Below, in pieces: positions 1-64,000 of a stretch of 64,000 nucleotides of DNA. This DNA is from Emticicia sp. BO119 (lineage in GTDB: Bacteria > Bacteroidota > Bacteroidia > Cytophagales > Spirosomataceae). The notes under the pieces are model-generated. The model ran no database searches. It was not told where the DNA came from and saw only the letters and a program-made list of their open reading frames with translations. The stretch's first letter is position 1. The number at the start of each line of letters is the position of its first letter. The position numbers were made by a program, and so were the translations under genes. The stretch spans positions 372,001 through 436,000 of the forward strand of contig NZ_JACETV010000003.1 in assembly GCF_013912375.1 (NCBI RefSeq), given 5' to 3'.

Positions 1-28
1 GTACGACAAAGATGTAAAAGTAAAGAAG

Positions 29-1552
29 GTGAAAAAGCATTTTACCAATAGCCTTGTTTACCTCAGTATCTTAGGATCTATCTCTTTTTTTGGAGCAAAG
101 ACCGGAAATTTTGTGGCGGAGAAAAGCGATAAGTTGAAAAAACTTGCTTTTGAGATTGAGGCAATTCATGATAACATTTATGTAAATGTAGCAAAGGCAG
201 TTTTAATAAGTGATTTTCAGGAAAGCATCGAAAAGAATAATGCTTTTATTAACGCGAAAGTTCAGAAAATAAACGAACTGAAAAACGACCTGACATCCTC
301 CGTTCCTGAAACAATCAACAATCATCTTTTTCAGATTGAGTCTAATATTCTTGATAATTTAATCATACAAATAAAGGCCCAAAGCGATGCCGCCGTTCAC
401 TCACAGTATGGAATAATACTGAAGCCTTTAACGACTACAAAAACTGATAATATCAGTAAGAACAGACATGAATCAATTAGCTTATTATTAGAAAAAACGC
501 AATCGAACGAAAGCCAGATAACCTATCTTAAAAATGAAGAAAACTGGAATGTGGATCGAGGCAACAAGATGAATAACTCTATTAAAGAGTTTATTAATTC
601 TGAATCTTATCAAAGAAACTGGGAAAAAGTCATTGAGGCACTTTTCGATTATCTATTAGATAACGGCCTGTCTGGTTTCCTGAAATCGAACACTATAAAT
701 ATGCCAGAATACAAATCTATAAAGAAGGCAATCGCTCTCCTACTCACAGAAAACTACAGAAGCCATTTTACAAAGAAAGTTACCAAAGTTTTGATAGAAG
801 CAAGCAATAAATTATATGAAAAGGCTCATATAACCTTGAACGAGTCTTCTCCTATTAATACATTATTAGATAAGACTGACATTCAGTATTTAGAGAACCT
901 TGAGCATTTGGCAATTGCCGAGATAAAAGTTGCCAGACAAAAAGAACAGGCAGAAGCCAGAGCTCAACGCTTGCTTGAAGCAGAAGCTCAAAGAGAGGCG
1001 CAAATAGCTACAGAAAAGATGAATGCATTAAGAAGCAAAAGTACCTGGGAAAAGATGCGGATGGCTTTTTTGGCAGATTTAAAATCAGGAGATTTCCCAA
1101 ACCTGAAAGGGGATAATAGAAGTATGTTTCTAAAGGCATTTGAAGAATGGGACAATTATATTAAAGATATAAACTATGAGACATTAAAAAACTCGGATAT
1201 TGAAAAAATCTTCAAAGAATACTCAAAAAAACACCCGGATTTAATGGCTGCCTGGGGGTACTTGGTAATTGGTAATTACTATAATGAAATCAGATTTGCG
1301 TTTCCTAAAGTAAAGGCCATTAAACCGATTCATGGCATAGTCTATTATGCCTCAAAAGCTCATGACACAAAAGGTTTGCTGGGATTAGATGTGGGGGCTA
1401 TATTTGGTTCAACTGGAGTAGAAATTAAAACGGGTAATACTAATAGCTATCACCTACCTGAAATAGTTGATGCTTATATTATGGATCAATTACTTAATAT
1501 ATATACTACAGAAGTAAATGAATATGTAGGGAAATTTTGCCCAGTCAAATAG
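29..1552 (+). CDS. Hypothetical protein with N-terminal hydrophobic segment and coiled coil, possibly truncated at the window edge
   Basis: No family is recognised. A hydrophobic stretch at about residues 9-25 could be a signal anchor. Residues about 298-344 are rich in A, E, Q, R and K (for example AEARAQRLLEAEAQREAQ) and look like a coiled coil. The rest is lysine-rich and mixed, with a more ordered C-terminal part (GLDVGAIFGSTGV). The first possible start in view is GTG at 29, but the frame stays open upstream to base 2, so the true start may lie outside the window. The AT-rich composition and lack of known domains leave the role open. Confidence 0.6.
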   Translation: MKKHFTNSLVYLSILGSISFFGAKTGNFVAEKSDKLKKLAFEIEAIHDNIYVNVAKAVLISDFQESIEKNNAFINAKVQKINELKNDLTSSVPETINNHLFQIESNILDNLIIQIKAQSDAAVHSQYGIILKPLTTTKTDNISKNRHESISLLLEKTQSNESQITYLKNEENWNVDRGNKMNNSIKEFINSESYQRNWEKVIEALFDYLLDNGLSGFLKSNTINMPEYKSIKKAIALLLTENYRSHFTKKVTKVLIEASNKLYEKAHITLNESSPINTLLDKTDIQYLENLEHLAIAEIKVARQKEQAEARAQRLLEAEAQREAQIATEKMNALRSKSTWEKMRMAFLADLKSGDFPNLKGDNRSMFLKAFEEWDNYIKDINYETLKNSDIEKIFKEYSKKHPDLMAAWGYLVIGNYYNEIRFAFPKVKAIKPIHGIVYYASKAHDTKGLLGLDVGAIFGSTGVEIKTGNTNSYHLPEIVDAYIMDQLLNIYTTEVNEYVGKFCPVK

Positions 1553-1874
1553 GAAGAAAATTCTAACTATAATAAGTGAAGATGTAAATCATTAGTGCCT
1601 CCATTTAAATCGAAAAGACTTAATCATTCCCTGTTCAACAAAGATGTAACTATCTGCCTTTTCCGAATTGTTGTTTGTCAGTGATTAAACTGTCAACTCA
1701 AAAAAACACCTTTCTGCCAATCTCCATTAAAAAGTTAATTTATAACAAGGCAATGATTCTAAGGTAAATTACCCATTGTTTTCCTTTCTCTACACAAGTG
1801 GCACGAATATTTAGTGTACTACAATATGTTTATCATTTTAAACAGTCTATCACACAACATAATCTTTTAAAACT
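1553..1874. other. Intergenic region, no gene seen
   Basis: AT-rich spacer of 322 bases between two unknown genes. No ORF, RNA gene or strong hairpin was recognised. Confidence 0.5.
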
Positions 1875-2165
1875 ATGAAACAGGCAGAAAAAAAGAAGTT
1901 CATCAAAGAGCAAGTAGAGAAACACAACGAGGATATTAATTCGAATACCAGAAAGGCGGTGGAAGACGCCATCAATGATACACCCAATCCACCTGAGGCC
2001 AATACAACCCAAAATGCCGTAATAGGTGCGGTTTTAGGTACAATTGTAGCCGGGCCTGTAGGTCTGGTAATCGGAGGTGCAATTGGCTCTACCATCGAAA
2101 GCGATGAGAAAAAGGAGTACAATGAGGTCTATCAAGACACTAAGGAAGAGTTGAAGAAAAAGTAA
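1875..2165 (+). CDS. Small glycine-zipper protein
   Basis: A 96-residue protein with a charged N-terminal helix (KQAEKKKFIKEQVEKH) and a single central hydrophobic segment at about residues 48-72, where glycines recur every three to four residues (GAVLGTIVAGPVGLVIGG). This glycine-zipper pattern is typical of small membrane-inserting or membrane-spanning proteins. The C-terminus is again charged. No enzymatic motif is present. ATG at 1875 is the only sensible start. Function unknown; it could be an envelope-stress or bacteriocin-like membrane protein, but nothing nearby decides this. Confidence 0.6.
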   Translation: MKQAEKKKFIKEQVEKHNEDINSNTRKAVEDAINDTPNPPEANTTQNAVIGAVLGTIVAGPVGLVIGGAIGSTIESDEKKEYNEVYQDTKEELKKK

Positions 2166-2284
2166 TGAACCTTACACTCTACAGCACCTATCCAAAGTAT
2201 GTAACGGGTATCGGTGATAATAGTATTCATACCATTTCGTTTTGAAATGGTATGACTCATAAATAATTTTAAAACAGTATCAAT

Positions 2285-2824
2285 ATGCAGAAGCTACCAA
2301 TATATCTGTTTGTGGTTTGTATGGCATTACTGGCAGGATGTTCTCCACAGTATAAAATACTGAAATCAAATCAGGTGGATAATTTCAGTCTCACTCAATA
2401 TAAAAGTTTTGGATTCTATGAGATTGAAGCAAAAGGTGACACCTTACCGGAACGATTCACCGAAAACCTTAATCTGATAAAAAATGCCATCAGCCGTAAT
2501 CTGGTTTCCAAAGGATTGACGCAAAGCAATGAGCCGGATTTGAAAATAAACCTTGCCATAGTAGTAAAGGAAAAAATCCAGACAAGAAGAACCGATTTCC
2601 GGACGGATGCCCCCCGTTATATCGGCCAACGGCGGTACTCCTGGAAAAGCGAGGAGATAGAAACAGGACGATACAGAGAGGGGACTTTGTTACTCGATTT
2701 TGTAAATTCCAGCCAGAATAAGCTGGTCTGGAAAGGCGGCATAGAAGGCATACTCCCCGAAAAGCAGACAAAATTTGAGGAGGGTATAAACAAGGCATTA
2801 CAAGAACTGATCGCACCTTTGTAG
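2285..2824 (+). CDS. DUF4136-type lipoprotein
   Basis: Starts with a lipoprotein signal peptide ending in the lipobox LLAGC (Cys at about residue 19), so the mature protein should be lipid-anchored in the envelope. The 160-residue remainder has the pattern of the DUF4136 family: an early YKSFGFY strand, a helix NLIKNAISRNLVSKGL, a strand DLKINLAIVVKEK, a Tyr/Arg-rich middle (RRYSW) and a late strand LLLDFVNSSQNKLVWKG followed by a final helix. Such proteins are common in Bacteroidota, with no defined biochemical role. Confidence 0.75.
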   Translation: MQKLPIYLFVVCMALLAGCSPQYKILKSNQVDNFSLTQYKSFGFYEIEAKGDTLPERFTENLNLIKNAISRNLVSKGLTQSNEPDLKINLAIVVKEKIQTRRTDFRTDAPRYIGQRRYSWKSEEIETGRYREGTLLLDFVNSSQNKLVWKGGIEGILPEKQTKFEEGINKALQELIAPL

Positions 2825-2868
2825 CATTCAGTTCATAGAGAATACACAAGGCCGGTTGGATAATTTGT

Positions 2869-3219
2869 TTACTTACTATCTGTAGATACCGGCGGGTTCG
2901 ACAGCAATTTATAATCTTCTCTCACAGGATAGAAAACATCATAAATTTTACAATCTGTCAGTGCCTTTCCTCTATGAATGACATTGGGTGGAATAACTGC
3001 CAGAAGGCCATTTTCATAAACCTTTGTTTCCTGACCAATGGTCAGTTCAAACCTCCCTTCTAAAACAGTAGTAATCTGCTCATGAATATGCGCGTGCATT
3101 GGCAGAATCGCCCCTTTTTCAATCTCCCAATAAGCTAAAGTAAGTTTATCAGTATGAACAAATCTGGCTTTAAATCCTGTAATTACTTCGATTAATGCTA
3201 ACTCTGAAATATTAATCAT
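2869..3219 (-). CDS. Cupin domain protein
   Basis: A 116-residue single-domain cupin. Motif 1 is visible at about residues 41-60 (MHAHIHEQITTVLEGRFELT, with two His, one Gln/Glu position and the conserved Gly), and motif 2 near residues 75-85 (IPPNVIHRG, with His). The His/Glu set suggests a bound metal ion. Small cupins of this type are sugar or small-molecule binding proteins or isomerase/dioxygenase-like enzymes; the substrate cannot be told. It stands alone on the minus strand, convergent with the lipoprotein gene. Confidence 0.75.
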   Translation of the reverse strand: MINISELALIEVITGFKARFVHTDKLTLAYWEIEKGAILPMHAHIHEQITTVLEGRFELTIGQETKVYENGLLAVIPPNVIHRGKALTDCKIYDVFYPVREDYKLLSNPPVSTDSK

Positions 3220-3455
3220 GGCCGTATAATTTTATGTTCGAGGCTTGCCGCAGGGTTGGAATTGTTGCTGTATCTGCCTGGCAACTGAAGCCGATTAAAT
3301 TACTGATATTGAAATTAAATATTATAAATACTAAAAGCTAAATAGAATTCGGTCTGCCCGATATTCGCTGATAGTAGTAGAACTGATGATGGTTATTCCG
3401 TCCGCCAGCCTTACGGCAAACCTTTTGTTGTGCCGTCGTACCTTGCTTCTCTTAG

Positions 3456-4577
3456 TCAGATTACTCGCTTCACTAAAGGAATTTTACGAATCAACCCAAC
3501 AAACATAAAGGAAAATACAATGCTTAAAATGCAGGCTATAATATATTTAACAGATGGCTTAAGCATTAAAGATTCCAGCATAATAGTAACTCCAACTACA
3601 ACAGCAGAATGGAAAATATAAACCCCGTATCTATTTTCTCTTATTATTGATAATGTAGAATTTGTAGCATTGAGTTTTTTGTTAAATAGATGAAGGAAAA
3701 AACCACAGAATCCAATACACAAAAAAACCTGAGCGAATGAAAGAGAAACTGACTCCCAGGTAATGCCCGAAACAAATTTATTAACAATAGTTGGTTCTGT
3801 TGAAAGAAGATAAATAATAACGCAAAAGTAAGCGGCTGCAATGAGTGAGATGGGAAACCATATTATTGCCACTTTTCTGGAAATATCATCAAGCCAATGC
3901 TTCCTGAATACTAAGAGTCCCAATGCATACATGAAAATGTAAGGAGTGATATTGGAAAACTCTATACCAATAAAATTTTGTCCAAGAGGAAAAAATTGTC
4001 GCACAATTAGCGTAAGACCACCACAGAGAAGAATAACCGCCAATATATTTATATGTGTAGGGATGTTATCGGGTATGCTTTTAGAAATAGAAAAATGAGG
4101 TTTTATAAATTTCCAATAGGCTATATATACTAATTCAAAAATTATCAACACCAGAATAAACCACACATGAGAGGTATAGGGTTTTGTGTTTTGCTGTAAT
4201 ACATAATTAAACCACGACAATTGGGTTGTCTGATTGTGTATTTCAATAAAATATAAAATACTTGGGGCAAAAATAATCATTACAAATAATAAAGGCACCA
4301 CCAGGCGAATCAATCTTCCTTTTATAAATCTGGATACGCCTTTTTTCTCTAATGAAGGTATTGTTAAAAAAGCGGAAATGAAAAAGAAAAGGCTCATAGA
4401 AAATGATGCCTCGAGTCCGGTTATGGTTGAAAGAAAAATTTGAGCCGTGCCAGGTAGTTTTTCAGACGTAACATAGCACCAGCCGCCCATTGTCCCGTAG
4501 GCAATACTAACATGATGGAGTACAACCAGAATAGATAGACATATCATTAAATTATCTAAATAATACAGTCTTTTCAT
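3456..4577 (-). CDS. Acyltransferase 3 family membrane protein
   Basis: A 373-residue, very hydrophobic protein with about ten transmembrane helices. The N-terminus (YYLDNLMICLSILVVLHHVSIAYG) carries the hallmark of the acyltransferase 3 family: an R/D-type start, a first helix and the helix-embedded histidine pair. A second block, SFSMSLFFFISAFLTIPSLEKKG then FIKGRLIRLVVPLLF, matches the usual kinked second and third helices and the R-L-x-x-P motif. These inner-membrane enzymes move acetyl or other acyl groups to sugars of envelope polysaccharides. The acceptor is unknown. No glycan operon surrounds it. Confidence 0.85.
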   Translation of the reverse strand: MKRLYYLDNLMICLSILVVLHHVSIAYGTMGGWCYVTSEKLPGTAQIFLSTITGLEASFSMSLFFFISAFLTIPSLEKKGVSRFIKGRLIRLVVPLLFVMIIFAPSILYFIEIHNQTTQLSWFNYVLQQNTKPYTSHVWFILVLIIFELVYIAYWKFIKPHFSISKSIPDNIPTHINILAVILLCGGLTLIVRQFFPLGQNFIGIEFSNITPYIFMYALGLLVFRKHWLDDISRKVAIIWFPISLIAAAYFCVIIYLLSTEPTIVNKFVSGITWESVSLSFAQVFLCIGFCGFFLHLFNKKLNATNSTLSIIRENRYGVYIFHSAVVVGVTIMLESLMLKPSVKYIIACILSIVFSFMFVGLIRKIPLVKRVI

Positions 4578-4850
4578 TTTCTACATCTAATTTAACATTC
4601 GGACAAATGTCTTGAAAAGGGACTTGAATGTATGCGGCACAACTGACGGATTTAGTAAAATTACAAAAAAAAATCAAAAGTTCTTATTGATTCCATAGTC
4701 ATATACGAAGAAAAGCAACGGACACTGCCTGACTATGGCAGTGGATTGAATCATTTATCAAGAGGCGAAGACAAATCTTTACTGGAAATATTAGTTTGGC
4801 TCACATTTGCTTCTACAAATGCAAGTCCGGTGCAGACATGGCACAGTTAA

Positions 4851-5546
4851 TCAAAACCTGATAACCTTCAAATCCTTAAAATATCCGATTGTACCAATAT
4901 CAACCCATAAGCCAATTGTGCCGCTTGTGGTTTTGCCTAATAGTTTATCTACGATAAAAGTCGAGTATCTGACATCATTGATATACATCTCTGCCCACGG
5001 ACCTTTTACTTCAATGCGCATTGTAATCCAGTCATTAAGGTCTACAGGGGCGGTAGTTTCGTATTTGCCATTAGCTTCCTTGCGCAAGCGGTCAAATTTA
5101 TAATCAGGATACGCATAGTACTGAACTGTTTTGTTTCTGAATAATTGGTTATCCGACCTCCCGACTTTTGGTCTCAGATAAATATTCTCAAAGGCTGTAT
5201 CGTTTTCATTAATTCTGAAAGCAATCCCGATAAACCCTTGTGCAGAAGCAAAAGGCGAAGGGTTCTGAATCTGACTTAACATCTTCACTTCAATGATTCC
5301 ATCTTCCAGGTCGAGGTTCAATAATCTGGCATAAGTGGGTTCATCAACGGTTGTACCCAATCTGTTTACATCAAAAGGAATCGCTTTTAAATCCCTTTCA
5401 ATCTTTAACACCTTTTCACCATTTAGTTCAACAACCGAGCCTGTCACGTTTTTCAGTTCAAAGGTCTGGTTATTCAAAGTTACCTTTTGCGCCTGTAAAG
5501 CGAAGGCGCAAAGGTTTAATAAGAAAATCGCAGATATTTTTTTCAT
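4851..5546 (-). CDS. Secreted laminin-G/DUF1080-like protein
   Basis: Signal peptide at residues 1-19 (MKKISAIFLLNLCAFALQAQ). The 210-residue mature part reads like a jelly-roll of the LamG or 3-keto-disaccharide hydrolase (DUF1080) type: DGIIEVKM, FIGIAFRINENDTAFENIYLRP, NDWITMRIEVKGPWAEMYIND and a closing GTIGLWVDIGTIGYFKDLKV. This layout, with a W-x-x-x-R-I-E strand followed by the YIND turn, is typical of that fold. The likely role is extracellular or periplasmic sugar binding or hydrolysis. It lies directly downstream of the oxidoreductase gene and is probably cotranscribed with it. Confidence 0.7.
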   Translation of the reverse strand: MKKISAIFLLNLCAFALQAQKVTLNNQTFELKNVTGSVVELNGEKVLKIERDLKAIPFDVNRLGTTVDEPTYARLLNLDLEDGIIEVKMLSQIQNPSPFASAQGFIGIAFRINENDTAFENIYLRPKVGRSDNQLFRNKTVQYYAYPDYKFDRLRKEANGKYETTAPVDLNDWITMRIEVKGPWAEMYINDVRYSTFIVDKLLGKTTSGTIGLWVDIGTIGYFKDLKVIRF

Positions 5547-5570
5547 TTTACTGGATTTTTAAATCGTATA

Positions 5571-6224
5571 TTAAATCTTTCCCTCTGCTTCGGCAACCGT
5601 AACAGTCTTGCCCAACGCCCCGAACTCATGCAAATCACCTAATACCTCTATACGGATTGACTGGTCTAACCCACCCACACGAACAGGCACAAAACCATTT
5701 GCCTCAATCAGGTTTTCCACTGCTTCGTTGATGCTTGCCTCATCAGTAGCATAAAACAATACTGAGGCAGGTTGCTGGTTGGCTGCATGGGCTAAAGAGG
5801 CCGCACCTAAAGTACCCAGCGCTTTGGCTAACTTTGCACCCTTTGGTAAGAGCGAAGCATTGATTTGCCCGGCAGATTCGTCTGTGCCGATGATTTTGTC
5901 AAAACCGCCTTTCTGGTTCGGTGCAATCGGGTTTGAAGGGTCGATGATAATTTTGCCTTGTAGCAATGTCTCATACTGGTAGAAAAGTTCTTTGATAGCC
6001 GAAAACCAGACAGCCATAACAATAACCTCTGCTTCTCTGATGGCCTCTCCGATGCTTGAAGGTGTGGCAAGACTGCCCAGTTGCGTTGCAAAGCCAATGG
6101 CTTTATCAAGGTTTCTGTCGGCTATAATTACTGCCCTGTTATTGTTTACCAGGTTCTTTGCTACAACCTGACCTATCGTTCCAAGGCCGATGATAGCTAT
6201 TTTTGAAGTGTTTGCTGCTTGCAT
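5571..6224 (-). CDS. NADP-dependent oxidoreductase, F420/NADP oxidoreductase-like
   Basis: An N-terminal Rossmann fold is clear: strand AIIGLG, the glycine motif GLGTIG at about residues 13-18, then IIADRN at the second strand, where the Arg after Asp suggests NADP use. The segment GEAIREAEVIVMAVWFSAIKEL and IIDPSNPIAPNQKGG match proteins annotated as coenzyme F420:NADP oxidoreductase-like dinucleotide-binding proteins. The total of 217 residues fits. The substrate is unknown; Bacteroidota generally lack F420, so another electron carrier is likely. A Crp-type regulator gene lies just upstream in the same direction, 110 bases away. Confidence 0.8.
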   Translation of the reverse strand: MQAANTSKIAIIGLGTIGQVVAKNLVNNNRAVIIADRNLDKAIGFATQLGSLATPSSIGEAIREAEVIVMAVWFSAIKELFYQYETLLQGKIIIDPSNPIAPNQKGGFDKIIGTDESAGQINASLLPKGAKLAKALGTLGAASLAHAANQQPASVLFYATDEASINEAVENLIEANGFVPVRVGGLDQSIRIEVLGDLHEFGALGKTVTVAEAEGKI

Positions 6225-6334
6225 TATCTTAATTATTTATGATTAATTTGATAATGCAAAATTAGGCTATGGGGCTGGTTAGCGTCCTTAACCTATCTTA
6301 AGAAATACCCTTAATGTAGATTAAGATTTGTCGC

Positions 6335-6910
6335 TTATTTTCTGGTTAAATCTTTACGTACTTTACTTAAAAACTCAGGTGTAATACCTAAATAAGAGGC
6401 GATTTGTGTATTAGGAAGACGATTGGCCAGATTGGGGTATTGCTCCAGAAAACTCAGATAGCGTTGCTCGGCAGTTGAACTGAAGGTTTGCAGAACCCGG
6501 TTTTGTAACTCTACAAATTTGTTCTCAATGATAACCTTAAAAATACGGTCGAGCTTGGGAATATTGATATAGAGAAAGTATAAATCCTGCCTCTCAATCT
6601 GAATAACTTCTGCCGGTTCAATGGCTTCAATAAACAGTTTGCTTGGTTTTTGGGAATGGAAACTCCCTATGTCGGCAATCCAGTCGTTTTCGGCAGCAAA
6701 CTGGATATTATGTTCATAGCCTTTGTCGTCAATGCCATACATTTTAAAGCAGCCGGATACAACAAAAGAGTAATGCTTACACACAAAGCCCTCTTGTAGA
6801 ATCATCTGTTTTCTTTTGATTTTCCGCTCTTTTACCCTGCCTTCCAACAGTTGTATTTCAGCTTCATTCAGGGGGATATATTTCTGAAAATGATTGATAA
6901 GGGCTTGCAT
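6335..6910 (-). CDS. Crp/Fnr family transcriptional regulator
   Basis: A 191-residue protein with an N-terminal cyclic-nucleotide-binding-type beta roll (KQMILQEGFVCKHYSFVVSGCFKMYGID, ENDWIADIGSF) and a C-terminal winged helix in which NTQIASYLGITPEFLSKVRKDL is the helix-turn-helix with its recognition helix. There is no Fnr-type cysteine cluster, and the arginine/glutamate pair needed for cAMP binding is not obvious, so the ligand is unknown. Proteins of this type in Bacteroidota usually act on adjacent genes; here that would be the oxidoreductase and secreted-protein genes downstream. Confidence 0.85.
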   Translation of the reverse strand: MQALINHFQKYIPLNEAEIQLLEGRVKERKIKRKQMILQEGFVCKHYSFVVSGCFKMYGIDDKGYEHNIQFAAENDWIADIGSFHSQKPSKLFIEAIEPAEVIQIERQDLYFLYINIPKLDRIFKVIIENKFVELQNRVLQTFSSTAEQRYLSFLEQYPNLANRLPNTQIASYLGITPEFLSKVRKDLTRK

Positions 6911-7038
6911 GGTGCATAGATATTTGCGGCTAAGTTAGGGATTTTTTAAACTTACCGCACAAAACTAAGCCACGGCCGCATCCTGTTCGCTATATTTATT
7001 CCTTGTCCATGCTCAAAAACAGCTCCCTGTGCTTACCA

Positions 7039-7076
7039 GTGCCACCCCCTTTTGCGGACGAGTATAGGGGTGACAC
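7039..7076. repeat. 38-bp palindromic repeat, copy 1
   Basis: Hairpin with arms GTGCCACCCC and GGGGTGACAC around a conserved loop containing GCGGACGAGTAT. A second copy of the same length and loop (GGACGAGTA) lies at 58495-58532. It sits just downstream of the molybdopterin-fold gene stop, so it may also act as a terminator or mRNA 3' stabiliser. Confidence 0.7.
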
Positions 7077-7081
7077 GAGGA

Positions 7082-7585
7082 CTAATCCTTCACAAACACC
7101 ACCTTGATAGCCCGTATTTCTCTTATCCATCTTGCCTGTTTTTTGTCTTGCAGGGCAATCAGTCGGAATGGGCCTTCGCCTGTGGGGAGTGGTGCGCCGT
7201 CTTTTTCTGTAACCAATAGTACTACGTTGGTTGTAAATTCAGGGTCTAATTCGGGCAATGAATAAACCACTTCGTAGCCGTCGGCAGCTTTTACGAGTAC
7301 AGCTTTAGCCAGGTTTTCTCCTCTGAGTTTGCCGCCAAGTGTTACTCCGGCTTTTTCGAGTACTTCTACCAATGCTACACCCTTGTATTCATGTTCTTTG
7401 CCCTCTTTGCCTTTGGTTTTATAGGTCTGCTGTTTATAGCTGGCCAGGTCTTCTTTCTTTAGTTCAAGCGGGGTTAATACCTCACCGCTGATGCTTAGGG
7501 TAGCCGTATTTTGTGCATGGCTAAGCAAAGAGATACTCAAAAATAAGATAAGCAGGCGATAGCCAATGTTTCTGATATTTCTCAT
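7082..7585 (-). CDS. Secreted sulfite-oxidase-fold (molybdopterin-binding domain) protein lacking cysteine
   Basis: Signal peptide at about residues 1-24, then a 140-residue domain resembling the oxidoreductase molybdopterin-binding domain of the sulfite oxidase/YedY family: LSISGEVLTPLELKKEDL, EYKGVALVEVLEKAG, AADGYEVVYSLPEL and the GPFRLIALQDKKQARWIREI block. Its length fits the short stand-alone form of the family. No cysteine occurs anywhere, so the usual Cys ligand to molybdenum is absent. Its start overlaps the stop of the peroxidase gene by four bases (ATGA), so the two are translationally coupled. Regulation by the nearby ModE protein is likely. Confidence 0.75.
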   Translation of the reverse strand: MRNIRNIGYRLLILFLSISLLSHAQNTATLSISGEVLTPLELKKEDLASYKQQTYKTKGKEGKEHEYKGVALVEVLEKAGVTLGGKLRGENLAKAVLVKAADGYEVVYSLPELDPEFTTNVVLLVTEKDGAPLPTGEGPFRLIALQDKKQARWIREIRAIKVVFVKD

Positions 7586-8700
7586 TGTTTCTGCGAATAA
7601 TTAATGTCTGAAAATGCCGGATTATTAATAAAGGTTGTATCTGTGAGCATATGTAAAAAAGCCATTATATCTGCTTTTTCGGTGGCGTTTAACAAGAGTG
7701 TCTTCCCTCCTTTTTCATTAGACGTCCCTCTCAGAAAAGTACTCAATGTGGCACTCTCCTGTAGGTGTTCGTTGTAATGGTCAATTACTTCTTCCAGTGT
7801 TTTGAATCGGCCGTCATGCATATACGGGGCTGTCAGGGCGATATTTCTCAACGTAGGTACACGGAATCTGCCCTTGTCGCTTGCTTGGTGGCTGATGGCT
7901 TCTATGCCTGTGTCTTTAGGGGCGGCATCCAGGCCGTTGTTATGAAATAGCTCTTTAAAAGTTTTCGGCCCACCGTGGCAATGTCCGCAATTAGCCCCTC
8001 TCATACCTCTTTCCGGCGCAGGAGCTTCCATAAAAAGAGTCATACCTCTTAATTCCTGCGAAGTGGGTTGATAAGTACCTGCCAGATAACGGTCATAGGG
8101 CGAATCAGCGGATATGAGGGTGCGTTCAAACTGCGCCAAAGCCTTTCTGATTTTATCGGCATCAATATTTGCTGTGCCGAATGCCTTTTTAAACAAAGCA
8201 GGATAAACAGGTGTTTGTTGTAATTTTCTGACCGATTCATCCAACGACTGTCCCATTTCATGCGGATTAGTCATCGGAAAAACCGCCTGGTCTTCGAGAC
8301 TTGCAGAACGGCCATCCCAGAAAAAATTACGTACCCAGAGCAGATTCACCAATGCCATTGCGTTCCTGCTCGTCAATGATTTATCAACCCCTACACTTAA
8401 AGCCCTCCCATCACTGAAAGCCAGTTTCTGCTGATGACAACTGCCACAGGAAAGTGAATTATCAGCCGATAGTTGTTTTTCATAAAACAGCATCCGCCCC
8501 AGATGCACCCCTTCTTTGGTCAAAGGATTATCTGCGGGAATCGTGAACCTCCCACCGAAATTAGCAGGATAGACCAATGGATAAGGCTCAGGCTTCCCAT
8601 CATCCACCTTTAAAGCACTCAAAACCACCTTCAGCAAAGCCACACACAATAACAACCATTTGCGTTTGATTCTGGGTAATATGTGCGTATAATGGTTCAT
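7582..8700 (-). CDS. Di-haem cytochrome c peroxidase (MauG/CCP family)
   Basis: A 372-residue protein with an N-terminal hydrophobic export segment (about residues 14-30) and two haem c sites, CGSCH near residue 86 and CGHCH near residue 239, in the spacing usual for bacterial di-haem peroxidases. Other family marks are ADNSLSCGSCH, FFWDGRSASLEDQ, NPHEMG and TAPYMHDGRF near residue 300. It should act in the periplasm, reducing peroxide or oxidising a protein partner. It is the first gene of a two-gene operon with the sulfite-oxidase-fold protein, and a ModE-like operator lies about 65-90 bases upstream of its start. Confidence 0.9.
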   Translation of the reverse strand: MNHYTHILPRIKRKWLLLCVALLKVVLSALKVDDGKPEPYPLVYPANFGGRFTIPADNPLTKEGVHLGRMLFYEKQLSADNSLSCGSCHQQKLAFSDGRALSVGVDKSLTSRNAMALVNLLWVRNFFWDGRSASLEDQAVFPMTNPHEMGQSLDESVRKLQQTPVYPALFKKAFGTANIDADKIRKALAQFERTLISADSPYDRYLAGTYQPTSQELRGMTLFMEAPAPERGMRGANCGHCHGGPKTFKELFHNNGLDAAPKDTGIEAISHQASDKGRFRVPTLRNIALTAPYMHDGRFKTLEEVIDHYNEHLQESATLSTFLRGTSNEKGGKTLLLNATEKADIMAFLHMLTDTTFINNPAFSDINYSQKQ

Positions 8701-8764
8701 TTATTGAGCGAACAATATAGTAAGAAACAAGGTTTAGTATAAATACTTGATTCCTCCATAATTC

Positions 8765-8792
8765 ATCGATATATATTTAAAGATATATCGCT
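8765..8792. promoter_or_regulatory. Candidate ModE operator
   Basis: Inverted repeat with arms ATCGATATAT (8765-8774) and ATATATCGCT (8783-8792), nine of ten positions complementary, around an 8-base A/T spacer. It resembles the CG.TATAT-type half-sites bound by ModE proteins. It lies between the modE-like gene end and the peroxidase start, in the expected promoter region of the peroxidase operon. No binding data. Confidence 0.6.
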
Positions 8793-8835
8793 AAGATAAT
8801 GAAAAAACTGAAGTATGAAATTCGTTAAAATAAGA

Positions 8836-9180
8836 TTAGATAAGATTGAGTAGTTCCTGTTCGGCATCAGCCACAGCTCTTAGTTTATCGCCCAGTTTTT
8901 TATAGGTCTCTATCACCTGTTTACCAGATTCAGTAAGTTCAGCACCACCTCCATTCTGACCACCTTTGTGAGTAATCACGTAAGGATTTTTGCCAAGTGT
9001 ATTTAAAGAACTTACCATATCCCACGCTTTTTTGTATGACATTCCCATTTTCTGAGCTGCTTTCACAATAGACCCTGTTTCTGCAATCCCTTCAAGCAAC
9101 TGGATTCTACCCGGCCCTAAAAACTTGACATCATCTATAAAAACCCAATGGCTCAGGCTTATTCTTATGTTTCTTTCCAT
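8836..9180 (-). CDS. ModE-like winged-helix regulator, DNA-binding domain only
   Basis: A 114-residue protein that matches the N-terminal LysR-type winged helix of ModE: GPGRIQLLEGIAETGSIVKAAQKMGMSYKKAWDMV is the helix-turn-helix, and the GGQNGGGAELTESGKQVIETY block is the characteristic wing and dimerisation helix. The molybdate-binding Mop/TOBE domains of full ModE (about 260 residues) are missing. It is on the same strand as, and upstream of, the peroxidase/molybdopterin-fold operon, with a candidate operator between them, so it probably controls that operon. How it senses a signal without the ligand domain is not evident. Confidence 0.85.
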   Translation of the reverse strand: MERNIRISLSHWVFIDDVKFLGPGRIQLLEGIAETGSIVKAAQKMGMSYKKAWDMVSSLNTLGKNPYVITHKGGQNGGGAELTESGKQVIETYKKLGDKLRAVADAEQELLNLI

Positions 9181-9390
9181 GCTGTAAAGTTATTTGTGGT
9201 AAAGATACTTCCTGCTATAATATGTATAAATACTGGGCCGAAAAGTTGAGCATATCAAGTATGAAAAAGTAACTTTGAACCACAATCAATTAACAATTTT
9301 ATTAATTCGGTGATTAATATTTATTTCTCTCCATTTTTACCCATAATACGTTCGGTTTTTATTAAGCTATGTATTAAAATGACAGAATGA

Positions 9391-10359
9391 CTACTTTATA
9401 AATGTCTTGTTCAGCCATTCGACACAGGTTTCCCAGCTTTCAACAGGAATTTTGGCATGATACATATCTTTCAGCACTACAAATTCCTTTTGATTACCCG
9501 GTATAAGGTCATATAGTTCTCTGGCTTTTTCAACTGTAAACAACTCGTCTTTATCACCAATGCCTACCATAATCGGAATACGCATATCCTGCTGTATTCT
9601 CAGGTCTTTTGTAGGTATCATGGTTACAAACCGAAGTGTATAAGTATAATTGTACAAAGGATCTTTTGAAACGACCATCCCCTCGCGGTAATATTCCACC
9701 GCCTGATGCGATGGGCGAAGGATAGAGTTAGCTACAATTTTGGCTTTCTGGAAAGCTGTAGGTGATACTACTTCAGCTTCTTTTTTACGTTCATACGCCG
9801 CAGAGAGCAATATCAGCCCCGTCAATTCCTTCGGCACAGCATTAGCCACAGTTATGGCTGAAACTACTCCAAGACTATGCCCCATCACTACCACTTTTGG
9901 AAATCCAAGCCCTTTGATATACTTAATCGACTCTGCCAGATCGGCCGTAAATCTTTCCTTACCCGGACTATCTGCGCGATTACCATCCGACAAGCCATGC
10001 CCTCTGTAATCAAGCCCAAAAGTTGTATAACCACCGGCGGCTAAGGTTTTTCCGGCCATATCATAAGCACCACTATGGGCCGTAATTCCATGAAAAATCA
10101 ATACTGCAAGGTCTTTTTTGGAGTCGACAATGCTATCAGGATTCCATCTTCGTAAAAACAACACTTCACCGTCGGTGGTTGTGAGGGTATCATGTGGGCC
10201 GACATAATTTTGTCTTAATTTTGCTGCCTCTTCAGGTGTAACGCCCACATGGCCGGTTCTTGATTCGTTAGGCCAAAAAGCTAATATCAATCCGATTACA
10301 AGGGTAACACCTATCAGTAAGAGTAATATATACATGGTTCTTTTGAGTATTTTTTTCAT
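9391..10359 (-). CDS. Alpha/beta hydrolase, monoacylglycerol-lipase-like
   Basis: N-terminal membrane anchor at about residues 9-28. The hydrolase fold follows, with the HG oxyanion region FHGITAHSG, the LDYRGHGLSDG motif, the nucleophile elbow GHSLG near residue 162, the acid in GIGDKDELF near residue 270 and the histidine in MYHAKIP near residue 300. This order is that of lysophospholipase/monoacylglycerol lipase family proteins. It is probably anchored in the inner membrane facing the periplasm. The gene is monocistronic, about 210 bases upstream of the ModE-like gene and on the same strand. The substrate is inferred only at family level. Confidence 0.85.
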   Translation of the reverse strand: MKKILKRTMYILLLLIGVTLVIGLILAFWPNESRTGHVGVTPEEAAKLRQNYVGPHDTLTTTDGEVLFLRRWNPDSIVDSKKDLAVLIFHGITAHSGAYDMAGKTLAAGGYTTFGLDYRGHGLSDGNRADSPGKERFTADLAESIKYIKGLGFPKVVVMGHSLGVVSAITVANAVPKELTGLILLSAAYERKKEAEVVSPTAFQKAKIVANSILRPSHQAVEYYREGMVVSKDPLYNYTYTLRFVTMIPTKDLRIQQDMRIPIMVGIGDKDELFTVEKARELYDLIPGNQKEFVVLKDMYHAKIPVESWETCVEWLNKTFIK

Positions 10360-10707
10360 AGAATAGGGTAATTAGAGGTATGTACAAAAATAAATGAAAT
10401 AAGTACTATTTTGCCAAAAAGGATGTGAGAATTTTTGCAGCTAAACAATGACAATATATAGTCTAAATATTTATTCAGCATTTGTAACTGTTAAGCATCA
10501 ATCTCATAAGTTACGCCCCTATTTGTCTAAAATCGTACCTCATTAATATCATTTGTCTTCTAACTCCAGAAATCTAAATAAAGCTTGTTAAAAGAACGCT
10601 TGCTTACTCATGAAGAATCTGAAATGCAATAGGTAATGAGTTCTGAAAATGTAATTGTAAATTTTTCGTATTTCAAAATTCTGAACCCCAATCACATTAT
10701 CTGCTAT
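10360..10707. other. Intergenic region, no gene seen
   Basis: AT-rich stretch of 348 bases between two minus-strand genes; no credible ORF or RNA gene was recognised. Confidence 0.5.
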
Positions 10708-11664
10708 TTATAACCCAAGTTTATCCATCATTGGCTTTTCATATTCGCCATCTTCTGCAGGGTATCTTAATGCTTTTTCAAACTTACCCGATTGCCTGGC
10801 TAATGCCCATATCAGGCTCTCTCCTGCCGGAATATTGGTTGGCATTGTCTCATAAATTTTGTCTGTATAGGCTTTATCGGCATCCATCACTTCCCAGCCA
10901 TTGGCTTTAAAATACTGAATCAGGTCGTCTAAAAATAAAGCTGATGCTAAATTATGATGTAACAGTATCACATGATTAATGCGTCTGTTAGTTAGCTGAT
11001 AAGCTAAAGAATCGTAGAACAATGCCCGATTGAAAAGGTGTTTTTTATAATACTCTCTGAATCCCGAAATATCAGCTTTTGAGTTTTCGTTTAATCTTTT
11101 GGCTAAACGGTTGGCTATGTACCAGTCTGAAGCATCGATGGTTACATGGCCATTTTTATAGCCTTTCTGCTTCATAAATGCTCTGAATCCTTCTACTTTT
11201 TCTTTTGTGTCACCTTCCTTTAAATAAGGAAATCTGAAATACTTACAATAGTTGCTGTATGCCTTGATGATAGAGTCGTTGCTGGTTAGTTCGAGCTCAA
11301 AAGATTCCAGGCTTGTATTCTTGCTGTTAAAGTTGGGGTGAGTAAAAGTATGATTGGCAATCAGATGCCCCGCATTATTCCACGATGACAACACGTACTT
11401 ACCTAATGGCGTAGTCTTATTAGCCCCTGATGAAAACAGAATGGCTTTTAGTTTGTGCTTTCTCAGGTTTTGGAGCAATAGCTCATTCCAAACTTTCAGT
11501 TGGTAGCCACCCATATTGTCTGTACGCCCGTCGTCAAAGGTAAAGGCTATTTTCGGCTTTTCGGTTTGGGGTTTGGTGATGTGTGTATCTGACTTATTAT
11601 TGCTGTTATAAGCAATGTTGAGGCCGGAAATGGTAGTGATGAGAATAAGAAGAAATTTATTCAT
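10708..11664 (-). CDS. Secreted polysaccharide deacetylase
   Basis: Signal peptide at about residues 1-20, then a NodB-type carbohydrate esterase domain. Visible motifs are TFDDG (motif 1, near residue 43), the metal-binding pair in NHTFTHPNF (motif 2, H-x3-H), FRFPY (motif 3) and a late HVILLHHN (motif 5 with His). The C-terminal extension of about 70 residues contains an LIWALARQSG segment. Such enzymes remove acetyl or formyl groups from peptidoglycan, chitin-like or other glycans. The gene is the last chromosomal gene before the phage late region and has no obvious operon partner. Confidence 0.85.
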   Translation of the reverse strand: MNKFLLILITTISGLNIAYNSNNKSDTHITKPQTEKPKIAFTFDDGRTDNMGGYQLKVWNELLLQNLRKHKLKAILFSSGANKTTPLGKYVLSSWNNAGHLIANHTFTHPNFNSKNTSLESFELELTSNDSIIKAYSNYCKYFRFPYLKEGDTKEKVEGFRAFMKQKGYKNGHVTIDASDWYIANRLAKRLNENSKADISGFREYYKKHLFNRALFYDSLAYQLTNRRINHVILLHHNLASALFLDDLIQYFKANGWEVMDADKAYTDKIYETMPTNIPAGESLIWALARQSGKFEKALRYPAEDGEYEKPMMDKLGL

Positions 11665-12069
11665 AAGTATTAGTATATTCTTTGCTTATTAAAGCTAAAG
11701 ATAATAAGTTTCTATTCCGGGCAAGTATATTTCTAAAAATTAAAATTTATGAATCTAAATAATCACAATGTAACCGGTTCAATTGCTATAACCTTTAGAT
11801 AGTGGATTTACAAACGTTAAGTCATTAAGGTTTCAGTTCAAATGTCTACAATTAAAATAAAACGATTTATTCCTTTAAGGATTATAAAAAAACTGCGACA
11901 AACATCTATTAGATGGTTGCCCTGCAGAATATCTGAATATCATTGTCACAACAGTCTGAAAATCACAAAATCTGCTCAAAAAAATTGCCTCATTCTCACA
12001 CCCTGCCTACCTTTGTCTTTCTCTCCAACAGGCTCATTAGTGATATACCCATAATCTTTTCAGACAGAT
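11665..12069. other. Left boundary between chromosome and prophage
   Basis: 405 bases without a convincing gene; an open frame at 11842-12054 has no recognisable features. It contains the portal promoter at its right end. No integrase, tRNA or terminase gene is present, although the terminase normally precedes the portal gene. Confidence 0.5.
11985..12015 (+). promoter_or_regulatory. Promoter of the portal gene (Bacteroidota-type)
   Basis: TTG at 11985-11987 and TACCTTTG at 12008-12015, separated by 20 bases, match the Bacteroidota -33/-7 consensus (TTG, TAnnTTTG). The portal start is about 55 bases downstream of the -7 element. Confidence 0.6.
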
Positions 12070-13467
12070 ATGGGATTTTTAAGTTTTGAATCATCCAACA
12101 AAAAAACAATCAACACTACTGCCAATTCGTCGGGCAATTTGTACAATCAACTACTTTTCAGCATTCCTTATAGGGGAATGCCCATCACTACTGAGTACAA
12201 TCTGAACGAATATGTGAAGACCTACGCCAATAATTCATTGGTTTTTGCACTTATTGACTGGAAAGCGGGCAGGGCATCAGAGATAAAGCCTTGTCTCTAT
12301 CAGGTAAAAGATAAAACACTGGCCAAAGAATACCGAAAGTTTAATGGTGTCTACCTCAGCACCTACGAGTTAAAACAATTGGCTATGCTCAAAGAACGTG
12401 CTTATGAAGAAATAGAGTTATCGACCATTACACCAACAGACCTCACCTATGGCAAAATCAAAAAGCTGTTCCGGCAGCCTGCGCCTCTCTTTACCTGGAA
12501 ACAGTTCGTTTATCACTATATGTCATCGCGTGACGTTTCCGGTTTCTGTGTTATATGGGCCAATCGGGTGGGTAACTCACTCAGCAAAGTTACTATTGAA
12601 AGTCTGAATCCTCTACCCTCCCATCTGGTACAAATTATTGGTGGCACGCCCTTTGATCCTATTCAGGGCTATAAACTCATCAATGCCACCTATACTAAAG
12701 AGTTCAGAGCCGACGACTCCCTGTTACTCCGCAATCACTCTTTCAATTATGATAACCAGGGTAGCTTCCTTTATGGCACACCTCGTATCCAGGCAGCTCT
12801 CAACGAGATTGACACCTACAAAGCCGCTAAGCTACGTGAACTATACGGATTTCAGACAGGCGATAGCACCAATATACTGTTCCCGAGAGACAAAGAGGTA
12901 TCACAGGATTACAACCAACAATCACCGCAGGAAAAACAGAATTTCAAAGACATTATTCTCCGGTTGTTCGGGCAAAAAAATCGTCAGAATGTGGCAGTGT
13001 CAGGCTTCCCCTTAGATGCAATCCGGTTAGATGCCCCTCTTTCGGAATCCCGTACACAAGAGGCACAAAAAGCCATCAGAGAGATATTAGGAGCAGTATG
13101 GCACATCAATCCTGTGTTATTAGGCTCACAGGAATCATCAAGCTACAACAACCTGAAAGAGGTGAGTAAAATATCTTTGCGTGACGGGGTTTTCCCTGAA
13201 ATGCGGGAACTCTGCGAGAGCCTTCATGATTTCCTGATTGCTCCCACGCTCAAAGACCACGAACTCCAGTTCGACTACGATGTGTTTGAAGAATTCAGTC
13301 AGGATATAAAATATCAATCAGAAGCCCTTCGCAACATGGATTTCCTGAGTGATAACGAGAAAAGGGCGTGGCTTGAGTACACACCATTACCTGTTAAAGA
13401 TGCCCGCATGGATTTGCCACAGAAATATTGGGTGGTGGATAGTACTGGTAATGGAAATAAGGTATAG
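12070..13467 (+). CDS. Phage portal protein, HK97 family
   Basis: A 465-residue protein forming the ring through which DNA enters the capsid. The sequence has family features: a start region VKTYANNSLVFALIDWKAG, FTWKQFVYHYMSSRDVSGFCVIWANR, the central LLRNHSFNYDNQGSFLYGTPRIQAA, and the late ILGAVWHINPVLLG with SSSYNNLKEV as seen in HK97-type portals. Length is normal for the family. The gene has its own promoter just upstream and a hairpin terminator just downstream, so it is now transcriptionally isolated from the protease and capsid genes, which lie 4.5 kb away. Confidence 0.9.
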   Translation: MGFLSFESSNKKTINTTANSSGNLYNQLLFSIPYRGMPITTEYNLNEYVKTYANNSLVFALIDWKAGRASEIKPCLYQVKDKTLAKEYRKFNGVYLSTYELKQLAMLKERAYEEIELSTITPTDLTYGKIKKLFRQPAPLFTWKQFVYHYMSSRDVSGFCVIWANRVGNSLSKVTIESLNPLPSHLVQIIGGTPFDPIQGYKLINATYTKEFRADDSLLLRNHSFNYDNQGSFLYGTPRIQAALNEIDTYKAAKLRELYGFQTGDSTNILFPRDKEVSQDYNQQSPQEKQNFKDIILRLFGQKNRQNVAVSGFPLDAIRLDAPLSESRTQEAQKAIREILGAVWHINPVLLGSQESSSYNNLKEVSKISLRDGVFPEMRELCESLHDFLIAPTLKDHELQFDYDVFEEFSQDIKYQSEALRNMDFLSDNEKRAWLEYTPLPVKDARMDLPQKYWVVDSTGNGNKV

Positions 13468-13486
13468 GGAAGTGATTTTTTTAAGA

Positions 13487-13523
13487 ACAAACGCTACTAA
13501 CCAAAAAGTAAGTGGCGTTTGTT
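13487..13523 (+). terminator. Hairpin terminator after portal gene
   Basis: Arms AACAAACGC (13487-13495) and GCGTTTGTT (13515-13523), nine perfect pairs, 20 bases after the portal stop; T-rich sequence lies on both sides, so it may work in both directions. Confidence 0.65.
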
Positions 13524-13548
13524 TTGAAGAAATAAACACCCTATCTTA

Positions 13549-13716
13549 TCAATTCCCTGATTTCAATATAATTTCACCGTATTCTTTCTTAAACTTATTA
13601 TACTCTTTAGTGGTGATTAGCCTTAAGTCAAGTAAATTCTTTTTTTCTTCCGGTAGCTTGATTGCCTGTTGTTTACTTGGTTTCAGAGCAGGATTAATCA
13701 CCTCATCTAAATTCAT
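13549..13716 (-). CDS. Short SHOCT-like protein
   Basis: A 55-residue frame starting at ATG 13716. The C-terminal half (LLDLRLITTKEYNKFKKEY) resembles a SHOCT motif, the short hydrophobic-charged hairpin common at protein C-termini. The start overlaps the stop of the upstream secreted fragment by four bases, so the two may be parts of one ancestral gene split by a frameshift, or two coupled genes. The call is tentative because the frame is short. Confidence 0.35.
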   Translation of the reverse strand: MNLDEVINPALKPSKQQAIKLPEEKKNLLDLRLITTKEYNKFKKEYGEIILKSGN

Positions 13717-13880
13717 TGCTTTTCTGTGTTGTCAACCCAGACAAACTCCTGATAATTTTTTATATATTTAATGAACTCCTTATTTGTGAGCTGTTCGAAA
13801 TTCAGGGTATCCTGAGAAAATGTTTTAACCCCGGGCAGAAATAAACACAGCAAGAAAAATGTAATCCTTCTTATCTGAAT
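13713..13880 (-). pseudogene. Small secreted-protein fragment without an ATG start
   Basis: The minus-strand frame ending at 13713 encodes a good signal peptide (RRITFFLLCLFLPGVKTFSQ) followed by about 30 residues (DTLNFEQLTNKEFIKYI) and a stop. No ATG or GTG start occurs upstream in frame; only TTG at 13853 is available, which would leave out the arginine pair. The original start seems lost. It overlaps the SHOCT-like frame by four bases. It might be a start-lost remnant of a small secreted protein in the cargo island. Confidence 0.35.
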
Positions 13881-14113
13881 AGGTGCTATGGTTAATATTA
13901 CCCAAAAACAAGAAAAATCAAAACAATAGCAAAATTGGGTTAAAGAAATACAAGCACACTAAAAGTATGTCTATGAGGTATCCATAACCGGATAATATTC
14001 TGCAAAAAAATTCAACCTTATAATAAAATCAGCTTTGTTTGATTCAACAATTTTATTAATCTTTGCTTAATTATCAACCCTCGTTTATCATTACTCACTC
14101 TAAAATTTGTTGT

Positions 14114-14677
14114 ATGAAAAAAGTACTTTATTTGCTATTACTTTGTTCAGTCACTGTATTAAGTATTTCTAAAGTTCAGGCGCAGGAGGAGACAACTCCT
14201 GAAACATCTTTGTTTAAAGTTGAAGACAATGCTGTGATTTGGCAAAAAGTGTACAGTATGAATGTCACACCCAAAGAATACCTGACTTTCATCAAACTTA
14301 AAGGTGTCCTTGAAGACATTGACACTTTACAATCTACAATAATTGGTAAGTTAAAAAGATTTAAACTCAATACTTATGGAGCGCCCTGGGCAACAACGCC
14401 TATCTACTTAAAACAAAATATGTTCACCTCTGATGTGAGAATTGAAATCAAAGAAGATAGATACAGAGTTACGCTTTCCAATATTAAAGTAGTGGACGGG
14501 GTAAACAACTTAACACCAAATGCACCGGGATATTTGGTAGATTTTGAAACAATGTACTTTAAGGCGTTTAGCAAGGGAAAAACTCCCCGCCCGAGTTTCT
14601 TCAAAATTGATGACCCAATCATTACCAAGAATTTTGATAGCTTCTTTACCTACAAAAAATCTTCTTCTGATTTTTGA
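14114..14677 (+). CDS. Secreted protein of unknown function
   Basis: Signal peptide at residues 1-24 (MKKVLYLLLLCSVTVLSISK), then about 160 residues. The mature part has an N-terminal KVEDNAVIWQKVYSMN segment, a helix EYLTFIKLKGVLEDI, and two strands SDVRIEIKEDRYRVTLSNIKV reminiscent of the DUF4468 (TBP-like fold) proteins of Bacteroidota, although that match is only suggestive. ATG 14114 was chosen over an upstream ATG at 14063 because it begins the signal peptide. It lies in the cargo island between portal and protease, so it may alter the lysogen surface, but this is inference. Confidence 0.6.
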   Translation: MKKVLYLLLLCSVTVLSISKVQAQEETTPETSLFKVEDNAVIWQKVYSMNVTPKEYLTFIKLKGVLEDIDTLQSTIIGKLKRFKLNTYGAPWATTPIYLKQNMFTSDVRIEIKEDRYRVTLSNIKVVDGVNNLTPNAPGYLVDFETMYFKAFSKGKTPRPSFFKIDDPIITKNFDSFFTYKKSSSDF

Positions 14678-14708
14678 GGGTAGTTTAGGATACAAGCACT
14701 TATTAGCT

Positions 14709-15026
14709 TTACGCAAGGCTACCACTAATACTGGTCAAGACTGCGTTTAGCTTCTGCTTCTCCAACTCCGAAATATCCAATGATTGGATTTTTTTGGTGA
14801 TGGGAGAAATAGCCAATTCTTTCCAGTCCACTTTTAGTGCTTTGGCTATTTTGACTGTGAGACGAAAGGTGGGTTTCTTGACACCTGTTTCAATATGAGA
14901 GACATACGCAGTAGACACGCCTGCTTTTTTGGCGAGTGCGGCTAAGGCTCTGTAATGTATCGCCTCCAGTATAAAGTTACTAAATTCTAAATCAATAACA
15001 ACACCCCTTAAACAGCACCAAAACAT
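14709..15026 (-). CDS. Xre-type HTH protein
   Basis: About 105 residues with a clear helix-turn-helix: ALAALAKKAGVSTAYVSHIETG, followed by a third helix RLTVKIAKALKV. The C-terminal half is a short helical tail ending in the SLA terminus. Start codon is uncertain: ATG at 15026 or 15035 or TTG at 15047 are in frame, none with a convincing upstream signal. The neighbouring frame at 15208-15465 is a truncated duplicate. It probably represses a local promoter; partner unknown. Confidence 0.65.
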   Translation of the reverse strand: MFWCCLRGVVIDLEFSNFILEAIHYRALAALAKKAGVSTAYVSHIETGVKKPTFRLTVKIAKALKVDWKELAISPITKKIQSLDISELEKQKLNAVLTSISGSLA

Positions 15027-15207
15027 GGTGCCCATACAGGGAAACAAAATTCTTAAGAAGTTAATGTACTGATAATCAAATAATTAATAAGTTAACCAGG
15101 AAGATTTTTTAAGGCAAAAAAAATGTCGAAATCATACTATGATGGGGAAAATCTTATAAAATCAGACTTTAGAGATTTGAGCAAACCTACGATGAGCTAT
15201 GATATGA

Positions 15208-15390
15208 TTACGAAAGCGCGCGTCCGATGTTATTGAGAACAGCATTCAGTTTCTGTTTTTCCTGCTCCGGAATATCTAATGATTCGATTTTTTTGGTGAT
15301 AGGAGAAATAGCCAATTGTTTCCAGTCTACTTTTAGTGCTTTGGCGATATTGATTGTTAGGCGGAAGGTGGGTTTTCTGATGCCTGTTTT
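15208..15390 (-). pseudogene. Truncated duplicate of the Xre-type HTH gene
   Basis: From 15390 down, the minus strand encodes GIRKPTFRLTINIAKALKVDWK and a tail that closely parallels the HTH gene at 14709. The first two helices of the domain, including the recognition helix, are missing: similarity stops at about 15390, where the hicA promoter sequence begins. The breakpoint suggests that insertion of the hicAB cassette removed the 5' half of this copy. Confidence 0.65.
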
Positions 15391-15471
15391 AAAAGTCACA
15401 AAAAAGTGCCAAAAAGTTCGCATATATGACGCAAATTTGCGACCTTTACTTTGTACTTTGCACACCTAAAA

Positions 15472-15654
15472 ATGAAGGTTCGTGAACTACTAAGAATCCT
15501 TTATGATGATGGCTGGCTCGAAAAAGACCAGAAGGGAAGCCATTTACAACTGGTTCACCCAACCAAAAAGGGGAAAGTTACAGTCCCCGTTCATGGCGGA
15601 AATGTTCCGATAGGTACAGTAAACTCTATTATGAAGCAAGCCGGATTGAAATAG
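15472..15654 (+). CDS. hicA: HicA-type toxin, mRNA interferase
   Basis: A 60-residue protein typical of HicA: KVRELLRILYDDGW, then KGSHLQLVHP carrying the catalytic histidine in the G-S-H motif, then a beta strand KGKVTVPVH and TVNSIMKQAGL. HicA folds as a double-stranded RNA-binding-like domain and cleaves mRNA. ATG at 15472 gives the standard length; an earlier in-frame ATG at 15451 lies within the promoter region. Two TACTTTG motifs just upstream resemble the -7 element. The partner hicB follows 51 bases downstream in the same direction. Confidence 0.85.
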   Translation: MKVRELLRILYDDGWLEKDQKGSHLQLVHPTKKGKVTVPVHGGNVPIGTVNSIMKQAGLK

Positions 15655-15705
15655 TTCTATTTGACTTAAAACGACGCAACGTGTTTTGCGAACATATATC
15701 AAAAA

Positions 15706-16083
15706 ATGAAGCAGGAAACATTAATATTAGAAAACGGAGACGATGGCTTACTTTGGGGAAGAGTGTTGCACGAGGACGATTTAATCGTCGATTCAGCTCC
15801 GACAGTAGAAGAATTGCAAGCGAAAATCAAACAGTTATTATTTGATTTTCATGGGGTAGAAGAAGTTCAGTTTGAACTCGCTTACGATTTAACAAGTTTC
15901 TTTCTGTTTTTCGACTATCTGAAAATCTCAAAAATTGCAGCAGTAGCAGGCATGAACCCAAGCCTGTTAAGACATTATGCCGCAGGTTCAAAAGCAGCTT
16001 CCAAAGAACAGGTGGCTAAAATTGAAAACGCTGTGCATGAGTTAGGGCGGCAAATGGCTTCTTTGAAGTTGGTGGAGGCTTAG
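15706..16083 (+). CDS. hicB: HicB-type antitoxin with C-terminal HTH
   Basis: A 125-residue protein. The N-terminal half has the partial RNase-H-like fold of HicB (ETLILENGDDGLLWGRV, VDSAPTVEELQAKIKQLL), which blocks HicA. The C-terminal half carries a helix-turn-helix (ISKIAAVAGMNPSLLRHYAAG) for autoregulation of the operon. The pair forms a type II toxin-antitoxin module. Such modules are common on prophages and stabilise the element or give phage exclusion. A hairpin with the arms CCTCAGAGTC and GACTCTGAGG follows the stop. Confidence 0.8.
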   Translation: MKQETLILENGDDGLLWGRVLHEDDLIVDSAPTVEELQAKIKQLLFDFHGVEEVQFELAYDLTSFFLFFDYLKISKIAAVAGMNPSLLRHYAAGSKAASKEQVAKIENAVHELGRQMASLKLVEA

Positions 16084-16129
16084 TTGATAAGGTTATAATA
16101 ATATCCTATAAGTAATACCCCTGCTCAAA

Positions 16130-16181
16130 CCTCAGAGTCCCTTTACTTTGCTCGGGCCTGCGCACACAGGAGACTCTGAGG
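16130..16181. terminator. Hairpin after hicB
   Basis: Perfect 10-base inverted repeat CCTCAGAGTC (16130-16139) and GACTCTGAGG (16172-16181) between the convergent hicB and unknown membrane protein genes. There is no clear T run, so it may be a repeat element rather than a terminator. Confidence 0.45.
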
Positions 16182-16196
16182 GGGCATAATAAAAGT

Positions 16197-17468
16197 CTAT
16201 TTGTAGAAAAACTCTTTGAAATAATAAATCGTATTTTGAAAAAAATCTTTTAAATAATTTCCAATATTTAATTTTACTAAAGATGAAAGAATAAAAGTAA
16301 AAATCGCTACTTCAATAGCTTTTTCAAAAAATACCCTTATAATTACGTCTAAGCTAAAGTAATTTTTTTCTTTAAACACTTTATATGAGTCTATAAATTT
16401 TTGAGCAAAAGGGCCTTTCTTAAGAATTTCAATTTTGGAATTTGTCATTAAAGAAGAAAAGCCTATACTTTTTATATTTTCTGAATAATTATATATAATA
16501 ATTTTCTGAACATCATCAATTTGTGATAAGTCGTTCAACATATTCTTCACGTCATTTGAATTAATAGAAATCAAAGTAAAATAATGCGATTTCCCATGGA
16601 TCGCTTTCTCAATTAAAGCTGTTGCGCTAAGTACATTACCTTTATTCCTACTTATAGCTTTTGAAATCTCATTAATTGAACCTATAACATCGATATTTTG
16701 AATTCCTAAATATATAACTGGCTCATCTCCAAAAATCCTTAATATAAAAAATGTTTTTTGATTTGGATTAGATATAATAGAATATTGGATTTCATCTCTT
16801 TTCAGTTCTGATTTATCTAAAACAAATCGAGGAATAACGCCTTGATAATTTTCAATATCAAATCTTATATTTTCAGTTCCTGACATTTCATCCCAATATA
16901 CTTTATAATTTTTTTCAGTTTTATGAACAAAATTATAAAGAAACTGTGTACCTCTGGCTTCTGCTATCTCAATCAGTTCTGCCAGAATTGTTTGTAATTG
17001 TTGTTCTATTAATTCTTTTCTATAATAGTAATGATATTCATCTTCTAAGTTGGGTGAACAGTTGGAGATTTGCGAATCAATGTCTGTTAAAATTGGACTT
17101 TTCGTCAAATCTAAAAGTAGCCAAAAAGAATAAGGTTCAATGGCAAATGTTGGGTTACTTTGCAACTTTAAAATATTGATATTATTATCTCTTAAAATAT
17201 CAGTGAAGCTTGTTATGAAACCAGGGGAGTCAAATTTTTGTATCGGTATAACCTTGAGCGCATAAATATTTTTCCATGAATTTGGAGGGAAGGGAGAAAT
17301 TATTATATCAATATTACCACCTTGATTGTCCAAGTTAGGTATAGCATACACATTTATTTTAGATGAATACCAGTAATCTTCTGATAACTCTATTTTTAAA
17401 CTACCATTTTTTACTTTTCGAGAAATTAGCTGACCAAGTTGAATAGTAAAAATATCTTTTCTTTTCAT
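16197..17468 (-). CDS. Unknown membrane protein, AT-rich cargo gene
   Basis: A 423-residue protein that I do not recognise. It starts with a beta-rich cytoplasmic-looking region (FTIQLGQLISRKVKNGSLKIEL), contains a long mixed alpha/beta part with NPNQKTFFILRIFGDE and TLISINSNDVKNML, and ends with two hydrophobic segments at about residues 385-420 (VAIFTFILSSLVKLNIG, FFQNTIYYFKEFF). The gene is noticeably more AT-rich than the phage genes around it, suggesting recent acquisition. Its place next to HicAB in a cargo island makes a phage-defence or exclusion role possible, without direct evidence. Confidence 0.6.
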   Translation of the reverse strand: MKRKDIFTIQLGQLISRKVKNGSLKIELSEDYWYSSKINVYAIPNLDNQGGNIDIIISPFPPNSWKNIYALKVIPIQKFDSPGFITSFTDILRDNNINILKLQSNPTFAIEPYSFWLLLDLTKSPILTDIDSQISNCSPNLEDEYHYYYRKELIEQQLQTILAELIEIAEARGTQFLYNFVHKTEKNYKVYWDEMSGTENIRFDIENYQGVIPRFVLDKSELKRDEIQYSIISNPNQKTFFILRIFGDEPVIYLGIQNIDVIGSINEISKAISRNKGNVLSATALIEKAIHGKSHYFTLISINSNDVKNMLNDLSQIDDVQKIIIYNYSENIKSIGFSSLMTNSKIEILKKGPFAQKFIDSYKVFKEKNYFSLDVIIRVFFEKAIEVAIFTFILSSLVKLNIGNYLKDFFQNTIYYFKEFFYK

Positions 17469-17636
17469 AGTTATTAATTTTTATACTCTTGCTTAATCAA
17501 TATTATGAATAATTATTATTCTACTGAAAAATAATTATTAAACGGTTCATTTAAAACAATTGCCGAAATTCAACCCTCAAAAAAGTAAAAAGCACGGATT
17601 CTCGCCTGCTCTAAAATATCGAATCCTTGCCCCCCC

Positions 17637-17834
17637 TCACAACCCAAAAACCCCCTTCACCTGCTTCAAGGTGATAGCCCCGCCGCCCTTCTTGCCGTCT
17701 TTATTAATGGGTTTCCCTAAAGCCTCTCTAACCTGCCGCATTTTGATTTTGGCGGTGCGCTCTGAGCATTGGAATAGCTCCTGAACGTCTTTTACTCTTA
17801 CTACCGAATTTTCTGAAAGTGTCATAAAGTGCAT
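17637..17834 (-). CDS. Small HTH-like DNA-binding protein
   Basis: About 65 residues, basic. VVRVKDVQELFQCSERTAKI reads as a helix-turn-helix, followed by a second helix (KIKMRQVREAL) and a Gly/Lys-rich turn KPINKDGKKGGGAITLKQ, a form seen in small mobile-element helix-turn-helix proteins. The alternative start at 17867 adds a His/Asn-rich leader and seems less likely. It is divergent from the prohead protease gene, 100 bases away, and could regulate the late promoter. Confidence 0.5.
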   Translation of the reverse strand: MHFMTLSENSVVRVKDVQELFQCSERTAKIKMRQVREALGKPINKDGKKGGGAITLKQVKGVFGL

Positions 17835-17933
17835 TATCGTGTTGTTATGTGTGGATTGGTGTTGCAAGTTAGTTTCTTACTTTTTATTGCCATAATTTAG
17901 CTGTCGCAAAGTTAAAATATCATACTTTACCAC

Positions 17934-18674
17934 ATGCACCCACAACAAAGCTCGACTAAAATGTACACCAAAGCCATCAGTGCGTCTGTCGATTTCGGAG
18001 AAGCCGACAAAACCGTCAAGGTGGTTTTCAGTACCCTTGATATGATCGATTTCGACAACGAGGTCATCCTGAGTGGTGCTTATACCAAGACTATAGCCGA
18101 GAACGGCCCGAAAAGTCGCGCCAGCAAAATATATCATCTCAAAGACCATATCTGGCGCACCGACAGCATTGTTGGTAAACTACAGGATTTATACGTTGAG
18201 GGCTCGCAACTTATCGGTGTTACGCGTTTCGATGAGTCTGATCCTATTGAGATGCTCAATTATTCGAAATACAAAAGAGGTTATTTTAATCAGCACAGCG
18301 TGGGTATTATCCCCATCAAATACCAGGATTTTGAGACCCACCGTGAGATTTCAGAAGTGAGGTTATTAGAGGGTTCGGTGGTGCTTTGGGGGGCGAATCC
18401 CGAGACCCCGACCCTTGCCGTAAAAACGGCTTATCAGGAGAATCCTGAGCTATTGTACAACGAAATAATAGCCGACCTCTCGGCACTCAGATACAACCTC
18501 AGAAAAAATCTGTCGGAGCAGGATTTGCTGTTTACCACACAAAACCTCGAAGACAAAATCAGTCAGTTTAAAACCCTGCACGCCAACACTCAGCCGGGGG
18601 CTGTTGCACCCACTAAGCCGTTATCTGTCAGGCAGGAAATTGATGCGTTTTTATTTGATAATACAGATTTTTAA
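17934..18674 (+). CDS. HK97 family prohead protease
   Basis: Serine protease that matures the procapsid. The catalytic histidine is expected in YHLKDH at about residues 66-70 and the serine in NQHSVGI near residue 122, as in the U35/S78 peptidase family. The strand VKVVFSTLDMIDFDNEVI and the block GVTRFDESDPIEMLNYSKY support the assignment. Its length, 246 residues, is typical. ATG 17934 was kept; ATG 17961 (MYTKAIS) is an equally plausible start. It precedes the capsid gene, as usual, but is separated from the portal by cargo genes. Confidence 0.85.
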   Translation: MHPQQSSTKMYTKAISASVDFGEADKTVKVVFSTLDMIDFDNEVILSGAYTKTIAENGPKSRASKIYHLKDHIWRTDSIVGKLQDLYVEGSQLIGVTRFDESDPIEMLNYSKYKRGYFNQHSVGIIPIKYQDFETHREISEVRLLEGSVVLWGANPETPTLAVKTAYQENPELLYNEIIADLSALRYNLRKNLSEQDLLFTTQNLEDKISQFKTLHANTQPGAVAPTKPLSVRQEIDAFLFDNTDF

Positions 18675-19144
18675 AGGTTCAGGGAATAAGCGTTTTTCGA
18701 AATTTTCATTCAAATAGAATGCAGTTTCTCAATGTTTGGCTAAAGCCAATTGGATTCTGTTAATTTAGTAATGGGGGTGTCTAAAAAGTCTATAGTCGCA
18801 AAATATTATTTGGCTAATCTCAACCCGCGCGGCGTCCGCCCACACCCTAAATCCCTCTCCCCAACTGTGGAGAGAGGGACTTTTTAGCCCTTCCCCATTG
18901 TTGGGGAAGGGTTGGGATGGGGTCTTTTCCAAATATTATTTGGCGTAAAAGCCTTTTTAGACACTCCCCAATTGAAGCAAAAAAAATCAATAGCCCCGCG
19001 CGGCGTCCGCCCATTTTTAAATCCGCAATGGAATTGGGGGGTAACAAGAAGACAATAATCCGAATCGGCTTTAGCCAAAATTACCTACCTACGAACCTTT
19101 TTTAAATCTTAACCAACTATTACACATTAACACACAACACTAAA
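18675..19144. other. Gap between protease and capsid filled with nested inverted repeats
   Basis: 470 bases without a gene. Almost all of it is occupied by the nested palindromic element at 18738-19077, described separately. Confidence 0.6.
18738..19077. repeat. Nested inverted-repeat element
   Basis: Outer arms GGCTAAAGCC.ATT.GGATT at about 18738-18757 and 19058-19077; inner arms GGTGTCTAAAAAG (18776-18788) and CTTTTTAGACAC (18952-18963). Inside are two smaller hairpins (CCCTCTCC..., CCCTTCCCC...GGGGAAGGG). The 19-base direct repeat CCCGCGCGGCGTCCGCCCA occurs at 18824-18842 and 18995-19013. No coding capacity; appearance is of stacked palindromic insertions. Confidence 0.6.
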
Positions 19145-20365
19145 ATGGCTCAACTTTCAGAAGCAGCAGTAAAAGAAATCGGCGGATTAATTGACGAACG
19201 ACTACGGGGTATCTCAACAGACCCCGCCACCGCCACCAAAAAGGAGATAGCCGAGCAACGTCAGCTCATCGAAATGCTATCGGCCCAGAATGATGATTTA
19301 TCAGCCAAAATCAACGGACAGGTACATACCAAAACCAGCAATTATGTTACGTTGGAAGATGCCTTATGGAGTGCCGCCAAATCCAAAAAGACCGAAATAG
19401 AGGCCATTGTTAAAGCTAATGGCCGCCAGACTGAGCCTTTGGTTTTTCAGGTAGGCACTAAAGCCGCTGTTGACCTTACCACAGCCAACACCATTGGCGC
19501 AGGTGCTACGCAATATTCACTCGTGCAGAATACCGGACAAATCTCTAAAATCCGTCAGCGTGAAGAGCGTTACCTGAGTGTAGCTGCTCCGGGCACTATC
19601 GGCGCCCCACGTGCCTTGTGGGTAGAAGAAACTGACGAACAGGGAGTGCCGGTATTCATTGCCGAGGGTGAAACCAAAACGAGGGTATCGGTGAAATACG
19701 TAGAGAAAATTGCTGAGGTACGCAAAATTGCAGTTTACGGCAAAGTAACTACCGAAATGCTGGCCGATTTGCCACAGTTGATTTCGTACATTCAGAACAA
19801 TATGGCGAAACGCCTGTCGGTAAAAACTGAAGACCAGTTGATTGATGGCGATGGGGCAGACGATAATTTATACGGTTTAACGCACTACGCTACCCCTTTC
19901 AGCGCCGGAGATTTAGCCGCACAGATTCCGATGGCCAACGAACTGGATGTTATCAGAGCCATTGCCTTGCAGGTGGAATTAGCCTACGGTATCGGTAATG
20001 CCTTATTCGTGAACTCGGCCGACTGGGCAAAAATCCAGCTTATCAAAGATACTGACGGACACCCGATCTGGAAAGAGTACGAAGTAGCCGGTACTGGCCG
20101 CGTAGTAATCAGTGGTCTGGAGATTATTCCAACCACAGCCATCGCCTCGGGTGAGTTTGTAGGCGGTGATATGTCGGTTGTGAATGTTCTCTACCGTGAG
20201 GGCTTAACCGTACAGATTGGCTTATCAGGCGACGACTTCATCAACAACAAAAAAACCATCCTCGTCGAGCAACGTTTAGTGCAGTTCGTTAGCGGTAATG
20301 ATACCCAGGTTTTAGTAAAAGGAAGTTTTGCTGCGGCTGTTGCTGCGCTGAATAAGGTGGGGTAA
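19145..20365 (+). CDS. Major capsid protein, HK97 fold
   Basis: A 406-residue capsid subunit. The first 100 residues are helical and charged (the delta/scaffolding domain, LIDERLRGIST to EQRQLIEMLSAQNDDLSAKI) and are probably removed by the preceding protease. The mature part shows typical features: APGTIGAPRALWVEE in the N-arm/E-loop region, VEKIAEVRKIAVYGKVTTEML, the P-domain segment FVNSADWAKIQLIKDTDGHP and a C-terminal strand ILVEQRLVQFVSGN. The order protease then capsid is standard. It is flanked on both sides by palindromic repeats. Confidence 0.9.
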   Translation: MAQLSEAAVKEIGGLIDERLRGISTDPATATKKEIAEQRQLIEMLSAQNDDLSAKINGQVHTKTSNYVTLEDALWSAAKSKKTEIEAIVKANGRQTEPLVFQVGTKAAVDLTTANTIGAGATQYSLVQNTGQISKIRQREERYLSVAAPGTIGAPRALWVEETDEQGVPVFIAEGETKTRVSVKYVEKIAEVRKIAVYGKVTTEMLADLPQLISYIQNNMAKRLSVKTEDQLIDGDGADDNLYGLTHYATPFSAGDLAAQIPMANELDVIRAIALQVELAYGIGNALFVNSADWAKIQLIKDTDGHPIWKEYEVAGTGRVVISGLEIIPTTAIASGEFVGGDMSVVNVLYREGLTVQIGLSGDDFINNKKTILVEQRLVQFVSGNDTQVLVKGSFAAAVAALNKVG

Positions 20366-20390
20366 ATTGTTCGATTATTTTTTTTGTTTC

Positions 20391-20553
20391 GTAGAGACGT
20401 ATTGCAATCGCGCGGCGAACCGTACGTCTCCCGAGTCCTGTCAAAATGAGAATAATTAGCTATTCTTTTGAGACGTTCCACACAATTAATTCTACTGGAT
20501 TAGATAGTCTTTGGAGACGTACGGTTCGCCGCGCGATTGCAATACGTCTCTAC
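20391..20553. repeat. MITE-like element with 41-bp perfect terminal inverted repeats
   Basis: Arms at 20391-20431 and 20513-20553 are perfect reverse complements over 41 bases; each starts with GTAGAGACGTATTGCAAT and contains CGCGCGGCGAACCG. The 81-base centre has no coding capacity. The element lies between the capsid gene and a secreted-protein gene, inside the late operon. Confidence 0.8.
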
Positions 20554-20574
20554 AAAACACAACAATTTCGAAAA

Positions 20575-20982
20575 ATGAAAAAACTACTCACAACCATAAC
20601 ATTTCTGGTGATTTCGCTCGGTGCTATGGCACAGGCAAAACTCAAGCCCACACCAGCCACGGGCTTACTGACAAATGCTTCTTATGCTTATGCCAGTGTC
20701 TATGCGCCTATCAAATCAACCGGGTTCAGTCCAACGGCGGTCACGATTCAATTGAATCTGGTTAAAGGCACAGGCACACCTGGCGGATACGCAAGCATTC
20801 ATGGCAGTGTAGATGGAATTACCTATGAGAAAATAGGCACTGATAGTGTAGCTATCAGCAATACTAACACGCAATTGAAAATCTGGAAACTGACTACCCA
20901 TGCCTATCCTTATTATAGAGTCAGGCTGATAGGTTCTGGTACGCAATCGACGGCGTTTAATGCGTGGGTACATGTGAATTAA
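20575..20982 (+). CDS. Secreted protein in the head gene cluster
   Basis: A 135-residue protein with a strong signal peptide (MKKLLTTITFLVISLGAMAQ), starting at ATG 20575; upstream in-frame sequence belongs to the 41-bp inverted-repeat element, so longer starts are rejected. The mature part is beta-rich (AVTIQLNLVKGTG, YASIHGSVDGITYEKIGTD, RVRLIGSGTQSTAFNAWVHV), resembling an immunoglobulin-like or capsid-decoration-type domain. An export signal in a gene between capsid and connector is unusual. It may be a moron, a surface protein of the lysogen, or a former decoration protein. Function unknown. Confidence 0.6.
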   Translation: MKKLLTTITFLVISLGAMAQAKLKPTPATGLLTNASYAYASVYAPIKSTGFSPTAVTIQLNLVKGTGTPGGYASIHGSVDGITYEKIGTDSVAISNTNTQLKIWKLTTHAYPYYRVRLIGSGTQSTAFNAWVHVN

Positions 20983-20986
20983 AATA

Positions 20987-21091
20987 CCCCACCCTAACCC
21001 TCCCCAACTGTGGGGAGGGGATAAAACCCGCAAATGTGGAGATGAAGGAAAGCCCCTCTCCCCACTGTTAGGGGGAGGGGTTGGGGTGGGG
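20987..21091. repeat. GC-rich nested palindromic repeat
   Basis: Outer arms CCCCACCCTAACCCTCCCC (20987-21005) and its near-complement at 21072-21091, with inner hairpins CCCTCCCC/GGGGAGGG (20998-21019) and CCCCTCTCCCC/GGGGGAGGGG (21053-21080). The same CCCTCTCCCC-type core occurs in the element at 18738-19077. Confidence 0.65.
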
Positions 21092-21118
21092 GGCCAAAAA
21101 ATAAAAACAACAAACAAA

Positions 21119-21652
21119 ATGAAATCTGAAATTACTGAAAGAATCACCCGGGGCATGTCGGTACAATTAACCGATGCCGATAGCTTTGAAGAGCCTGTAA
21201 GCCTTTCAGAAATCAAACGCTTTATCAGCATAGATGCCAGTCTGGGCGTGCATGATGATACGCTGAATGCCTTAAATACAGCCTTCAGAAGGCTTGTTGA
21301 AGATAAACTGGGTATATCACTGATACCTCGGTCGGTTGTAGTCTCCTGGAGAGAGTTCTACGATTTTTCAAAGCTCCCCTACCTGCCTGTAAATACAACG
21401 GGCTCTATCTCGGTTACTGATTTATCGGATGCTGAAATAGCCGAAGAAGCCTACGAATTGAAAGGCGTAGGGGGCTTTTTAACACTCGCCGGAGACTTTG
21501 CCGAGGGTGTAAAAATCAGCTACCAGGCCGGAGGACAGGCTATTGACCCAAGCCATCAGCAGATGATTAAGAGTCTGGTATATGAGGTATTTGTGAACAA
21601 AACATCTATGCAAAAAGCATTGGCCATGCATGTAAACGCTCTACCTATATGA
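21119..21652 (+). CDS. Head-tail connector protein, gp6-like
   Basis: A 177-residue protein with the pattern of HK97 gp6-like connectors: SLSEIKRFISIDASLGVHDD, then a long helix TLNALNTAFRRLVEDKLGI followed by SLIPRSVVVSWREFYDF. It forms the ring between portal and stopper proteins. ATG 21119 starts just after the GC-rich palindrome; the upstream frame extension (21086) runs through repeat sequence. Its stop overlaps the start of the next gene by four bases. Confidence 0.75.
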   Translation: MKSEITERITRGMSVQLTDADSFEEPVSLSEIKRFISIDASLGVHDDTLNALNTAFRRLVEDKLGISLIPRSVVVSWREFYDFSKLPYLPVNTTGSISVTDLSDAEIAEEAYELKGVGGFLTLAGDFAEGVKISYQAGGQAIDPSHQQMIKSLVYEVFVNKTSMQKALAMHVNALPI

Positions 21653-21837
21653 ATGCTGAAACACTGATAGAAACCATGAATCGTGCGGGCCAAAAACAGC
21701 AGGCAGGAACGAAAGTAAAGCTATCAGCCGAAGTGCTGAAAAGCTATATAGCGCGCGGGATTGTGAAAGAATTAAAAACCAGACCCCGCACCAAACAACT
21801 GAAAATGGGTGGCGTAACCACCAAAACACAAGTGTAA
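21649..21837 (+). CDS. Small phage protein of the neck cluster
   Basis: A 62-residue basic protein (ETLIETMNRAGQKQQAGTKVKL), with no recognised family. It overlaps the connector gene (ATGA) and the head-closure gene (shares base 21837), so the three are translationally coupled. Small genes at this place often encode neck or tail-completion accessories; the identity here is unknown. Confidence 0.55.
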   Translation: MNAETLIETMNRAGQKQQAGTKVKLSAEVLKSYIARGIVKELKTRPRTKQLKMGGVTTKTQV

Positions 21838-22163
21838 TGATGGCAGGATTAGCTTTTACGGAAGAAATACGATTTTATACCGCAACGGTGTCGGCCGACA
21901 ACCAGGGAGGCAAGAGCATCACAGGCGAAACCCTGAGTTTAAGCACATTGGCCAGTATCCAGGAAAAGATCCTACCGAGAACAAGTACCGATGGGCAGCT
22001 TACTTTCAACCAGATGCTAAAGGTTGAAATATGGAAGAATCCGGCTTTTATCCCTACTGAAACGACTCAGGTAGAATGGAAAAACAAGCGATACACCATA
22101 CAAGCTATCGCAGAAAACGAGACCCATACCAAGCAGGTATTGACTTTGATTGCGAGGGCTTGA
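21837..22163 (+). CDS. Head-closure (head-tail adaptor) protein, SPP1 gp16-like
   Basis: A 108-residue, beta-rich protein. The strand pattern (EEIRFYTATVSADNQGG, LASIQEKILPRTS, LKVEIWKNPAFIP, VEWKNKRYTIQAIAE) matches the head-tail adaptor family whose members stop DNA leakage from the filled head. Its place between connector and tail-completion genes agrees. It overlaps the preceding small gene. Confidence 0.75.
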   Translation: MMAGLAFTEEIRFYTATVSADNQGGKSITGETLSLSTLASIQEKILPRTSTDGQLTFNQMLKVEIWKNPAFIPTETTQVEWKNKRYTIQAIAENETHTKQVLTLIARA

Positions 22164-22167
22164 ATTG

Positions 22168-22316
22168 ATTGAGTGAATGAGCGATTTAGTGATTGAGTGA
22201 TTATTGACAACGGAGCAAATATTACGACAACAAAAGAATGATACTATTACTGAAACACTCGCCGTAAAACGATCGCTTATTCATTCAATCACACAATCAC
22301 TCATTCACTAAATTGA
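22168..22316. repeat. Hairpin of GATTGAGTGA/TGAATGAG repeats (late operon copy A)
   Basis: Left arm region 22168-22203 (GATTGAGTGAATGAGCGATT...) and right arm 22270-22316 (...CAATCACTCATTCACTAAAT) are imperfect reverse complements made of repeated GA(A/T)TGAGTGA units, around a 65-base loop. It fills the space between two phage genes. Confidence 0.6.
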
Positions 22317-22321
22317 TATAT

Positions 22322-22765
22322 ATGAAAGACGCCACTAACTATATCCTCAGCGAGTTTTTCAGAGTGCTTAACGGTGCCATCACTTACGAAAGTGTGCCGG
22401 TTAAAGTATTCGCCATTGAACAGGATGAGGCCGACACTGACAACCTTTTTGTAAGACTGTATGCCGCCTATACTACCGAGTTTAATACCAAAACAAGCTT
22501 TGGCAGCAAGGTTTATATCAATCTTGAAGTAGTTAACAGACTGACAGGTGGTGAGCGTACTGAGTATAAAGTAAACGATGTAGCCAACAGTATCAGCGAG
22601 TTGATTCTACCTGCACCATCTACCACAGCTCTGGCAGACAATGCTGACTTTCAGCTTGTTAATGTAAAATCAGGCGGACCTTCAACCAATTTCAATGAAC
22701 GGAGTAATACAGCCCTGATTGTCCGTAAAATTATCACATTTGAAGTAATCGTAAACCAATTATAA
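22322..22765 (+). CDS. Tail completion/terminator-like protein
   Basis: A 147-residue protein with the alternate helix-strand layout of tail-terminator proteins: an N-terminal helix DATNYILSEFFRVLNG, strands LFVRLYAAYTTEFNT and KVYINLEVVNRLTG, helix DVANSISELIL, and a final strand ALIVRKIITFEVIVNQL. Its position between head closure and tail tube supports the call. ATG 22322 is preferred to the earlier ATG 22313, which lies nearer the hairpin repeat. Confidence 0.6.
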   Translation: MKDATNYILSEFFRVLNGAITYESVPVKVFAIEQDEADTDNLFVRLYAAYTTEFNTKTSFGSKVYINLEVVNRLTGGERTEYKVNDVANSISELILPAPSTTALADNADFQLVNVKSGGPSTNFNERSNTALIVRKIITFEVIVNQL

Positions 22766-22766
22766 T

Positions 22767-23219
22767 ATGTCACAATTAATAGGTCAAAAGTACAGACTCG
22801 AAATCAACACGGGTACATCCGGCTCACCAGCCTGGCAGAAATTCAAACACGAAATATCCTTTGATATTTCTCATTCATCTGAAAAGGTTGAAGTTTCCAG
22901 CAAGGATACAGGCAAGCACAAAGATTATATCAAAACCTTGCTTGATACCACTGTGAACTGCACAGCCAGAGAAGATACGGCTCCGGGCTCAGGATTTGTA
23001 TCATACACAGACGTATATGGATACTGGTTAAACACGCAGGCAGATGCTAACGGAGGGAAATATGGCATGCGCATTTTCACTGACGAAGAGGGCGGCTATA
23101 CGTTAGCCTTCGATGCCTTCTTTGAAAGCATCGGTAACAAGTACGAGAATAATGGGATAGTAGAATATACCTTCTCATTGCAGATTGTAACCTTGCCCGA
23201 ATTGACGCCTGTGGCGTAA
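22767..23219 (+). CDS. Major tail (tube) protein
   Basis: A 150-residue protein matching the TP901-1-like tail tube family: SQLIGQKYRLEIN, the FKHEISFDISHSSEKVEVSSKD strand pair, DTTVNCTARED, and the C-terminal YTLAFDAFFESIGNKYEN. It polymerises on the tape measure to build the tail. It starts one base after the tail-completion stop. Confidence 0.8.
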   Translation: MSQLIGQKYRLEINTGTSGSPAWQKFKHEISFDISHSSEKVEVSSKDTGKHKDYIKTLLDTTVNCTAREDTAPGSGFVSYTDVYGYWLNTQADANGGKYGMRIFTDEEGGYTLAFDAFFESIGNKYENNGIVEYTFSLQIVTLPELTPVA

Positions 23220-23223
23220 ATAT

Positions 23224-23333
23224 TTAATCGTGAATGGTGAATGATGAATTAGTGAATAGTTCACCCCACTATCTTGAAGGATATTACCAGTAGTAATTTA
23301 TTCGCTAATTCATCATTCACCATTCACGATTAA
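23224..23333. repeat. Hairpin of TGAATGGTGAATGATGAATT repeats (late operon copy B)
   Basis: Arms 23224-23258 and 23299-23333 are reverse complements at 34 of 35 positions (TTAATCGTGAATGGTGAATG... and its complement), with a 40-base loop. It lies between the tail tube and chaperone genes. Confidence 0.75.
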
Positions 23334-23360
23334 TCACCCATTCACTAAATCCAAAAACCC

Positions 23361-23762
23361 ATGATAGTAGAACTAAAACACGGGGAATTACAATGCAAGT
23401 TGCAGGTTTGTAACGAGTCGCTGGAGCTGGCTATTCCTAAATTTGAATCTGATACCGAAACCGAAATCAGCGCTTTGTTCAGTGGCGTAGGTAGTTTTGC
23501 TGTCTTTGCCCGTTATTACGCCTATTTCTCTTATAAAATCTATTGTCAGCGAAACCCTGGTGTACAAACGCAGAAATACCCTATCGGTACATTTATGAAT
23601 CTGATTACAAAAGATGGCGTGTTGGTCGAGGAGTCGAACATTGCAGAAGCCTACGAAAAAATGGGGCAGACCATTGTGGACAGGGTCGAAAAAAAAATGA
23701 AACAGATCAAAGAGAATCCACAACTGCTGGAAACGCTGAGCGACCCAGCCGAGACGAATTAG
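23361..23762 (+). CDS. Tail assembly chaperone G
   Basis: A 133-residue protein, acidic in part (ESDTETEISALFSG), in the conserved position between tail tube and tape measure. Near its 3' end lies the slippery heptamer A AAA AAA at 23690-23696, in frame with the codons read as GAA AAA AAA. The zero-frame product continues to the stop at 23762 (ending SDPAETN). Slippage by -1 would join the first 112 codons to the T frame. G and GT bind tape measure and tube protein during tail assembly. Confidence 0.75.
   Translation: MIVELKHGELQCKLQVCNESLELAIPKFESDTETEISALFSGVGSFAVFARYYAYFSYKIYCQRNPGVQTQKYPIGTFMNLITKDGVLVEESNIAEAYEKMGQTIVDRVEKKMKQIKENPQLLETLSDPAETN
23690..23696 (+). promoter_or_regulatory. 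Programmed -1 frameshift site
   Basis: Slippery heptamer A AAA AAA within a run of nine A (23689-23697); the -1 frame opens into the T frame. A possible weak stem GCTGG/CCAGC (23726-23749) lies 30 bases downstream. Confidence 0.7.
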
Positions 23763-24073
23763 AGGAATTTTATTGTGGTGAAATAGGTATCTCTCCCGAC
23801 GTTTTCTGGTACGAAATGACCAGGCGACAGGCCATGAATATCCGCCGGGGATACATCACCAGAATCAACAATGAATTTGAGCGGAATATCTGGACCATGC
23901 GGGAGTTGTACGCCCTTGTGTACAATATTGTAGCCCGCAACCGGATTACCCCACAGCAGGCATTTCCGCTGAGTTTTGATAAAAGACCCGAGGCGAAAAG
24001 TATGCCATTAACCGAGTTTGCCAAAGTTTTACAAGCCAATTTTAAAGCAAAATCCGATGGAAGAGGAGAATAA
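23696..24073 (+). CDS. T portion of the frameshifted GT tail chaperone
   Basis: Read in the -1 frame relative to G. After slippage at 23690-23696, translation continues ...KK|NETDQREST, then RPSRDELEEFYCGEIGISPDVFWY, ending at 24073; the fusion would have about 237 residues. The T part contains a helical segment (MTRRQAMNIRRGYITRINNEFERNIWTMRELYALV). There is no good independent start codon early in the T frame. It overlaps the start of the tape measure gene by 17 bases. The family relation is by position and the frameshift signal. Confidence 0.7.
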   Translation, partial: NETDQRESTTAGNAERPSRDELEEFYCGEIGISPDVFWYEMTRRQAMNIRRGYITRINNEFERNIWTMRELYALVYNIVARNRITPQQAFPLSFDKRPEAKSMPLTEFAKVLQANFKAKSDGRGE

Positions 24074-26471
24074 AAAGATAATAATAGACCTTGATGCCAA
24101 TACGAAAGAGTTTATAAAGAAAATAGAGGAGAGTCTTGCAAAGCTGGTAGAAACAGAGGATAAATTCAAAGATTTGAAAGAAACACTTGATTCGTTCAGC
24201 AATGCTTTCACAACTTTCGGAGGTGAGTCTGTGAAGTATGCTATTCAACTTCAAGAGGCTTTAGGTAAGGTTGAAAATACTTTTGGCAAAAGCAGTGATA
24301 CAATAAAAGACTTTGCTAAAAACTCACTCAACTCTTTTGGCATTGCCGAATCTTCAGCCTTAGAAATGGTTTCAACTTTTGGTGACATGAGTTCCGTCAT
24401 GGGCCTTAGTCAGGAAAACGCCGCTAAAGTTGGCATGGAATTGACCGCTCTTGCTGGAGACCTCGCTTCGCTTAAAAATGTGCAGTTAGATGTAGCCAGT
24501 ACGGCACTCAAAGGTATATTTATTACTGATGCTGACGCTATTACTGAATCTGGAGTTACTGAGGCACTTAAGGAATTAGGTATTGTGATGACCGAGACCA
24601 ATCTGGAACAATTCGCTTTGAATCAGGGCTTAAATGAGACCTATGCCCACATGACCGATGCCGAAAAAGCAGCTTTGAGATATGGTTTCGTAATGAATGC
24701 GACCAAAGGAGCTCAGGGAGACTTTGCTGGAGGTATTTATACTGCCGACAACCAGATGCAGATTTTCACTGAGTCAATCAAAGAATTATATACCAATTTT
24801 GGCGAATCCCTCTTACCCATCCTGACCAAAGGCATCATTATTATCAACAATGTGATTCAGGGCTTCTCAGATATGAATCCTGTGGGCAAGCAAATGATTC
24901 TCCTCTTTGGTGGTCTTATAGCAGCATTCCCTCTGCTAAAATCCGGTTTTGAGAAGCTGAACACCTTAGTAAGTACTTTAAAAATTGCTTTCGCCTCCGT
25001 ATCTGCACCTGTTGCTATTGCTACTGTAGCCATTGTAGCTTTTGCGGGATATGTAATCAAAAAAAGGGATGCTATCAAACAGAATCTGATAGACAACACC
25101 ATATGGACTACATTCTCCAACCTGTTCACTAACGGCTTAGGAATGGTAGTAGAAATATTTGAACTATTCGGCAATATCATCTCAGGCGACTGGGAAGGTG
25201 TATGGGAGAATCTCATCAATATCGTAAAAGGTATCTGGAATACCATTGTTAATATAGTAGGCGGAGCCGTCAAAACTGTGGTCATCGTTACTGCCAGGAT
25301 GTTCAAAATGGTAGGTCTCGATTCAGCCGCAGAAAAAATATTAGATATCAATAATACCATAGACAAAGCGGTGGATAATTGCTCTGCCAATACCGAAAAA
25401 CTCACAAACAATGCCACCAAGCTTAAAAAAACGATTAGTAGCCTTGTGTCATTCAACTGGAAAGATTTAATCGGAGGTGGAAACGGTGGAAGAAACAAAG
25501 ATGAAGATGCTGCAAGAGCTGTATCCGCATTGCGTGATAGACTTATACAAGAAACCAATCATGCACAACTGGCGGCTATGACGAACGACTTTCAGCAAAA
25601 GAAGACTAACTTACGTTTACAGTTTCTTGAAGAGATAAGTACCCATGCAAAGGAACTATATGAACTCAAGGCAACCACAGAACAAAAAAAACTTATACTT
25701 GAAGCCTATACAGACTGGCTGATTCAACGGACTAAACAATATCAAAAAGAAGATAGTGAAATACGCCTTTTTAGTGGATTTGAAAACCTCGGCACATTAA
25801 AATCAAACGATAAATCAAGTAATCAGGATAAGATTGCAGCTATCATCGGTATATCACCTGAAGGAATAGAAAAATACGGTTTATCCTTAAAGGAAAAAAT
25901 CGATGCCTCTATGAAGTCTCTTACTGAACAGGGTGAAAACGAACAAAAAATAAACAATCTTGAACAGTTTCTTGGATTATCAGAGGGCACAATTACAGGG
26001 AAGAATATTGATGAGTATTCTAAAAAGGCAAAATTAATATCTGAAACAAATCAGCGAATTAAGGAGAGTTTTATGAATATGTCCTCTACTGCAATCTCTT
26101 CTCTTTCTGTAATTGTGGGTGAAATGATAGCTGGTACAGCTAAAATTAAAGATTTAGCCAATGCTGCACTTTCAAGCATATCACAAATGTTGGCACAAAT
26201 AGCACAGCAAAACATTCTGTTAGGAATTTTTACCGTCAACCCGGGAATAGTAGCAAAAGGAGTTCTTGCTGGCATCGGGGCTGGTATTACCGGAGGCTTA
26301 GCTAAACGCACCCAGCAAGTGTCTGCCAATAAAGCACCTAGTATGGGGCTTTCAGGATCTTCTGTTTATGGAAGTCTGGGACAAAATTCAAGCGGGTCCG
26401 GAGAAAGTTATCTTAGAGGAAGTGATGTATACTGGGCTGGGCAAAGGTATGAAGTAATCAGAAACTTTTAA
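24057..26471 (+). CDS. Tape measure protein
   Basis: An 804-residue protein. The N-terminal third has the TP901-type tail tape measure pattern: SVKYAIQLQEALGKVENTFGKS, the AESSALEMVSTFGDMSSVMGLSQE block and NAAKVGMELTALAGDLASL. Hydrophobic segments follow (about residues 270-350), then KGIWNTIVNIVGGAVKTVV, a coiled-coil middle and a Gly/Ala-rich C-terminus (GIFTVNPGIVAKGVLAGIGAGITGG). ATG 24057 is preferred because it follows an AAAATCCG leader and gives the typical MEEENKKIIIDLDANT start. It sets tail length, as usual for siphoviruses. Confidence 0.85.
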   Translation: MEEENKKIIIDLDANTKEFIKKIEESLAKLVETEDKFKDLKETLDSFSNAFTTFGGESVKYAIQLQEALGKVENTFGKSSDTIKDFAKNSLNSFGIAESSALEMVSTFGDMSSVMGLSQENAAKVGMELTALAGDLASLKNVQLDVASTALKGIFITDADAITESGVTEALKELGIVMTETNLEQFALNQGLNETYAHMTDAEKAALRYGFVMNATKGAQGDFAGGIYTADNQMQIFTESIKELYTNFGESLLPILTKGIIIINNVIQGFSDMNPVGKQMILLFGGLIAAFPLLKSGFEKLNTLVSTLKIAFASVSAPVAIATVAIVAFAGYVIKKRDAIKQNLIDNTIWTTFSNLFTNGLGMVVEIFELFGNIISGDWEGVWENLINIVKGIWNTIVNIVGGAVKTVVIVTARMFKMVGLDSAAEKILDINNTIDKAVDNCSANTEKLTNNATKLKKTISSLVSFNWKDLIGGGNGGRNKDEDAARAVSALRDRLIQETNHAQLAAMTNDFQQKKTNLRLQFLEEISTHAKELYELKATTEQKKLILEAYTDWLIQRTKQYQKEDSEIRLFSGFENLGTLKSNDKSSNQDKIAAIIGISPEGIEKYGLSLKEKIDASMKSLTEQGENEQKINNLEQFLGLSEGTITGKNIDEYSKKAKLISETNQRIKESFMNMSSTAISSLSVIVGEMIAGTAKIKDLANAALSSISQMLAQIAQQNILLGIFTVNPGIVAKGVLAGIGAGITGGLAKRTQQVSANKAPSMGLSGSSVYGSLGQNSSGSGESYLRGSDVYWAGQRYEVIRNF

Positions 26472-26475
26472 ATTC

Positions 26476-29022
26476 ATGGCTTACGAACTAAAATATTATG
26501 CTGCGGCAACAGGTATATCCTCTGTTGAGTGGAAAGTGGAATTACTTGAAAAAGATTATTCAGGCGATTCGATTGAACTTCTACTCATGGGTAATGGTAT
26601 TCGTATAGGTTATGATAGAGAAGAAGACAGATTTGCCCCAATCATCAGTCGTTATGCAGAAATAAGTTTAAAGGCTAAAAACGATTTTCAACTGGAAGAT
26701 CTTCAGTTTGATGATGAAAGAAAATATCAGGTAAAAATCTATAAAAATACTGTACTGGAGTTCGTTGGCTGGCTTGTGCCTTTCTATTCCAGCCAGGAGT
26801 TTGAAGACATAAGTGCGGTTGTGATTAATGTAATGGCAAAGGATACCATCAAGCAATTATCCAATGTCACGTTTTTCAATCAATATCCTGAAAGAACGAG
26901 CAATAAACAATCGTTTAAGGAGGTTATCAGCTTAGGCTTAAAGCAATTGGGCTATTTATTGTATTTAGAAATCTATTACAATAAATATGATGCAGCCATG
27001 CTAAAAGCTGCCATGGACTGCCCTTTATCCCAACAGTTTTTTGATATTCATGCGCTCCAGAATAAAGACGGTACTTGGCTTGATTTCTATACCATTATAG
27101 AGCGTTTATTGGCACACCATAACTTAAGATTATTTCAAAGCAAAGGCAAATGGATTATTGTGTCAGTTATTGAACTATTAGATGGTAGTGTAACAGGGAG
27201 ACGGTCTGAGCCTAATTATGGGTTCTACATGGCCACTGTCAACTATGAAAGCGACAAGACGATTCATACAGGTGGCATTAAGATTAAGAAAAAAGCGATT
27301 ATCCGGAAGGATATCCCTGTTCAATCGTATACCGCTAAATTTGAAAAGGGTCTAAACGGTAATCTTTTGGTGAACGGGTACCTGTTAAAGTTCACAAGTG
27401 GTTTACCCGATAACTTCAGAAAAGAAGGTAATTGGTCAGTTGGTAATGTTTCTTTTATTGATGGTGGCGGGGTGCAGATAGAAAATACGGTTATTCAGAA
27501 AAATCCTCCTGCAGACCCTGATTCGGAAGAACCTTATGAGCCGTTTACGCCCATGAAGTACCTGATTTCAGACCCTGTCGATATAAGCACTCTAAAATCG
27601 TTCAGGTTTACAGCCGATGTCTACGGCGATGATGATATTGACGAGATAAGAATCGGTATCAGACTTACTGCATCCGGCATTTCACCAAAAGTCTATTACG
27701 TTAGCACTTCAGGTAGTATTTATTCTCATACATCATCAATATTTATAAGCAAAGGTACAGAAGACAAGGCTTTTTCTTTTGATGTCAAATGGTCCACTAT
27801 TAAGGCAGATGAATCCGACCTATATGTAGATACCATGGAAGTATTACTCTATCCGGGTATCAGATACAGAGCGGGTGAACCGGTAAATACAAAGGTAAAA
27901 TTCAGAAACCTTGTCATAACCGGAACACCACAAAATTATGATGACAACTACAAAGGCAGGATGTACGTATATGCCAATACAGCATTATCTTCTTCAAAAA
28001 AGAAAGACCCTTATTCTGTCTATTTTCATGATGATGTTATTCCTGATTTGAGATTAATCAAGTTGAGAGGTAGGACTTATGTTAATGAGACAAATACCAG
28101 AACAACAGCATGGAAAAGAACAACCGAGGATGTTGCTTATAGTCTGGTTGAATCGGTTTTAATTGATAAGTTATCTGTTACAGCTAAATTTGGAGATATA
28201 TTCGAAGGCAGTTTAAAAGGTTATATAGATTTCTTTGAAACACCAGTACTTCAGGGTTATGACAAACGCTTTGTTCCGCTGTTTTTAGAATACAATCTGC
28301 AAAGTGATAGCACCGAATTTGTTTTGACAGAGTTATATAAGCAGGATATACCTTTTTCATACAAAAAACTTGATTTCTTTAACGATGATAAAGAGATAGA
28401 CGTAAGTGATGGCACAAGTGCTTCAAAAATAGATGCTAATGAAAATTTTGATGCAGTAATTACGTCAAGAGGTGGAGGTGACGTCTTTCCTGTAATCCAT
28501 TCTGACGGAGGAATTGATTCTTTTCCTGAGGATAGTAATAGTCCTGAAGCCAATAATAAAGGGCTTTTAAAATTAGGTTCTTCGCTGGCTAAAAAACTTC
28601 AATTAGGCAATCTGGAAAGCTTAACTGAAGTCATTGGTCGGCTCGGGCTCAAAAACACAAACAATTTTTTAGGCGAATTTTTAATTGGTGAAAACACCGA
28701 AGACCGGGCTTATAGCTTTCCCGACCGCGACATTGAAGTCAACCAATGGAACGACCTGAGCGACGTACCGGAGAGTTTTCCGCCAGATGCCAGCTATTTC
28801 AAAACCGATTATGGGTTGATTGGCACGCGCAATGGGCTCAACACAGTTTTTCAGACCTCCGAGCCATTTATAACAGATACTACCAGAGTATATGTCAATG
28901 GTGTCCGGCAATTTAAAGGCATAACAGCCGATTACCAGGAACTGAGCAACCAGTCAATTGAATTGATAGTGGCTCCGGAAGCAGACGATAGATTAATCAT
29001 AGATTATATAAAATCCACATAA
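26476..29022 (+). CDS. Distal tail/baseplate hub-like protein
   Basis: An 848-residue protein directly after the tape measure, the usual position for distal-tail or host-specificity components. N-terminal half: beta-rich (GDSIELLLMGNGIRIGYDREED, SLKAKNDFQLEDLQFDDERKYQVKIYK) with an F-V-G-W segment typical of Bacteroidota prophage tail proteins; C-terminal part carries VYVNGVRQFKGITADYQELS, similar to the end of the following fibre protein. No enzymatic motif is visible. Likely links tape measure and fibres. Confidence 0.65.
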   Translation: MAYELKYYAAATGISSVEWKVELLEKDYSGDSIELLLMGNGIRIGYDREEDRFAPIISRYAEISLKAKNDFQLEDLQFDDERKYQVKIYKNTVLEFVGWLVPFYSSQEFEDISAVVINVMAKDTIKQLSNVTFFNQYPERTSNKQSFKEVISLGLKQLGYLLYLEIYYNKYDAAMLKAAMDCPLSQQFFDIHALQNKDGTWLDFYTIIERLLAHHNLRLFQSKGKWIIVSVIELLDGSVTGRRSEPNYGFYMATVNYESDKTIHTGGIKIKKKAIIRKDIPVQSYTAKFEKGLNGNLLVNGYLLKFTSGLPDNFRKEGNWSVGNVSFIDGGGVQIENTVIQKNPPADPDSEEPYEPFTPMKYLISDPVDISTLKSFRFTADVYGDDDIDEIRIGIRLTASGISPKVYYVSTSGSIYSHTSSIFISKGTEDKAFSFDVKWSTIKADESDLYVDTMEVLLYPGIRYRAGEPVNTKVKFRNLVITGTPQNYDDNYKGRMYVYANTALSSSKKKDPYSVYFHDDVIPDLRLIKLRGRTYVNETNTRTTAWKRTTEDVAYSLVESVLIDKLSVTAKFGDIFEGSLKGYIDFFETPVLQGYDKRFVPLFLEYNLQSDSTEFVLTELYKQDIPFSYKKLDFFNDDKEIDVSDGTSASKIDANENFDAVITSRGGGDVFPVIHSDGGIDSFPEDSNSPEANNKGLLKLGSSLAKKLQLGNLESLTEVIGRLGLKNTNNFLGEFLIGENTEDRAYSFPDRDIEVNQWNDLSDVPESFPPDASYFKTDYGLIGTRNGLNTVFQTSEPFITDTTRVYVNGVRQFKGITADYQELSNQSIELIVAPEADDRLIIDYIKST

Positions 29023-29025
29023 CAA

Positions 29026-30024
29026 ATGGCAACTTCAAAAATTAAAAAACGGCAGATAGAAAACCTGGCTATTGTAGATGCCGACGTGGCAACAGGCGCA
29101 GCAATTGCTACAGCTAAACTGGCTGACGGGGCGAACTTTATTCAGCGAGACGGCAGTGTGCCTTTCACGGCCAATCAGGACATGGGTGGTTTCAAAATCA
29201 CTGGGTTGGGTGTTCCGGCATCTGCCAATGATGCAGTGCGTTTGGTTGATTTGCAAAATACACAGGCAGGGTTATCTGGTAAGGAGAGTGTACGAGTAGC
29301 CACCACAGCCAACATTTCACTTTCTGGTGCGCAAAGTATTGATGGCGTTTCGGTTGTGGCCGGAGACAGGGTCCTGGTTAAAAATCAGACCACTGCCACC
29401 CAGAATGGTATCTACCTATGCGCTACAGGTGCCTGGACACGCGCCATAGATGCAGATTCGGCAGGAGAACTAAAAGCCGGCTCATTTGTATTCGTAACTG
29501 AAGGAACAGTCAACGCAGATTCCGGCTGGATTCTCTCAACAGATGGGGCCATTACTATAGGCTCAACTGCTATCAACTGGACGCAATTCAGCGGTGTTGG
29601 ACAAATCATTGCGGGTACAGGGCTTACCAAAAGCGGCAATTCGATTGATATTGGCACGGCCAGTGCTTCACGTATTGTGGTCAATGCCGATAACATAGAC
29701 CTGGCAACTTCCGGTGCATCAGCAGGTACATACAATAGTGTTACTGTTGATGTGTATGGCAGAGTAACGGCCGGAACATCAAATGCTTATATTACTGTTG
29801 CTGCCAACCGGGTTACGCGCGAAACTCCGGCAGGTGTAAAAAATGGCACAAACACCACTTTTACTCTCGCCTTTACACCCTCAGCCAACACTGAGGAGGT
29901 TTTTCTGAACGGTGTTTTACAAGAGCCAGGTGCAGGAAATGACTATACTATTTCAGGTGGTACAATCACTATGCTGACAGCCCCTGCCTCTGACGACAAA
30001 CTGGTTGTTTGCTATTTTAAATAA
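29026..30024 (+). CDS. Tail fibre protein with repeat domain
   Basis: A 332-residue protein starting with a short attachment region (LAIVDADVATGAAIATAKL). Residues about 87-185 contain NISLSGAQSIDGVSVVAGDR and SVVAGDRVLVKNQTTATQNG, a repeat seen in many phage tail fibres, also present in the next protein. The C-terminal NGTNTTFTLAFTPSANTEEVFLNG ends in a strand shared with the distal tail protein. It is probably a fibre that contacts the host surface. It begins four bases after the distal tail gene. Confidence 0.75.
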   Translation: MATSKIKKRQIENLAIVDADVATGAAIATAKLADGANFIQRDGSVPFTANQDMGGFKITGLGVPASANDAVRLVDLQNTQAGLSGKESVRVATTANISLSGAQSIDGVSVVAGDRVLVKNQTTATQNGIYLCATGAWTRAIDADSAGELKAGSFVFVTEGTVNADSGWILSTDGAITIGSTAINWTQFSGVGQIIAGTGLTKSGNSIDIGTASASRIVVNADNIDLATSGASAGTYNSVTVDVYGRVTAGTSNAYITVAANRVTRETPAGVKNGTNTTFTLAFTPSANTEEVFLNGVLQEPGAGNDYTISGGTITMLTAPASDDKLVVCYFK

Positions 30025-30081
30025 AAGGTTTGCACACAATTCTAATCATTTATCTATTAAATCACACAAATGGCTTAAGTC

Positions 30082-33000
30082 ATGGCAAGAACAAACCTCA
30101 AAGGAACTCAGGTTTTGGATGGTTCTGTCAGCAGAGCTGACCTGAACACCACTGTTTCGGGCAGTGCGGTCATTACCAAAATAATCACCACTAACGGTGT
30201 AGCCATGACTGCCTATACCGGAGCAGATAGTGGCACTGGTGATGTAACTGTGGCTGCCGATTTATCATTTTTAGACACTAAATACCCTTCCATCACAACA
30301 AGCCGAACACAGAATCAAGTGCTTGCTGCTCCGGCATCTGGCAATGGGGTGGCTTCGTTCCGGGCTTTGGTAGCGGGGGATATTCCTGTAATCGGGATTT
30401 CGGGAGTAACGGGTTTACAAACTAATTTAGATAACAAATGGGCTTTAGGGGGAAACTCTCTCTCAAATACAGGAGTAATAGGTAGCAGCACCGACCAAAA
30501 TATCCAGTTAGTAAGAAATTCGGTTGCTGGTCTTACTTTAAAAGTTGACGGCATTACAGATGTTAAGAAGCTGGCTGTAGGTCGTATCAGTGGCTATGGT
30601 GGGAATTCATGGGATAGCCTTGCAGTTTTTGGAGGAAATGTAACTATTGGCGGGAAAGATTCAGCTACGCAAGGGAGTTATGATCTGAATTTAGTAGCTT
30701 ATACTACTAACGACAATCCGGGCAATGCCACCCGAAAAGCCCGCATAAAATTCGGATACTATGATGCAGCCAACTTTGTAGATAAATTCAAACGGACAAT
30801 CGAATACTGGCGTACAAATGATGCCATTGTTATTGGTTCGCACAGTACGCTTATTACCGATACAGCTACTACTTCACCTATAGAAGGCAATTCTGTTTAT
30901 TTCGGTTCAGACGGAAGCGTAGGTATTGCAAGCTCGGCATTGACAGCATCTTCATTAAAAATAAGCAAGATTATAACCGGTGACGGGCAGGATTCAGGAT
31001 ATGGTATCCTGAACAATGGGGTGGTTCAGTCAGATATTACAGTTACGGCTTACTATAATAATACTTTTGCCAGCACAGTGGCATCAGGTTCGGCCTATAC
31101 TATACCGGCAATCATTCATTATTCAGCCAGACAACTGGCATTTGGAAACAATAGTAGTGTAAGTAATCAATTTGCTTTTTATGCAGATTCTACTCTAACA
31201 GGTGCTACCAATAATTATTCGTTTTATGGAGCACTGGCAGCAGGGGGTGGTCGTTGGAATGTATATATGGCAGGAAGTGCCAACAATTATTTTAATGGTA
31301 ATGTCTGGATTGGCACTAATACGGGTAATTATAAGCTTGACGTAAACGGAACAGGTCATTTCAGCCAGGATGTAACCTTTGAGGCTAATGCTGTTCTGTC
31401 CGCTGCTCCAACTTCTGGAAGTCATCTTGTGAATAAAACTTATGCTGACACAAAACTTTCAGGAACTGGCACTACTAACTATTTAGCCAAATACAGCGGA
31501 AGTGGCACATTAGGCAATAGCAGTATATACGATAACGGGGGCTTGGTAGGCATCGGAACTACTTCGCCAAGCACCAGATTATCATTAGGAACATTCTGGA
31601 GTACTGGTGCCGAAACAGTAGGTATTAACCTCAGGGAGGGTTCACTTGCAGGAGAGCTTCCAGCTTATGGTATTGGTTTTGGTCCGGCAAGTTCAGAAGG
31701 CTATGTAACCTATCGCTCAGGCACAAGTAGCAATAGTCTCTTTGGGCATAAGTTTTTTGTCAATAATACAGAAGTGATGCGGGTAAGGGGGGATGGGAAT
31801 CTTGGTATAGGCACAAACTCGCCTATCTACAGATTAGATGTAAATGGCAATGCCCGACTGACCTCTAACCTGATTATTTCCGGGAGCATATCAAATGGTA
31901 ATACAATTGCTTATTTTGATAACAATAATACAAATGCTGGACAGAGCTTCGGTTTATTAGTTGATGCCGGAACTTCTACAAGTGACTACGTTTTAAAACT
32001 AAGAAATGCTTCCTCTACAGAGATGCTGATATTCAACGGAGCAGGTAGTTTAGGCATTGGTGGCAGTGGAACACTCATTACCGGTAGCACGTTGACACTC
32101 GCCAAATCATTTAGTAGTTCTACTTCTTACGGTATTTATAGCTATGGACAAATCACAAGCTCCAACACAGGAAATGCCTATTACTATCGCTCTTTAGCTA
32201 ATACCCAAGCGGCCAGTTTTACTGTTGGTACTATAGCCCACTATTCAGTAGCACAAGGAACAATAGGAGCGAATAGTTCAGTAACCAATCAATATGGTTT
32301 TCTGGTTGAAAGCACTATGACAGGGGCAAACAACAATTATGGATTTTACGGTACCCTACCAAATGGTAATTGGAATCTTTATATGTCAGGTACGGGAAGC
32401 AATTTTCTGAATGGGCGATTAGGTATTGGGTCAAATATTTTAGTTGACAGAAATCTTCAACTGGTTTTACCCATTACAGGAGGTACCACTGCTTATGGCA
32501 TGATCAGCAATGGACAGGTGCAATCTGGCGTAACTTTCAATGCTTATCAGTACTTCTCACAAGCAAATGCTGCGGCAGATGTGACTCTGACTAACTTTTC
32601 TCATTATACTGCTGTATATGGAAGCATCAATGGTAGTATTACCAACCAGAATGGTTTTTATGTTCCATCATTAATAGGTGCGACCAATAATTATGCATTC
32701 AGGGGAGGTGTAACAAACGCAACTGGTGCCTGGAATCTCTATATGGATGGTTCTGCTAACAATTACTTAGGAGGTAAAATAGGGGTAGGTACCCTTTCAT
32801 TAGCAGATAAGAACTTTGCTTTAGATTTACCACTTTCATCGAGTTCTCCTTATAGTTTTATTAATACCGGAACGGTTCAAACAAATGCATCAAATGTATT
32901 TATGAACTACTCTCAGGCAAATGTTGCAACAGGAGCGAACGCCTCTTCACTTTATCATTTTGTATCTTCACAAGCAGCTTTATCAGGAACTATAGGAAAT

Positions 33001-35118
33001 CAGTATGGTTTTTTTGCCAGTTCAGCTCTAACAGGTGGGACTAACAACTATGGTTTTTATGGAAACCTCCCTGCAGGAGCAGGACTTTGGAATCTATATA
33101 TGAATAGTAATGCAAATAATTATATAGGGGGAAGATTAGGGATTGGAAGTACTTCTCTTAGCAATGTCTCCCTTAAAGTGACAAATAATATTTCTGGAAG
33201 TGGAACTTCTATTGGTATTTGGAGTGATGGGCAAATTCAATCGGACGTTTCCACTGTGTACTATTTCCGCTCTAGTTCTAATACTCAAAATGCATTTTTT
33301 ACAATCTCAGATATTTATCATTATGGGGTTGTACAAGGGGTTTTCGGAGCAAATTCAATTGTAAATAATCAGATAGGTTTTTACGTAGGAAATTTAACGG
33401 GAGGCAATACTAACATTGCTATTCGCACACAAGTTACAGCTGGTTTTAATAAATGGAACATTTATATAGATGGTACTGCTAACAACTATTTGGCAGGGAA
33501 TCTTTGGATAGGAACTAACACAGGAGGCTTTAAACTTGATGTCAATGGAAATGCGCGCTTTACCCAAGAGGTACAATTTAATAATTATGCAATATGTGAT
33601 GCTGCTCCAACTGATGCAAGCCACTTAACCAATAAAGCTTATGTAGATAGTTTGTCTTCCATTAAGCGGGGTGAGTCAGTAAAAACTATTGCTTTAACAA
33701 ACATTAGTCTTTCAGGTACACAAACCATTAATGGGGTATCTTTAATAGCTGGTGATTTAATATTAGTAGCCGGGCAAACAAGCTCAAGCCAGAACGGAGT
33801 ATATACTGTGACGGCAGGCACATGGAGCAGAAGTTCCAATAATGATTCTGAGAACGAAATCAAAGGGGCTTATCACCTTATTACTGCAGGCTCTTACGCT
33901 AATCAGCGGTATATCAATACCAATAGTTCGTCTATTACCCTTGGGACTACAGCAATTACTTATGCATTAGATTTTGGCGCAGAAACTGATCCTGTTTGGA
34001 ATGCTTATAAGACCTTATATGACATATCTCCAACCCGCATCAGTCAATGGAATAGTGCTTATTCAATTGCCTCCAGCTTAACAACTACTAACGCCCTTGC
34101 AGAAGGCGGAAGCAATTTATATTTCACAACCTCACGTGTATTAGCTACTGCTTTGACGGGCTATTTGGTTGGTGCTAATACTTCATTATCCGCTACAGAT
34201 ACTGTTTTGCAGGCCTTTCAGAAAGTGCAAGGACAATTAAATAACCGATTGCTAATAGGAGGAAATATAATGGGTTTTGCAATCACTATGGGCACTATTG
34301 ATAATTTTGACCTCTCACTAAAAAGATATAATTCTACACATTTGACACTTCAAAATGGCGTTTCAAAGTTCTTTTTTGATGTTGATATAGTTGGAAAAAT
34401 CAAATTGAATGAAAACACTGGTTCAGATCACCAGTTTATCAAATATAATGGTAGCTCCAACGAATGGGCATACCTGAATACTGGTGAACTTCAGGATAAA
34501 AATAATATTGTAATGCTTGAGGATATTGCTGGTGAAAGAGGATTTCAGCTCTTCAGCGATTCTGCTAAAACTTATGCTGACGCTTTTGTTTTTACTAATT
34601 CAATTGCCGGAATAGCTCTTGGGATACATGGCTATTCAACAGATTCATCGGATATTATTCAGGAATTTGGTTTGCAACTCGACGTAGATGGGTATCTCTA
34701 TCACAAACGTTTGGATGGAGTTCGTTCACGTATTGCTACTGTTGATATGATTAATGGTAGTGGAGGCGGAAATTGGAATGGTGGTTTCGTAAGTAATAGT
34801 GTTGAAATGCCTATTGATAAATATATCTTATGGGATACAGCAGGAAATAATCTGAATCCCTCATCCATTGGATTCAGGAAGATGCCGCTCACCTCACCAG
34901 TTGAAAAAGCACTTCAGATTTATAGCAATGCAAATATGTATATTAATGCTGCAGGTGAACTGAATATCACTTCTAATAGACTATTATTTACAAAAGACCT
35001 GTATCCTGTAGAAATAGATTTTAGTGGAGCTTACTCCCTACCTGACGGGCACTACGCAAGGTTTTTAGTATCATCAACCACCGGAGGCATAAAAAAACTA
35101 ACAATAATTTCAGATTAA
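30082..35118 (+). CDS. Large tail fibre protein
   Basis: A 1678-residue fibre. The N-terminus (ARTNLKGTQVLDGSVSRADL) is a fibre-attachment segment. Then an array of about six repeats of roughly 100-130 residues, each with a pattern such as NNYGFYGTLPNGNWNLYMSG and GRLGIGS, rich in N, G, S and T. Near residue 1190 lies the fibre domain NISLSGTQTINGVSLIAGD, also found in the preceding protein. C-terminus is RFLVSSTTGGIKKL. It probably forms the long side or tip fibre. Repeats differ, and variation in them could change host range. Confidence 0.75.
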   Translation: MARTNLKGTQVLDGSVSRADLNTTVSGSAVITKIITTNGVAMTAYTGADSGTGDVTVAADLSFLDTKYPSITTSRTQNQVLAAPASGNGVASFRALVAGDIPVIGISGVTGLQTNLDNKWALGGNSLSNTGVIGSSTDQNIQLVRNSVAGLTLKVDGITDVKKLAVGRISGYGGNSWDSLAVFGGNVTIGGKDSATQGSYDLNLVAYTTNDNPGNATRKARIKFGYYDAANFVDKFKRTIEYWRTNDAIVIGSHSTLITDTATTSPIEGNSVYFGSDGSVGIASSALTASSLKISKIITGDGQDSGYGILNNGVVQSDITVTAYYNNTFASTVASGSAYTIPAIIHYSARQLAFGNNSSVSNQFAFYADSTLTGATNNYSFYGALAAGGGRWNVYMAGSANNYFNGNVWIGTNTGNYKLDVNGTGHFSQDVTFEANAVLSAAPTSGSHLVNKTYADTKLSGTGTTNYLAKYSGSGTLGNSSIYDNGGLVGIGTTSPSTRLSLGTFWSTGAETVGINLREGSLAGELPAYGIGFGPASSEGYVTYRSGTSSNSLFGHKFFVNNTEVMRVRGDGNLGIGTNSPIYRLDVNGNARLTSNLIISGSISNGNTIAYFDNNNTNAGQSFGLLVDAGTSTSDYVLKLRNASSTEMLIFNGAGSLGIGGSGTLITGSTLTLAKSFSSSTSYGIYSYGQITSSNTGNAYYYRSLANTQAASFTVGTIAHYSVAQGTIGANSSVTNQYGFLVESTMTGANNNYGFYGTLPNGNWNLYMSGTGSNFLNGRLGIGSNILVDRNLQLVLPITGGTTAYGMISNGQVQSGVTFNAYQYFSQANAAADVTLTNFSHYTAVYGSINGSITNQNGFYVPSLIGATNNYAFRGGVTNATGAWNLYMDGSANNYLGGKIGVGTLSLADKNFALDLPLSSSSPYSFINTGTVQTNASNVFMNYSQANVATGANASSLYHFVSSQAALSGTIGNQYGFFASSALTGGTNNYGFYGNLPAGAGLWNLYMNSNANNYIGGRLGIGSTSLSNVSLKVTNNISGSGTSIGIWSDGQIQSDVSTVYYFRSSSNTQNAFFTISDIYHYGVVQGVFGANSIVNNQIGFYVGNLTGGNTNIAIRTQVTAGFNKWNIYIDGTANNYLAGNLWIGTNTGGFKLDVNGNARFTQEVQFNNYAICDAAPTDASHLTNKAYVDSLSSIKRGESVKTIALTNISLSGTQTINGVSLIAGDLILVAGQTSSSQNGVYTVTAGTWSRSSNNDSENEIKGAYHLITAGSYANQRYINTNSSSITLGTTAITYALDFGAETDPVWNAYKTLYDISPTRISQWNSAYSIASSLTTTNALAEGGSNLYFTTSRVLATALTGYLVGANTSLSATDTVLQAFQKVQGQLNNRLLIGGNIMGFAITMGTIDNFDLSLKRYNSTHLTLQNGVSKFFFDVDIVGKIKLNENTGSDHQFIKYNGSSNEWAYLNTGELQDKNNIVMLEDIAGERGFQLFSDSAKTYADAFVFTNSIAGIALGIHGYSTDSSDIIQEFGLQLDVDGYLYHKRLDGVRSRIATVDMINGSGGGNWNGGFVSNSVEMPIDKYILWDTAGNNLNPSSIGFRKMPLTSPVEKALQIYSNANMYINAAGELNITSNRLLFTKDLYPVEIDFSGAYSLPDGHYARFLVSSTTGGIKKLTIISD

Positions 35119-35155
35119 TTAACAACCGTGGCGGCGAACCGCCAAATCCAACAAC

Positions 35156-35443
35156 ATGAAACTTGATTTTAATCAGCCAATCGTCGGCTTAGACGGAAAT
35201 GTAATCGAAGGCTCAAATATGGGTAAAATTTTGGCCGATCAATTGGCTATTGCTACCAAAGGTAATGCACTGAAATTCTGGGAAATGGCAACCAAACTTT
35301 ATTGTGGCGAGGCCATTGATTTAGACCAGTCTGACCAAAGTATAGTAAAAGATTTCATTGAAAAACATGAATCGCTTCCTAATCTCACCAAAGCACAATT
35401 GTTATTGGTATTTATCGAAACAGAAAAGAAAACTAAAGCTTAA
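35156..35443 (+). CDS. Small conserved-type phage protein downstream of the fibre
   Basis: A 95-residue protein starting MKLDFNQPIVGLDGNVIEG, helical, acidic, with no recognised domain. It is in the position of fibre-assembly or tail-accessory genes, between the large fibre and the glycosidase-like tail protein. Its stop is directly before the next start. Function unknown. Confidence 0.6.
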   Translation: MKLDFNQPIVGLDGNVIEGSNMGKILADQLAIATKGNALKFWEMATKLYCGEAIDLDQSDQSIVKDFIEKHESLPNLTKAQLLLVFIETEKKTKA

Positions 35444-35444
35444 A

Positions 35445-37748
35445 ATGGCAACTTCAAAGCCCGAATTTCAGAATTATGTATATCAAAACGGAACATTGTT
35501 CTGTGCCCTATATAAACGCAGAGTTGTCGATTTAAATGGAACTGCTACGACACAATGGTATTGGTTACCTACTAATAAAAGTGGCGATATCATAGATTTT
35601 CGGGCTAATGCATTGAACGGAACTTTCTCATCAGAAGCCAATGCGCTTAATCCGATTACAGGCATACCTCCGGGCTATGGAACTTTAATAGCAGACAGAT
35701 GGCAGAGTGATAAGTATATTTCCTATATGAACCTTTATCCTTTTATGGATTTAGGGCAATTTAGGGCAGGAGTTTCGAGAATGATACTTGCAGGAGTAAA
35801 TAATATTCTTATTCCTGTGCTTTGGTCTGATGTATTTGATTCCTATAACTCAACAGGGAAAAGACAGGATCAGAATCTTAACTCTTCGTACGAAGCAAAA
35901 CAAAACTTAGCTGTAGACTGGGTGGCAACAACTTACCCGAATGTAAAAATCAGTCTTTTGCCAATGCTTTACATGGATTGGGTAAGATCGAATGATTTCT
36001 GGGGAGAGTTGAATAATGAGAAAGATAATTGGGGGAACTTTATTCGATTGGGTTACAATAATACCCACCCTTCGTTAGCAGATAAAAACCCTGGCTCGGG
36101 TCGGAGTATGATGAAGGATTTCTTTCAGAAACTTGTCAACTATTATGCTAATAGATTAGGTAGTAAGCTAAACTATGTAATTCCGGTAATTACTGAACAA
36201 GCAGAGTATGGATTCAATTACGACAATGGTCTATCTGCTCATAAGGCAATTACAGGCTATTCAACTGCTACCATAAATGCATTTCAATATTGGCTGTTTG
36301 CTTCTGCTAATCCTAATAAATATGCCAGCTTAAGTGCTCTGAGCAATGCATGGGGAATAGCCTATGATAATACAAGCCAGATAACTCCACCCAATACTTC
36401 TTTGCCAGAAGGAACATATGACGTGGCAGGCATGAATACAATTTTTGCTTCGCGCAGAGGGATAGACTGGTATTTGTTCAGAGAAAGTATGCTGTATGAT
36501 TTTGCCTATGATTGTAAAGAGTGCGTTGTATCTGCCAATAATACCTATGGTACAAATATAAAATTTGTTTTGTCGTTTGGTGGAGTATCACCCAATGATG
36601 AATTAGTTCCACTCAGAGGAAGTTACGATGTACTAAAATGGGGAGAAATAAGTGATGGACTAAAAACCGCATTTGGCTCAGATAATCGGTTTGAGAATAC
36701 TTCGCTGACTTTAGATTATGTCCAGAATTATCCCAACAAGATAATGACCGAATTGCACCATATTGATTACTGGGGAGACAGCGCTAATCCACTGCCAATA
36801 GATACAGTCGAATCAAATATGCTTCAATCTGGCAGAGATGCCATTATTAATGGCGCCAAAGATTTATTATTTATCGGCGGTCCATATCAGGGTACTTGGT
36901 TTGATATGCTTGAAAGGCTGTTGAAAACCCTCAAACCAGATTTCCTGAAAGATAATGAAGGAGCGCGAGCCAGGATACTCAATGGCGCAGCCAATATCAG
37001 CCTGAGTGAACTATTATATAGTGGAAACATCAATGGCGGAATTAGTAAATGGATTGGTGGTAATGGTAGAAGAGATAACCGAATTACTCTTAATTTTTCG
37101 AACACTACCACATTTGCAGGTGATGCCGATTATCCGGTTACCTTCCAGGTTAAGGATAATCAGATGTATTATTTGAGACAATCAGATATTAAAAATTCGG
37201 TTTACGGATTCAGGTCATTGCAAGACGAAGAACAGGGTAGACCTTATACCTCCTTGCAACAAACCTATAATGCTACGCGTGTGCCGATTTTATTGACTGC
37301 CTTTGGTATTACTTATCCTGCTGGTACTAAAACAAGAAGTATAATTGAGATTGTAGATCAGGCAGGTATTAAATGGTTAAAAATGGTACAATCACGTGGT
37401 GTTAACACCAATGAAAATGGTGTAGATTACTCGAATAATCATCCTGAATACAGATTTCTGAATAATCCGAACCTATCAGAAGATTGTCGTTTCTGGCTGC
37501 CTGTAAAAGATGGTTCGGGTAATTTTGTGACAAGTTATTACGATATTACCATAACCGTTTTCGAAGCAGCTTGCAGGTTTGACGTCTATCATGCTGATAA
37601 AGATGCTCCGGGTGGAATTGCCTATAACCCGGATAAATCTACAACGGCAACTGGTACATCAGAAACCATCAGAGTTTATACAAGTCAGCTTACACAAGCC
37701 AATATCAATCAACGGGTAATAAAAATTAATAATAACAGATGGCCATAA
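35445..37748 (+). CDS. Glycoside-hydrolase-like (TIM barrel) tail protein
   Basis: A 767-residue protein; ATG 35445 was chosen because it follows the preceding stop immediately. Residues about 60-520 look like a TIM-barrel glycosidase of beta-galactosidase (GH42/GH35-like) type: GVNNILIPVLWSDVFDS, VKISLLPMLYMDWV, NYVIPVITEQAEYGFNY near residue 250 with a candidate acid/base Glu, KFVLSFGGVSPNDELVPL and KIMTELHHIDYWGDS near residue 435 with a second Glu. The C-terminal 130 residues are shared with the 38175 protein. Likely binds or cleaves host surface glycans. The family is inferred from the fold pattern only. Confidence 0.6.
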   Translation: MATSKPEFQNYVYQNGTLFCALYKRRVVDLNGTATTQWYWLPTNKSGDIIDFRANALNGTFSSEANALNPITGIPPGYGTLIADRWQSDKYISYMNLYPFMDLGQFRAGVSRMILAGVNNILIPVLWSDVFDSYNSTGKRQDQNLNSSYEAKQNLAVDWVATTYPNVKISLLPMLYMDWVRSNDFWGELNNEKDNWGNFIRLGYNNTHPSLADKNPGSGRSMMKDFFQKLVNYYANRLGSKLNYVIPVITEQAEYGFNYDNGLSAHKAITGYSTATINAFQYWLFASANPNKYASLSALSNAWGIAYDNTSQITPPNTSLPEGTYDVAGMNTIFASRRGIDWYLFRESMLYDFAYDCKECVVSANNTYGTNIKFVLSFGGVSPNDELVPLRGSYDVLKWGEISDGLKTAFGSDNRFENTSLTLDYVQNYPNKIMTELHHIDYWGDSANPLPIDTVESNMLQSGRDAIINGAKDLLFIGGPYQGTWFDMLERLLKTLKPDFLKDNEGARARILNGAANISLSELLYSGNINGGISKWIGGNGRRDNRITLNFSNTTTFAGDADYPVTFQVKDNQMYYLRQSDIKNSVYGFRSLQDEEQGRPYTSLQQTYNATRVPILLTAFGITYPAGTKTRSIIEIVDQAGIKWLKMVQSRGVNTNENGVDYSNNHPEYRFLNNPNLSEDCRFWLPVKDGSGNFVTSYYDITITVFEAACRFDVYHADKDAPGGIAYNPDKSTTATGTSETIRVYTSQLTQANINQRVIKINNNRWP

Positions 37749-38174
37749 ATCATTCATCTTTCATTGTTTTGGTTATCTGTTTTTAAACCATCAAAAATTA
37801 ATTCGCTAAAACCATTAAATATGGTGGTGAACACAAAATAATTTAGGTACCTTAAAATAAAAAATCGTTGTGGAATACCAGAACAAGACCTACATTGTAC
37901 CGAAGTATCAATTAAATCAGTAAGATACTTGGCTATATTAGTTTATGCAAATGCTGTGGTTATTATAATAGGAATATGATTGATGTGACACCTACTGTAA
38001 ATTGAGGGGATATCTCTAAACAAATGCACATGGCGGCGTAGATTATAATACCATCTTAAGCTTACCAGATACCAACGCCATTCAGCCTGCCTCATTCTAC
38101 TAAGGTATGGACAGTCTGCTGATCCGAACAAGTTTCTGTATTAAATATGTATTATTCACTTAAAAAATAAGCCA
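37749..38174. other. Gap with possible decayed gene
   Basis: 426 bases without an intact frame. A plus-strand stretch encodes TNAHGGVDYNTILSLPDT and NAIQPASFY followed by a stop, at about 38020-38102, which looks like a broken protein fragment. A hairpin with arms AACAGAT/ATCTGTT lies at about 37735-37785 around the stop of the preceding gene and may terminate it. Confidence 0.35.
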
Positions 38175-38987
38175 ATGCCGGAACTTATCCCAAAAGATGC
38201 CACCAATGCCTTCTTGGTATTTCAAAGAGGTGATTCAATAGACACTTATTATAAAATTAATAGTGTAAAAGTTTTTATTGATGAGGCTACCATAGGCAGA
38301 ATCATCGAAGCCAATAGTGGAATAGAATTAGTCGGCTTTGCCCGTACCCAGCAAATATTGCCTAACATTTTCGATTTTGTTCCATTGCCACAGCCAACTC
38401 CCGAAGGTAATCCGGAGCCTGAACCAGCACCAACGCCAACACCTGCACCCGGAAATATGGTAAGGCTGAATATTGATGGGTATGAAGGGGTTTCAGACAT
38501 TTTTCTGGCCGATACGAGCCTGAAGCTAAAGGACGATAACCGATTGAATATCCAACTGGCAACGCATAGTATCAGTCTTGGTGAAGGAATTGGCGAACGG
38601 CGCAGTAAGGTTGACTATGAAATTACTGATGCCGGAGGAAAAGTATGGGTAAAGGTTATTCAGAAAGAAGCGACCATAGAAGGCCGATTGGGTGGAAAGT
38701 ACGGAAATAACCATCCAGACAAGCAATACTTAGGGTATCTGAACGAAGATTGTAATATTTATCTACCTATGAACAGAAACTACACCGTTAAAGTCATAAG
38801 CACAGGTAATATGGAAGTTGATTTCTGGATCCACCATCCGTGGAGTAATAACGGACAAGAAAGAAGGCTTTACAGAAGTGATTTAGGTATAAGTGAAACA
38901 GGCTCTTATACTATTCATATCGATGATTTACGGGAAATGCCTTCTTATGAAAGGGCAGTAAAGATTAATATTAACGGGAAGCAATAA
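38175..38987 (+). CDS. Tail-associated protein sharing a C-terminal domain with the glycosidase-like protein
   Basis: A 270-residue protein with three parts: an N-terminal domain (residues about 1-72, VFIDEATIGRIIEANSGIELVGFA), a Pro/Glu/Thr-rich linker at about residues 74-94 (PEPEPAPTPTPAPG), and a C-terminal 140-residue domain. The last matches the C-terminus of the protein at 35445-37748 in motif order: (K)NNHP, then a LNEDC.I(Y)LP strand, YTVKV and a closing R.VKIN.N. The domain may be a carbohydrate-binding or assembly module. Function unknown. Confidence 0.55.
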   Translation: MPELIPKDATNAFLVFQRGDSIDTYYKINSVKVFIDEATIGRIIEANSGIELVGFARTQQILPNIFDFVPLPQPTPEGNPEPEPAPTPTPAPGNMVRLNIDGYEGVSDIFLADTSLKLKDDNRLNIQLATHSISLGEGIGERRSKVDYEITDAGGKVWVKVIQKEATIEGRLGGKYGNNHPDKQYLGYLNEDCNIYLPMNRNYTVKVISTGNMEVDFWIHHPWSNNGQERRLYRSDLGISETGSYTIHIDDLREMPSYERAVKININGKQ

Positions 38988-39108
38988 ACTGTTTCGTCCT
39001 TGACTGTTTTAAAAAGCTAATTAAAAGATCAGAGCAATGAACCGTTTAAGGTTTTGAACCTTGGCCTGTTGCTCTCTATAATAAACCACTTATCCACACA
39101 ACAATACC

Positions 39109-39375
39109 ATGAATCACACCATTCTTATCTGGGCATTTGCCTCAGTCTCAATCTTGCTTTTTATGTGCTGCCTGCTACTCAGCATAAAACTCTATAAGGT
39201 TATGGCCGATAATGCCACCCTACAATACCAGAATGCTTGTTTTACTGCCGAAACAGCACAGGAAAAAACCTTTGTCGAAATCTTTAACGATTTAACAAAA
39301 ATCCTCAAGGAAATCAGGCAAGTCAACCGCCAGTTAGAGAATCAGGGTTTAAATATTCCACTTAAACAAGGATAA
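39109..39375 (+). CDS. Small membrane protein before the amidase
   Basis: An 88-residue protein with one transmembrane segment at about residues 7-28 (IWAFASVSILLFMCCLLLSIKLY) followed by a coiled-coil-like tail (VEIFNDLTKILKEIRQVNRQLENQ). Its stop is two bases before the amidase start. It could be a holin partner or inner-membrane spanin-like protein. Family not recognised. Confidence 0.6.
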   Translation: MNHTILIWAFASVSILLFMCCLLLSIKLYKVMADNATLQYQNACFTAETAQEKTFVEIFNDLTKILKEIRQVNRQLENQGLNIPLKQG

Positions 39376-39377
39376 CT

Positions 39378-39905
39378 ATGCTCTTTCTGACTGCGGGACA
39401 CCACAAAAAAGATGCAGGTGCTACTTATAATAGCCGCAAAGAAGCCCATGAAACCATACGGCTCCGAAATGCAATTACTACTATGTTACTCTCAAAAGGT
39501 ATAGCTGTATGGAACGATTCTGACGACTGGGATTTAAGCCACACCATTGCCGAAATCAGGAAATACTCAGCACCAGAGAACATTATCTGTGATTTGCATT
39601 TCAATGCCGGAAGCCCCTCAGCTACTGGTTGCGAAGTATATATACCTGAAAATGCCGATGCCATCGAACAAACCCTTGCCCGAAAGCTAAGTGCTGCTAT
39701 TGCTACAACCCTTGGCATTAAAAACAGAGGTGTAAAGCCCGAAAGTAACAGTCAGCACAAGCGTCTGGGGATTATGCGCCCTCAAGGTAAAAACCTGTTA
39801 GTCGAAATCTGTTTCATCAGCAGTAACTATGATATGCTGCAATATGATACCTTTTTTGATTTGCTGGTAGAAAGAATGGCTGAGGTACTGGGAAATCCTT
39901 TATGA
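39378..39905 (+). CDS. N-acetylmuramoyl-L-alanine amidase, endolysin
   Basis: A 175-residue Amidase_3-type domain. Zinc ligands are visible: His in TAGHHKKDAG (residues about 7-9), Glu in RKEAHETIRL near residue 22, His in CDLHFNAG near residue 74, and the catalytic Glu in LLVEICFISS near residue 140. Such enzymes split the amide between muramic acid and the stem peptide. There is no signal peptide, so export needs the holin. It overlaps the holin region frame by four bases (TGA of amidase, ATG at 39902 not used). Confidence 0.85.
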   Translation: MLFLTAGHHKKDAGATYNSRKEAHETIRLRNAITTMLLSKGIAVWNDSDDWDLSHTIAEIRKYSAPENIICDLHFNAGSPSATGCEVYIPENADAIEQTLARKLSAAIATTLGIKNRGVKPESNSQHKRLGIMRPQGKNLLVEICFISSNYDMLQYDTFFDLLVERMAEVLGNPL

Positions 39906-39964
39906 CATTTCCCTGCAGTAGCAAAGTCTATCGTATTACAAATACACAACACAAAATCCACACC

Positions 39965-40489
39965 ATGAAAAACACACTTTTAGCTCTCAAAGACCAGATA
40001 ACGAATCATCCTTACATGATTTCGTTTCTGGCATTGCTTTCTACACTCCTGAAATTCATTCTGCAATCGTGGCAGGTAGATGGCATTCTTTTTATTTTTC
40101 TGTTTGTGATGATTGGTATTGATACCTGGACGGGTATCAGAGTAGCCAGAAAACAGAAAAATTATGATTATAAGGTTCTTAAAGAGAAGTTTGTCAAGAA
40201 AGTACTGGGTTACATTATTTTCCTGATTGCTCTCTGGACTTTCACGATGATGCTTTTTCTGATGAACATCAAAGATGGTGAAACTGTTATTAACAGCTAT
40301 TATCTGAACGTACCAATGATGACTACCATCCTGTTCTTTGCCGGAATAGAGTTTTTGTCAGTCAAGGATAACATCACTCATATCTTTGGTATCCGCACCC
40401 CTTCTTCTGTGGTAGGTAAGGTAGAAAGTTTTGTAGGCAATGGCGGAAAAGATTTTGGAAACTTAACTGATCAAAAAAAAGATGAATAA
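39965..40489 (+). CDS. Phage holin-like membrane protein
   Basis: A 174-residue protein with three to four transmembrane segments: YMISFLALLSTLLKFIL, GILFIFLFVMIGIDTWTG, VLGYIIFLIALWTFTMMLFL and MMTTILFFAGIEFLSV. The IGIDTWTGIRVARKQK block, with Asp and Trp after the second helix, is characteristic of the phage holin family related to TcdE/Cph1 holins. It should make membrane lesions that release the amidase. ATG 39965 gives the natural start. It overlaps the following gene. Confidence 0.75.
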   Translation: MKNTLLALKDQITNHPYMISFLALLSTLLKFILQSWQVDGILFIFLFVMIGIDTWTGIRVARKQKNYDYKVLKEKFVKKVLGYIIFLIALWTFTMMLFLMNIKDGETVINSYYLNVPMMTTILFFAGIEFLSVKDNITHIFGIRTPSSVVGKVESFVGNGGKDFGNLTDQKKDE

Positions 40490-40865
40490 GCTGAAACTCA
40501 TTATTGCCGGAGCAGGTATTGCAGGTATAGTGGCTGCGACAATCTGGGTGCAGCACGCTTTCAGAAGACTGGCGGAAAGTAATCAGTTTGAGCAGCAGAA
40601 TAAGGTATTACAGGCAACCAATAAAATACTGACCGACTCTCTGCAACTGCACAAAACATGGCTCGCCAAAAGCCTGATAGACACCCGCAATGCTACCGAG
40701 CTTTATGCCCTCACCAAGGGTATGACAGCCTCTTTCCAATCGGTAATTAAGGTAATGCGGGATAGTGTCATCAGCATTAATCAGGATAGAGCTACGTTAG
40801 AAGCGAAAATACTTGAATTAGAAAAGGATTTAGACCGTGCGCGGAAAAAGAGAAAATTTTTATAG
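40482..40865 (+). CDS. Spanin-like protein, Rz type
   Basis: A 127-residue protein with an N-terminal signal-anchor (LIIAGAGIAGIVAATIWV) and a long coiled coil to the C-terminus (LEQQNK-like, DRATLEAKILELEKDLDRA). The combination of one membrane anchor and a long periplasmic helix, directly after amidase and holin, fits an i-spanin (Rz-type) that disrupts the outer membrane. No lipoprotein partner (Rz1) in an embedded frame was identified. The gene is the last of the late operon and a terminator follows. Confidence 0.6.
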   Translation: MNKLKLIIAGAGIAGIVAATIWVQHAFRRLAESNQFEQQNKVLQATNKILTDSLQLHKTWLAKSLIDTRNATELYALTKGMTASFQSVIKVMRDSVISINQDRATLEAKILELEKDLDRARKKRKFL

Positions 40866-40893
40866 CTTTTTTACTTTTGGGTTTTCAGGAAAA

Positions 40894-40921
40894 ACCACCT
40901 TCATTGGGGGTGGTATTTTTT
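40894..40921 (+). terminator. Rho-independent terminator of the late operon
   Basis: ACCACC (40894-40899) and GGTGGT (40909-40914) pair across a short loop, followed by ATTTTTT. It ends the late transcript 30 bases after the spanin-like gene. Confidence 0.75.
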
Positions 40922-40994
40922 CTTCAATTCTGAATTTTTTCCTACAAAAAGGAATCTAACGATATTATTGAAGTTTATTGAATGCTAACATTTC

Positions 40995-41291
40995 CTAATC
41001 TTTATATGGAATCACCTTAATAAGTTGTAGTCTATTTAGTTCTTCAACATCCCTTTTATTTTCAGGCGGAACAATACCGTTACGAATCCAATCTTCAACA
41101 ATCTGTTGATCGGCAATGCCAAAATGCTCGCAGTAACGCTTTACAGTAAACCATTTTTCAGGTATATACTCAATGCCTTTTGATTTCAGGTAATCAACTA
41201 CCTGATCCCTAAGTGCAACCCCTTCCATTATTATTTCTTCAAATGTCTTACCATCAAATATCGCTTCTTTGTTTTGCATGATATGATTCAT
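40995..41291 (-). CDS. Small HTH-like protein of the accessory region
   Basis: A 98-residue protein. KWFTVKRYCEHFGIADQQIVEDWIRNGIV reads as a MerR/excisionase-type winged helix (sequence V-K-x-Y-C-x-x-F-G followed by W-I-R-x-G), which suggests a DNA-binding role. Start could also be the internal ATG at 41279. It sits between the late operon terminator and unknown membrane genes. Could be a phage excisionase-like protein although no integrase is near. Confidence 0.5.
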   Translation of the reverse strand: MNHIMQNKEAIFDGKTFEEIIMEGVALRDQVVDYLKSKGIEYIPEKWFTVKRYCEHFGIADQQIVEDWIRNGIVPPENKRDVEELNRLQLIKVIPYKD

Positions 41292-41462
41292 TTTAGTAAT
41301 ATACCCAGACTCTCTTTAATTCATGGAAATTGATAGATAACCGCCAAATTAAAAACATTAATCAGATAAAAAAAAATCTGTTTTTACTTCACCTGATACT
41401 AAACCAAAAAAGCAGACCTTGGCCTGCTTCAAAGTTTTATAATTCTTATGCAATCCAATCTT

Positions 41463-41867
41463 TCAACTAATCTCCCGCTTAATAATCGAGCACTTTTCAA
41501 AAAGTTCTGATTGTTCGAAAGCTTTCAGTAAGGTATCGGCATTTTTTTTATTCATGGTTTTTAGTTTGCGGATATTAATCAACAATTCATCGTCTGATAA
41601 ACTGTTCCACCAGGCGATACATTTTTCCCATCGTTTATTAGAGACCGGTATTTCTACTGGTGGTAAATAAAAATTATCAATCGAAGAGGTTCTGATGGCT
41701 GTTAGAGTACAGATAAATAGAAAAGCGATAACTGCAACCTGTACACTCCATTCAAAATACTTACCTTCAAAAGCAAAATACGAACAAGTAGCAAAGCAGG
41801 TGCAAATCAGATAAGAATACAAAATCGTATCTGACGGTTTTTTGGATATATTGTCTGTTTTCATCAT
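41463..41867 (-). CDS. Hypothetical membrane protein
   Basis: A 134-residue protein with two hydrophobic segments at about residues 17-60 (ILYSYLICTCFATCSYFAFEG and WSVQVAVIAFLFICTLTAIRT). The C-terminal half is soluble and Trp/Lys-rich (SNKRWEKCIAWWNSLSDDE). No family recognised. It is followed downstream by a short hairpin AAGCAG/CTGCTT near 41410. Confidence 0.5.
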   Translation of the reverse strand: MMKTDNISKKPSDTILYSYLICTCFATCSYFAFEGKYFEWSVQVAVIAFLFICTLTAIRTSSIDNFYLPPVEIPVSNKRWEKCIAWWNSLSDDELLINIRKLKTMNKKNADTLLKAFEQSELFEKCSIIKREIS

Positions 41868-41999
41868 GTGGAATCATTTACATATTATTAAATAGTAAAA
41901 AATTATGCCACGGTATTTTCTATAAATATAAATAGTTTTTTTTGCAAAAAACAAATACACACAATTTAATTTTATTATCTTTTAAGGATATTTTGGTGC

Positions 42000-42518
42000 T
42001 TAATTTCTTCTTTTTAATTGCCCGAATGCTTTAACCGAACCATTACTATAGAAAATTATTATCTTCAACTGGTCTCTGTTAGCAGAAAAATAATTATTCA
42101 AACTTAAGTTGAAGTAACGCCTTGCGTCTTTTGAGACTAATATATTATTAGGATCTTCTGCTTTTGTGGTGGTGTATATAACTTTTTCGGCACCTACAAG
42201 TAGCTTGGGTGAATTGAGACTTACAGAGGTACTGACATTTGATAAACTAATTGTATATTTAAGTTCTTCTGAACATGAATTAGTCAAAACATATATTTCT
42301 TCTTTTAGTGATGATTTCTGGATAGTAGAAAAGGCCTCTTTATTGGCTATCCTGTTTACCATACCGACCAGAGGCTTGCTTCCTCCATTTGTTATGGCTA
42401 ATGACCCAAAGCCAAGACCTGAGATCAGAATTACAGAATAAAAGCTTTTCAGATAGCCTTTGAATCTTATCTTTCCGATAGCTTGTTCAGCATGTACATT
42501 TGGTTGGTTTGATTCCAT
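42000..42518 (-). CDS. Hypothetical single-pass membrane protein
   Basis: A 172-residue protein with one membrane segment at about residues 23-43 (SFYSVILISGLGFGSLAITNGG) and a beta-rich outer part (KYTISLSNVSTSVSLNSPKLL, VIYTTTKAEDPNN, LKIIIFYSNGSVKAFGQLK). No known domain was recognised. It belongs to the accessory region after the phage lysis genes and has no visible partner. Confidence 0.5.
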   Translation of the reverse strand: MESNQPNVHAEQAIGKIRFKGYLKSFYSVILISGLGFGSLAITNGGSKPLVGMVNRIANKEAFSTIQKSSLKEEIYVLTNSCSEELKYTISLSNVSTSVSLNSPKLLVGAEKVIYTTTKAEDPNNILVSKDARRYFNLSLNNYFSANRDQLKIIIFYSNGSVKAFGQLKRRN

Positions 42519-42897
42519 GATGTAGTTGTTTAAAATCTGGTGATTTATTATTATTTGTTTTAAGATACTTAAATAATAACTATTCTGTTAAATAATTTTA
42601 TTCTAAGGTACCTGTGGTATCATGATGGACTGAGTTTAATAAGACCTAATGTGCCGAAGAGCAGACTTTTGAGTACAAACAGCTAAAAACATTTATAATC
42701 ACTAAGAAACTATAGGTGACTCATTAAACTGATTAAAAAACTCCTGGTGGGCATTAATGTATATTTATTGAAGTTCGTTGTTTGAACTTTGATTTATCTG
42801 ACTAAACTGATACCTGAGAGTTAATTCATTCTGAATTAGAATAAAGTTTCGGTTTATCTCCATGTTATCCACAAATCCGGTAAATCAAGGTTCATTT
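42519..42897. other. Intergenic region, no gene seen
   Basis: 379 AT-rich bases between a minus-strand membrane protein gene and the HxlR gene; no ORF or strong structure noted. Confidence 0.5.
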
Positions 42898-43236
42898 TTA
42901 CCTCCCCATCACCTGCTTGCGGTGTAGTAAGCCCCAGTAGTGGAGTTCTTCCAGTACTTTTTCCAGAGATAAGCCGTGTTCGGTAATGGTGTATTCAACC
43001 GTCGGCGGAAAAGTATCATGCACAGTGCGTTTGATGAGTTCGTTGGTTTCGAGGTTCTTTAGTTCTCTTGAAAGTGTTTTATCAGTTATGCCATTTACTT
43101 CTTTGGCTATTTGCTTAAACCGCTTTGGCCCAGTTGATAAAGCAAATAATATCAGTAATTTCCATTTGCCTTCCAGTGCTTCAAGCGCATCTTTTATCGA
43201 AAGCATGGTTTTGGGGCAAGTGCCATTTGTGAGCAT
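42898..43236 (-). CDS. HxlR family transcriptional regulator
   Basis: A 112-residue winged-helix regulator. CPKTMLSIKDALEALEGKWKLLILFALSTG is the family signature (with the early Cys of CP that can sense oxidants or aldehydes), followed by RFKQIAKEVNGITDKTLSRELKNLE and RTVHDTFPPTVEYTITEHG. It is divergent from a DoxX gene across 125 bases packed with six GATAG half-sites, so it probably represses that gene. Confidence 0.85.
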   Translation of the reverse strand: MLTNGTCPKTMLSIKDALEALEGKWKLLILFALSTGPKRFKQIAKEVNGITDKTLSRELKNLETNELIKRTVHDTFPPTVEYTITEHGLSLEKVLEELHYWGLLHRKQVMGR

Positions 43237-43256
43237 TTTAAGTATCGTTTTATGAT

Positions 43257-43309
43257 GCTATCTTATATGATAGCGCTATCCTAAAGGATAGTACTATCAT
43301 ACGGATAGC
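43257..43309. promoter_or_regulatory. Array of GATAG/CTATC inverted half-sites, candidate HxlR operator
   Basis: Half-sites GCTATC (43257), GATAGC (43269), GCTATCC (43275), GGATAGT (43286), ACTATC (43293) and GGATAGC (43303) form three consecutive inverted repeats in the intergenic space between the divergent HxlR and DoxX genes. Confidence 0.65.
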
Positions 43310-43361
43310 AAAATTACGTAATCTTGCGGCATAATTAAAACAATATAGCATTTGTAGTATT

Positions 43362-43769
43362 ATGACAACCCACCAGACAAACTCTAAGCTCCTGAACATG
43401 ACTTCATGGCTATGCCAAATTTTATTATCCATCACTTTTATTTGGGCGGCAGGTATGAAATGGTTTGAACCTATGGACCAACTTGCTCAAATGTGGCCCT
43501 GGACGGCCGATAACCCCCTACTCACTAAAATCACTGGTGTCTTTGATTTTGCGGCAGGGTTGGGTCTCGTTTTACCTATGGCACTCCTTATCAGACCGGT
43601 ATTGACTCTCTATGCCGCTTGTGGCACTCTGGCACTTATGCTGGCGGCCATTGTTTTCCATGTATCAAGAGGAGAGTCCTCTCAGATTGGTTTTAATGTT
43701 TTTGTATTGCTTATGGCAGGGTTTATTGCCTGGGTGAGGGGTAAGAAAACAATTATTCATAAACAGTAA
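43362..43769 (+). CDS. DoxX family membrane protein
   Basis: A 135-residue protein with four transmembrane segments: WLCQILLSITFIWAAGMKWF, GVFDFAAGLGLVLPMAL, VLTLYAACGTLALMLAAIVF and FNVFVLLMAGFIAWV. The IWAAGMKWFEPMD start of the first loop is typical of DoxX-like proteins. Members can act as terminal-quinol-oxidase-like or redox membrane proteins; here the role is unknown. Regulation by the divergent HxlR protein is likely. Confidence 0.75.
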   Translation: MTTHQTNSKLLNMTSWLCQILLSITFIWAAGMKWFEPMDQLAQMWPWTADNPLLTKITGVFDFAAGLGLVLPMALLIRPVLTLYAACGTLALMLAAIVFHVSRGESSQIGFNVFVLLMAGFIAWVRGKKTIIHKQ

Positions 43770-43790
43770 CTACAAGATAGCCCTCTGGCT

Positions 43791-44432
43791 TTACCCTCGG
43801 TCAAATGATTGCAGCAGTTGTAGAATTGCCTGTGGAGTTACCAATAAATCCATCGTTTCTGGGTGGATAATATTCTTGTTATAGAGCGACAACAAGGTGC
43901 GGTTGAGGCTGCGGGTTGAAATACCAAGATAACCGGCCAGATCGATTTTTCTTAGTTTCAGAGGCTGATTTGAAAACAAATAAACCAGTTTCAGAATAGA
44001 ATATTCGAGCGGATAATTCTGCTGATATGATGCGCGGCTGGCAGTCTGTACTAACCGGGTAGCCAGTACTTTCAGCACCAATTCATTAAAATTCCAGTTT
44101 TTTTGTAGCATTTCCATAAAATAACTGCTGGGTATTTTATAGACCTTTAGGTCAGTAATACTCACTACATTCGACAGGCTTGTTGTTTTATTCAGAATTT
44201 CAAGTTCGCCTATAATCTCACCTTCACCCAGAAACTCCAGTATAAAATCTTTTCCGTTGTTTTCAGTAATATAACACTTAACAACCCCACTCTTAAGTAT
44301 ATACACATAAAATAACTTTTCGTTTTGCAGAATAATGTTCTCGTCTGGCGCATAGTTTTTTTCAATAATACCCTTCTCAGTTTTAGCCAGTTCAGAAATC
44401 AGCTTCAGTAAATCATTGTTGTAGCGTATCAT
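43791..44432 (-). CDS. Crp/Fnr family transcriptional regulator
   Basis: A 213-residue protein. The beta-roll is seen in APDENIILQNEKLFYVYILKSGVVKCYIT and FLGEGEIIGELEIL, with the G-E-x-x-G-E motif near residues 68-75. The helix-turn-helix is KIDLAGYLGISTRSLNRTLLSLYNKNII. It resembles Fnr-like regulators lacking the cysteine cluster, so the effector is unknown. It is convergent with DoxX and divergent from the adenosine deaminase gene. Confidence 0.85.
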   Translation of the reverse strand: MIRYNNDLLKLISELAKTEKGIIEKNYAPDENIILQNEKLFYVYILKSGVVKCYITENNGKDFILEFLGEGEIIGELEILNKTTSLSNVVSITDLKVYKIPSSYFMEMLQKNWNFNELVLKVLATRLVQTASRASYQQNYPLEYSILKLVYLFSNQPLKLRKIDLAGYLGISTRSLNRTLLSLYNKNIIHPETMDLLVTPQAILQLLQSFDRG

Positions 44433-44669
44433 TTTTTGAGGGTCGGGACAAATGTCCTTTTAATGCTTTTCAAATACCAAGACCTTTGTATTATTGAATA
44501 GCAAATATAGAAAAATGCGGTGTTTTTTATTGGTTCCTGCACTCTATAAAAATCAGCTATGATAAAGGCTATAAGGGAAGCCTCTGAAGAAAATTCCTGA
44601 ATTATGTTAAAACCTTTTATTAAAATGTTGAAAACCTTTGTTTCTATCGCAGGGTACATGATTTTACCT

Positions 44670-45677
44670 ATGCTAAGCGTAAAAAAAACTGATTATGCCC
44701 GATTACCAAAAGTTGAATTACACCTGCACCTCGATTGTTCGTTGAGCTATGAGGTTGTGAATCAGATTGCGCCTGAGATAAGTTATACCGATTATCAGCA
44801 ATCATTTATTGCTCCGCCCAAATGCAGCAACCTTGCCGATTATATCAAACGGGCAATGAAAAGCCTTGAAATAATGCAAACCAGAGAGCAGCTCAGGTTA
44901 GTAACTTTAGACCTGATGCAACGGTTGAAAAAAGACAATGTACTATATGCTGAAATACGATTTGCACCGCTGCTCCATACCGAAAAAGGACTGGCTCCAG
45001 ACGAGGTTGTGAGGGCAGTAGATGAGGCTGTAAAAGAGGGAACTGCCTTAACTGGTGTTGAAGCCGGAATTATTCTTTGCACACTCAGGCATTATACGGC
45101 TCAACAAAGTATGCAGACAGTAAAACTGGTTGAAGCGTTCAGAGGAACCAATGTGGCAGGGTTTGATATAGCAGCCGATGAGGCCGGATATCCTATTGAT
45201 AATCATGTTGAAGCATTTGTTTATGCCAGAGAAAAGCAACTGAATGTAACAGCACACGCCGGAGAAGCCAAAGGGCCTGAGAGCGTGTGGGAAACACTAA
45301 AACATCTGCGTCCGTCGCGAATCGGGCATGGCGTAAGAAGCATTGAAGATCCTGAGTTGATTCAGTTTCTGAAAAAGGAAGATATACATTTAGAGATATG
45401 CCCCACAAGCAATGTACAGACCAACGTAATTGACAATATTGCACAGCACCCGGCCGATAAAATCTATAAAAGTGGTGTTTCTATGAGTATTAACACCGAT
45501 GCCAGAGCCATATCTAATGTTACATTGTCAGACGAATACCAGACACTGGAGCGATTATTCGGCTGGAGAAAAGATGATTTTCTTCATTGTAACCTGGAAG
45601 CCCTTAAACACGCTTTTATCCCGGAAGAGAAGAAAATTCAACTGCGGAAAAAACTGCTTGCAGGCTATCAGGAGTAA
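44670..45677 (+). CDS. add: Adenosine deaminase
   Basis: A 335-residue TIM-barrel deaminase. Zinc and catalytic residues are visible: VELHLHLDCS (His-x-His), TAHAGEA (metal/acid region), GHGVR and a late SINTDARAIS that replaces the usual NTDDP. Additional features are CPTSNVQT and VTLSDEY. ATG 44670 was chosen because the family starts just before the YARLPKVELHLHL motif; earlier ATGs (44604, 44658) would add 4-22 hydrophobic residues. It hydrolyses adenosine or a related purine nucleoside. It is convergent with the response regulator gene. Confidence 0.85.
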   Translation: MLSVKKTDYARLPKVELHLHLDCSLSYEVVNQIAPEISYTDYQQSFIAPPKCSNLADYIKRAMKSLEIMQTREQLRLVTLDLMQRLKKDNVLYAEIRFAPLLHTEKGLAPDEVVRAVDEAVKEGTALTGVEAGIILCTLRHYTAQQSMQTVKLVEAFRGTNVAGFDIAADEAGYPIDNHVEAFVYAREKQLNVTAHAGEAKGPESVWETLKHLRPSRIGHGVRSIEDPELIQFLKKEDIHLEICPTSNVQTNVIDNIAQHPADKIYKSGVSMSINTDARAISNVTLSDEYQTLERLFGWRKDDFLHCNLEALKHAFIPEEKKIQLRKKLLAGYQE

Positions 45678-45748
45678 TATGAGCTACTACTGGCGAAAAG
45701 CCGGAAATCTGTTACATTTAACGGGTCGGCATACAGATTTTAAAAAAT

Positions 45749-45776
45749 AACCGTGTCATCTATAAAAGACACGGTT
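45749..45776. terminator. Bidirectional terminator hairpin
   Basis: AACCGTGTC (45749-45757) and GACACGGTT (45768-45776) pair perfectly, flanked by TAAAAAA; it lies between the convergent adenosine deaminase and response regulator genes. Confidence 0.75.
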
Positions 45777-45794
45777 GATAGATAGCAAACAGGT

Positions 45795-46223
45795 TTAATT
45801 TTGTGTATTGTTTGAGTGTTTACACAAGGCCCAATAGTCGAGTATGGTCTGAATATTTCTCTTCATGGTTTTAAAATCTGTACTTTTCTGCACATAGCCT
45901 TGTACATTGAGTTGCAGATAAGCTTCGTTCACTAATTCAGACTGGTCAGACGTGGTATAGAAAACAAAAGGGATACTTTTTTTTCTGAGCTTCTCATCAG
46001 CCTGTATTTCTCTTTTCAGTTCTATACCTGTTTGTTTGGGCAGATTAATGTCACACAAAATCAAGAATGGAATCTCGTTTGTTGCAAACAGGTAATCTCT
46101 TGCTTCTTCGCAGTCATCAAACCATATTAAAGGGTGTTTTACTTCTAATGCAGAAAAAGCATCTTCAAGAAAGATTTTATCATCAACATCGTCTTCAATC
46201 AATATTACTGGTCTTTTATCCAT
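45795..46223 (-). CDS. Single-domain response regulator (CheY-like)
   Basis: A 142-residue receiver domain. The acid pair is in VILIEDDVDD (residues about 8-14), the phospho-acceptor Asp in LILCDINLP near residue 58, the Thr/Ser position in FVFYTTSDQSE and the conserved Lys in VQGYVQKS. There is no output domain, so it probably acts through protein contacts. No cognate kinase gene is nearby. Confidence 0.85.
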   Translation of the reverse strand: MDKRPVILIEDDVDDKIFLEDAFSALEVKHPLIWFDDCEEARDYLFATNEIPFLILCDINLPKQTGIELKREIQADEKLRKKSIPFVFYTTSDQSELVNEAYLQLNVQGYVQKSTDFKTMKRNIQTILDYWALCKHSNNTQN

Positions 46224-46814
46224 ATAATTTTCTAATTGGTTGCATCAAACATTAACCAATATACGGGTAAATTGTTTTTCGGATTGGGAAAAATCAGGGG
46301 TTCTAACCATGTTTTGGTATTATTCTCTGTGCTGATCGGGATAAATCAAGTTAGAGCATTCTAACTATTAACAAAACGTTTTGCCCATGCACGCTTCTCA
46401 TAACAACACAATGTTTTGTCTGGTCACTCATCATTGTGGGGTTTCTTCTTTTAAACAGGCTATCTTCAGGCCACCACTTCTTCCCTATTTCGGATAAACG
46501 TTGCATCGTAACTACACTAACCGATAATTCGGGCTGTTATCCGGGAAAATCACGACATTAAACAACTTTAGCAGGCGGCTGGCGGCGGCTTCTGAAAATA
46601 CTATTTATTAAACCCGTTGGGTGAAATTATTTAAAGAATTTAATATATCGTCCCTACGGGACTTTGCTTCTAATTTTGTTAATTTTTTCTACCGATATAT
46701 TATCCCTACGGGATATTTTTTAGTCCCGTAGGGACGATATATCGGTAGTAGAAATAAGCTTTCGCAACAAAATGTATCCCGTAGGGATAATATACTTTAA
46801 TTTCACCCAACGAG
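46224..46814. other. Intergenic region with a loader-gene fragment and a MITE
   Basis: 591 bases without an intact gene between two minus-strand genes. It contains the fragment 46512-46596 and the MITE 46612-46815, both listed separately. The rest, 46224-46511, shows no clear feature. Confidence 0.6.
46512..46596 (-). pseudogene. 3' end remnant of a helicase-loader gene
   Basis: 85 bases that match the last 28 codons, including the stop, of the loader gene at 49049-50032 (49049-49133) with two mismatches: a silent TTG/TTA change and a GCG/GTG change in the last codon (Ala to Val). 78 bases (46519-46596 and 49056-49133) are identical. The frame is preserved and ends in TAG. It lies just downstream of the 703-residue surface protein gene. 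Confidence 0.8.
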
Positions 46815-46815
46815 T
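46612..46815. repeat. MITE with 18-bp terminal inverted repeats and 10-bp target duplication
   Basis: Left end ACCCGTTGGGTGAAATTA (46612-46629) and right end (46798-46815), reverse complements at 17 of 18 positions. Direct repeats TATTTATTAA lie exactly outside at 46602-46611 and 46816-46825. Internal palindromes of the type TCCCTACGGGA recur three or four times. The element has no coding capacity, and its right end supplies the last base of the surface-protein stop codon. Confidence 0.85.
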
Positions 46816-48926
46816 TATTTATTAAGGTTTAATATGTTGAGTTTAGTACCTATCGGTGAGCTGAAAACTGCTCCCGTTTTAATGAGAATAGTATTAGATT
46901 CGGCGTTCAGGTCTGGTGGCAGTATAATGGCATGTCCCTCATTGATAATTACATCATTTAAACTGGTAGGTGTGCATTCGCATGACCATACTAAAGGATT
47001 GTTCCAATCCCCTGAGTTTATGCTATAAACAGGAATAGGGAATGAATTACTATTTGAAAGGTTGGTCTGGGATTTCAATTCTCTTTCATCACTGAATCCA
47101 TCATTGTCAGAATCCTTTGATAATGGATTACTACCAATTATAGTCTCAAATAAATCTAACACACCATCATAATCGAGGTCAGAAGTCTCTGCATCATTTT
47201 TTACGTTCGGATTTAAACCTATCCTTGATTCAAATGAATTAACAATATAATCGCTATCATTATCCAAATCATAAATGGCAAATTGCCCAAACCCGATCAT
47301 ATCATTATTTTGTGCATACACGAATATTACCAGTCGGTCATTAATGATTGGTTGTGTCGTCGATTTTATCTTTAAAAGTCCATTAGAGGAAATTGTAGCA
47401 ACTGTCGTATCCACGCTAAGTATATAAGTTGTACCAGATGAGCCTGGGGTAACATCAATTGTATTGTTAGTATCGTCTACAAAAATGGTTCTAAGTTGAT
47501 AGCTATTACCTACTTGAACAAAGAAATTAGTATCGGCAGTTATTTTCAGCTTGCTTGCATTAAATAATTCAGTTGAAAACAATTCTTGCTTACTTGGTGG
47601 AGGCGAAAAAATATTCTCGGGTAATATGTCAATATTACTTATATTTTGCTGTTGAATTTGTTTTGAGTAAGCGAGCCTCAGTCTTATCATAATTTGTGCT
47701 TCGGTTCTCAATCTACTTGCCCCATCTACAATATTCAGTTTTAAACCCCATCTTTTAAACGCAGACCAAACGTCATCTCCAGTAAAAATTTCATCTACAC
47801 AAGCCTCAACTGCATTTGTCAAAAACTGTTGATGTTGATGAGTCCAGTTTGCTATTTCCTCCTCAGTATTTACATTGTAATTAAAAAAGGATGGCCTTAG
47901 TTCTTTTTCAAAATGATAGTCGCCTAATTCGCTAAGGCAATCCAGTTTTTGTAAATATGGTGCAGGTGTACATTCTTTATCCATACCTGATACACACGGG
48001 CTCTGTGTAGCCATATTATCAAAAAGGTGCTTCACAAATCCACCTCCCCAGCCATTATCACCTGATTTATTATATTCATTAGCTGATTTATCATATATAC
48101 AGGTAAATTGCTTCCTATATAAAAATTCTGGTTTATTTATACTTTCATTCAGTTTTCTTTGCAGGTAATTTGCATATTCAGAGGAGTAAGCTGCATCTTT
48201 TGGTTTGAAATAATTAGCAGGTTTTACCGGGTTGCTCCATTTTTCAGGATAATTGCATCTGGGCTGATTACACCTTACTTTATATTCATTACAACTACCC
48301 GTGTCGAAAATATAGTAAATGTTATTAATATAAGTTGAGTTGCTTAAAGCTGATTGCCAGATAATAGACTCATCTTCCCTACAACCATTAACCTGTAATG
48401 CTATGGCATTAGAAGACGTACCCGGATATTTTGTTGAATAGCCCGAGATTTCTGCGGTTTGTGTCAGTGGAATAATATTAACCTGCCTTGTAGTACCTGA
48501 ATACCGTGTAGTTTTCTTATAAGCTCCCCTGCATTTATTAGCAGGAAAAAACTCTATACTTTCCCATTTTACGGAATAAACGCCAGCTGAATTTGGCCTT
48601 GCATATACAACATTTCGGTTTGCAGGGTCATATCTTATACCCTCTCCACTCCATACCAATGATGTGTTTTCTTCCTGATAATCAACACTTAAATTATAAT
48701 AGGCAATACAATCATCAAAATTAGCCCATTTATAATGGGTATTAGTGGTAGATATGGATACATTATTGAGTCTGATTTCTATTTCTTCTCCTGTGCAAAT
48801 CTGGGCATTATATGCCAGACCAACCAACTGTATATTTGAAGAAATATCATAGTTTACTACTTCATCCTGGGCATTTGTGCGTACAATATTGCTTAATAGT
48901 ATTAATACCAGTATAAATATTTTCAT
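46815..48926 (-). CDS. Secreted surface protein with TSP3-type calcium-binding repeats
   Basis: A 703-residue protein with a signal peptide (MKIFILVLILLSNIVRTNAQ). A long N-terminal part has Ig-like features and a Cys-rich region (KYNCPE-like, EYKVRCNQPRCNYPEK). Residues about 480-560 look like an Ig-like fold. Then come EF-hand-like or thrombospondin type 3 repeats with DLDNDSDYIVNSFES, DLDYDGVLDLFE and DSDNDGFSDERE (about residues 555-635). The C-terminus contains a GDW.NPL.WSC.CTPT...D pattern seen in Cytophagales surface proteins. It lies in the phage early region but has no phage counterpart, so it is probably cargo. Confidence 0.75.
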   Translation of the reverse strand: MKIFILVLILLSNIVRTNAQDEVVNYDISSNIQLVGLAYNAQICTGEEIEIRLNNVSISTTNTHYKWANFDDCIAYYNLSVDYQEENTSLVWSGEGIRYDPANRNVVYARPNSAGVYSVKWESIEFFPANKCRGAYKKTTRYSGTTRQVNIIPLTQTAEISGYSTKYPGTSSNAIALQVNGCREDESIIWQSALSNSTYINNIYYIFDTGSCNEYKVRCNQPRCNYPEKWSNPVKPANYFKPKDAAYSSEYANYLQRKLNESINKPEFLYRKQFTCIYDKSANEYNKSGDNGWGGGFVKHLFDNMATQSPCVSGMDKECTPAPYLQKLDCLSELGDYHFEKELRPSFFNYNVNTEEEIANWTHQHQQFLTNAVEACVDEIFTGDDVWSAFKRWGLKLNIVDGASRLRTEAQIMIRLRLAYSKQIQQQNISNIDILPENIFSPPPSKQELFSTELFNASKLKITADTNFFVQVGNSYQLRTIFVDDTNNTIDVTPGSSGTTYILSVDTTVATISSNGLLKIKSTTQPIINDRLVIFVYAQNNDMIGFGQFAIYDLDNDSDYIVNSFESRIGLNPNVKNDAETSDLDYDGVLDLFETIIGSNPLSKDSDNDGFSDERELKSQTNLSNSNSFPIPVYSINSGDWNNPLVWSCECTPTSLNDVIINEGHAIILPPDLNAESNTILIKTGAVFSSPIGTKLNILNLNK

Positions 48927-49048
48927 TTTACATTTTTCAATTTATCCTTTAAATAAGTACAACATTAATCATTTTTATAGTAAGATAGCAAGGAAATTTA
49001 TTTTAAGGCATATATAAATAAATATAACCCAAACCTATTCTTTACACC

Positions 49049-50032
49049 CTACGCCAACCGATAATTCGGGCTGTTATCCGGGAAAATCACGACATTAAAC
49101 AACTTTAGCAGGCGGCTGGCGGCGGCTTCTGAATAGGTCCTGGTCAGATCTTCGTAGCTTGTGGCGTTGGTGATGAGGTGCAGGCGGCGGGGATTTTTAT
49201 AGAGCCTGAAAATGTATTCTTCTATAAAGTTGATATGCGTGGAGGAGAAAGAAGCTCCTTTGGCCAATACGCTCCTTTCCTCACGCCCTACTTCGTCGAT
49301 ACAGATGTCGTAAGACTCATGGCCGAATTTGTTGCGTTTGTCGGAGATATAAAAGTAGTTGAAGGCCATGTCTCCGGCTTCTTTGTAGGCCTGCACCATA
49401 TCCTGCGCCTCAACGATTCGGAATGAGGCAAAGGGGTTGTTCTGAAAGGCCTGCATCATAGAGGTTTTGCGGCAACCCACCGGCCCCATAATTAAAAACC
49501 CTTTGCGGGTATCGATCCCTTCATAAAGGTTACGACCATAAAAGTACTCTAAAAACATACGTAATTCTGCTTCACAGTACTGGTCAATAGCAAATTGCGC
49601 CCGGGCATCCTCCTGTGTTACAATAGACCGCCATTTGGCTATTATTATGTTTTTAAATTCATCAAAACTCAGTTGTAAGGGTTTCATGGCTTCTAATCGT
49701 TCTTTTTCGGCGGCTTCGTACCGGCGGCGTTCTTCTGCTTTTTTCTGCTCGTCTACTGTGCAGGCTACCTGATAATAGAAGTTTCCGGCAAAATCGTGCG
49801 CTAATGCTTCAAACATTCTGTCAAGCAAGGTTGCGTCTACCTTATGTAACCTTGCTTCCTCTGTAAAGAGAGTTTTCAGGTGTGGCAGCAGGGTATCAGA
49901 CAGGCGTTTCTTCTTTTCCGAAAATATTTTTGCGTATGGGGTTTCCGCCAATGCTTCTTGGTTTTTCAAGGAATGGTTTCGCAGTTCTCGATGTTGCGGC
50001 GGCTGTGGCAGATTTATTTCCTGGTCTTGCAT
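49049..50032 (-). CDS. DnaC-like helicase-loader ATPase
   Basis: A 327-residue AAA+ type protein. Walker A reads GPVGCRKTS near residue 184, where the Gly before Lys is replaced by Arg; Walker B is DICIDEVGRE near residue 238. The segment RLHLITNATSYEDLTRTY and the final AASRLLKLFNVVIFPDNSPNYRL match helicase-loader proteins of Bacteroidota prophages. It probably loads the replicative helicase for phage replication. The start overlaps the upstream replication gene by 137 bases. A fragment of its 3' end is repeated at 46512-46596. Confidence 0.75.
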   Translation of the reverse strand: MQDQEINLPQPPQHRELRNHSLKNQEALAETPYAKIFSEKKKRLSDTLLPHLKTLFTEEARLHKVDATLLDRMFEALAHDFAGNFYYQVACTVDEQKKAEERRRYEAAEKERLEAMKPLQLSFDEFKNIIIAKWRSIVTQEDARAQFAIDQYCEAELRMFLEYFYGRNLYEGIDTRKGFLIMGPVGCRKTSMMQAFQNNPFASFRIVEAQDMVQAYKEAGDMAFNYFYISDKRNKFGHESYDICIDEVGREERSVLAKGASFSSTHINFIEEYIFRLYKNPRRLHLITNATSYEDLTRTYSEAAASRLLKLFNVVIFPDNSPNYRLA

Positions 50033-50795
50033 GGTTATGAATGATTTCGTTGTTCCATCGTTTCTGATTCAGGTAGGTTTCCAGATTAGCTCTGTATTTT
50101 TTGTCGGGTGTTGAGCGTACATAGTCTGGTATATGCTGCCACGCCAGCCATTTTTCTTTATAGCTGAGCGCATTCCATTTTTTTTCGCAGCGTTGGCGGT
50201 CGCCTATTTTTTTATCGTAGGTGTTCCAGATTGTCCTGAAATCTATTGTTTTTTCGTCGGGGCGGCGGTTGCCACAATCCATTCGCTGTTCGGGTCGAGG
50301 GCATACTGTGGGCGGGTTAACGGCATCATCAGATACTATCCCTGTTACTGACACTTCGGTTCCGGCTGTTTCTCTGTTTAATGGTTTTTTTAATTCTTTA
50401 CTTTCTTGTTTATCTATCCTATTAATGCTTTGAGAGATGCTTTCAACCTGCTTTGGTGTGTGAATCGTCAGTGCTTTATCTAATGCTTTGTCGGTTGCAT
50501 TGTCAGATACTGACAGGGCAATAATTGTAGAGGTGTACTGGTTTTTGCTCTCCTGCAATACAGCAATAAAACCCCAGTCAATCAGTTGATTAAATACTTT
50601 TTTATAAGTTTTGTAAGAGCGGATACTCAGCACTTCCATTGCTTCTGAGGTGGGGAGTCCGAATTTATCTTTCTGCCCAAGCCTGTTCCATTTTTCTACC
50701 ACCCACATAAACAGGGCTGTATGCAGAGGTGTGTTGAGATCGGGATTTTCGAAGGCCCAGTCAAACCAGCGTCTTGTTAAGTTATAACCGTTCAT
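49896..50795 (-). CDS. Phage replication protein, DnaD/initiator-like
   Basis: A 299-residue protein. The N-terminus (NGYNLTRRWFDWAFENPDL to EVLSIRSYKTYKKVFNQLIDWGFIAVL) is a winged-helix DNA-binding domain typical of replication proteins of Bacteroidota phages, followed by a polar linker and a C-terminal KKIGDRQRCEKKWNALSYKEKWLAWQHI domain. ATG 50795 is preferred as start; the 50843 version begins in a repeat-rich leader. It precedes the helicase-loader gene and overlaps it. Confidence 0.7.
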   Translation of the reverse strand: MNGYNLTRRWFDWAFENPDLNTPLHTALFMWVVEKWNRLGQKDKFGLPTSEAMEVLSIRSYKTYKKVFNQLIDWGFIAVLQESKNQYTSTIIALSVSDNATDKALDKALTIHTPKQVESISQSINRIDKQESKELKKPLNRETAGTEVSVTGIVSDDAVNPPTVCPRPEQRMDCGNRRPDEKTIDFRTIWNTYDKKIGDRQRCEKKWNALSYKEKWLAWQHIPDYVRSTPDKKYRANLETYLNQKRWNNEIIHNHARPGNKSATAAATSRTAKPFLEKPRSIGGNPIRKNIFGKEETPV

Positions 50796-50878
50796 AGTGA
50801 ATGAGTGAATGGTAAATAGTGAATGAATGTATTGCTGTAACAATATGATCCGTGATTATTTTTTCGTAATGCCTAAAA

Positions 50879-51142
50879 TCATTCAATAATTGTAATTGCC
50901 TGAATATTGGCTATCGGGAATGTCATGGTTATTTTTCTGTTGCCTCTTGGCTGGATAATCTCTATCCAGAGGGGGTGTTTGTCAGATTCTGTGAACCGGT
51001 GTTGCAGAAATCTGCCCTGTTCGGGCAAGGGCTGTGTCTGGTAGACTGGTATGGGTTTTGAAGTAACGATTATCTCGTCGCCTTCGGTTAACTGGTCGAT
51101 TTGTTCTTCTACTGTTATCATGGTCTTGTGTGGTTTTTTCAT
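50879..51142 (-). CDS. Hypothetical protein of the phage early operon
   Basis: About 87 residues (if started at ATG 51142; the frame is open to 51262). It reads TVEEQIDQLTEGDEIIVTSKPIP and PLWIEIIQPRGNRKITM and is beta-rich with no recognised domain. Position: just upstream of the replication gene in the same direction. Function unknown. Confidence 0.5.
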   Translation of the reverse strand: MKKPHKTMITVEEQIDQLTEGDEIIVTSKPIPVYQTQPLPEQGRFLQHRFTESDKHPLWIEIIQPRGNRKITMTFPIANIQAITIIE

Positions 51143-51221
51143 TTCAGCATCTCTTTTTGAACTATGGGTTATTTCACTACTGATGGCGGAATGAATGTTT
51201 CGTTGTTTTAAAAAGTTGTAA

Positions 51222-51383
51222 CTAAATACCTTGTGTCTCCTTCTTTTTGTTAATAGTATCAAGGTTTTGTTCTGCCGGATTATTAACCCTGACAGACAGC
51301 AGTAATATCAGTGCCAGCATGGATACTATCAAAAGGACGGCCAGCAACAATGGTGTGCCGGAGAAATGATTGTGTGGTTGCAT
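51222..51383 (-). CDS. Small single-pass membrane protein of the early operon
   Basis: A 53-residue frame starting at ATG 51383: HNHFSGTPLLLAVLLIVSML then ALILLLSVR and a charged tail (LDTINKKKETQGI). One clear membrane segment. It lies between the Cro-like gene and the replication genes in the leftward early operon. It is short and without homology evidence, so the call is tentative. Confidence 0.4.
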   Translation of the reverse strand: MQPHNHFSGTPLLLAVLLIVSMLALILLLSVRVNNPAEQNLDTINKKKETQGI

Positions 51384-51420
51384 TTTATTGTGTGGTTTTC
51401 AGGTTTCAGAATAATTTTGA

Positions 51421-51669
51421 TTACCTGCTTTCGGGATTGATAAATAGTTTGATAACCTTGAGATTGGCGCTTACTACGCGTTGCACTGTGGAGCGTTTGG
51501 CATGGCCGCCTTTCATGATATTGAAGTAGGAATACCTACTGAGGCCCGAATAGGCTAATGCCTTTTCTTTTGCCCCTTTGCGCTTTGATAATTGTATCTG
51601 ATACATCTTACAAACGCTGGGTGGAAGGGCAATTATATTAAGTGATAATTTTGGTTTTGTGTTGTCCAT
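51421..51669 (-). CDS. Cro-like HTH protein
   Basis: About 82 residues from ATG 51669. IALPPSVCKMYQIQLSKRKG and EKALAYSGLSRYSYFNIMKGG are helices of a small helix-turn-helix domain, followed by a basic C-terminal part (STVQRVVSANLKVI). It is divergent from the S24-type repressor across about 120 bases, the usual place of a Cro-type regulator. It may antagonise the repressor. Confidence 0.55.
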   Translation of the reverse strand: MDNTKPKLSLNIIALPPSVCKMYQIQLSKRKGAKEKALAYSGLSRYSYFNIMKGGHAKRSTVQRVVSANLKVIKLFINPESR

Positions 51670-51751
51670 TTTTTTTGTTTGATTTGTACTAAAATACAGA
51701 TGTGTCATTGAACTGTACAAATGTATGGCACTTTTATACAAAAATCAATAA

Positions 51752-51774
51752 ATTGTACAAAATATTTGCACAAT
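51752..51774. promoter_or_regulatory. Candidate repressor/Cro operator
   Basis: A 23-base palindrome with arms ATTGT.CAAA and TTTG.ACAAT, only the central bases of the arms differing, 20 bases upstream of the repressor start. Related half-sites TTGTAC and GTACAA occur at about 51683-51720 closer to the Cro-like gene. Confidence 0.6.
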
Positions 51775-51792
51775 TTATGCGCATCTATACCA

Positions 51793-52578
51793 ATGAAAAC
51801 CCAAAATGTTGATAATAAGGTGATTAACCTTATTGATTTTCAGAAAAAGCAACGCCTTAAAACTGAGGAGGTTGCTACAGGATTAGGGATTTCGACGAGC
51901 CTGTTGTACAAATTGTATAAGGGTGAACGGAACCTGACAGATGAGCTTGTGGAAAAAATTCAGACATTTATGCTTGGGTTTGGTTTGCAGGCAACAGGCC
52001 GGAATGAGCGGGTAAGAAAGCTCAGGATTGAGCGCAATGCCGTTGATAGCCTTGAGGTGTCGATGGACGAGAATGACCTCATTGAGGAATATATAAATAC
52101 ACACGGAAACCGTTTTACGAGAGTAGACGACGAAATAATTATTGAAGTGCCTTTGCTGAACCATGAAGCCTATGCGCGGTATCTGGACGAAATCTCGGAA
52201 GCCCGCATCTATGAAAGTGAGAAATTAGTATCGTTTGTGGTCGAGAAATTCGACACAGCGTTTCATTTAGCCTTTAAAGTATATGGAGATTCGATGAATG
52301 GTGGCCGCCTGACGGACACACCCGACAAAGCTATTGTGCTGGGCCGTGAAGTAGAAAAAAGTGGCTGGTTTGACGGCGGACTGAAAATTGACAAATATGG
52401 CTATGGCTGGGTGATACTGACCGAGCGCAATATTCTGTTTAAAGATATTGTATCGTTTGATAAATCAAGCGGCATCATCACCTGTCACTCCCGCAACCCC
52501 AGCCCGGAGTATTCTGATTTTGAGTTATCGCTGGGAGAAGTGCATCAGATTTTTAAGGTTTTGAGGCGGATATTCTGA
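51793..52578 (+). CDS. Phage repressor with S24/LexA-like domain
   Basis: A 261-residue protein. N-terminal helix-turn-helix: RLKTEEVATGLGISTSLLYKLYKG near residues 22-45. C-terminal S24-type serine protease domain: catalytic Ser in FKVYGDSMNGG near residue 170 and the probable Lys in ILFKDI near residue 220. This is the architecture of CI-type repressors that can be inactivated through a RecA-stimulated self-cleavage, though a cleavage site was not identified. ATG 51793 was chosen over 51721 because it starts the domain. It is divergent from the Cro-like gene. Confidence 0.85.
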   Translation: MKTQNVDNKVINLIDFQKKQRLKTEEVATGLGISTSLLYKLYKGERNLTDELVEKIQTFMLGFGLQATGRNERVRKLRIERNAVDSLEVSMDENDLIEEYINTHGNRFTRVDDEIIIEVPLLNHEAYARYLDEISEARIYESEKLVSFVVEKFDTAFHLAFKVYGDSMNGGRLTDTPDKAIVLGREVEKSGWFDGGLKIDKYGYGWVILTERNILFKDIVSFDKSSGIITCHSRNPSPEYSDFELSLGEVHQIFKVLRRIF

Positions 52579-52605
52579 TACCTGGCCCAGTGCGACCCGC
52601 CCAGA

Positions 52606-52633
52606 GTCTCCCTTTCATGAAAGAGAGGGAGAC
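52606..52633. terminator. Hairpin after the repressor gene
   Basis: GTCTCCCTTTC (52606-52616) and GAAAGAGAGGGAGAC (52619-52633) form a hairpin around a two-base centre at 52617-52618, shortly after the repressor stop. Confidence 0.6.
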
Positions 52634-52714
52634 TTTGCAGATGTATAGCTTATTTTACTGGAAGGGAACACTGTTTGGTTGGCTGAGATTTTTGAGATGC
52701 CTTGCGGGTATTGC

Positions 52715-54295
52715 CTAATCCCGGAGCCGTACTACAAAACCATTGTTCGAGAAGTTAGTAGAAAGCACATCTTCGCCAAAGACCACTTCCTTCAGAAAAG
52801 TACCTACACTATATACATTCATTTTACTATCGGCTGTTAGCTTCAAAGCCCTGTCCAGTTCTGTGTTTCCCATTGATTGTGCCCATTTAAATTTCTTTTC
52901 ATAGATATATTCGTATTTAGCAACAAGAATATCCTGGTCTCCTTTGCCGGTTAGTTCAGTATCCCCGATAAGAGTAGACTCAACGAAGCTTCCGGCAATA
53001 TAAATACTACCCATATTACCAAGAAAGACCGATTTAACGAAGTCGTTGTTAACCCCTCCGTCTCTGAACGCCCACTGCGAATTACCCAAATTTGAAAACC
53101 TGGCTACATATATATCAGAGCCACCTTTGCTTGTCAGTGATTCATTGGCAATATTCGCTGTGCCTTCAAATTCGCCTACGATGTATAGCTCTTTAGCTGT
53201 ATTTGTGCATAAGTCATTGCCATAATCATTGCCAGTGCCTCCCATACCCTTTGCCCATGCCAAAGCACCTGCACTACTATAGCGTAGCATAAAAATATCA
53301 TACCCTCCTGCGCTTGTCAACGATTTAGTGCTGAAAGTAGCACTTCCCTGAAAATTGCCCGCCACCGTTACATCTCCATCAGAGTTTACCACAATACTCC
53401 TGGCAATATCTGAACCCGAACCTCCTCCTTTCTGTACCCATTGAAAAAAGCCATCATTGTTATAGCTGGCCACAAACATATCCTGTCCACCGGCTGAAGG
53501 TAGGGTTGTCAGCCCAAAAACAGCATTATTCTTATAGGAACCACAGATATAAATATCGCCATTGTCGGCAACAGTCAGGTCATTGGCCTCATCTTCGCCG
53601 GGCCCACCTGCTTTTCGTACCCACTGAAAATTTCCTGTACTATTATATTTGGCCAGAAAAATATCTGTCATTCCTGCGTTGGTCAGCGTAGTTGCGTCAA
53701 AAGTTGCATTCTGATTGAAGAGTCCGGCCACATAAATATTTCCGGCGGCATCGAGCACCATTTCATTGATTTGAATCACCCCTGGTGAGTGTCCTGCTCT
53801 CTGAACCCATATCAGATTGCCGGTACTATTATATTTGGCAATAAAGAGCGACCACGCACTGCCCTCTGCAGCACTCATAACTGTATTCTCAAAATAAGCA
53901 GGTCCGTTAAAAAAGCCCGCTATATATACATTTCCGGCGGTATCGGTAGCTACAGCATTGACCGATGACGCAAAATAATCACGCACCTGCCAGGCAATCA
54001 TTGACGGATTCGTAATGTCGGCACCGGTTAATACCTTAACCCATTGGTTTTTTTTATACAAGCGAAGGGTATTAAAGGTCAGGTCATAGGCCATATCACC
54101 TTTTTGAGGCGAAGGTATGGCCATAATAGCTTCATAAGAGAGGCGTGGCACACCGCCCTGACTGGGGGTTATGCCGTTGGGCAGGATTGTAACACTCTGA
54201 GCAAAAGCCATAGAACTAATGGCAAGCAAAACAAATACTGATACGGTTCTGATAGTGTATCTGATAACCGGACGGGCGAAGTAATGAGATTTCAT
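52715..54295 (-). CDS. Secreted SBBP beta-propeller protein
   Basis: A 526-residue protein. ATG 54295 gives a signal peptide (VSVFVLLAISSMAFAQSVTI); an earlier ATG (54367) would put this segment far inside. The mature part has about seven repeats, for example GNFQWVRKAGGPGEDEAND followed by IYICGSYKNNAVFG, each with W-x-x-x-x-G-G...D and T-A-G-G-x-D-I-x-x-x-x-Y patterns, which is the SBBP seven-bladed propeller family. It is likely exported to the surface as a structural or binding protein. Confidence 0.8.
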   Translation of the reverse strand: MKSHYFARPVIRYTIRTVSVFVLLAISSMAFAQSVTILPNGITPSQGGVPRLSYEAIMAIPSPQKGDMAYDLTFNTLRLYKKNQWVKVLTGADITNPSMIAWQVRDYFASSVNAVATDTAGNVYIAGFFNGPAYFENTVMSAAEGSAWSLFIAKYNSTGNLIWVQRAGHSPGVIQINEMVLDAAGNIYVAGLFNQNATFDATTLTNAGMTDIFLAKYNSTGNFQWVRKAGGPGEDEANDLTVADNGDIYICGSYKNNAVFGLTTLPSAGGQDMFVASYNNDGFFQWVQKGGGSGSDIARSIVVNSDGDVTVAGNFQGSATFSTKSLTSAGGYDIFMLRYSSAGALAWAKGMGGTGNDYGNDLCTNTAKELYIVGEFEGTANIANESLTSKGGSDIYVARFSNLGNSQWAFRDGGVNNDFVKSVFLGNMGSIYIAGSFVESTLIGDTELTGKGDQDILVAKYEYIYEKKFKWAQSMGNTELDRALKLTADSKMNVYSVGTFLKEVVFGEDVLSTNFSNNGFVVRLRD

Positions 54296-54457
54296 AAAGC
54301 GTATTAAATATGGATGAATACCCAAAACTATACGCTGAATTACTACCCCTAAAAAATTATGAGCCAAACCACAGAAAACATCCTTTGAATGACGAAAGAT
54401 TGCTATTGAGCCGTTTTTGTTAGAATTGCAATGAAGCAGGTATGTTGTGCTGATGTG

Positions 54458-54859
54458 TCAGGGAGCCTCTATTAGTATGAATAGCTGTATAATATAATAC
54501 ATCAGCAATCCACCTACTACGCCCAGGGCATCTGCCAGGCCATCATACCAACTGAAAGTTCGTCTGTATTTGCCGGGCAGGTTATCCTGCCACACTTCCA
54601 ATAACATTCCATATACTATACCTATCAGAAAGGTTTGGAGGTAGTTTTTAAAGACAAACTGCCAGCAGAATGCCCACGCAGCAAATGCCACAAAATGCGC
54701 CACTTTGTCGAGATGACCCGTTACTTTTACACCTCTGCTCGCCATGCCTCTGGTGATTCCTCTGGTAGGCATAGAGAATAGCAAAAATATCATGGTACTA
54801 ATAAAAAACGCAGAATATTTATGAGAAAGGATGGCTATAACGCCTTCTTTGATTTCCAT
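54458..54859 (-). CDS. VanZ-like membrane protein
   Basis: A 133-residue protein with three or four membrane segments. The VTGHLDKVAHFVAFAAWAFCW block with the conserved D-K-x-x-H-F motif, followed by LLEVWQDNLPGKYRRTFSWYD with the W-Q-x-x-L-P-G-R-x-x-x-W-x-D pattern and a final GVVGGLLMYYIIQ helix, are typical of VanZ-like family proteins. Role: unknown in this context; relatives act in resistance or as uncharacterised membrane proteins. Confidence 0.75.
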   Translation of the reverse strand: MEIKEGVIAILSHKYSAFFISTMIFLLFSMPTRGITRGMASRGVKVTGHLDKVAHFVAFAAWAFCWQFVFKNYLQTFLIGIVYGMLLEVWQDNLPGKYRRTFSWYDGLADALGVVGGLLMYYIIQLFILIEAP

Positions 54860-54964
54860 AGTGGGTTTGCTAAGGTGGTTAAGGATTTGCTAAGGTACTA
54901 TGAGAAGAGCAGTTTGAGAAAATTTTTTACCCAAACCTTTTCAGGAAAAGCATAGCCCCCAATT

Positions 54965-55423
54965 TCATTTGAATATCCGCTTGTCAAACGGAAACTTCTC
55001 AATTGCAGTAATAGCAATTTTAACAAAATCTTTGTGGTTGGGGTTGATGAGTACATTAAAGTCTCCCTGCGTAACAACCGAAGGTATCATTAAAACACAA
55101 TATTTGTTTTCCAATACAATGTCGTCACCGAATTTCTGGGTGGAGGCAGGGTGAGGAAAATCTTTCCAGTTGGGTGGTAAATCAGACTCCTGCACTTGTG
55201 TAAAAGCTACTTCATCAGGAATATTGATGCTAATCATCACGTAATCATCTGGCAGGGTAGCCAATGTAAAATGGACTGCCACTTCTGCCATAGCCAACGA
55301 TCGGTTTTCGGCTGTATAAATCAATTCAATTCCAGTCGAATTCCATCTTGCCCCTTTAATAGCGGCTCCTTTTCCTGACAACGGACTTGCATATTTCTCT
55401 CTTGAAAGTCTGTACACCTCCAT
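54965..55423 (-). CDS. RES domain toxin (NAD+-degrading)
   Basis: A 152-residue RES-type domain: VYRLSREKYASPLSGKGAAIKGARWNSTG at the N-terminus carries the typical R, R and S positions; MAEVAVHFTL and VTQGDFNVLINPNHKDF are the later family blocks. RES toxins degrade NAD+ and arrest growth. It lies one base after the Xre-type partner gene (stop at 55425, start at 55423), so the two form one operon. Confidence 0.85.
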   Translation of the reverse strand: MEVYRLSREKYASPLSGKGAAIKGARWNSTGIELIYTAENRSLAMAEVAVHFTLATLPDDYVMISINIPDEVAFTQVQESDLPPNWKDFPHPASTQKFGDDIVLENKYCVLMIPSVVTQGDFNVLINPNHKDFVKIAITAIEKFPFDKRIFK

Positions 55424-55424
55424 A

Positions 55425-55949
55425 TTATACCAATATTCCGTGGTTAATATGAATTAATTCACTCATTACAAGGTCTTTTCCGTAAGAATCTTTTAGTAGT
55501 TCAATAGGTTTTAAACTACCTAAAGCATAATTGGGGGTATTGAGCCAGAGCCGGAGTTTCTCCATATTGCCAAAAACCTCCAACCCCATCTTAGTGACCT
55601 CGGCCACTTCAATTATTTTCTCTGAGTGAATCGACTTGAAAGAGTAATTCTCTGCCGATTTGTATCGATGTAATGATTTGGTTGAAATATCCAGAAAATC
55701 TGCCCAGTCGTTTTCTGTCAGAGGGGTATAATCCTGAATCAGATCAAAGAGGGAATAAGGTATGCCCGTTCTTATGGCAAAGATGATAAGCATCTTGTCG
55801 GACAGGAAATCTTCATAAGTAATAGACTTGACCTTAACGGGCGATTGCCGTAGGAATGAAGTAATTTCTTTATCCAGTTTATGTTCGATAGTTGATTTTG
55901 CAGTTACCATAACAGGCTGTTCGGACATTTGTCTGTAAATATAGGACAA
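55425..55949 (-). CDS. Xre/ParS-type antitoxin (DUF2384)
   Basis: A 174-residue protein. It has the mixed helical region IRTGIPYSLFDLIQDYTPLTEND, a central EIIEVAEVTKMGLEVFGNMEKLRLWL helix block typical of the DUF2384 (MbcA/ParS/Xre antitoxin) family, and a C-terminal GSLKPIELLKDSYGK segment. It neutralises the RES toxin encoded directly downstream. The operon order antitoxin then toxin is typical. Confidence 0.8.
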   Translation of the reverse strand: MSYIYRQMSEQPVMVTAKSTIEHKLDKEITSFLRQSPVKVKSITYEDFLSDKMLIIFAIRTGIPYSLFDLIQDYTPLTENDWADFLDISTKSLHRYKSAENYSFKSIHSEKIIEVAEVTKMGLEVFGNMEKLRLWLNTPNYALGSLKPIELLKDSYGKDLVMSELIHINHGILV

Positions 55950-56378
55950 ATATCCTGATATTGCAAGAGGGATTTTGTTAATGGAGGTGAGTTTTAGTTG
56001 GGGGATTATTTTGGAAAGGAGAAGTTGAGGTAGGAAAAATACAGAAGTTGCACTCCTTCTTTTATTTATAACAAAATTAGATTAATCCGAAAAATAAATT
56101 AGCACGTATTATATGAAATTGCGATCCAGTTTTATAATTTTGAATTAAGACTATCGGAGATACTTAAATTTGCTGTAATAAATCTCTAAGAAAGTAATCA
56201 GGGAAAATTGAAGAATTAAAATAAGGTTGCCTGATTAGTGAAGTGAGTATCTTTTTATTTAGTTCGTGACTATTTATCTTCAATAAAATTTGCATATAAT
56301 TATTAATGGAATTAAGTGCAATTTCAAGATTACTTTACAAAACTGACTGTTTGATTATTAACATAAACTTCTATTAAA
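55950..56378. other. Intergenic region, no gene seen
   Basis: 429 AT-rich bases between the toxin-antitoxin operon and the next rightward cluster. No ORF or strong structure was recognised. Confidence 0.5.
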
Positions 56379-56609
56379 ATGGAACAATTAGACTATCAAA
56401 ATCCCTATCGGAACGCTTTTGAAGGTATGCTAATCTTTTCTGTTATTGCTTTAATTATTTGGATAATAATCTTGTATTCAGTAATTCGATATGCTTCTCG
56501 TTCTACAGGCATTTTTAATAACCAAATACTTATTATTGGATTATTGAAACTAATAGCCAAAAAGAATGGTGCTACTGATGATGAGATTAATGAATTGTTG
56601 AATAAATAA
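56379..56609 (+). CDS. Small membrane protein
   Basis: A 76-residue protein with a hydrophobic segment at about residues 15-38 (GMLIFSVIALIIWIIILYSVIR). The C-terminal KKNGATDDEINELLNK is a helical tail of the SHOCT type. It begins a rightward cluster of unknown genes (56379-58242) and is followed by a SHOCT-domain protein after 18 bases. Confidence 0.55.
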   Translation: MEQLDYQNPYRNAFEGMLIFSVIALIIWIIILYSVIRYASRSTGIFNNQILIIGLLKLIAKKNGATDDEINELLNK

Positions 56610-56627
56610 CCTAATAATACTATTTCA

Positions 56628-57227
56628 ATGACTGATGAACAAATAGACAAACTGCATAAGTTAAATACTTTACGAAAAGATGGGATAATAAGTGAGGTAG
56701 AGTTTGAAAAACAAAAGCGTGAAATACTTGGAGATAAAAGGCCAGTGATTGTGTCTTCGAGTGGTAAAGTGATTGAAGCCAAAAAGACAGGAAACTTTAC
56801 CAAATACCTAATATTGGGGATTGGTGGTTTTTTCTTTATTGGTGTTATTGCTACAGGAGTTTCGCGCCTGTTTATGACGCCGGAAGAATTAGCGATTGAG
56901 AAAAGGCAACAAGATTCTACTGCAAAAGCGCAAGCAGAAGTGGAAAAAGAAAATGATTTGGCTAAAGCGCGAAAAGACACAATTATCAAACTATACGTAG
57001 CTTCCAAATTAGCAATAAAGCAATCAATGAAAAATCCTGATAGCTATGATGAAGTTGCCCACAAAGAATATTTCGTAATAAAAGAAAAGAAGGATTTAAA
57101 GAAGAGGAATTTTCCACATATACAGGTATATATCAAATATAGAGGCACAAACTCTTTTAATGCTGTAGTTACCGACGAAAAGCTATTCAGTTATGATAAG
57201 AATATGAGATTATTAAAAGTGGAGTAG
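56628..57227 (+). CDS. SHOCT-domain membrane protein
   Basis: A 199-residue protein. An N-terminal SHOCT motif (DKLHKLNTLRKDGIISEVEFEKQKREIL) is followed by a membrane segment near residues 56-77 (TKYLILGIGGFFFIGVIATGVS), a charged coiled-coil stretch (EKRQQDSTAKAQAEVEKEN) and a C-terminal domain with a PDSYDEVAHKEYFV segment. Similar SHOCT-plus-membrane proteins have no fixed role. It is likely an operon with the previous small protein, both with SHOCT-type helices. Confidence 0.6.
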   Translation: MTDEQIDKLHKLNTLRKDGIISEVEFEKQKREILGDKRPVIVSSSGKVIEAKKTGNFTKYLILGIGGFFFIGVIATGVSRLFMTPEELAIEKRQQDSTAKAQAEVEKENDLAKARKDTIIKLYVASKLAIKQSMKNPDSYDEVAHKEYFVIKEKKDLKKRNFPHIQVYIKYRGTNSFNAVVTDEKLFSYDKNMRLLKVE

Positions 57228-57265
57228 TGAGTTGAGCTAAATACTTGTTTTTATATCTAATCCTT

Positions 57266-57673
57266 ATGGAAAATTTATTAGAAGAAATTAGAATTGATAT
57301 TAAAGAGGGTAAGAACCTTGAAAGTCACATTCATAATTTAACTGAAATGATTAAAAGTGAAGAACACTATGGAATTTTAAATCCATCTAATGAAATAGTA
57401 AGCGACATTACAGAACTTCGAAAATTAAGGATGCACGCTACTTTTCGACTAATCTCTGAAATGGATGATTTTACAGGTACAATATCAAGTATGTTTAGAT
57501 ATTATTCTGAAAACTTAGATGATATTAAAGAAAATGTCAATGAAGGATTACATTCTGAATTCAACGAAAGAATACTAATCCTTTTAATGGATTATTATAT
57601 TTTTAGAGGTGGAGAAAACCTCAACTTCCTTAATAGAATACAATCTTTATTAAAGGTTTTACGAAATAATTAA
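57266..57673 (+). CDS. Hypothetical protein, helical
   Basis: A 135-residue AT-rich gene from ATG 57266. The protein is largely helical (ENLLEEIRIDIKEGKNLESH, ILLMDYYIFRGGENLNFLNR), acidic, with no recognised family. It lies between the SHOCT protein and a membrane protein, so it probably shares their operon. Function unknown. Confidence 0.5.
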   Translation: MENLLEEIRIDIKEGKNLESHIHNLTEMIKSEEHYGILNPSNEIVSDITELRKLRMHATFRLISEMDDFTGTISSMFRYYSENLDDIKENVNEGLHSEFNERILILLMDYYIFRGGENLNFLNRIQSLLKVLRNN

Positions 57674-57696
57674 TGTGCTAATTTTACCATATATAA

Positions 57697-58242
57697 ATGG
57701 ATTTAACACAGGCTGTAGACATACTATTAGATTATATGTATAACCAAAACAAAGAAATGGGTCACATTTCTACGATTTTAGAAGAATTAGATTATGAGTA
57801 TAATAATCGCAATTCATACATACTTCGGGATAAATTAATACAATTAGGCTTATTTGAAATGATTAATGTTTCAACGCAAGCAGGAGCAGATTTTATCCTT
57901 TATCCAAATGCAAGAGGCTTAGAATTTGTTAAAGAATTTAAAACTTATTCAAATTATTTAGATATAATTAAAAAGGAAAAAGAAAAGCAAAATAAACTTT
58001 CCACACAAGATGCTAAGGGAAGTTTTTGGGGTGGAATTGCTGGAATAGGTTCACTAATTATTTCAATAATCGTAACTATTTATTCTTTGTATCAAAACAA
58101 TAAACAAGACAAAATTAATGAAGAGCTTATAAAGACTATTGAAAAACTAAATAAGGAATCTGAAAGTAAATATAACACTACTCGAAATCAAGCACAGCTC
58201 CACCAAAGTATGGACTCATTGACGAACTTAAAAAAGAAATAA
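57697..58242 (+). CDS. Hypothetical protein with one membrane segment and coiled coil
   Basis: A 181-residue protein. Residues about 1-85 look like a winged-helix-type soluble domain (HISTILEELDYEYNNRNSYI, LRDKLIQLGLFEMIN). Residues about 108-128 form a membrane segment (GGIAGIGSLIISIIVTIYSLY), followed by a coiled coil (KINEELIKTIEKLNKESESK). It is the last gene of the AT-rich cluster. Function unknown. Confidence 0.5.
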   Translation: MDLTQAVDILLDYMYNQNKEMGHISTILEELDYEYNNRNSYILRDKLIQLGLFEMINVSTQAGADFILYPNARGLEFVKEFKTYSNYLDIIKKEKEKQNKLSTQDAKGSFWGGIAGIGSLIISIIVTIYSLYQNNKQDKINEELIKTIEKLNKESESKYNTTRNQAQLHQSMDSLTNLKKK

Positions 58243-58581
58243 CATTTCTAATCTTTATTTATAAAGAATTAACATTTTTATCTATACCCTATTATGCCCC
58301 TTCCCTTCCAAGAATAAGCATACTATACCCCCCATTCCCAAAACCGCACACTCCGTCCCATTATCGGACACTTTTTCAAATCACAAAAATACTTAAACCT
58401 CTCACTATCAATCAATTATCATTTGGCACGTTGATTGGAGGACTTCTATTGTATTTGTTTCAAAAATGAACAGATACAGTAAGCTAAGCTAACCGTGCCA
58501 CGCTCGCATTCGGACGAGTAGAAGCGTGACACAGTAGGCAAAGCAATAAGCCTCAACACATATACAAAATTTGAAAAAGCT
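58243..58581. other. Intergenic region before the export operon
   Basis: 339 bases without a gene, containing the 38-bp palindromic repeat at 58495-58532. The rest is AT-rich. Confidence 0.55.
58495..58532. repeat. 38-bp palindromic repeat, copy 2
   Basis: Same length and central GGACGAGTA loop as the copy at 7039-7076; arms GTGCCACGC and GCGTGACAC. It lies 50 bases upstream of the adaptor gene, so it might influence expression. Confidence 0.7.
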
Positions 58582-59829
58582 ATGGATAAGGAAATCTCAA
58601 TACAAGAGGTTCGGAAACAGAAAAGTAAAAACTGGCTGATTGGCTTCGTGGCGCTTGTCGTCATTCTGCTGATTGTCTGGTGGCTCAGAAATACACTTTC
58701 GTCTTCTATCAGCAAATCTGAAATCAGAACAGCGGTGGCCGAAATGGGAGATGTAGAAAATACGCTCACGGCATCGGGGGAGGTTCAGCCCGAATTTGAG
58801 CAGGTGATTACCAGCCCTATCACGGCGGTGATTCAGCAGGTATTGCTCGATGCCGGAAGCACCGTAAAAGCCGGAGAGAAGATTCTGGAACTGGACAAAG
58901 AAGCTACACAACTGACTTTCGACAAAGAAAAGGATGAGGTAGAACTCAAGAAAAACAAAGTGGTGAAACTGCGCCTTGATTTAGACAAAAGTTTCTATGA
59001 CCTGAAAATTGATGACTCAATCAAAGCCATGAAGATTACGAGCCTACGTGCTGATGTTGAAAATGCCAAACGCCTGCAAAAAGCCGGAGGTGGTACCCGC
59101 GAGGCCATCGAAACGGCAGAAATGAATCTTAGAATAGCCGAATTAGAGAAAAAACAACTGGAAAATGACATCAGAATCAAGCAGCAAACGATGCGGGCTG
59201 ATATTAAGGATTCGGAGTTATCGGCACAGATTCAGGAAAAACAACTGATGGAGTACCAGAGCAAATTGCAAAAGGCCAATATCATTGCCAACCGCCCGGG
59301 GGTGCTTACGTATGTGAACAAAAACTTAGGTTCTAAGGTATCGGAGGGTGAAATCCTGGCACGTCTGGCTGATCTGGGGAGCTTCAAGATTATCGGGTCT
59401 ATCTCTGATAATTATGCCGAGCAGGTAAAAATCGGGATGCCCGTCATTATCCGCATTAATGATACGCAACTGCGCGGTAGCCTGACCAATATTCAGCCAT
59501 CGGTGCAAAACAATATCCTGAGTTTTGATGTGGCACTTGATAGCAAAAACACCGATTTGCTTCGCCCGAAACTGAAAGTAGAGGTTTTTCTGGTAACTGC
59601 CGCCCAGCAGAATGTGGTGCGGGTAGCCAATGGCCCGGCGTTTAAAGGGGCAACAATGCAGGATTTGTTCGTGCTGAGAAAAGACGGCAAAGCCGAAAAA
59701 CGGACGGTAAAACTGGGTCTTGCCAACTTTGATTACGTGGAGATTACAGAGGGCATCAAACCCGGTGAAACGGTGATTATTTCAGACCTGAGCGAATACA
59801 AGAATACTAAAGAACTGGAGATTAAGTAG
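58582..59829 (+). CDS. Efflux adaptor protein (MacA/HlyD-like)
   Basis: A 415-residue protein. N-terminal membrane anchor at about residues 18-35 (WLIGFVALVVILLIVWWL). The biotin-lipoyl-like domain is at residues about 68-105 (VITSPITAVIQQVLLDAGSTVKAG), then a long coiled-coil hairpin (about 105-240) and a second lipoyl half (ILARLADLGSFKIIG), then a beta-barrel (PVIIRINDTQLRGSLTNIQ). This is the domain order of membrane fusion proteins of ABC or RND exporters. It is the first gene of the export operon. Confidence 0.85.
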   Translation: MDKEISIQEVRKQKSKNWLIGFVALVVILLIVWWLRNTLSSSISKSEIRTAVAEMGDVENTLTASGEVQPEFEQVITSPITAVIQQVLLDAGSTVKAGEKILELDKEATQLTFDKEKDEVELKKNKVVKLRLDLDKSFYDLKIDDSIKAMKITSLRADVENAKRLQKAGGGTREAIETAEMNLRIAELEKKQLENDIRIKQQTMRADIKDSELSAQIQEKQLMEYQSKLQKANIIANRPGVLTYVNKNLGSKVSEGEILARLADLGSFKIIGSISDNYAEQVKIGMPVIIRINDTQLRGSLTNIQPSVQNNILSFDVALDSKNTDLLRPKLKVEVFLVTAAQQNVVRVANGPAFKGATMQDLFVLRKDGKAEKRTVKLGLANFDYVEITEGIKPGETVIISDLSEYKNTKELEIK

Positions 59830-60132
59830 GCTAAATTGTGTATTTATTATCACGAAAAAATCCATATAGTGTGGTTGGATTATAGAATTTACCCTAAACT
59901 ATTTTGTATTCATAGTCTCGGGATGTTACTTTTTTAGCTGAAAAAAAGTAACCAAAAAAGCAGCCATCATTTAAACTCACACAATTAAAAATCCTTTAGT
60001 CTTTTCTTAATATATAGACAATATCCAGATTTTTAATTGTGCTCAGACAGGGAATGATGTTTTAAGGATACAATTTTCAGTTGTCAATTTTTTCCGGGCG
60101 GTTTGTATTATTCTTTGTGATTATAATTTATT
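59830..60132. other. Gap with two hairpins between adaptor and channel genes
   Basis: 303 bases. A hairpin GTTACTTTTTT/AAAAAAAGTAAC lies near 59926-59952 and a 14-base perfect stem CACAATTAAAAATC (59980-59993)/GATTTTTAATTGTG (60028-60041) follows. No gene. Confidence 0.6.
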
Positions 60133-61593
60133 ATGAAAAAGCTAATTTGCATACTCATTACATATCTCCTGACCCACTCCTATGCAGCACAGGCACAGGG
60201 GGTTACAAGGCTCACGCTACCCGAAGTGGTAGAGATGGCCAAGGGTCAGTCTATCGCGGCACGGCAGGCAGCTACTACCAAAGAAACAAAATACTGGGAG
60301 TGGCGCACGTTTCAGTCGAACTACAAACCTCAGTTGACTTTAAATGGCAATCTGCCGGCTTTCACCCGCTCGTTTGTGCAGGTTGTGCAACCAGATGGTA
60401 CTATCCAGTTCCAGCCTGTCCGCTACAACAACTCCTCACTCAACTTATCTTTGAGCCAGTCGGTAATGCAAACGGGCGGGCAAATCTATGCCACCACCGA
60501 ATTGCAGCGTTTTGATGATTTTGCCCGCAAAAATACACTTTATAACAGTACACCTTTTGCTGTGGGCTACTCGCAGCCCATACTCAGATTTAACCCCATG
60601 AAGTGGGATAAAAAAATTGAGCCGCTGAAATACGACGAGAGCCGTCAGGTATTCATCGAATCGCTGGAGCGCATAGCGGTAAAATCGACGGAATACTTTT
60701 TCAATCTTTTGCTGGCGCAGGTGAACCTGCAAATTGCAGAAACCAACCTGAGTAATACTGAAACGATTGTAAAAATTGCCAACGAAAAATATGACATCGG
60801 CAAAACGACCCGCAACGAGATCCTGCAATTGCAACTGGAATCGCTGAAGGCACAAAAGGCTATTGGTACTGCCAAAAGAGATTTGGAAATTGCCACACTC
60901 AACCTGAAAGCCTATATCGGTTTGCAGACAGATACACGTCTGGAACTGGTAGTACCTGCCGAAACATCGGCTATTCCTATCTCTAATCAGATAGCGTTGG
61001 AACAGGCCTTTGAAAATCGTTCGGATGCTGTGGCGTTCCGTCGCCTGCTTTTAGAGGCCGACCGCGCGGTGTCTAAAGCCATCGGAGACAATGGGTTGAA
61101 TATGACCCTTACGGCTACCCTGGGGTTTTCGAACAGAGGGCTGACAATCCCTGAGCTGTATCAGAAACCGCAGAGCCAGGAAACAGTACAATTACAACTG
61201 GATATTCCGATTCTGGACTGGGGGCGTTCAAAATCGAGAACCAAAACGGCAGAAGCACAGAAAAAACTGACTGAATACACCGTTGAACAATTGAAGCAGA
61301 CCTTCAGGCAGGAGATTTATACACAGGTAACGCTTTTTGAGATGCTGCGCAATCAATTAAGCCTGACCTCGCGGGCTGATAGCATAGCCTCTGAAAAATA
61401 CCAGATTGCGCAAGACCGCTACGTGCTGGGCAACCTGAGTATTACAGATTTAAGTATTGCGTTTCAGGAAAAAGACCAGGCCAAACGCGATTATATCAAT
61501 GCCCTGAAAGATTATTGGTCAACCCATTACCAGTTACGTTATCTGACACTCTATGATTTTGAAAGGAATCGGAAGTTATTGGCAGAGAATTGA
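60133..61593 (+). CDS. TolC-like outer-membrane channel
   Basis: A 486-residue protein with a signal peptide (ICILITYLLTHSYAAQAQG). The body has the two-fold repeated outer-membrane-efflux-protein pattern: AAEVVEMAKGQSIAARQA-like helix, SLNLSLSQSVMQTGGQIYATTEL, then LAQVNLQIAETNLSNTETIVKI and a second half with QLQLDIPILDWGRSKSRTKTAEAQ, ending in ALKDYWSTHYQLRYLTLYDFE. It forms the exit channel for the exporter with the adaptor and ABC transporter. Confidence 0.85.
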   Translation: MKKLICILITYLLTHSYAAQAQGVTRLTLPEVVEMAKGQSIAARQAATTKETKYWEWRTFQSNYKPQLTLNGNLPAFTRSFVQVVQPDGTIQFQPVRYNNSSLNLSLSQSVMQTGGQIYATTELQRFDDFARKNTLYNSTPFAVGYSQPILRFNPMKWDKKIEPLKYDESRQVFIESLERIAVKSTEYFFNLLLAQVNLQIAETNLSNTETIVKIANEKYDIGKTTRNEILQLQLESLKAQKAIGTAKRDLEIATLNLKAYIGLQTDTRLELVVPAETSAIPISNQIALEQAFENRSDAVAFRRLLLEADRAVSKAIGDNGLNMTLTATLGFSNRGLTIPELYQKPQSQETVQLQLDIPILDWGRSKSRTKTAEAQKKLTEYTVEQLKQTFRQEIYTQVTLFEMLRNQLSLTSRADSIASEKYQIAQDRYVLGNLSITDLSIAFQEKDQAKRDYINALKDYWSTHYQLRYLTLYDFERNRKLLAEN

Positions 61594-61751
61594 GTGATTG
61601 AGTGATTGAGTGATTAGTTGAGTGAATACTTTTGAAGAGCCTAGCCGGCGTCTGAGCGGAGTCGAAGGCCACGCTAAGCAATTAATCACTAAATAAAAAA
61701 AATCACTCAATCACTCAATCACTCATTCACTCATTCACTCATTCACTCAAT
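61591..61751. repeat. Hairpin of GATTGAGTGA/TCACTCAT repeats (export operon copy A)
   Basis: GATTGAGTGA units in tandem at 61591-61627 and reverse-complement ATCACTCAATCACTC and ATTCACTC units at 61684-61751. A GAGCGGAGTCGAAGG segment lies in the loop near 61653. It fills the space between the channel and ATPase genes. Confidence 0.65.
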
Positions 61752-61784
61752 AAGAAAATTATCACATTAAACGCTCAATAAATT

Positions 61785-62450
61785 ATGATTAAGTTAAAGA
61801 ACATCGAAAAAGTTTATCGTACGAGTACCATCGAAACTCTTGCCCTGAATGAGATTAACCTTGAAGTAGGGAAAGGCGAGTTTCTCTCTATCATGGGGCC
61901 GTCAGGTTGTGGTAAAAGTACCCTGCTCAACATTATGGGTTTGCTTGACGAACCCTCTAAAGGAGAAATTACCGTGGATAACGAGACCATCAGAGATTTT
62001 TCAGACAAAAAACTGGCGCATTTCCGCAACCAGAAATTAGGGTTTATTTTTCAGAGTTACCATCTCATTAATGACTTGCCCGTGCTGGACAACGTGGAAC
62101 TGCCGCTTCTGTACCGGTCTGCATCGGCGAACGAACGCACACAACTGGCCACTGAAGCCTTGCAGAAAGTAGGTTTGAGCAACCGTGTGAAGCACTACCC
62201 AACCCAGCTATCGGGTGGTCAAAAGCAGCGTGTAGCGATTGCCCGTGCCATTGTGGGACGCCCTGAAATTATTTTAGCCGATGAGCCTACCGGAAACCTC
62301 GACAGTGCCATGGGTAATGAGATTATGGATATTCTCATCAACCTCAACAAAAATGACGGCACTACCATTGTGATGGTAACACACGATGAAAATATGGCGA
62401 AGAAAACGAATCGTTTAGTAAGACTATTTGACGGAACACAGGTAATGTAA
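61785..62450 (+). CDS. ABC transporter ATP-binding protein (MacB/LolD-like)
   Basis: A 221-residue ATPase. Walker A is GPSGCGKST at about residues 39-47, the Q-loop lies in FIFQSYHLINDLPV, the signature LSGGQKQRV is near residue 146 and Walker B with ILADEPTGNLDS near residue 166; the H-loop is VMVTHDE. The order and the LPVLDNVELPL segment match the MacB/LolD subclass that works with MacB-type permeases in export or lipoprotein release. It is in the operon with adaptor, channel and permease. Confidence 0.9.
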   Translation: MIKLKNIEKVYRTSTIETLALNEINLEVGKGEFLSIMGPSGCGKSTLLNIMGLLDEPSKGEITVDNETIRDFSDKKLAHFRNQKLGFIFQSYHLINDLPVLDNVELPLLYRSASANERTQLATEALQKVGLSNRVKHYPTQLSGGQKQRVAIARAIVGRPEIILADEPTGNLDSAMGNEIMDILINLNKNDGTTIVMVTHDENMAKKTNRLVRLFDGTQVM

Positions 62451-62452
62451 GA

Positions 62453-62589
62453 ATCGTGAATTAGCGAATTAGTGAATAAATATTTTTTAAACTAATTGGC
62501 AGAATGTACATAAAGAATACTCTATGTGACACCATTCATTACTCGCTAATTCGCCATTCGCCGCAGCGGCGGACCGCTAATTCACCATT
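62453..62589. repeat. Hairpin of TGAATTAGCGAATTAG repeats (export operon copy B)
   Basis: Left arm 62453-62478 (ATCGTGAATTAGCGAATTAG...) and right arm about 62533-62589 (...CTCGCTAATTCGCCATTC..., CTAATTCACCATT) are partial reverse complements with an inserted GC-rich CCGCAGCGGCGG. It fills the space between the ATPase and permease genes. Confidence 0.6.
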
Positions 62590-62604
62590 AAAATTTTATC
62601 TCTC

Positions 62605-63858
62605 ATGCTTAAGAATTATTTAAAAATAACATTTGCCGTACTGAAACGTCGGAAGTTCTTCACGTTTATCAGTCTCTTTGGTATCAGCTTTACTTTATTG
62701 GTGCTGGTAGTCATTACCTCTTTTATTGATCACCTCGTTTCGGCGGGTTATCCCGAATGGAATCGGGACAAGTCTTTATATATCGAAAGAATGGTTCAAC
62801 GAGATACTGCACAAAACGGGCAAACTAATGGCCCGGTTAGTATGTACTTCATTGAGAATTTTGTCCTGAAAATGACCACACCTCAAATGATAGGATTTGC
62901 TTCGTATCCGAATACGGTGAACGCCTACGCCAATCAGAATAAAATAAAACTGATGTTTAAATATACAGATGCTAACTTCTGGAATATCACCAGTTTTGAT
63001 TTCCTGGAGGGCAAGCCGTTTAACAAGCAAAATATCGACAATAATGATTTCGTGATGGTGATTAACGATGACACCCGCGACAAATACTTTGGTAAGGGGG
63101 TATCAGCAGTTGGTAAAACGATGGAGTTAGATAATATTACTTACCGCATCATCGGTGTAATTCGTGGTTGCCCTGTTACCCGTATCTATGTGGCATCAGA
63201 CGTATATCTGCCTTATAATACTTCCAAAAGAGACCATACCAAAAAAGGTTTGAATGGTAATTATATGGCATTCTTATTGGCCAATGGCCCTGAGGATTTT
63301 CCAAAAATCAAGGCCGAATATGCCTCAATCATGCGCAAAGTACCCATCACAAGCGATGACAAGTGGTTTAAGCCAAATAAAGTAGAATCAACTGCAGATA
63401 CTTATGTAGGTTCGTTTATGAGCCAGTTTACCGATTCTGACGGCGACACCAAAAAGGCATATCTCTACATGGTGCTTGTGGGTTTTGCTTTATTGTTTAT
63501 GTCGTTGCCTGCCATTAATCTGGTCAATGTCAACATCAGCCGTATTATGGAGCGGGCCTCTGAAATTGGTATCCGCAAGGCATTTGGCGCATCATCCAAA
63601 GTACTTACCTATCAGTTTATTACCGAAAATATCATTCTGACGCTGATTGGTGGCATTATTGCCTTGATTCTATCGGTGGGTGTTATCTATTTTATCAATA
63701 CCAGCGGGATGATTAATTATGCCGACCTAACGATCAACTGGAAAGTTTTTGTCGTAGCTATTCTGGTGAGTCTGGTATTCGGGCTATTGTCGGGCGTTTA
63801 TCCGGCCTGGCGTATGTCTCGCTTACAGGTGGTGAACGCACTTAAAGGGGGCGAGTAA
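62605..63858 (+). CDS. ABC transporter permease (MacB/FtsX-like)
   Basis: A 417-residue protein. N-terminal membrane segment (KFFTFISLFGISFTLLVLVVITSF), a large periplasmic MacB_PCD-type region (about 50-280), then three C-terminal membrane helices typical of FtsX-like permeases: YLYMVLVGFALLFMSLPAINLVNVN, NIILTLIGGIIALILSVGVIYF and WKVFVVAILVSLVFGLLSGVYPAWR. The conserved block RIMERASEIGIRKAFGASSK and the final PAWRMSRLQVVNALKGG are hallmarks of the family. It pairs with the ATPase. Confidence 0.9.
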   Translation: MLKNYLKITFAVLKRRKFFTFISLFGISFTLLVLVVITSFIDHLVSAGYPEWNRDKSLYIERMVQRDTAQNGQTNGPVSMYFIENFVLKMTTPQMIGFASYPNTVNAYANQNKIKLMFKYTDANFWNITSFDFLEGKPFNKQNIDNNDFVMVINDDTRDKYFGKGVSAVGKTMELDNITYRIIGVIRGCPVTRIYVASDVYLPYNTSKRDHTKKGLNGNYMAFLLANGPEDFPKIKAEYASIMRKVPITSDDKWFKPNKVESTADTYVGSFMSQFTDSDGDTKKAYLYMVLVGFALLFMSLPAINLVNVNISRIMERASEIGIRKAFGASSKVLTYQFITENIILTLIGGIIALILSVGVIYFINTSGMINYADLTINWKVFVVAILVSLVFGLLSGVYPAWRMSRLQVVNALKGGE

Positions 63859-63895
63859 TAGCTATTTAATCAATCACATTCAAAACATTACAACT

Positions 63896-64000
63896 ATGTT
63901 TAAACATCTTTTTAAATTGATATGGAAGAAGAAAAAGAGCAGTTTCCTGATGATGCTCGAAATCTTCGTGTCCTTTCTGATATTATTTGCGGTCTGGACA
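63896..64000 (+). CDS. Second ABC permease, start only
   Basis: Frame from ATG 63896 to the window end, 35 codons. The first residues (FKHLFKLIWKKKKSSFLM then MLEIFVSFLILFAVW) begin a membrane helix, as in a second MacB/FtsX-type permease, following the first permease by 37 bases. The rest lies beyond the window. Confidence 0.6.
   Translation, partial: MFKHLFKLIWKKKKSSFLMMLEIFVSFLILFAVWT

Follow-up and report, generated by a model that had tools for sequence, protein, structure and literature searches.

How did the last codons of a phage-type helicase loader gene come to lie on both sides of a gene for a surface protein? We addressed this question in a stretch of 64,000 nucleotides from Emticicia sp. 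BO119, referred to here as the window. The intact loader gene (49049..50032, minus strand) encodes a DnaC-like helicase loader of 327 aa that matches PHROG 50 (E 1.7e-7) and PHROG 3277 (E 1.1e-5) and carries a GPVGCRKT nucleotide-binding motif, recognised by eye; a Pfam match was sought for this protein and none was found. Upstream of the loader, in the same module, is a phage replication-initiation-type gene (49896..50801, minus strand; PHROG 270, E 1.3e-8), and a CI-like repressor gene (51721..52578, plus strand; PHROG 11451, E 0.0011, scan from 51787) marks the outer end of this replication module. A terminase is located 3.2-5.3 kb to the left of the window.

The duplicated gene end and the surface-protein gene

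We identified two copies of the loader 3' end. Copy B (49049..49133, minus strand) is the 85-base 3' end of the intact gene, while copy A (46512..46596, minus strand) consists of the last 28 loader codons, including the stop, without the 5' part. The copies are in direct orientation with a start-to-start distance of 2537 and are identical at 83 of 85 positions. Read in the direction of the gene, the first 78 bases contain no mismatch and the last seven contain two: TTA against TTG (Leu, silent), and GTG against GCG (Val/Ala), followed by a common TAG stop. The direct-repeat coordinates bear out the sequence-only reading, which had placed the intact loader end at 49049 on the minus strand, described the second copy with its 78 identical bases, silent and Ala/Val changes and retained stop, and set the surface-protein gene between the two.

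The repeat is genuine, as assembled. A search of the bacterium's own genome (query 46480-46630; one genome, 28 contigs; E <= 0.001) returned two places, the second with an E value of 2.2e-35, and since only two copies were found the repeat is not a common genomic element. The window holds two other direct-repeat families of at least 40 nt (seed 14), and blastn detects one more, a weaker family at 71%. Outside the homology, the DNA is unrelated on both sides. Flank A (46283..46511) reaches from copy A to the response-regulator region and had no relatives in a genus search, apart from one weak 29-bp match (E 0.003) in L044. Flank B (48927..49048) is an AT-rich spacer (21% GC) between the loader stop and the surface gene. 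The two flanks do not match each other, which rules out a tandem duplication of the loader end together with its downstream DNA.

The gene between the copies (46815..48926, minus strand) encodes a surface protein of 703 aa with a signal peptide (by eye), a bacterial TSP3 repeat and a C-terminal 'GDWNNPxxWSC' domain, and it appears to be complete. Of 14 related proteins, 13 likewise carry this domain at the C-terminus, the hit beginning 62-77 residues before the stop (71 here; 326 in the fourteenth protein), and thus truncation at the junction is not supported. A single long match to the surface protein was found, sited among host genes, and there were no relatives in phage, plasmid and viral-contig collections, which may omit the bacterium's own or very near genomes. 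We also found a dispersed inverted-repeat (MITE-like) element of ~210 bp (46609..46822) between copy A and the surface gene, flanked by the 9-bp repeat ATTTATTAA and absent from the sequence-only reading. This element has many relatives across the genus and was probably inserted after the repeat arose.

The locus in related genomes

Emticicia sp. C21 (G001), the nearest relative found, has the same prophage at the same site, with a loader protein 81% identical and a CI-like repressor at 82% identity. In that genome the loader is followed by 307 bp and then by the next phage-region ORF, with an uninterrupted junction; neither flank A nor flank B aligned with its spacer better than shuffles did. 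The direct successor of the loader there is a 134-aa ORF, which in the window lies at 41463..41867 (minus strand). Between this ORF and copy A (42000..46223) the window carries a 172-aa ORF and genes for an HxlR regulator, DoxX, a Crp-type regulator, adenosine deaminase and a response regulator. Family matches were sought for the 134-aa and 172-aa ORFs and none were found. Compared with Emticicia sp. C21, the window has ~7 kb extra, which holds the surface gene together with six others, several of them host-type. The empty site suggested for related strains is seen in part: Emticicia sp. C21 does have one continuous loader end, but in this two-genome comparison the difference extends beyond the surface gene to all of 42.0-49.05 kb.

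In Emticicia sp. C21 the HxlR-DoxX genes are inverted and lie across the replication module from their position here, so that several rearrangements overlap and an account by a single event simplifies the history. G000, G001 and G008 differ in the order of their host and phage blocks, and in both species host-type genes are interspersed with the phage modules. Since copies A and B each differ from Emticicia sp. C21 at 10 of 78 bases, the event that formed the repeat looks recent relative to the split from that species. A dS comparison covered 19 gene pairs, in four of which dS was not computable.

Possible origins of the repeat

An old prophage probably received the surface gene by insertion, most likely through ordinary imprecise recombination rather than a dedicated mobile element. 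For the specific proposal of single-crossover or homology-facilitated illegitimate recombination with a second loader allele, we see the case as evenly balanced. Under this proposal, incoming DNA with a very similar loader allele and the surface gene downstream would have recombined with the resident loader gene, of which copy A would be the residual 3' end. A trimmed, circularised piece may have undergone one RecA-type crossover within the 85-bp homology, or homologous exchange at one end may have been combined with illegitimate joining at the other. Either route would give an intact loader gene, the new DNA and a partial loader-end duplicate beside the old downstream DNA, and the dispersed ~210-bp element would later have inserted next to copy A. 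We infer the donor, its loader-surface gene order, the crossover and the direction of change (a gain in the window, not a loss by the relative).

Several observations bear on this proposal. A partial gene-end duplicate is present on the far side of the inserted DNA, as in a recombination scar. RecA-type exchange needs some tens of bases of homology, and by this threshold the 78 uninterrupted identical bases are sufficient. Loader C-termini differ between relatives where the mismatches between the copies sit (16 of 20 loci compared, leaving out the window itself, one locus with a stop and two weak ones). The chance that both of two random changes fall in the last 7 of 85 sites is 0.006 (0.012 for either end), with two differences only, and the chance that at least five of those seven bases match at random is 0.013; this clustering and the low chance of a random match suggest that the loader homology probably extends to the stop codon. 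The sequence-only reading had left a choice between insertion with restoration of the gene end and recombination with an allelic loader gene. The allelic alternative fits best, because the homology stops at the stop codon and both differences lie in the last seven bases, where loader C-termini vary. No donor with the surface gene behind a loader elsewhere was present in the collections searched. Loader relatives were absent from viral contigs and phage records (which may omit own or very near genomes), and the one found in genome contigs was without the surface gene. No deletion of resident DNA was identified as part of the event, though true homology-facilitated illegitimate recombination usually removes such DNA, according to a study of E. 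coli (PMC3240628).

We consider it unlikely that a small non-autonomous cassette was integrated site-specifically at the loader 3' end by a recombinase acting in trans, with the 85 bp as attachment core and copy B as the replacement end of the element. The restored gene end, a direct repeat that ends at the stop codon and outer DNA that differs on both sides would agree with such an event. Genomic islands at gene 3' ends restore the reading frame between direct repeats. Elements that target gene 3' ends do exist, for example SGI1 at trmE (PMC8409611). However, tyrosine integrases (PF00589) number 11 in the genome and none in the window, the only one on the contig being at C22:574117, ~138 kb beyond the right end of the window, and the sole long ORF of the segment is the surface gene. 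A loader-end duplicate was found in none of four loci of 20 kb (Emticicia sp. C21 included; one incidental 21-bp match) and in none of the 16 loader loci compared above (incidental 19-22 bp matches in two), most of which end ~1.5 kb beyond the gene, too short to be sure of including so distant a copy. In addition, the single-strand folding of copy A is not unusual (z +0.67; of 200 shuffles, 149 folded equally well or better). The missing fold, the lack of a tyrosine integrase in the window and the lack of a second case in the 20-kb loci also make the restoration alternative less likely. Integron cassette recombination sites fold as a hairpin, and an integron-type cassette is ruled out because copy A does not fold. 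Nor does the locus fit a transposon with target duplication: 85 bp is far above the usual target duplication, no transposase-like ORF was seen between the copies by eye or by family search, and the inverted repeats found there belong to the separate 46609-46822 element, not to the segment ends. A tRNA-associated site is ruled out, as the window contains no tRNA.

Two further explanations involve the local DNA. If the surface gene was there first, copy A may be a patch templated from the loader end 2.5 kb away during break repair; the nearness and near identity of the copies and the repeated rearrangement of the region agree with this, but a random patch need not stop at the stop codon or hold both differences in its last seven bases (chance 0.006-0.013), and we regard such copying as improbable. 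It is very unlikely that the larger rearrangement that moved HxlR-DoxX once left two replication modules, one of which was deleted to its last 85 bp. The inverted position of HxlR-DoxX across the module in Emticicia sp. C21 and the differing block order among the three genomes would be in line with this, but the window showed no further trace of a second module and copy A, without a difference in 78 bases, is too intact for an old remnant. Recombination with a loader allele remains our preferred reading. The sequence-only reading had added that the surface gene thereby became phage cargo; this is unsupported, because no tyrosine integrase lies nearby, host-type genes break up the phage modules in both species and the phage, plasmid and viral-contig collections gave no surface-protein relative.

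The loader end and known recombination scars

Partial duplication of a gene end is already known as a scar of single-crossover insertion. Among 60 Lac- clones of E. coli, 56 yielded the PCR product that marks a partial duplication of the lacZ end, the 14 duplications sequenced measured 109-950 bp, and they were explained by a single crossover of a circular molecule minus part of its homologous end (PMC3240628). As in that case, foreign DNA is bounded by an intact gene end on one side and a partial copy of that end on the other, with no need of an integrase; unlike those products of laboratory selection, the repeat here measures 85 bp, is in a natural genome and has no donor found. Homology-facilitated illegitimate recombination has also been proposed for Vibrio T6SS immunity arrays and orphan Rhs 3' ends (PMC5361080), which share with this locus a conserved anchor, new DNA behind it and an old 3' part orphaned downstream. 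In contrast to those cases, a phage replication gene serves as the anchor here, and what is left over amounts to 28 codons that have no evident function. The locus shares with islands of the SGI1 type (PMC8409611) an insertion at a gene end, but here the window has no tyrosine integrase and no recurrent element was found.

Directly behind the loader we found the surface gene in the window, nothing in Emticicia sp. C21, a DNA methyltransferase with a GHKL-type ATPase and receiver-type gene in G008, an arsenic-resistance-like gene set on the other strand in G002, and a C5-type methyltransferase in the second prophage of the same genome. The repeat was found at none of these four other loader loci (20 kb each). 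It is a very doubtful proposition that phage-derived clusters of Emticicia repeatedly acquire accessory genes at the loader 3' end, with the 85-bp repeat as one fresh footprint. At present, the repeat is an ordinary recombination footprint within a much-rearranged region. This near-undecayed scar illustrates a route by which a gene for a cell-surface protein may have reached a prophage region without an integrase of its own. If the loader end were a repeated landing point, this would help to explain how accessory and defence genes gather behind phage replication modules.

The duplicated loader end and the surface-protein gene

We identified two direct copies of an 85-nt sequence, copy A (46512-46596) and copy B (49049-49133), the latter forming the end of a DnaC-like helicase loader gene (49049-50032, minus strand). 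As described in the sequence-only reading, they agree at 83 of 85 positions, with no mismatch over the first 78 bases counted in gene direction and both mismatches (TTA/TTG and GTG/GCG) immediately 5' of a common TAG. No third place for the repeat was found in the genome of Emticicia sp. BO119, the one genome searched, and the repeat showed no fold. PHROG families of DnaC-like helicase loaders match the loader (best E 1.7e-7), and those of replication initiation proteins match its neighbour; Pfam matched neither gene.

Between the copies lies a surface-protein gene (46815-48926, minus strand, 703 aa) with a GC content of 35%, compared with 46% for the loader, and with a TSP3-type repeat in its product. 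Some match to this protein was found in 26 of 98 relative genomes. The sole long match among them (G027, 41% over 526 residues) has host-gene surroundings. Apart from hits in the own genome, none of the other matches listed extends over more than about 150 residues, and almost all of these shorter ones lie close to the C-terminus. Phage, plasmid and viral-contig collections yielded no match.

We also found a dispersed inverted-repeat element of ~210 bp (46609-46822), with many relatives in the genus, between copy A and the surface gene. When a query of 7,266 bases was searched as a whole against the genus, there were at least 16 matches in the own genome, at least 52 in Emticicia sp. C21 and at least 71 in G008, another relative; the majority of the matches listed fall inside this element. 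A 9-bp repeat, ATTTATTAA, flanks it, and a clear 10-bp repeat flanks one of three other copies inspected, so the element appears to be MITE-like and to have inserted separately, at a later time. With it removed by eye, the surface gene would have its stop a few bases short of copy A.

Comparison with Emticicia sp. C21

The closest loader found, 81% identical, belongs to Emticicia sp. C21 of the same genus, a genome that shares the prophage and its chromosomal site with the window and has syntenic genes on both sides. An uninterrupted loader end, by which the sequence-only reading had proposed to check its account, is present there: 307 bp separate the loader from the next ORF, of 134 aa, whose counterpart in the window is at 41463-41867. 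The 133 bases adjoining this ORF in the window aligned to the C21 spacer with a score of 34.5, against a maximum of 30.5 in 200 shuffles. Based on this alignment and on the ORF lying directly behind the loader in C21, the window has an additional stretch relative to C21, at about 42.0-49.05 kb. This stretch holds a 172-aa ORF, HxlR, DoxX, a Crp-type regulator, adenosine deaminase, a response regulator, flank A (46283-46511), copy A, the dispersed element, the surface gene and flank B (48927-49048, behind the loader stop).

The difference is more than one simple insertion. HxlR-DoxX is inverted in C21, across the replication module from its side in the window, and the response regulator is near the portal gene. 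In a 20-kb stretch of G008, the neighbours of HxlR-DoxX are homologous to window genes 1875-2165 and 7082-9180, and none of the window's phage ORFs has a match; in a further relative, G006, Crp adjoins adenosine deaminase. HxlR-DoxX, the response regulator, Crp and adenosine deaminase are host-type genes shuffled with the phage region, and at the loader junction a gain in the window is therefore likely, short of proof. Small response-regulator genes stand beside phage modules in both species (45795-46223, 16958-17374 of the extracted window locus L044, and 560748-561176 of C21 contig C23), in positions after the terminase, beside copy A and near the portal.

Copies A and B each differ from C21 at 10 of 78 bases and from one another at none, so the duplication looks recent relative to the split from C21.

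Origin of the repeat

The repeat had been attributed either to insertion with restoration of the gene end or to recombination with a second, allelic loader. Homology between the copies stops at the stop codon, and the DNA outside is unrelated on both sides. Both mismatches fall within the last 7 bases (chance 0.006 under random placement, 0.012 if either end is allowed), and the final few codons also vary among relatives' loaders. Homology ending at the stop, unrelated DNA beyond and mismatches in variable last codons suggest two alleles with different downstream DNA rather than a later drifted copy; the evidence is thin, since it rests on two bases. Recombination with an allelic loader thus has this mismatch pattern in its favour, whereas insertion with a restored end has neither a fold in the repeat nor a tyrosine integrase (PF00589) in the window. 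The genome has 11 PF00589 matches; this contig carries a single one, ~138 kb past the window's right end. No second loader end was found in four 20-kb loader loci (C21, G002, G008 and contig C24 of the own genome), and no duplicate of comparable length in the 16 loci tested of 20 loader loci, a weak test as most extend just ~1.5 kb beyond the gene.

If recombination with an allelic loader took place, a single crossover with a trimmed, circularised donor molecule would leave an intact loader and a partial duplicate of its end; homology-facilitated illegitimate recombination could give the same layout. Donor DNA with a loader allele and the surface gene was not found in the collections searched. 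In an E. coli study, a PCR product of a partial lacZ-end duplication was obtained in 56 of 60 clones, with 14 sequenced (109-950 bp; PMC3240628), and another report proposes a process of this kind to explain orphan immunity genes as well as Rhs 3' ends (PMC5361080).

Other repeats were seen in the window. Between the portal and protease genes, the 3' part of an XRE-type regulator gene occurs as two partial copies (14740-14893 and 15239-15392, 84% identical); C21 has a similar pair (C23:549802-549979 and 550625-550813). The window pair is possibly an older scar of the same kind. An internal repeat (31165-31290 and 32998-33123, 71% over 126 nt) lies within a 1678-aa tail-type ORF.

A possible phage-derived cluster and the loader end

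The proposal that the surface gene became phage cargo is unproven, as no tyrosine integrase is near and the terminase and portal lie apart. The terminase is 3.2-5.3 kb left of the window. An interval of 15 kb, occupied largely by host-type genes and including one ORF that matches phage endolysins, separates it from the portal; in C21 the distance is 26 kb and the order unchanged. Between BO119 and C21, 12 of 13 phage and all 7 host-type gene pairs set up were aligned. The compared phage genes have open frames, and dN/dS was 0.019-0.200 in 10 phage and 0.027-0.103 in 5 host-type pairs with computable dS, rough values as several dS exceed 1.

Terminase, portal, head/tail/lysis and replication modules are interleaved with host-type genes from window position -5316 to 52578 and in C21:C23:518665-593292. 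With order and site common to two Emticicia species, open frames and low dN/dS, they are possibly an old, vertically inherited phage-derived cluster. Of the 58 genomes searched for the major capsid protein, 4 gave a match, and in two of these the identity was no more than 28-33%. A RES-domain and Xre/MbcA/ParS-type pair (54965-55949), immediately beyond the replication module, is likely a toxin-antitoxin module, with no PADLOC match. In the second prophage of the same genome, on contig C24, a reverse transcriptase (PHROG 1423) adjoining two similar small ORFs (locus L043, 6234-8255) resembles, by eye, a diversity-generating retroelement.

Five Emticicia loci differ in what lies behind the loader: the surface gene in the window, nothing in C21, a C5-type methyltransferase (PADLOC match) in the second prophage, arsenic-resistance-like genes on the opposite strand in G002 (labelled by eye; L046 7374-9922), and in G008 a methyltransferase (PADLOC match) with a GHKL-type ATPase and a receiver-type gene (both labelled by eye; L047 5582-10374), followed by a gene homologous to the 98-aa ORF of the window (40995-41291). 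The G008 genes are possibly a defence set, with labels partly by eye and nothing matched by PADLOC beyond the methyltransferase. The differing contents of the five loci hint that the loader end may be a landing point for accessory genes in Emticicia; against this, a repeat of the loader end was not found in the other four loci (20 kb each), and methyltransferases are common in phages.
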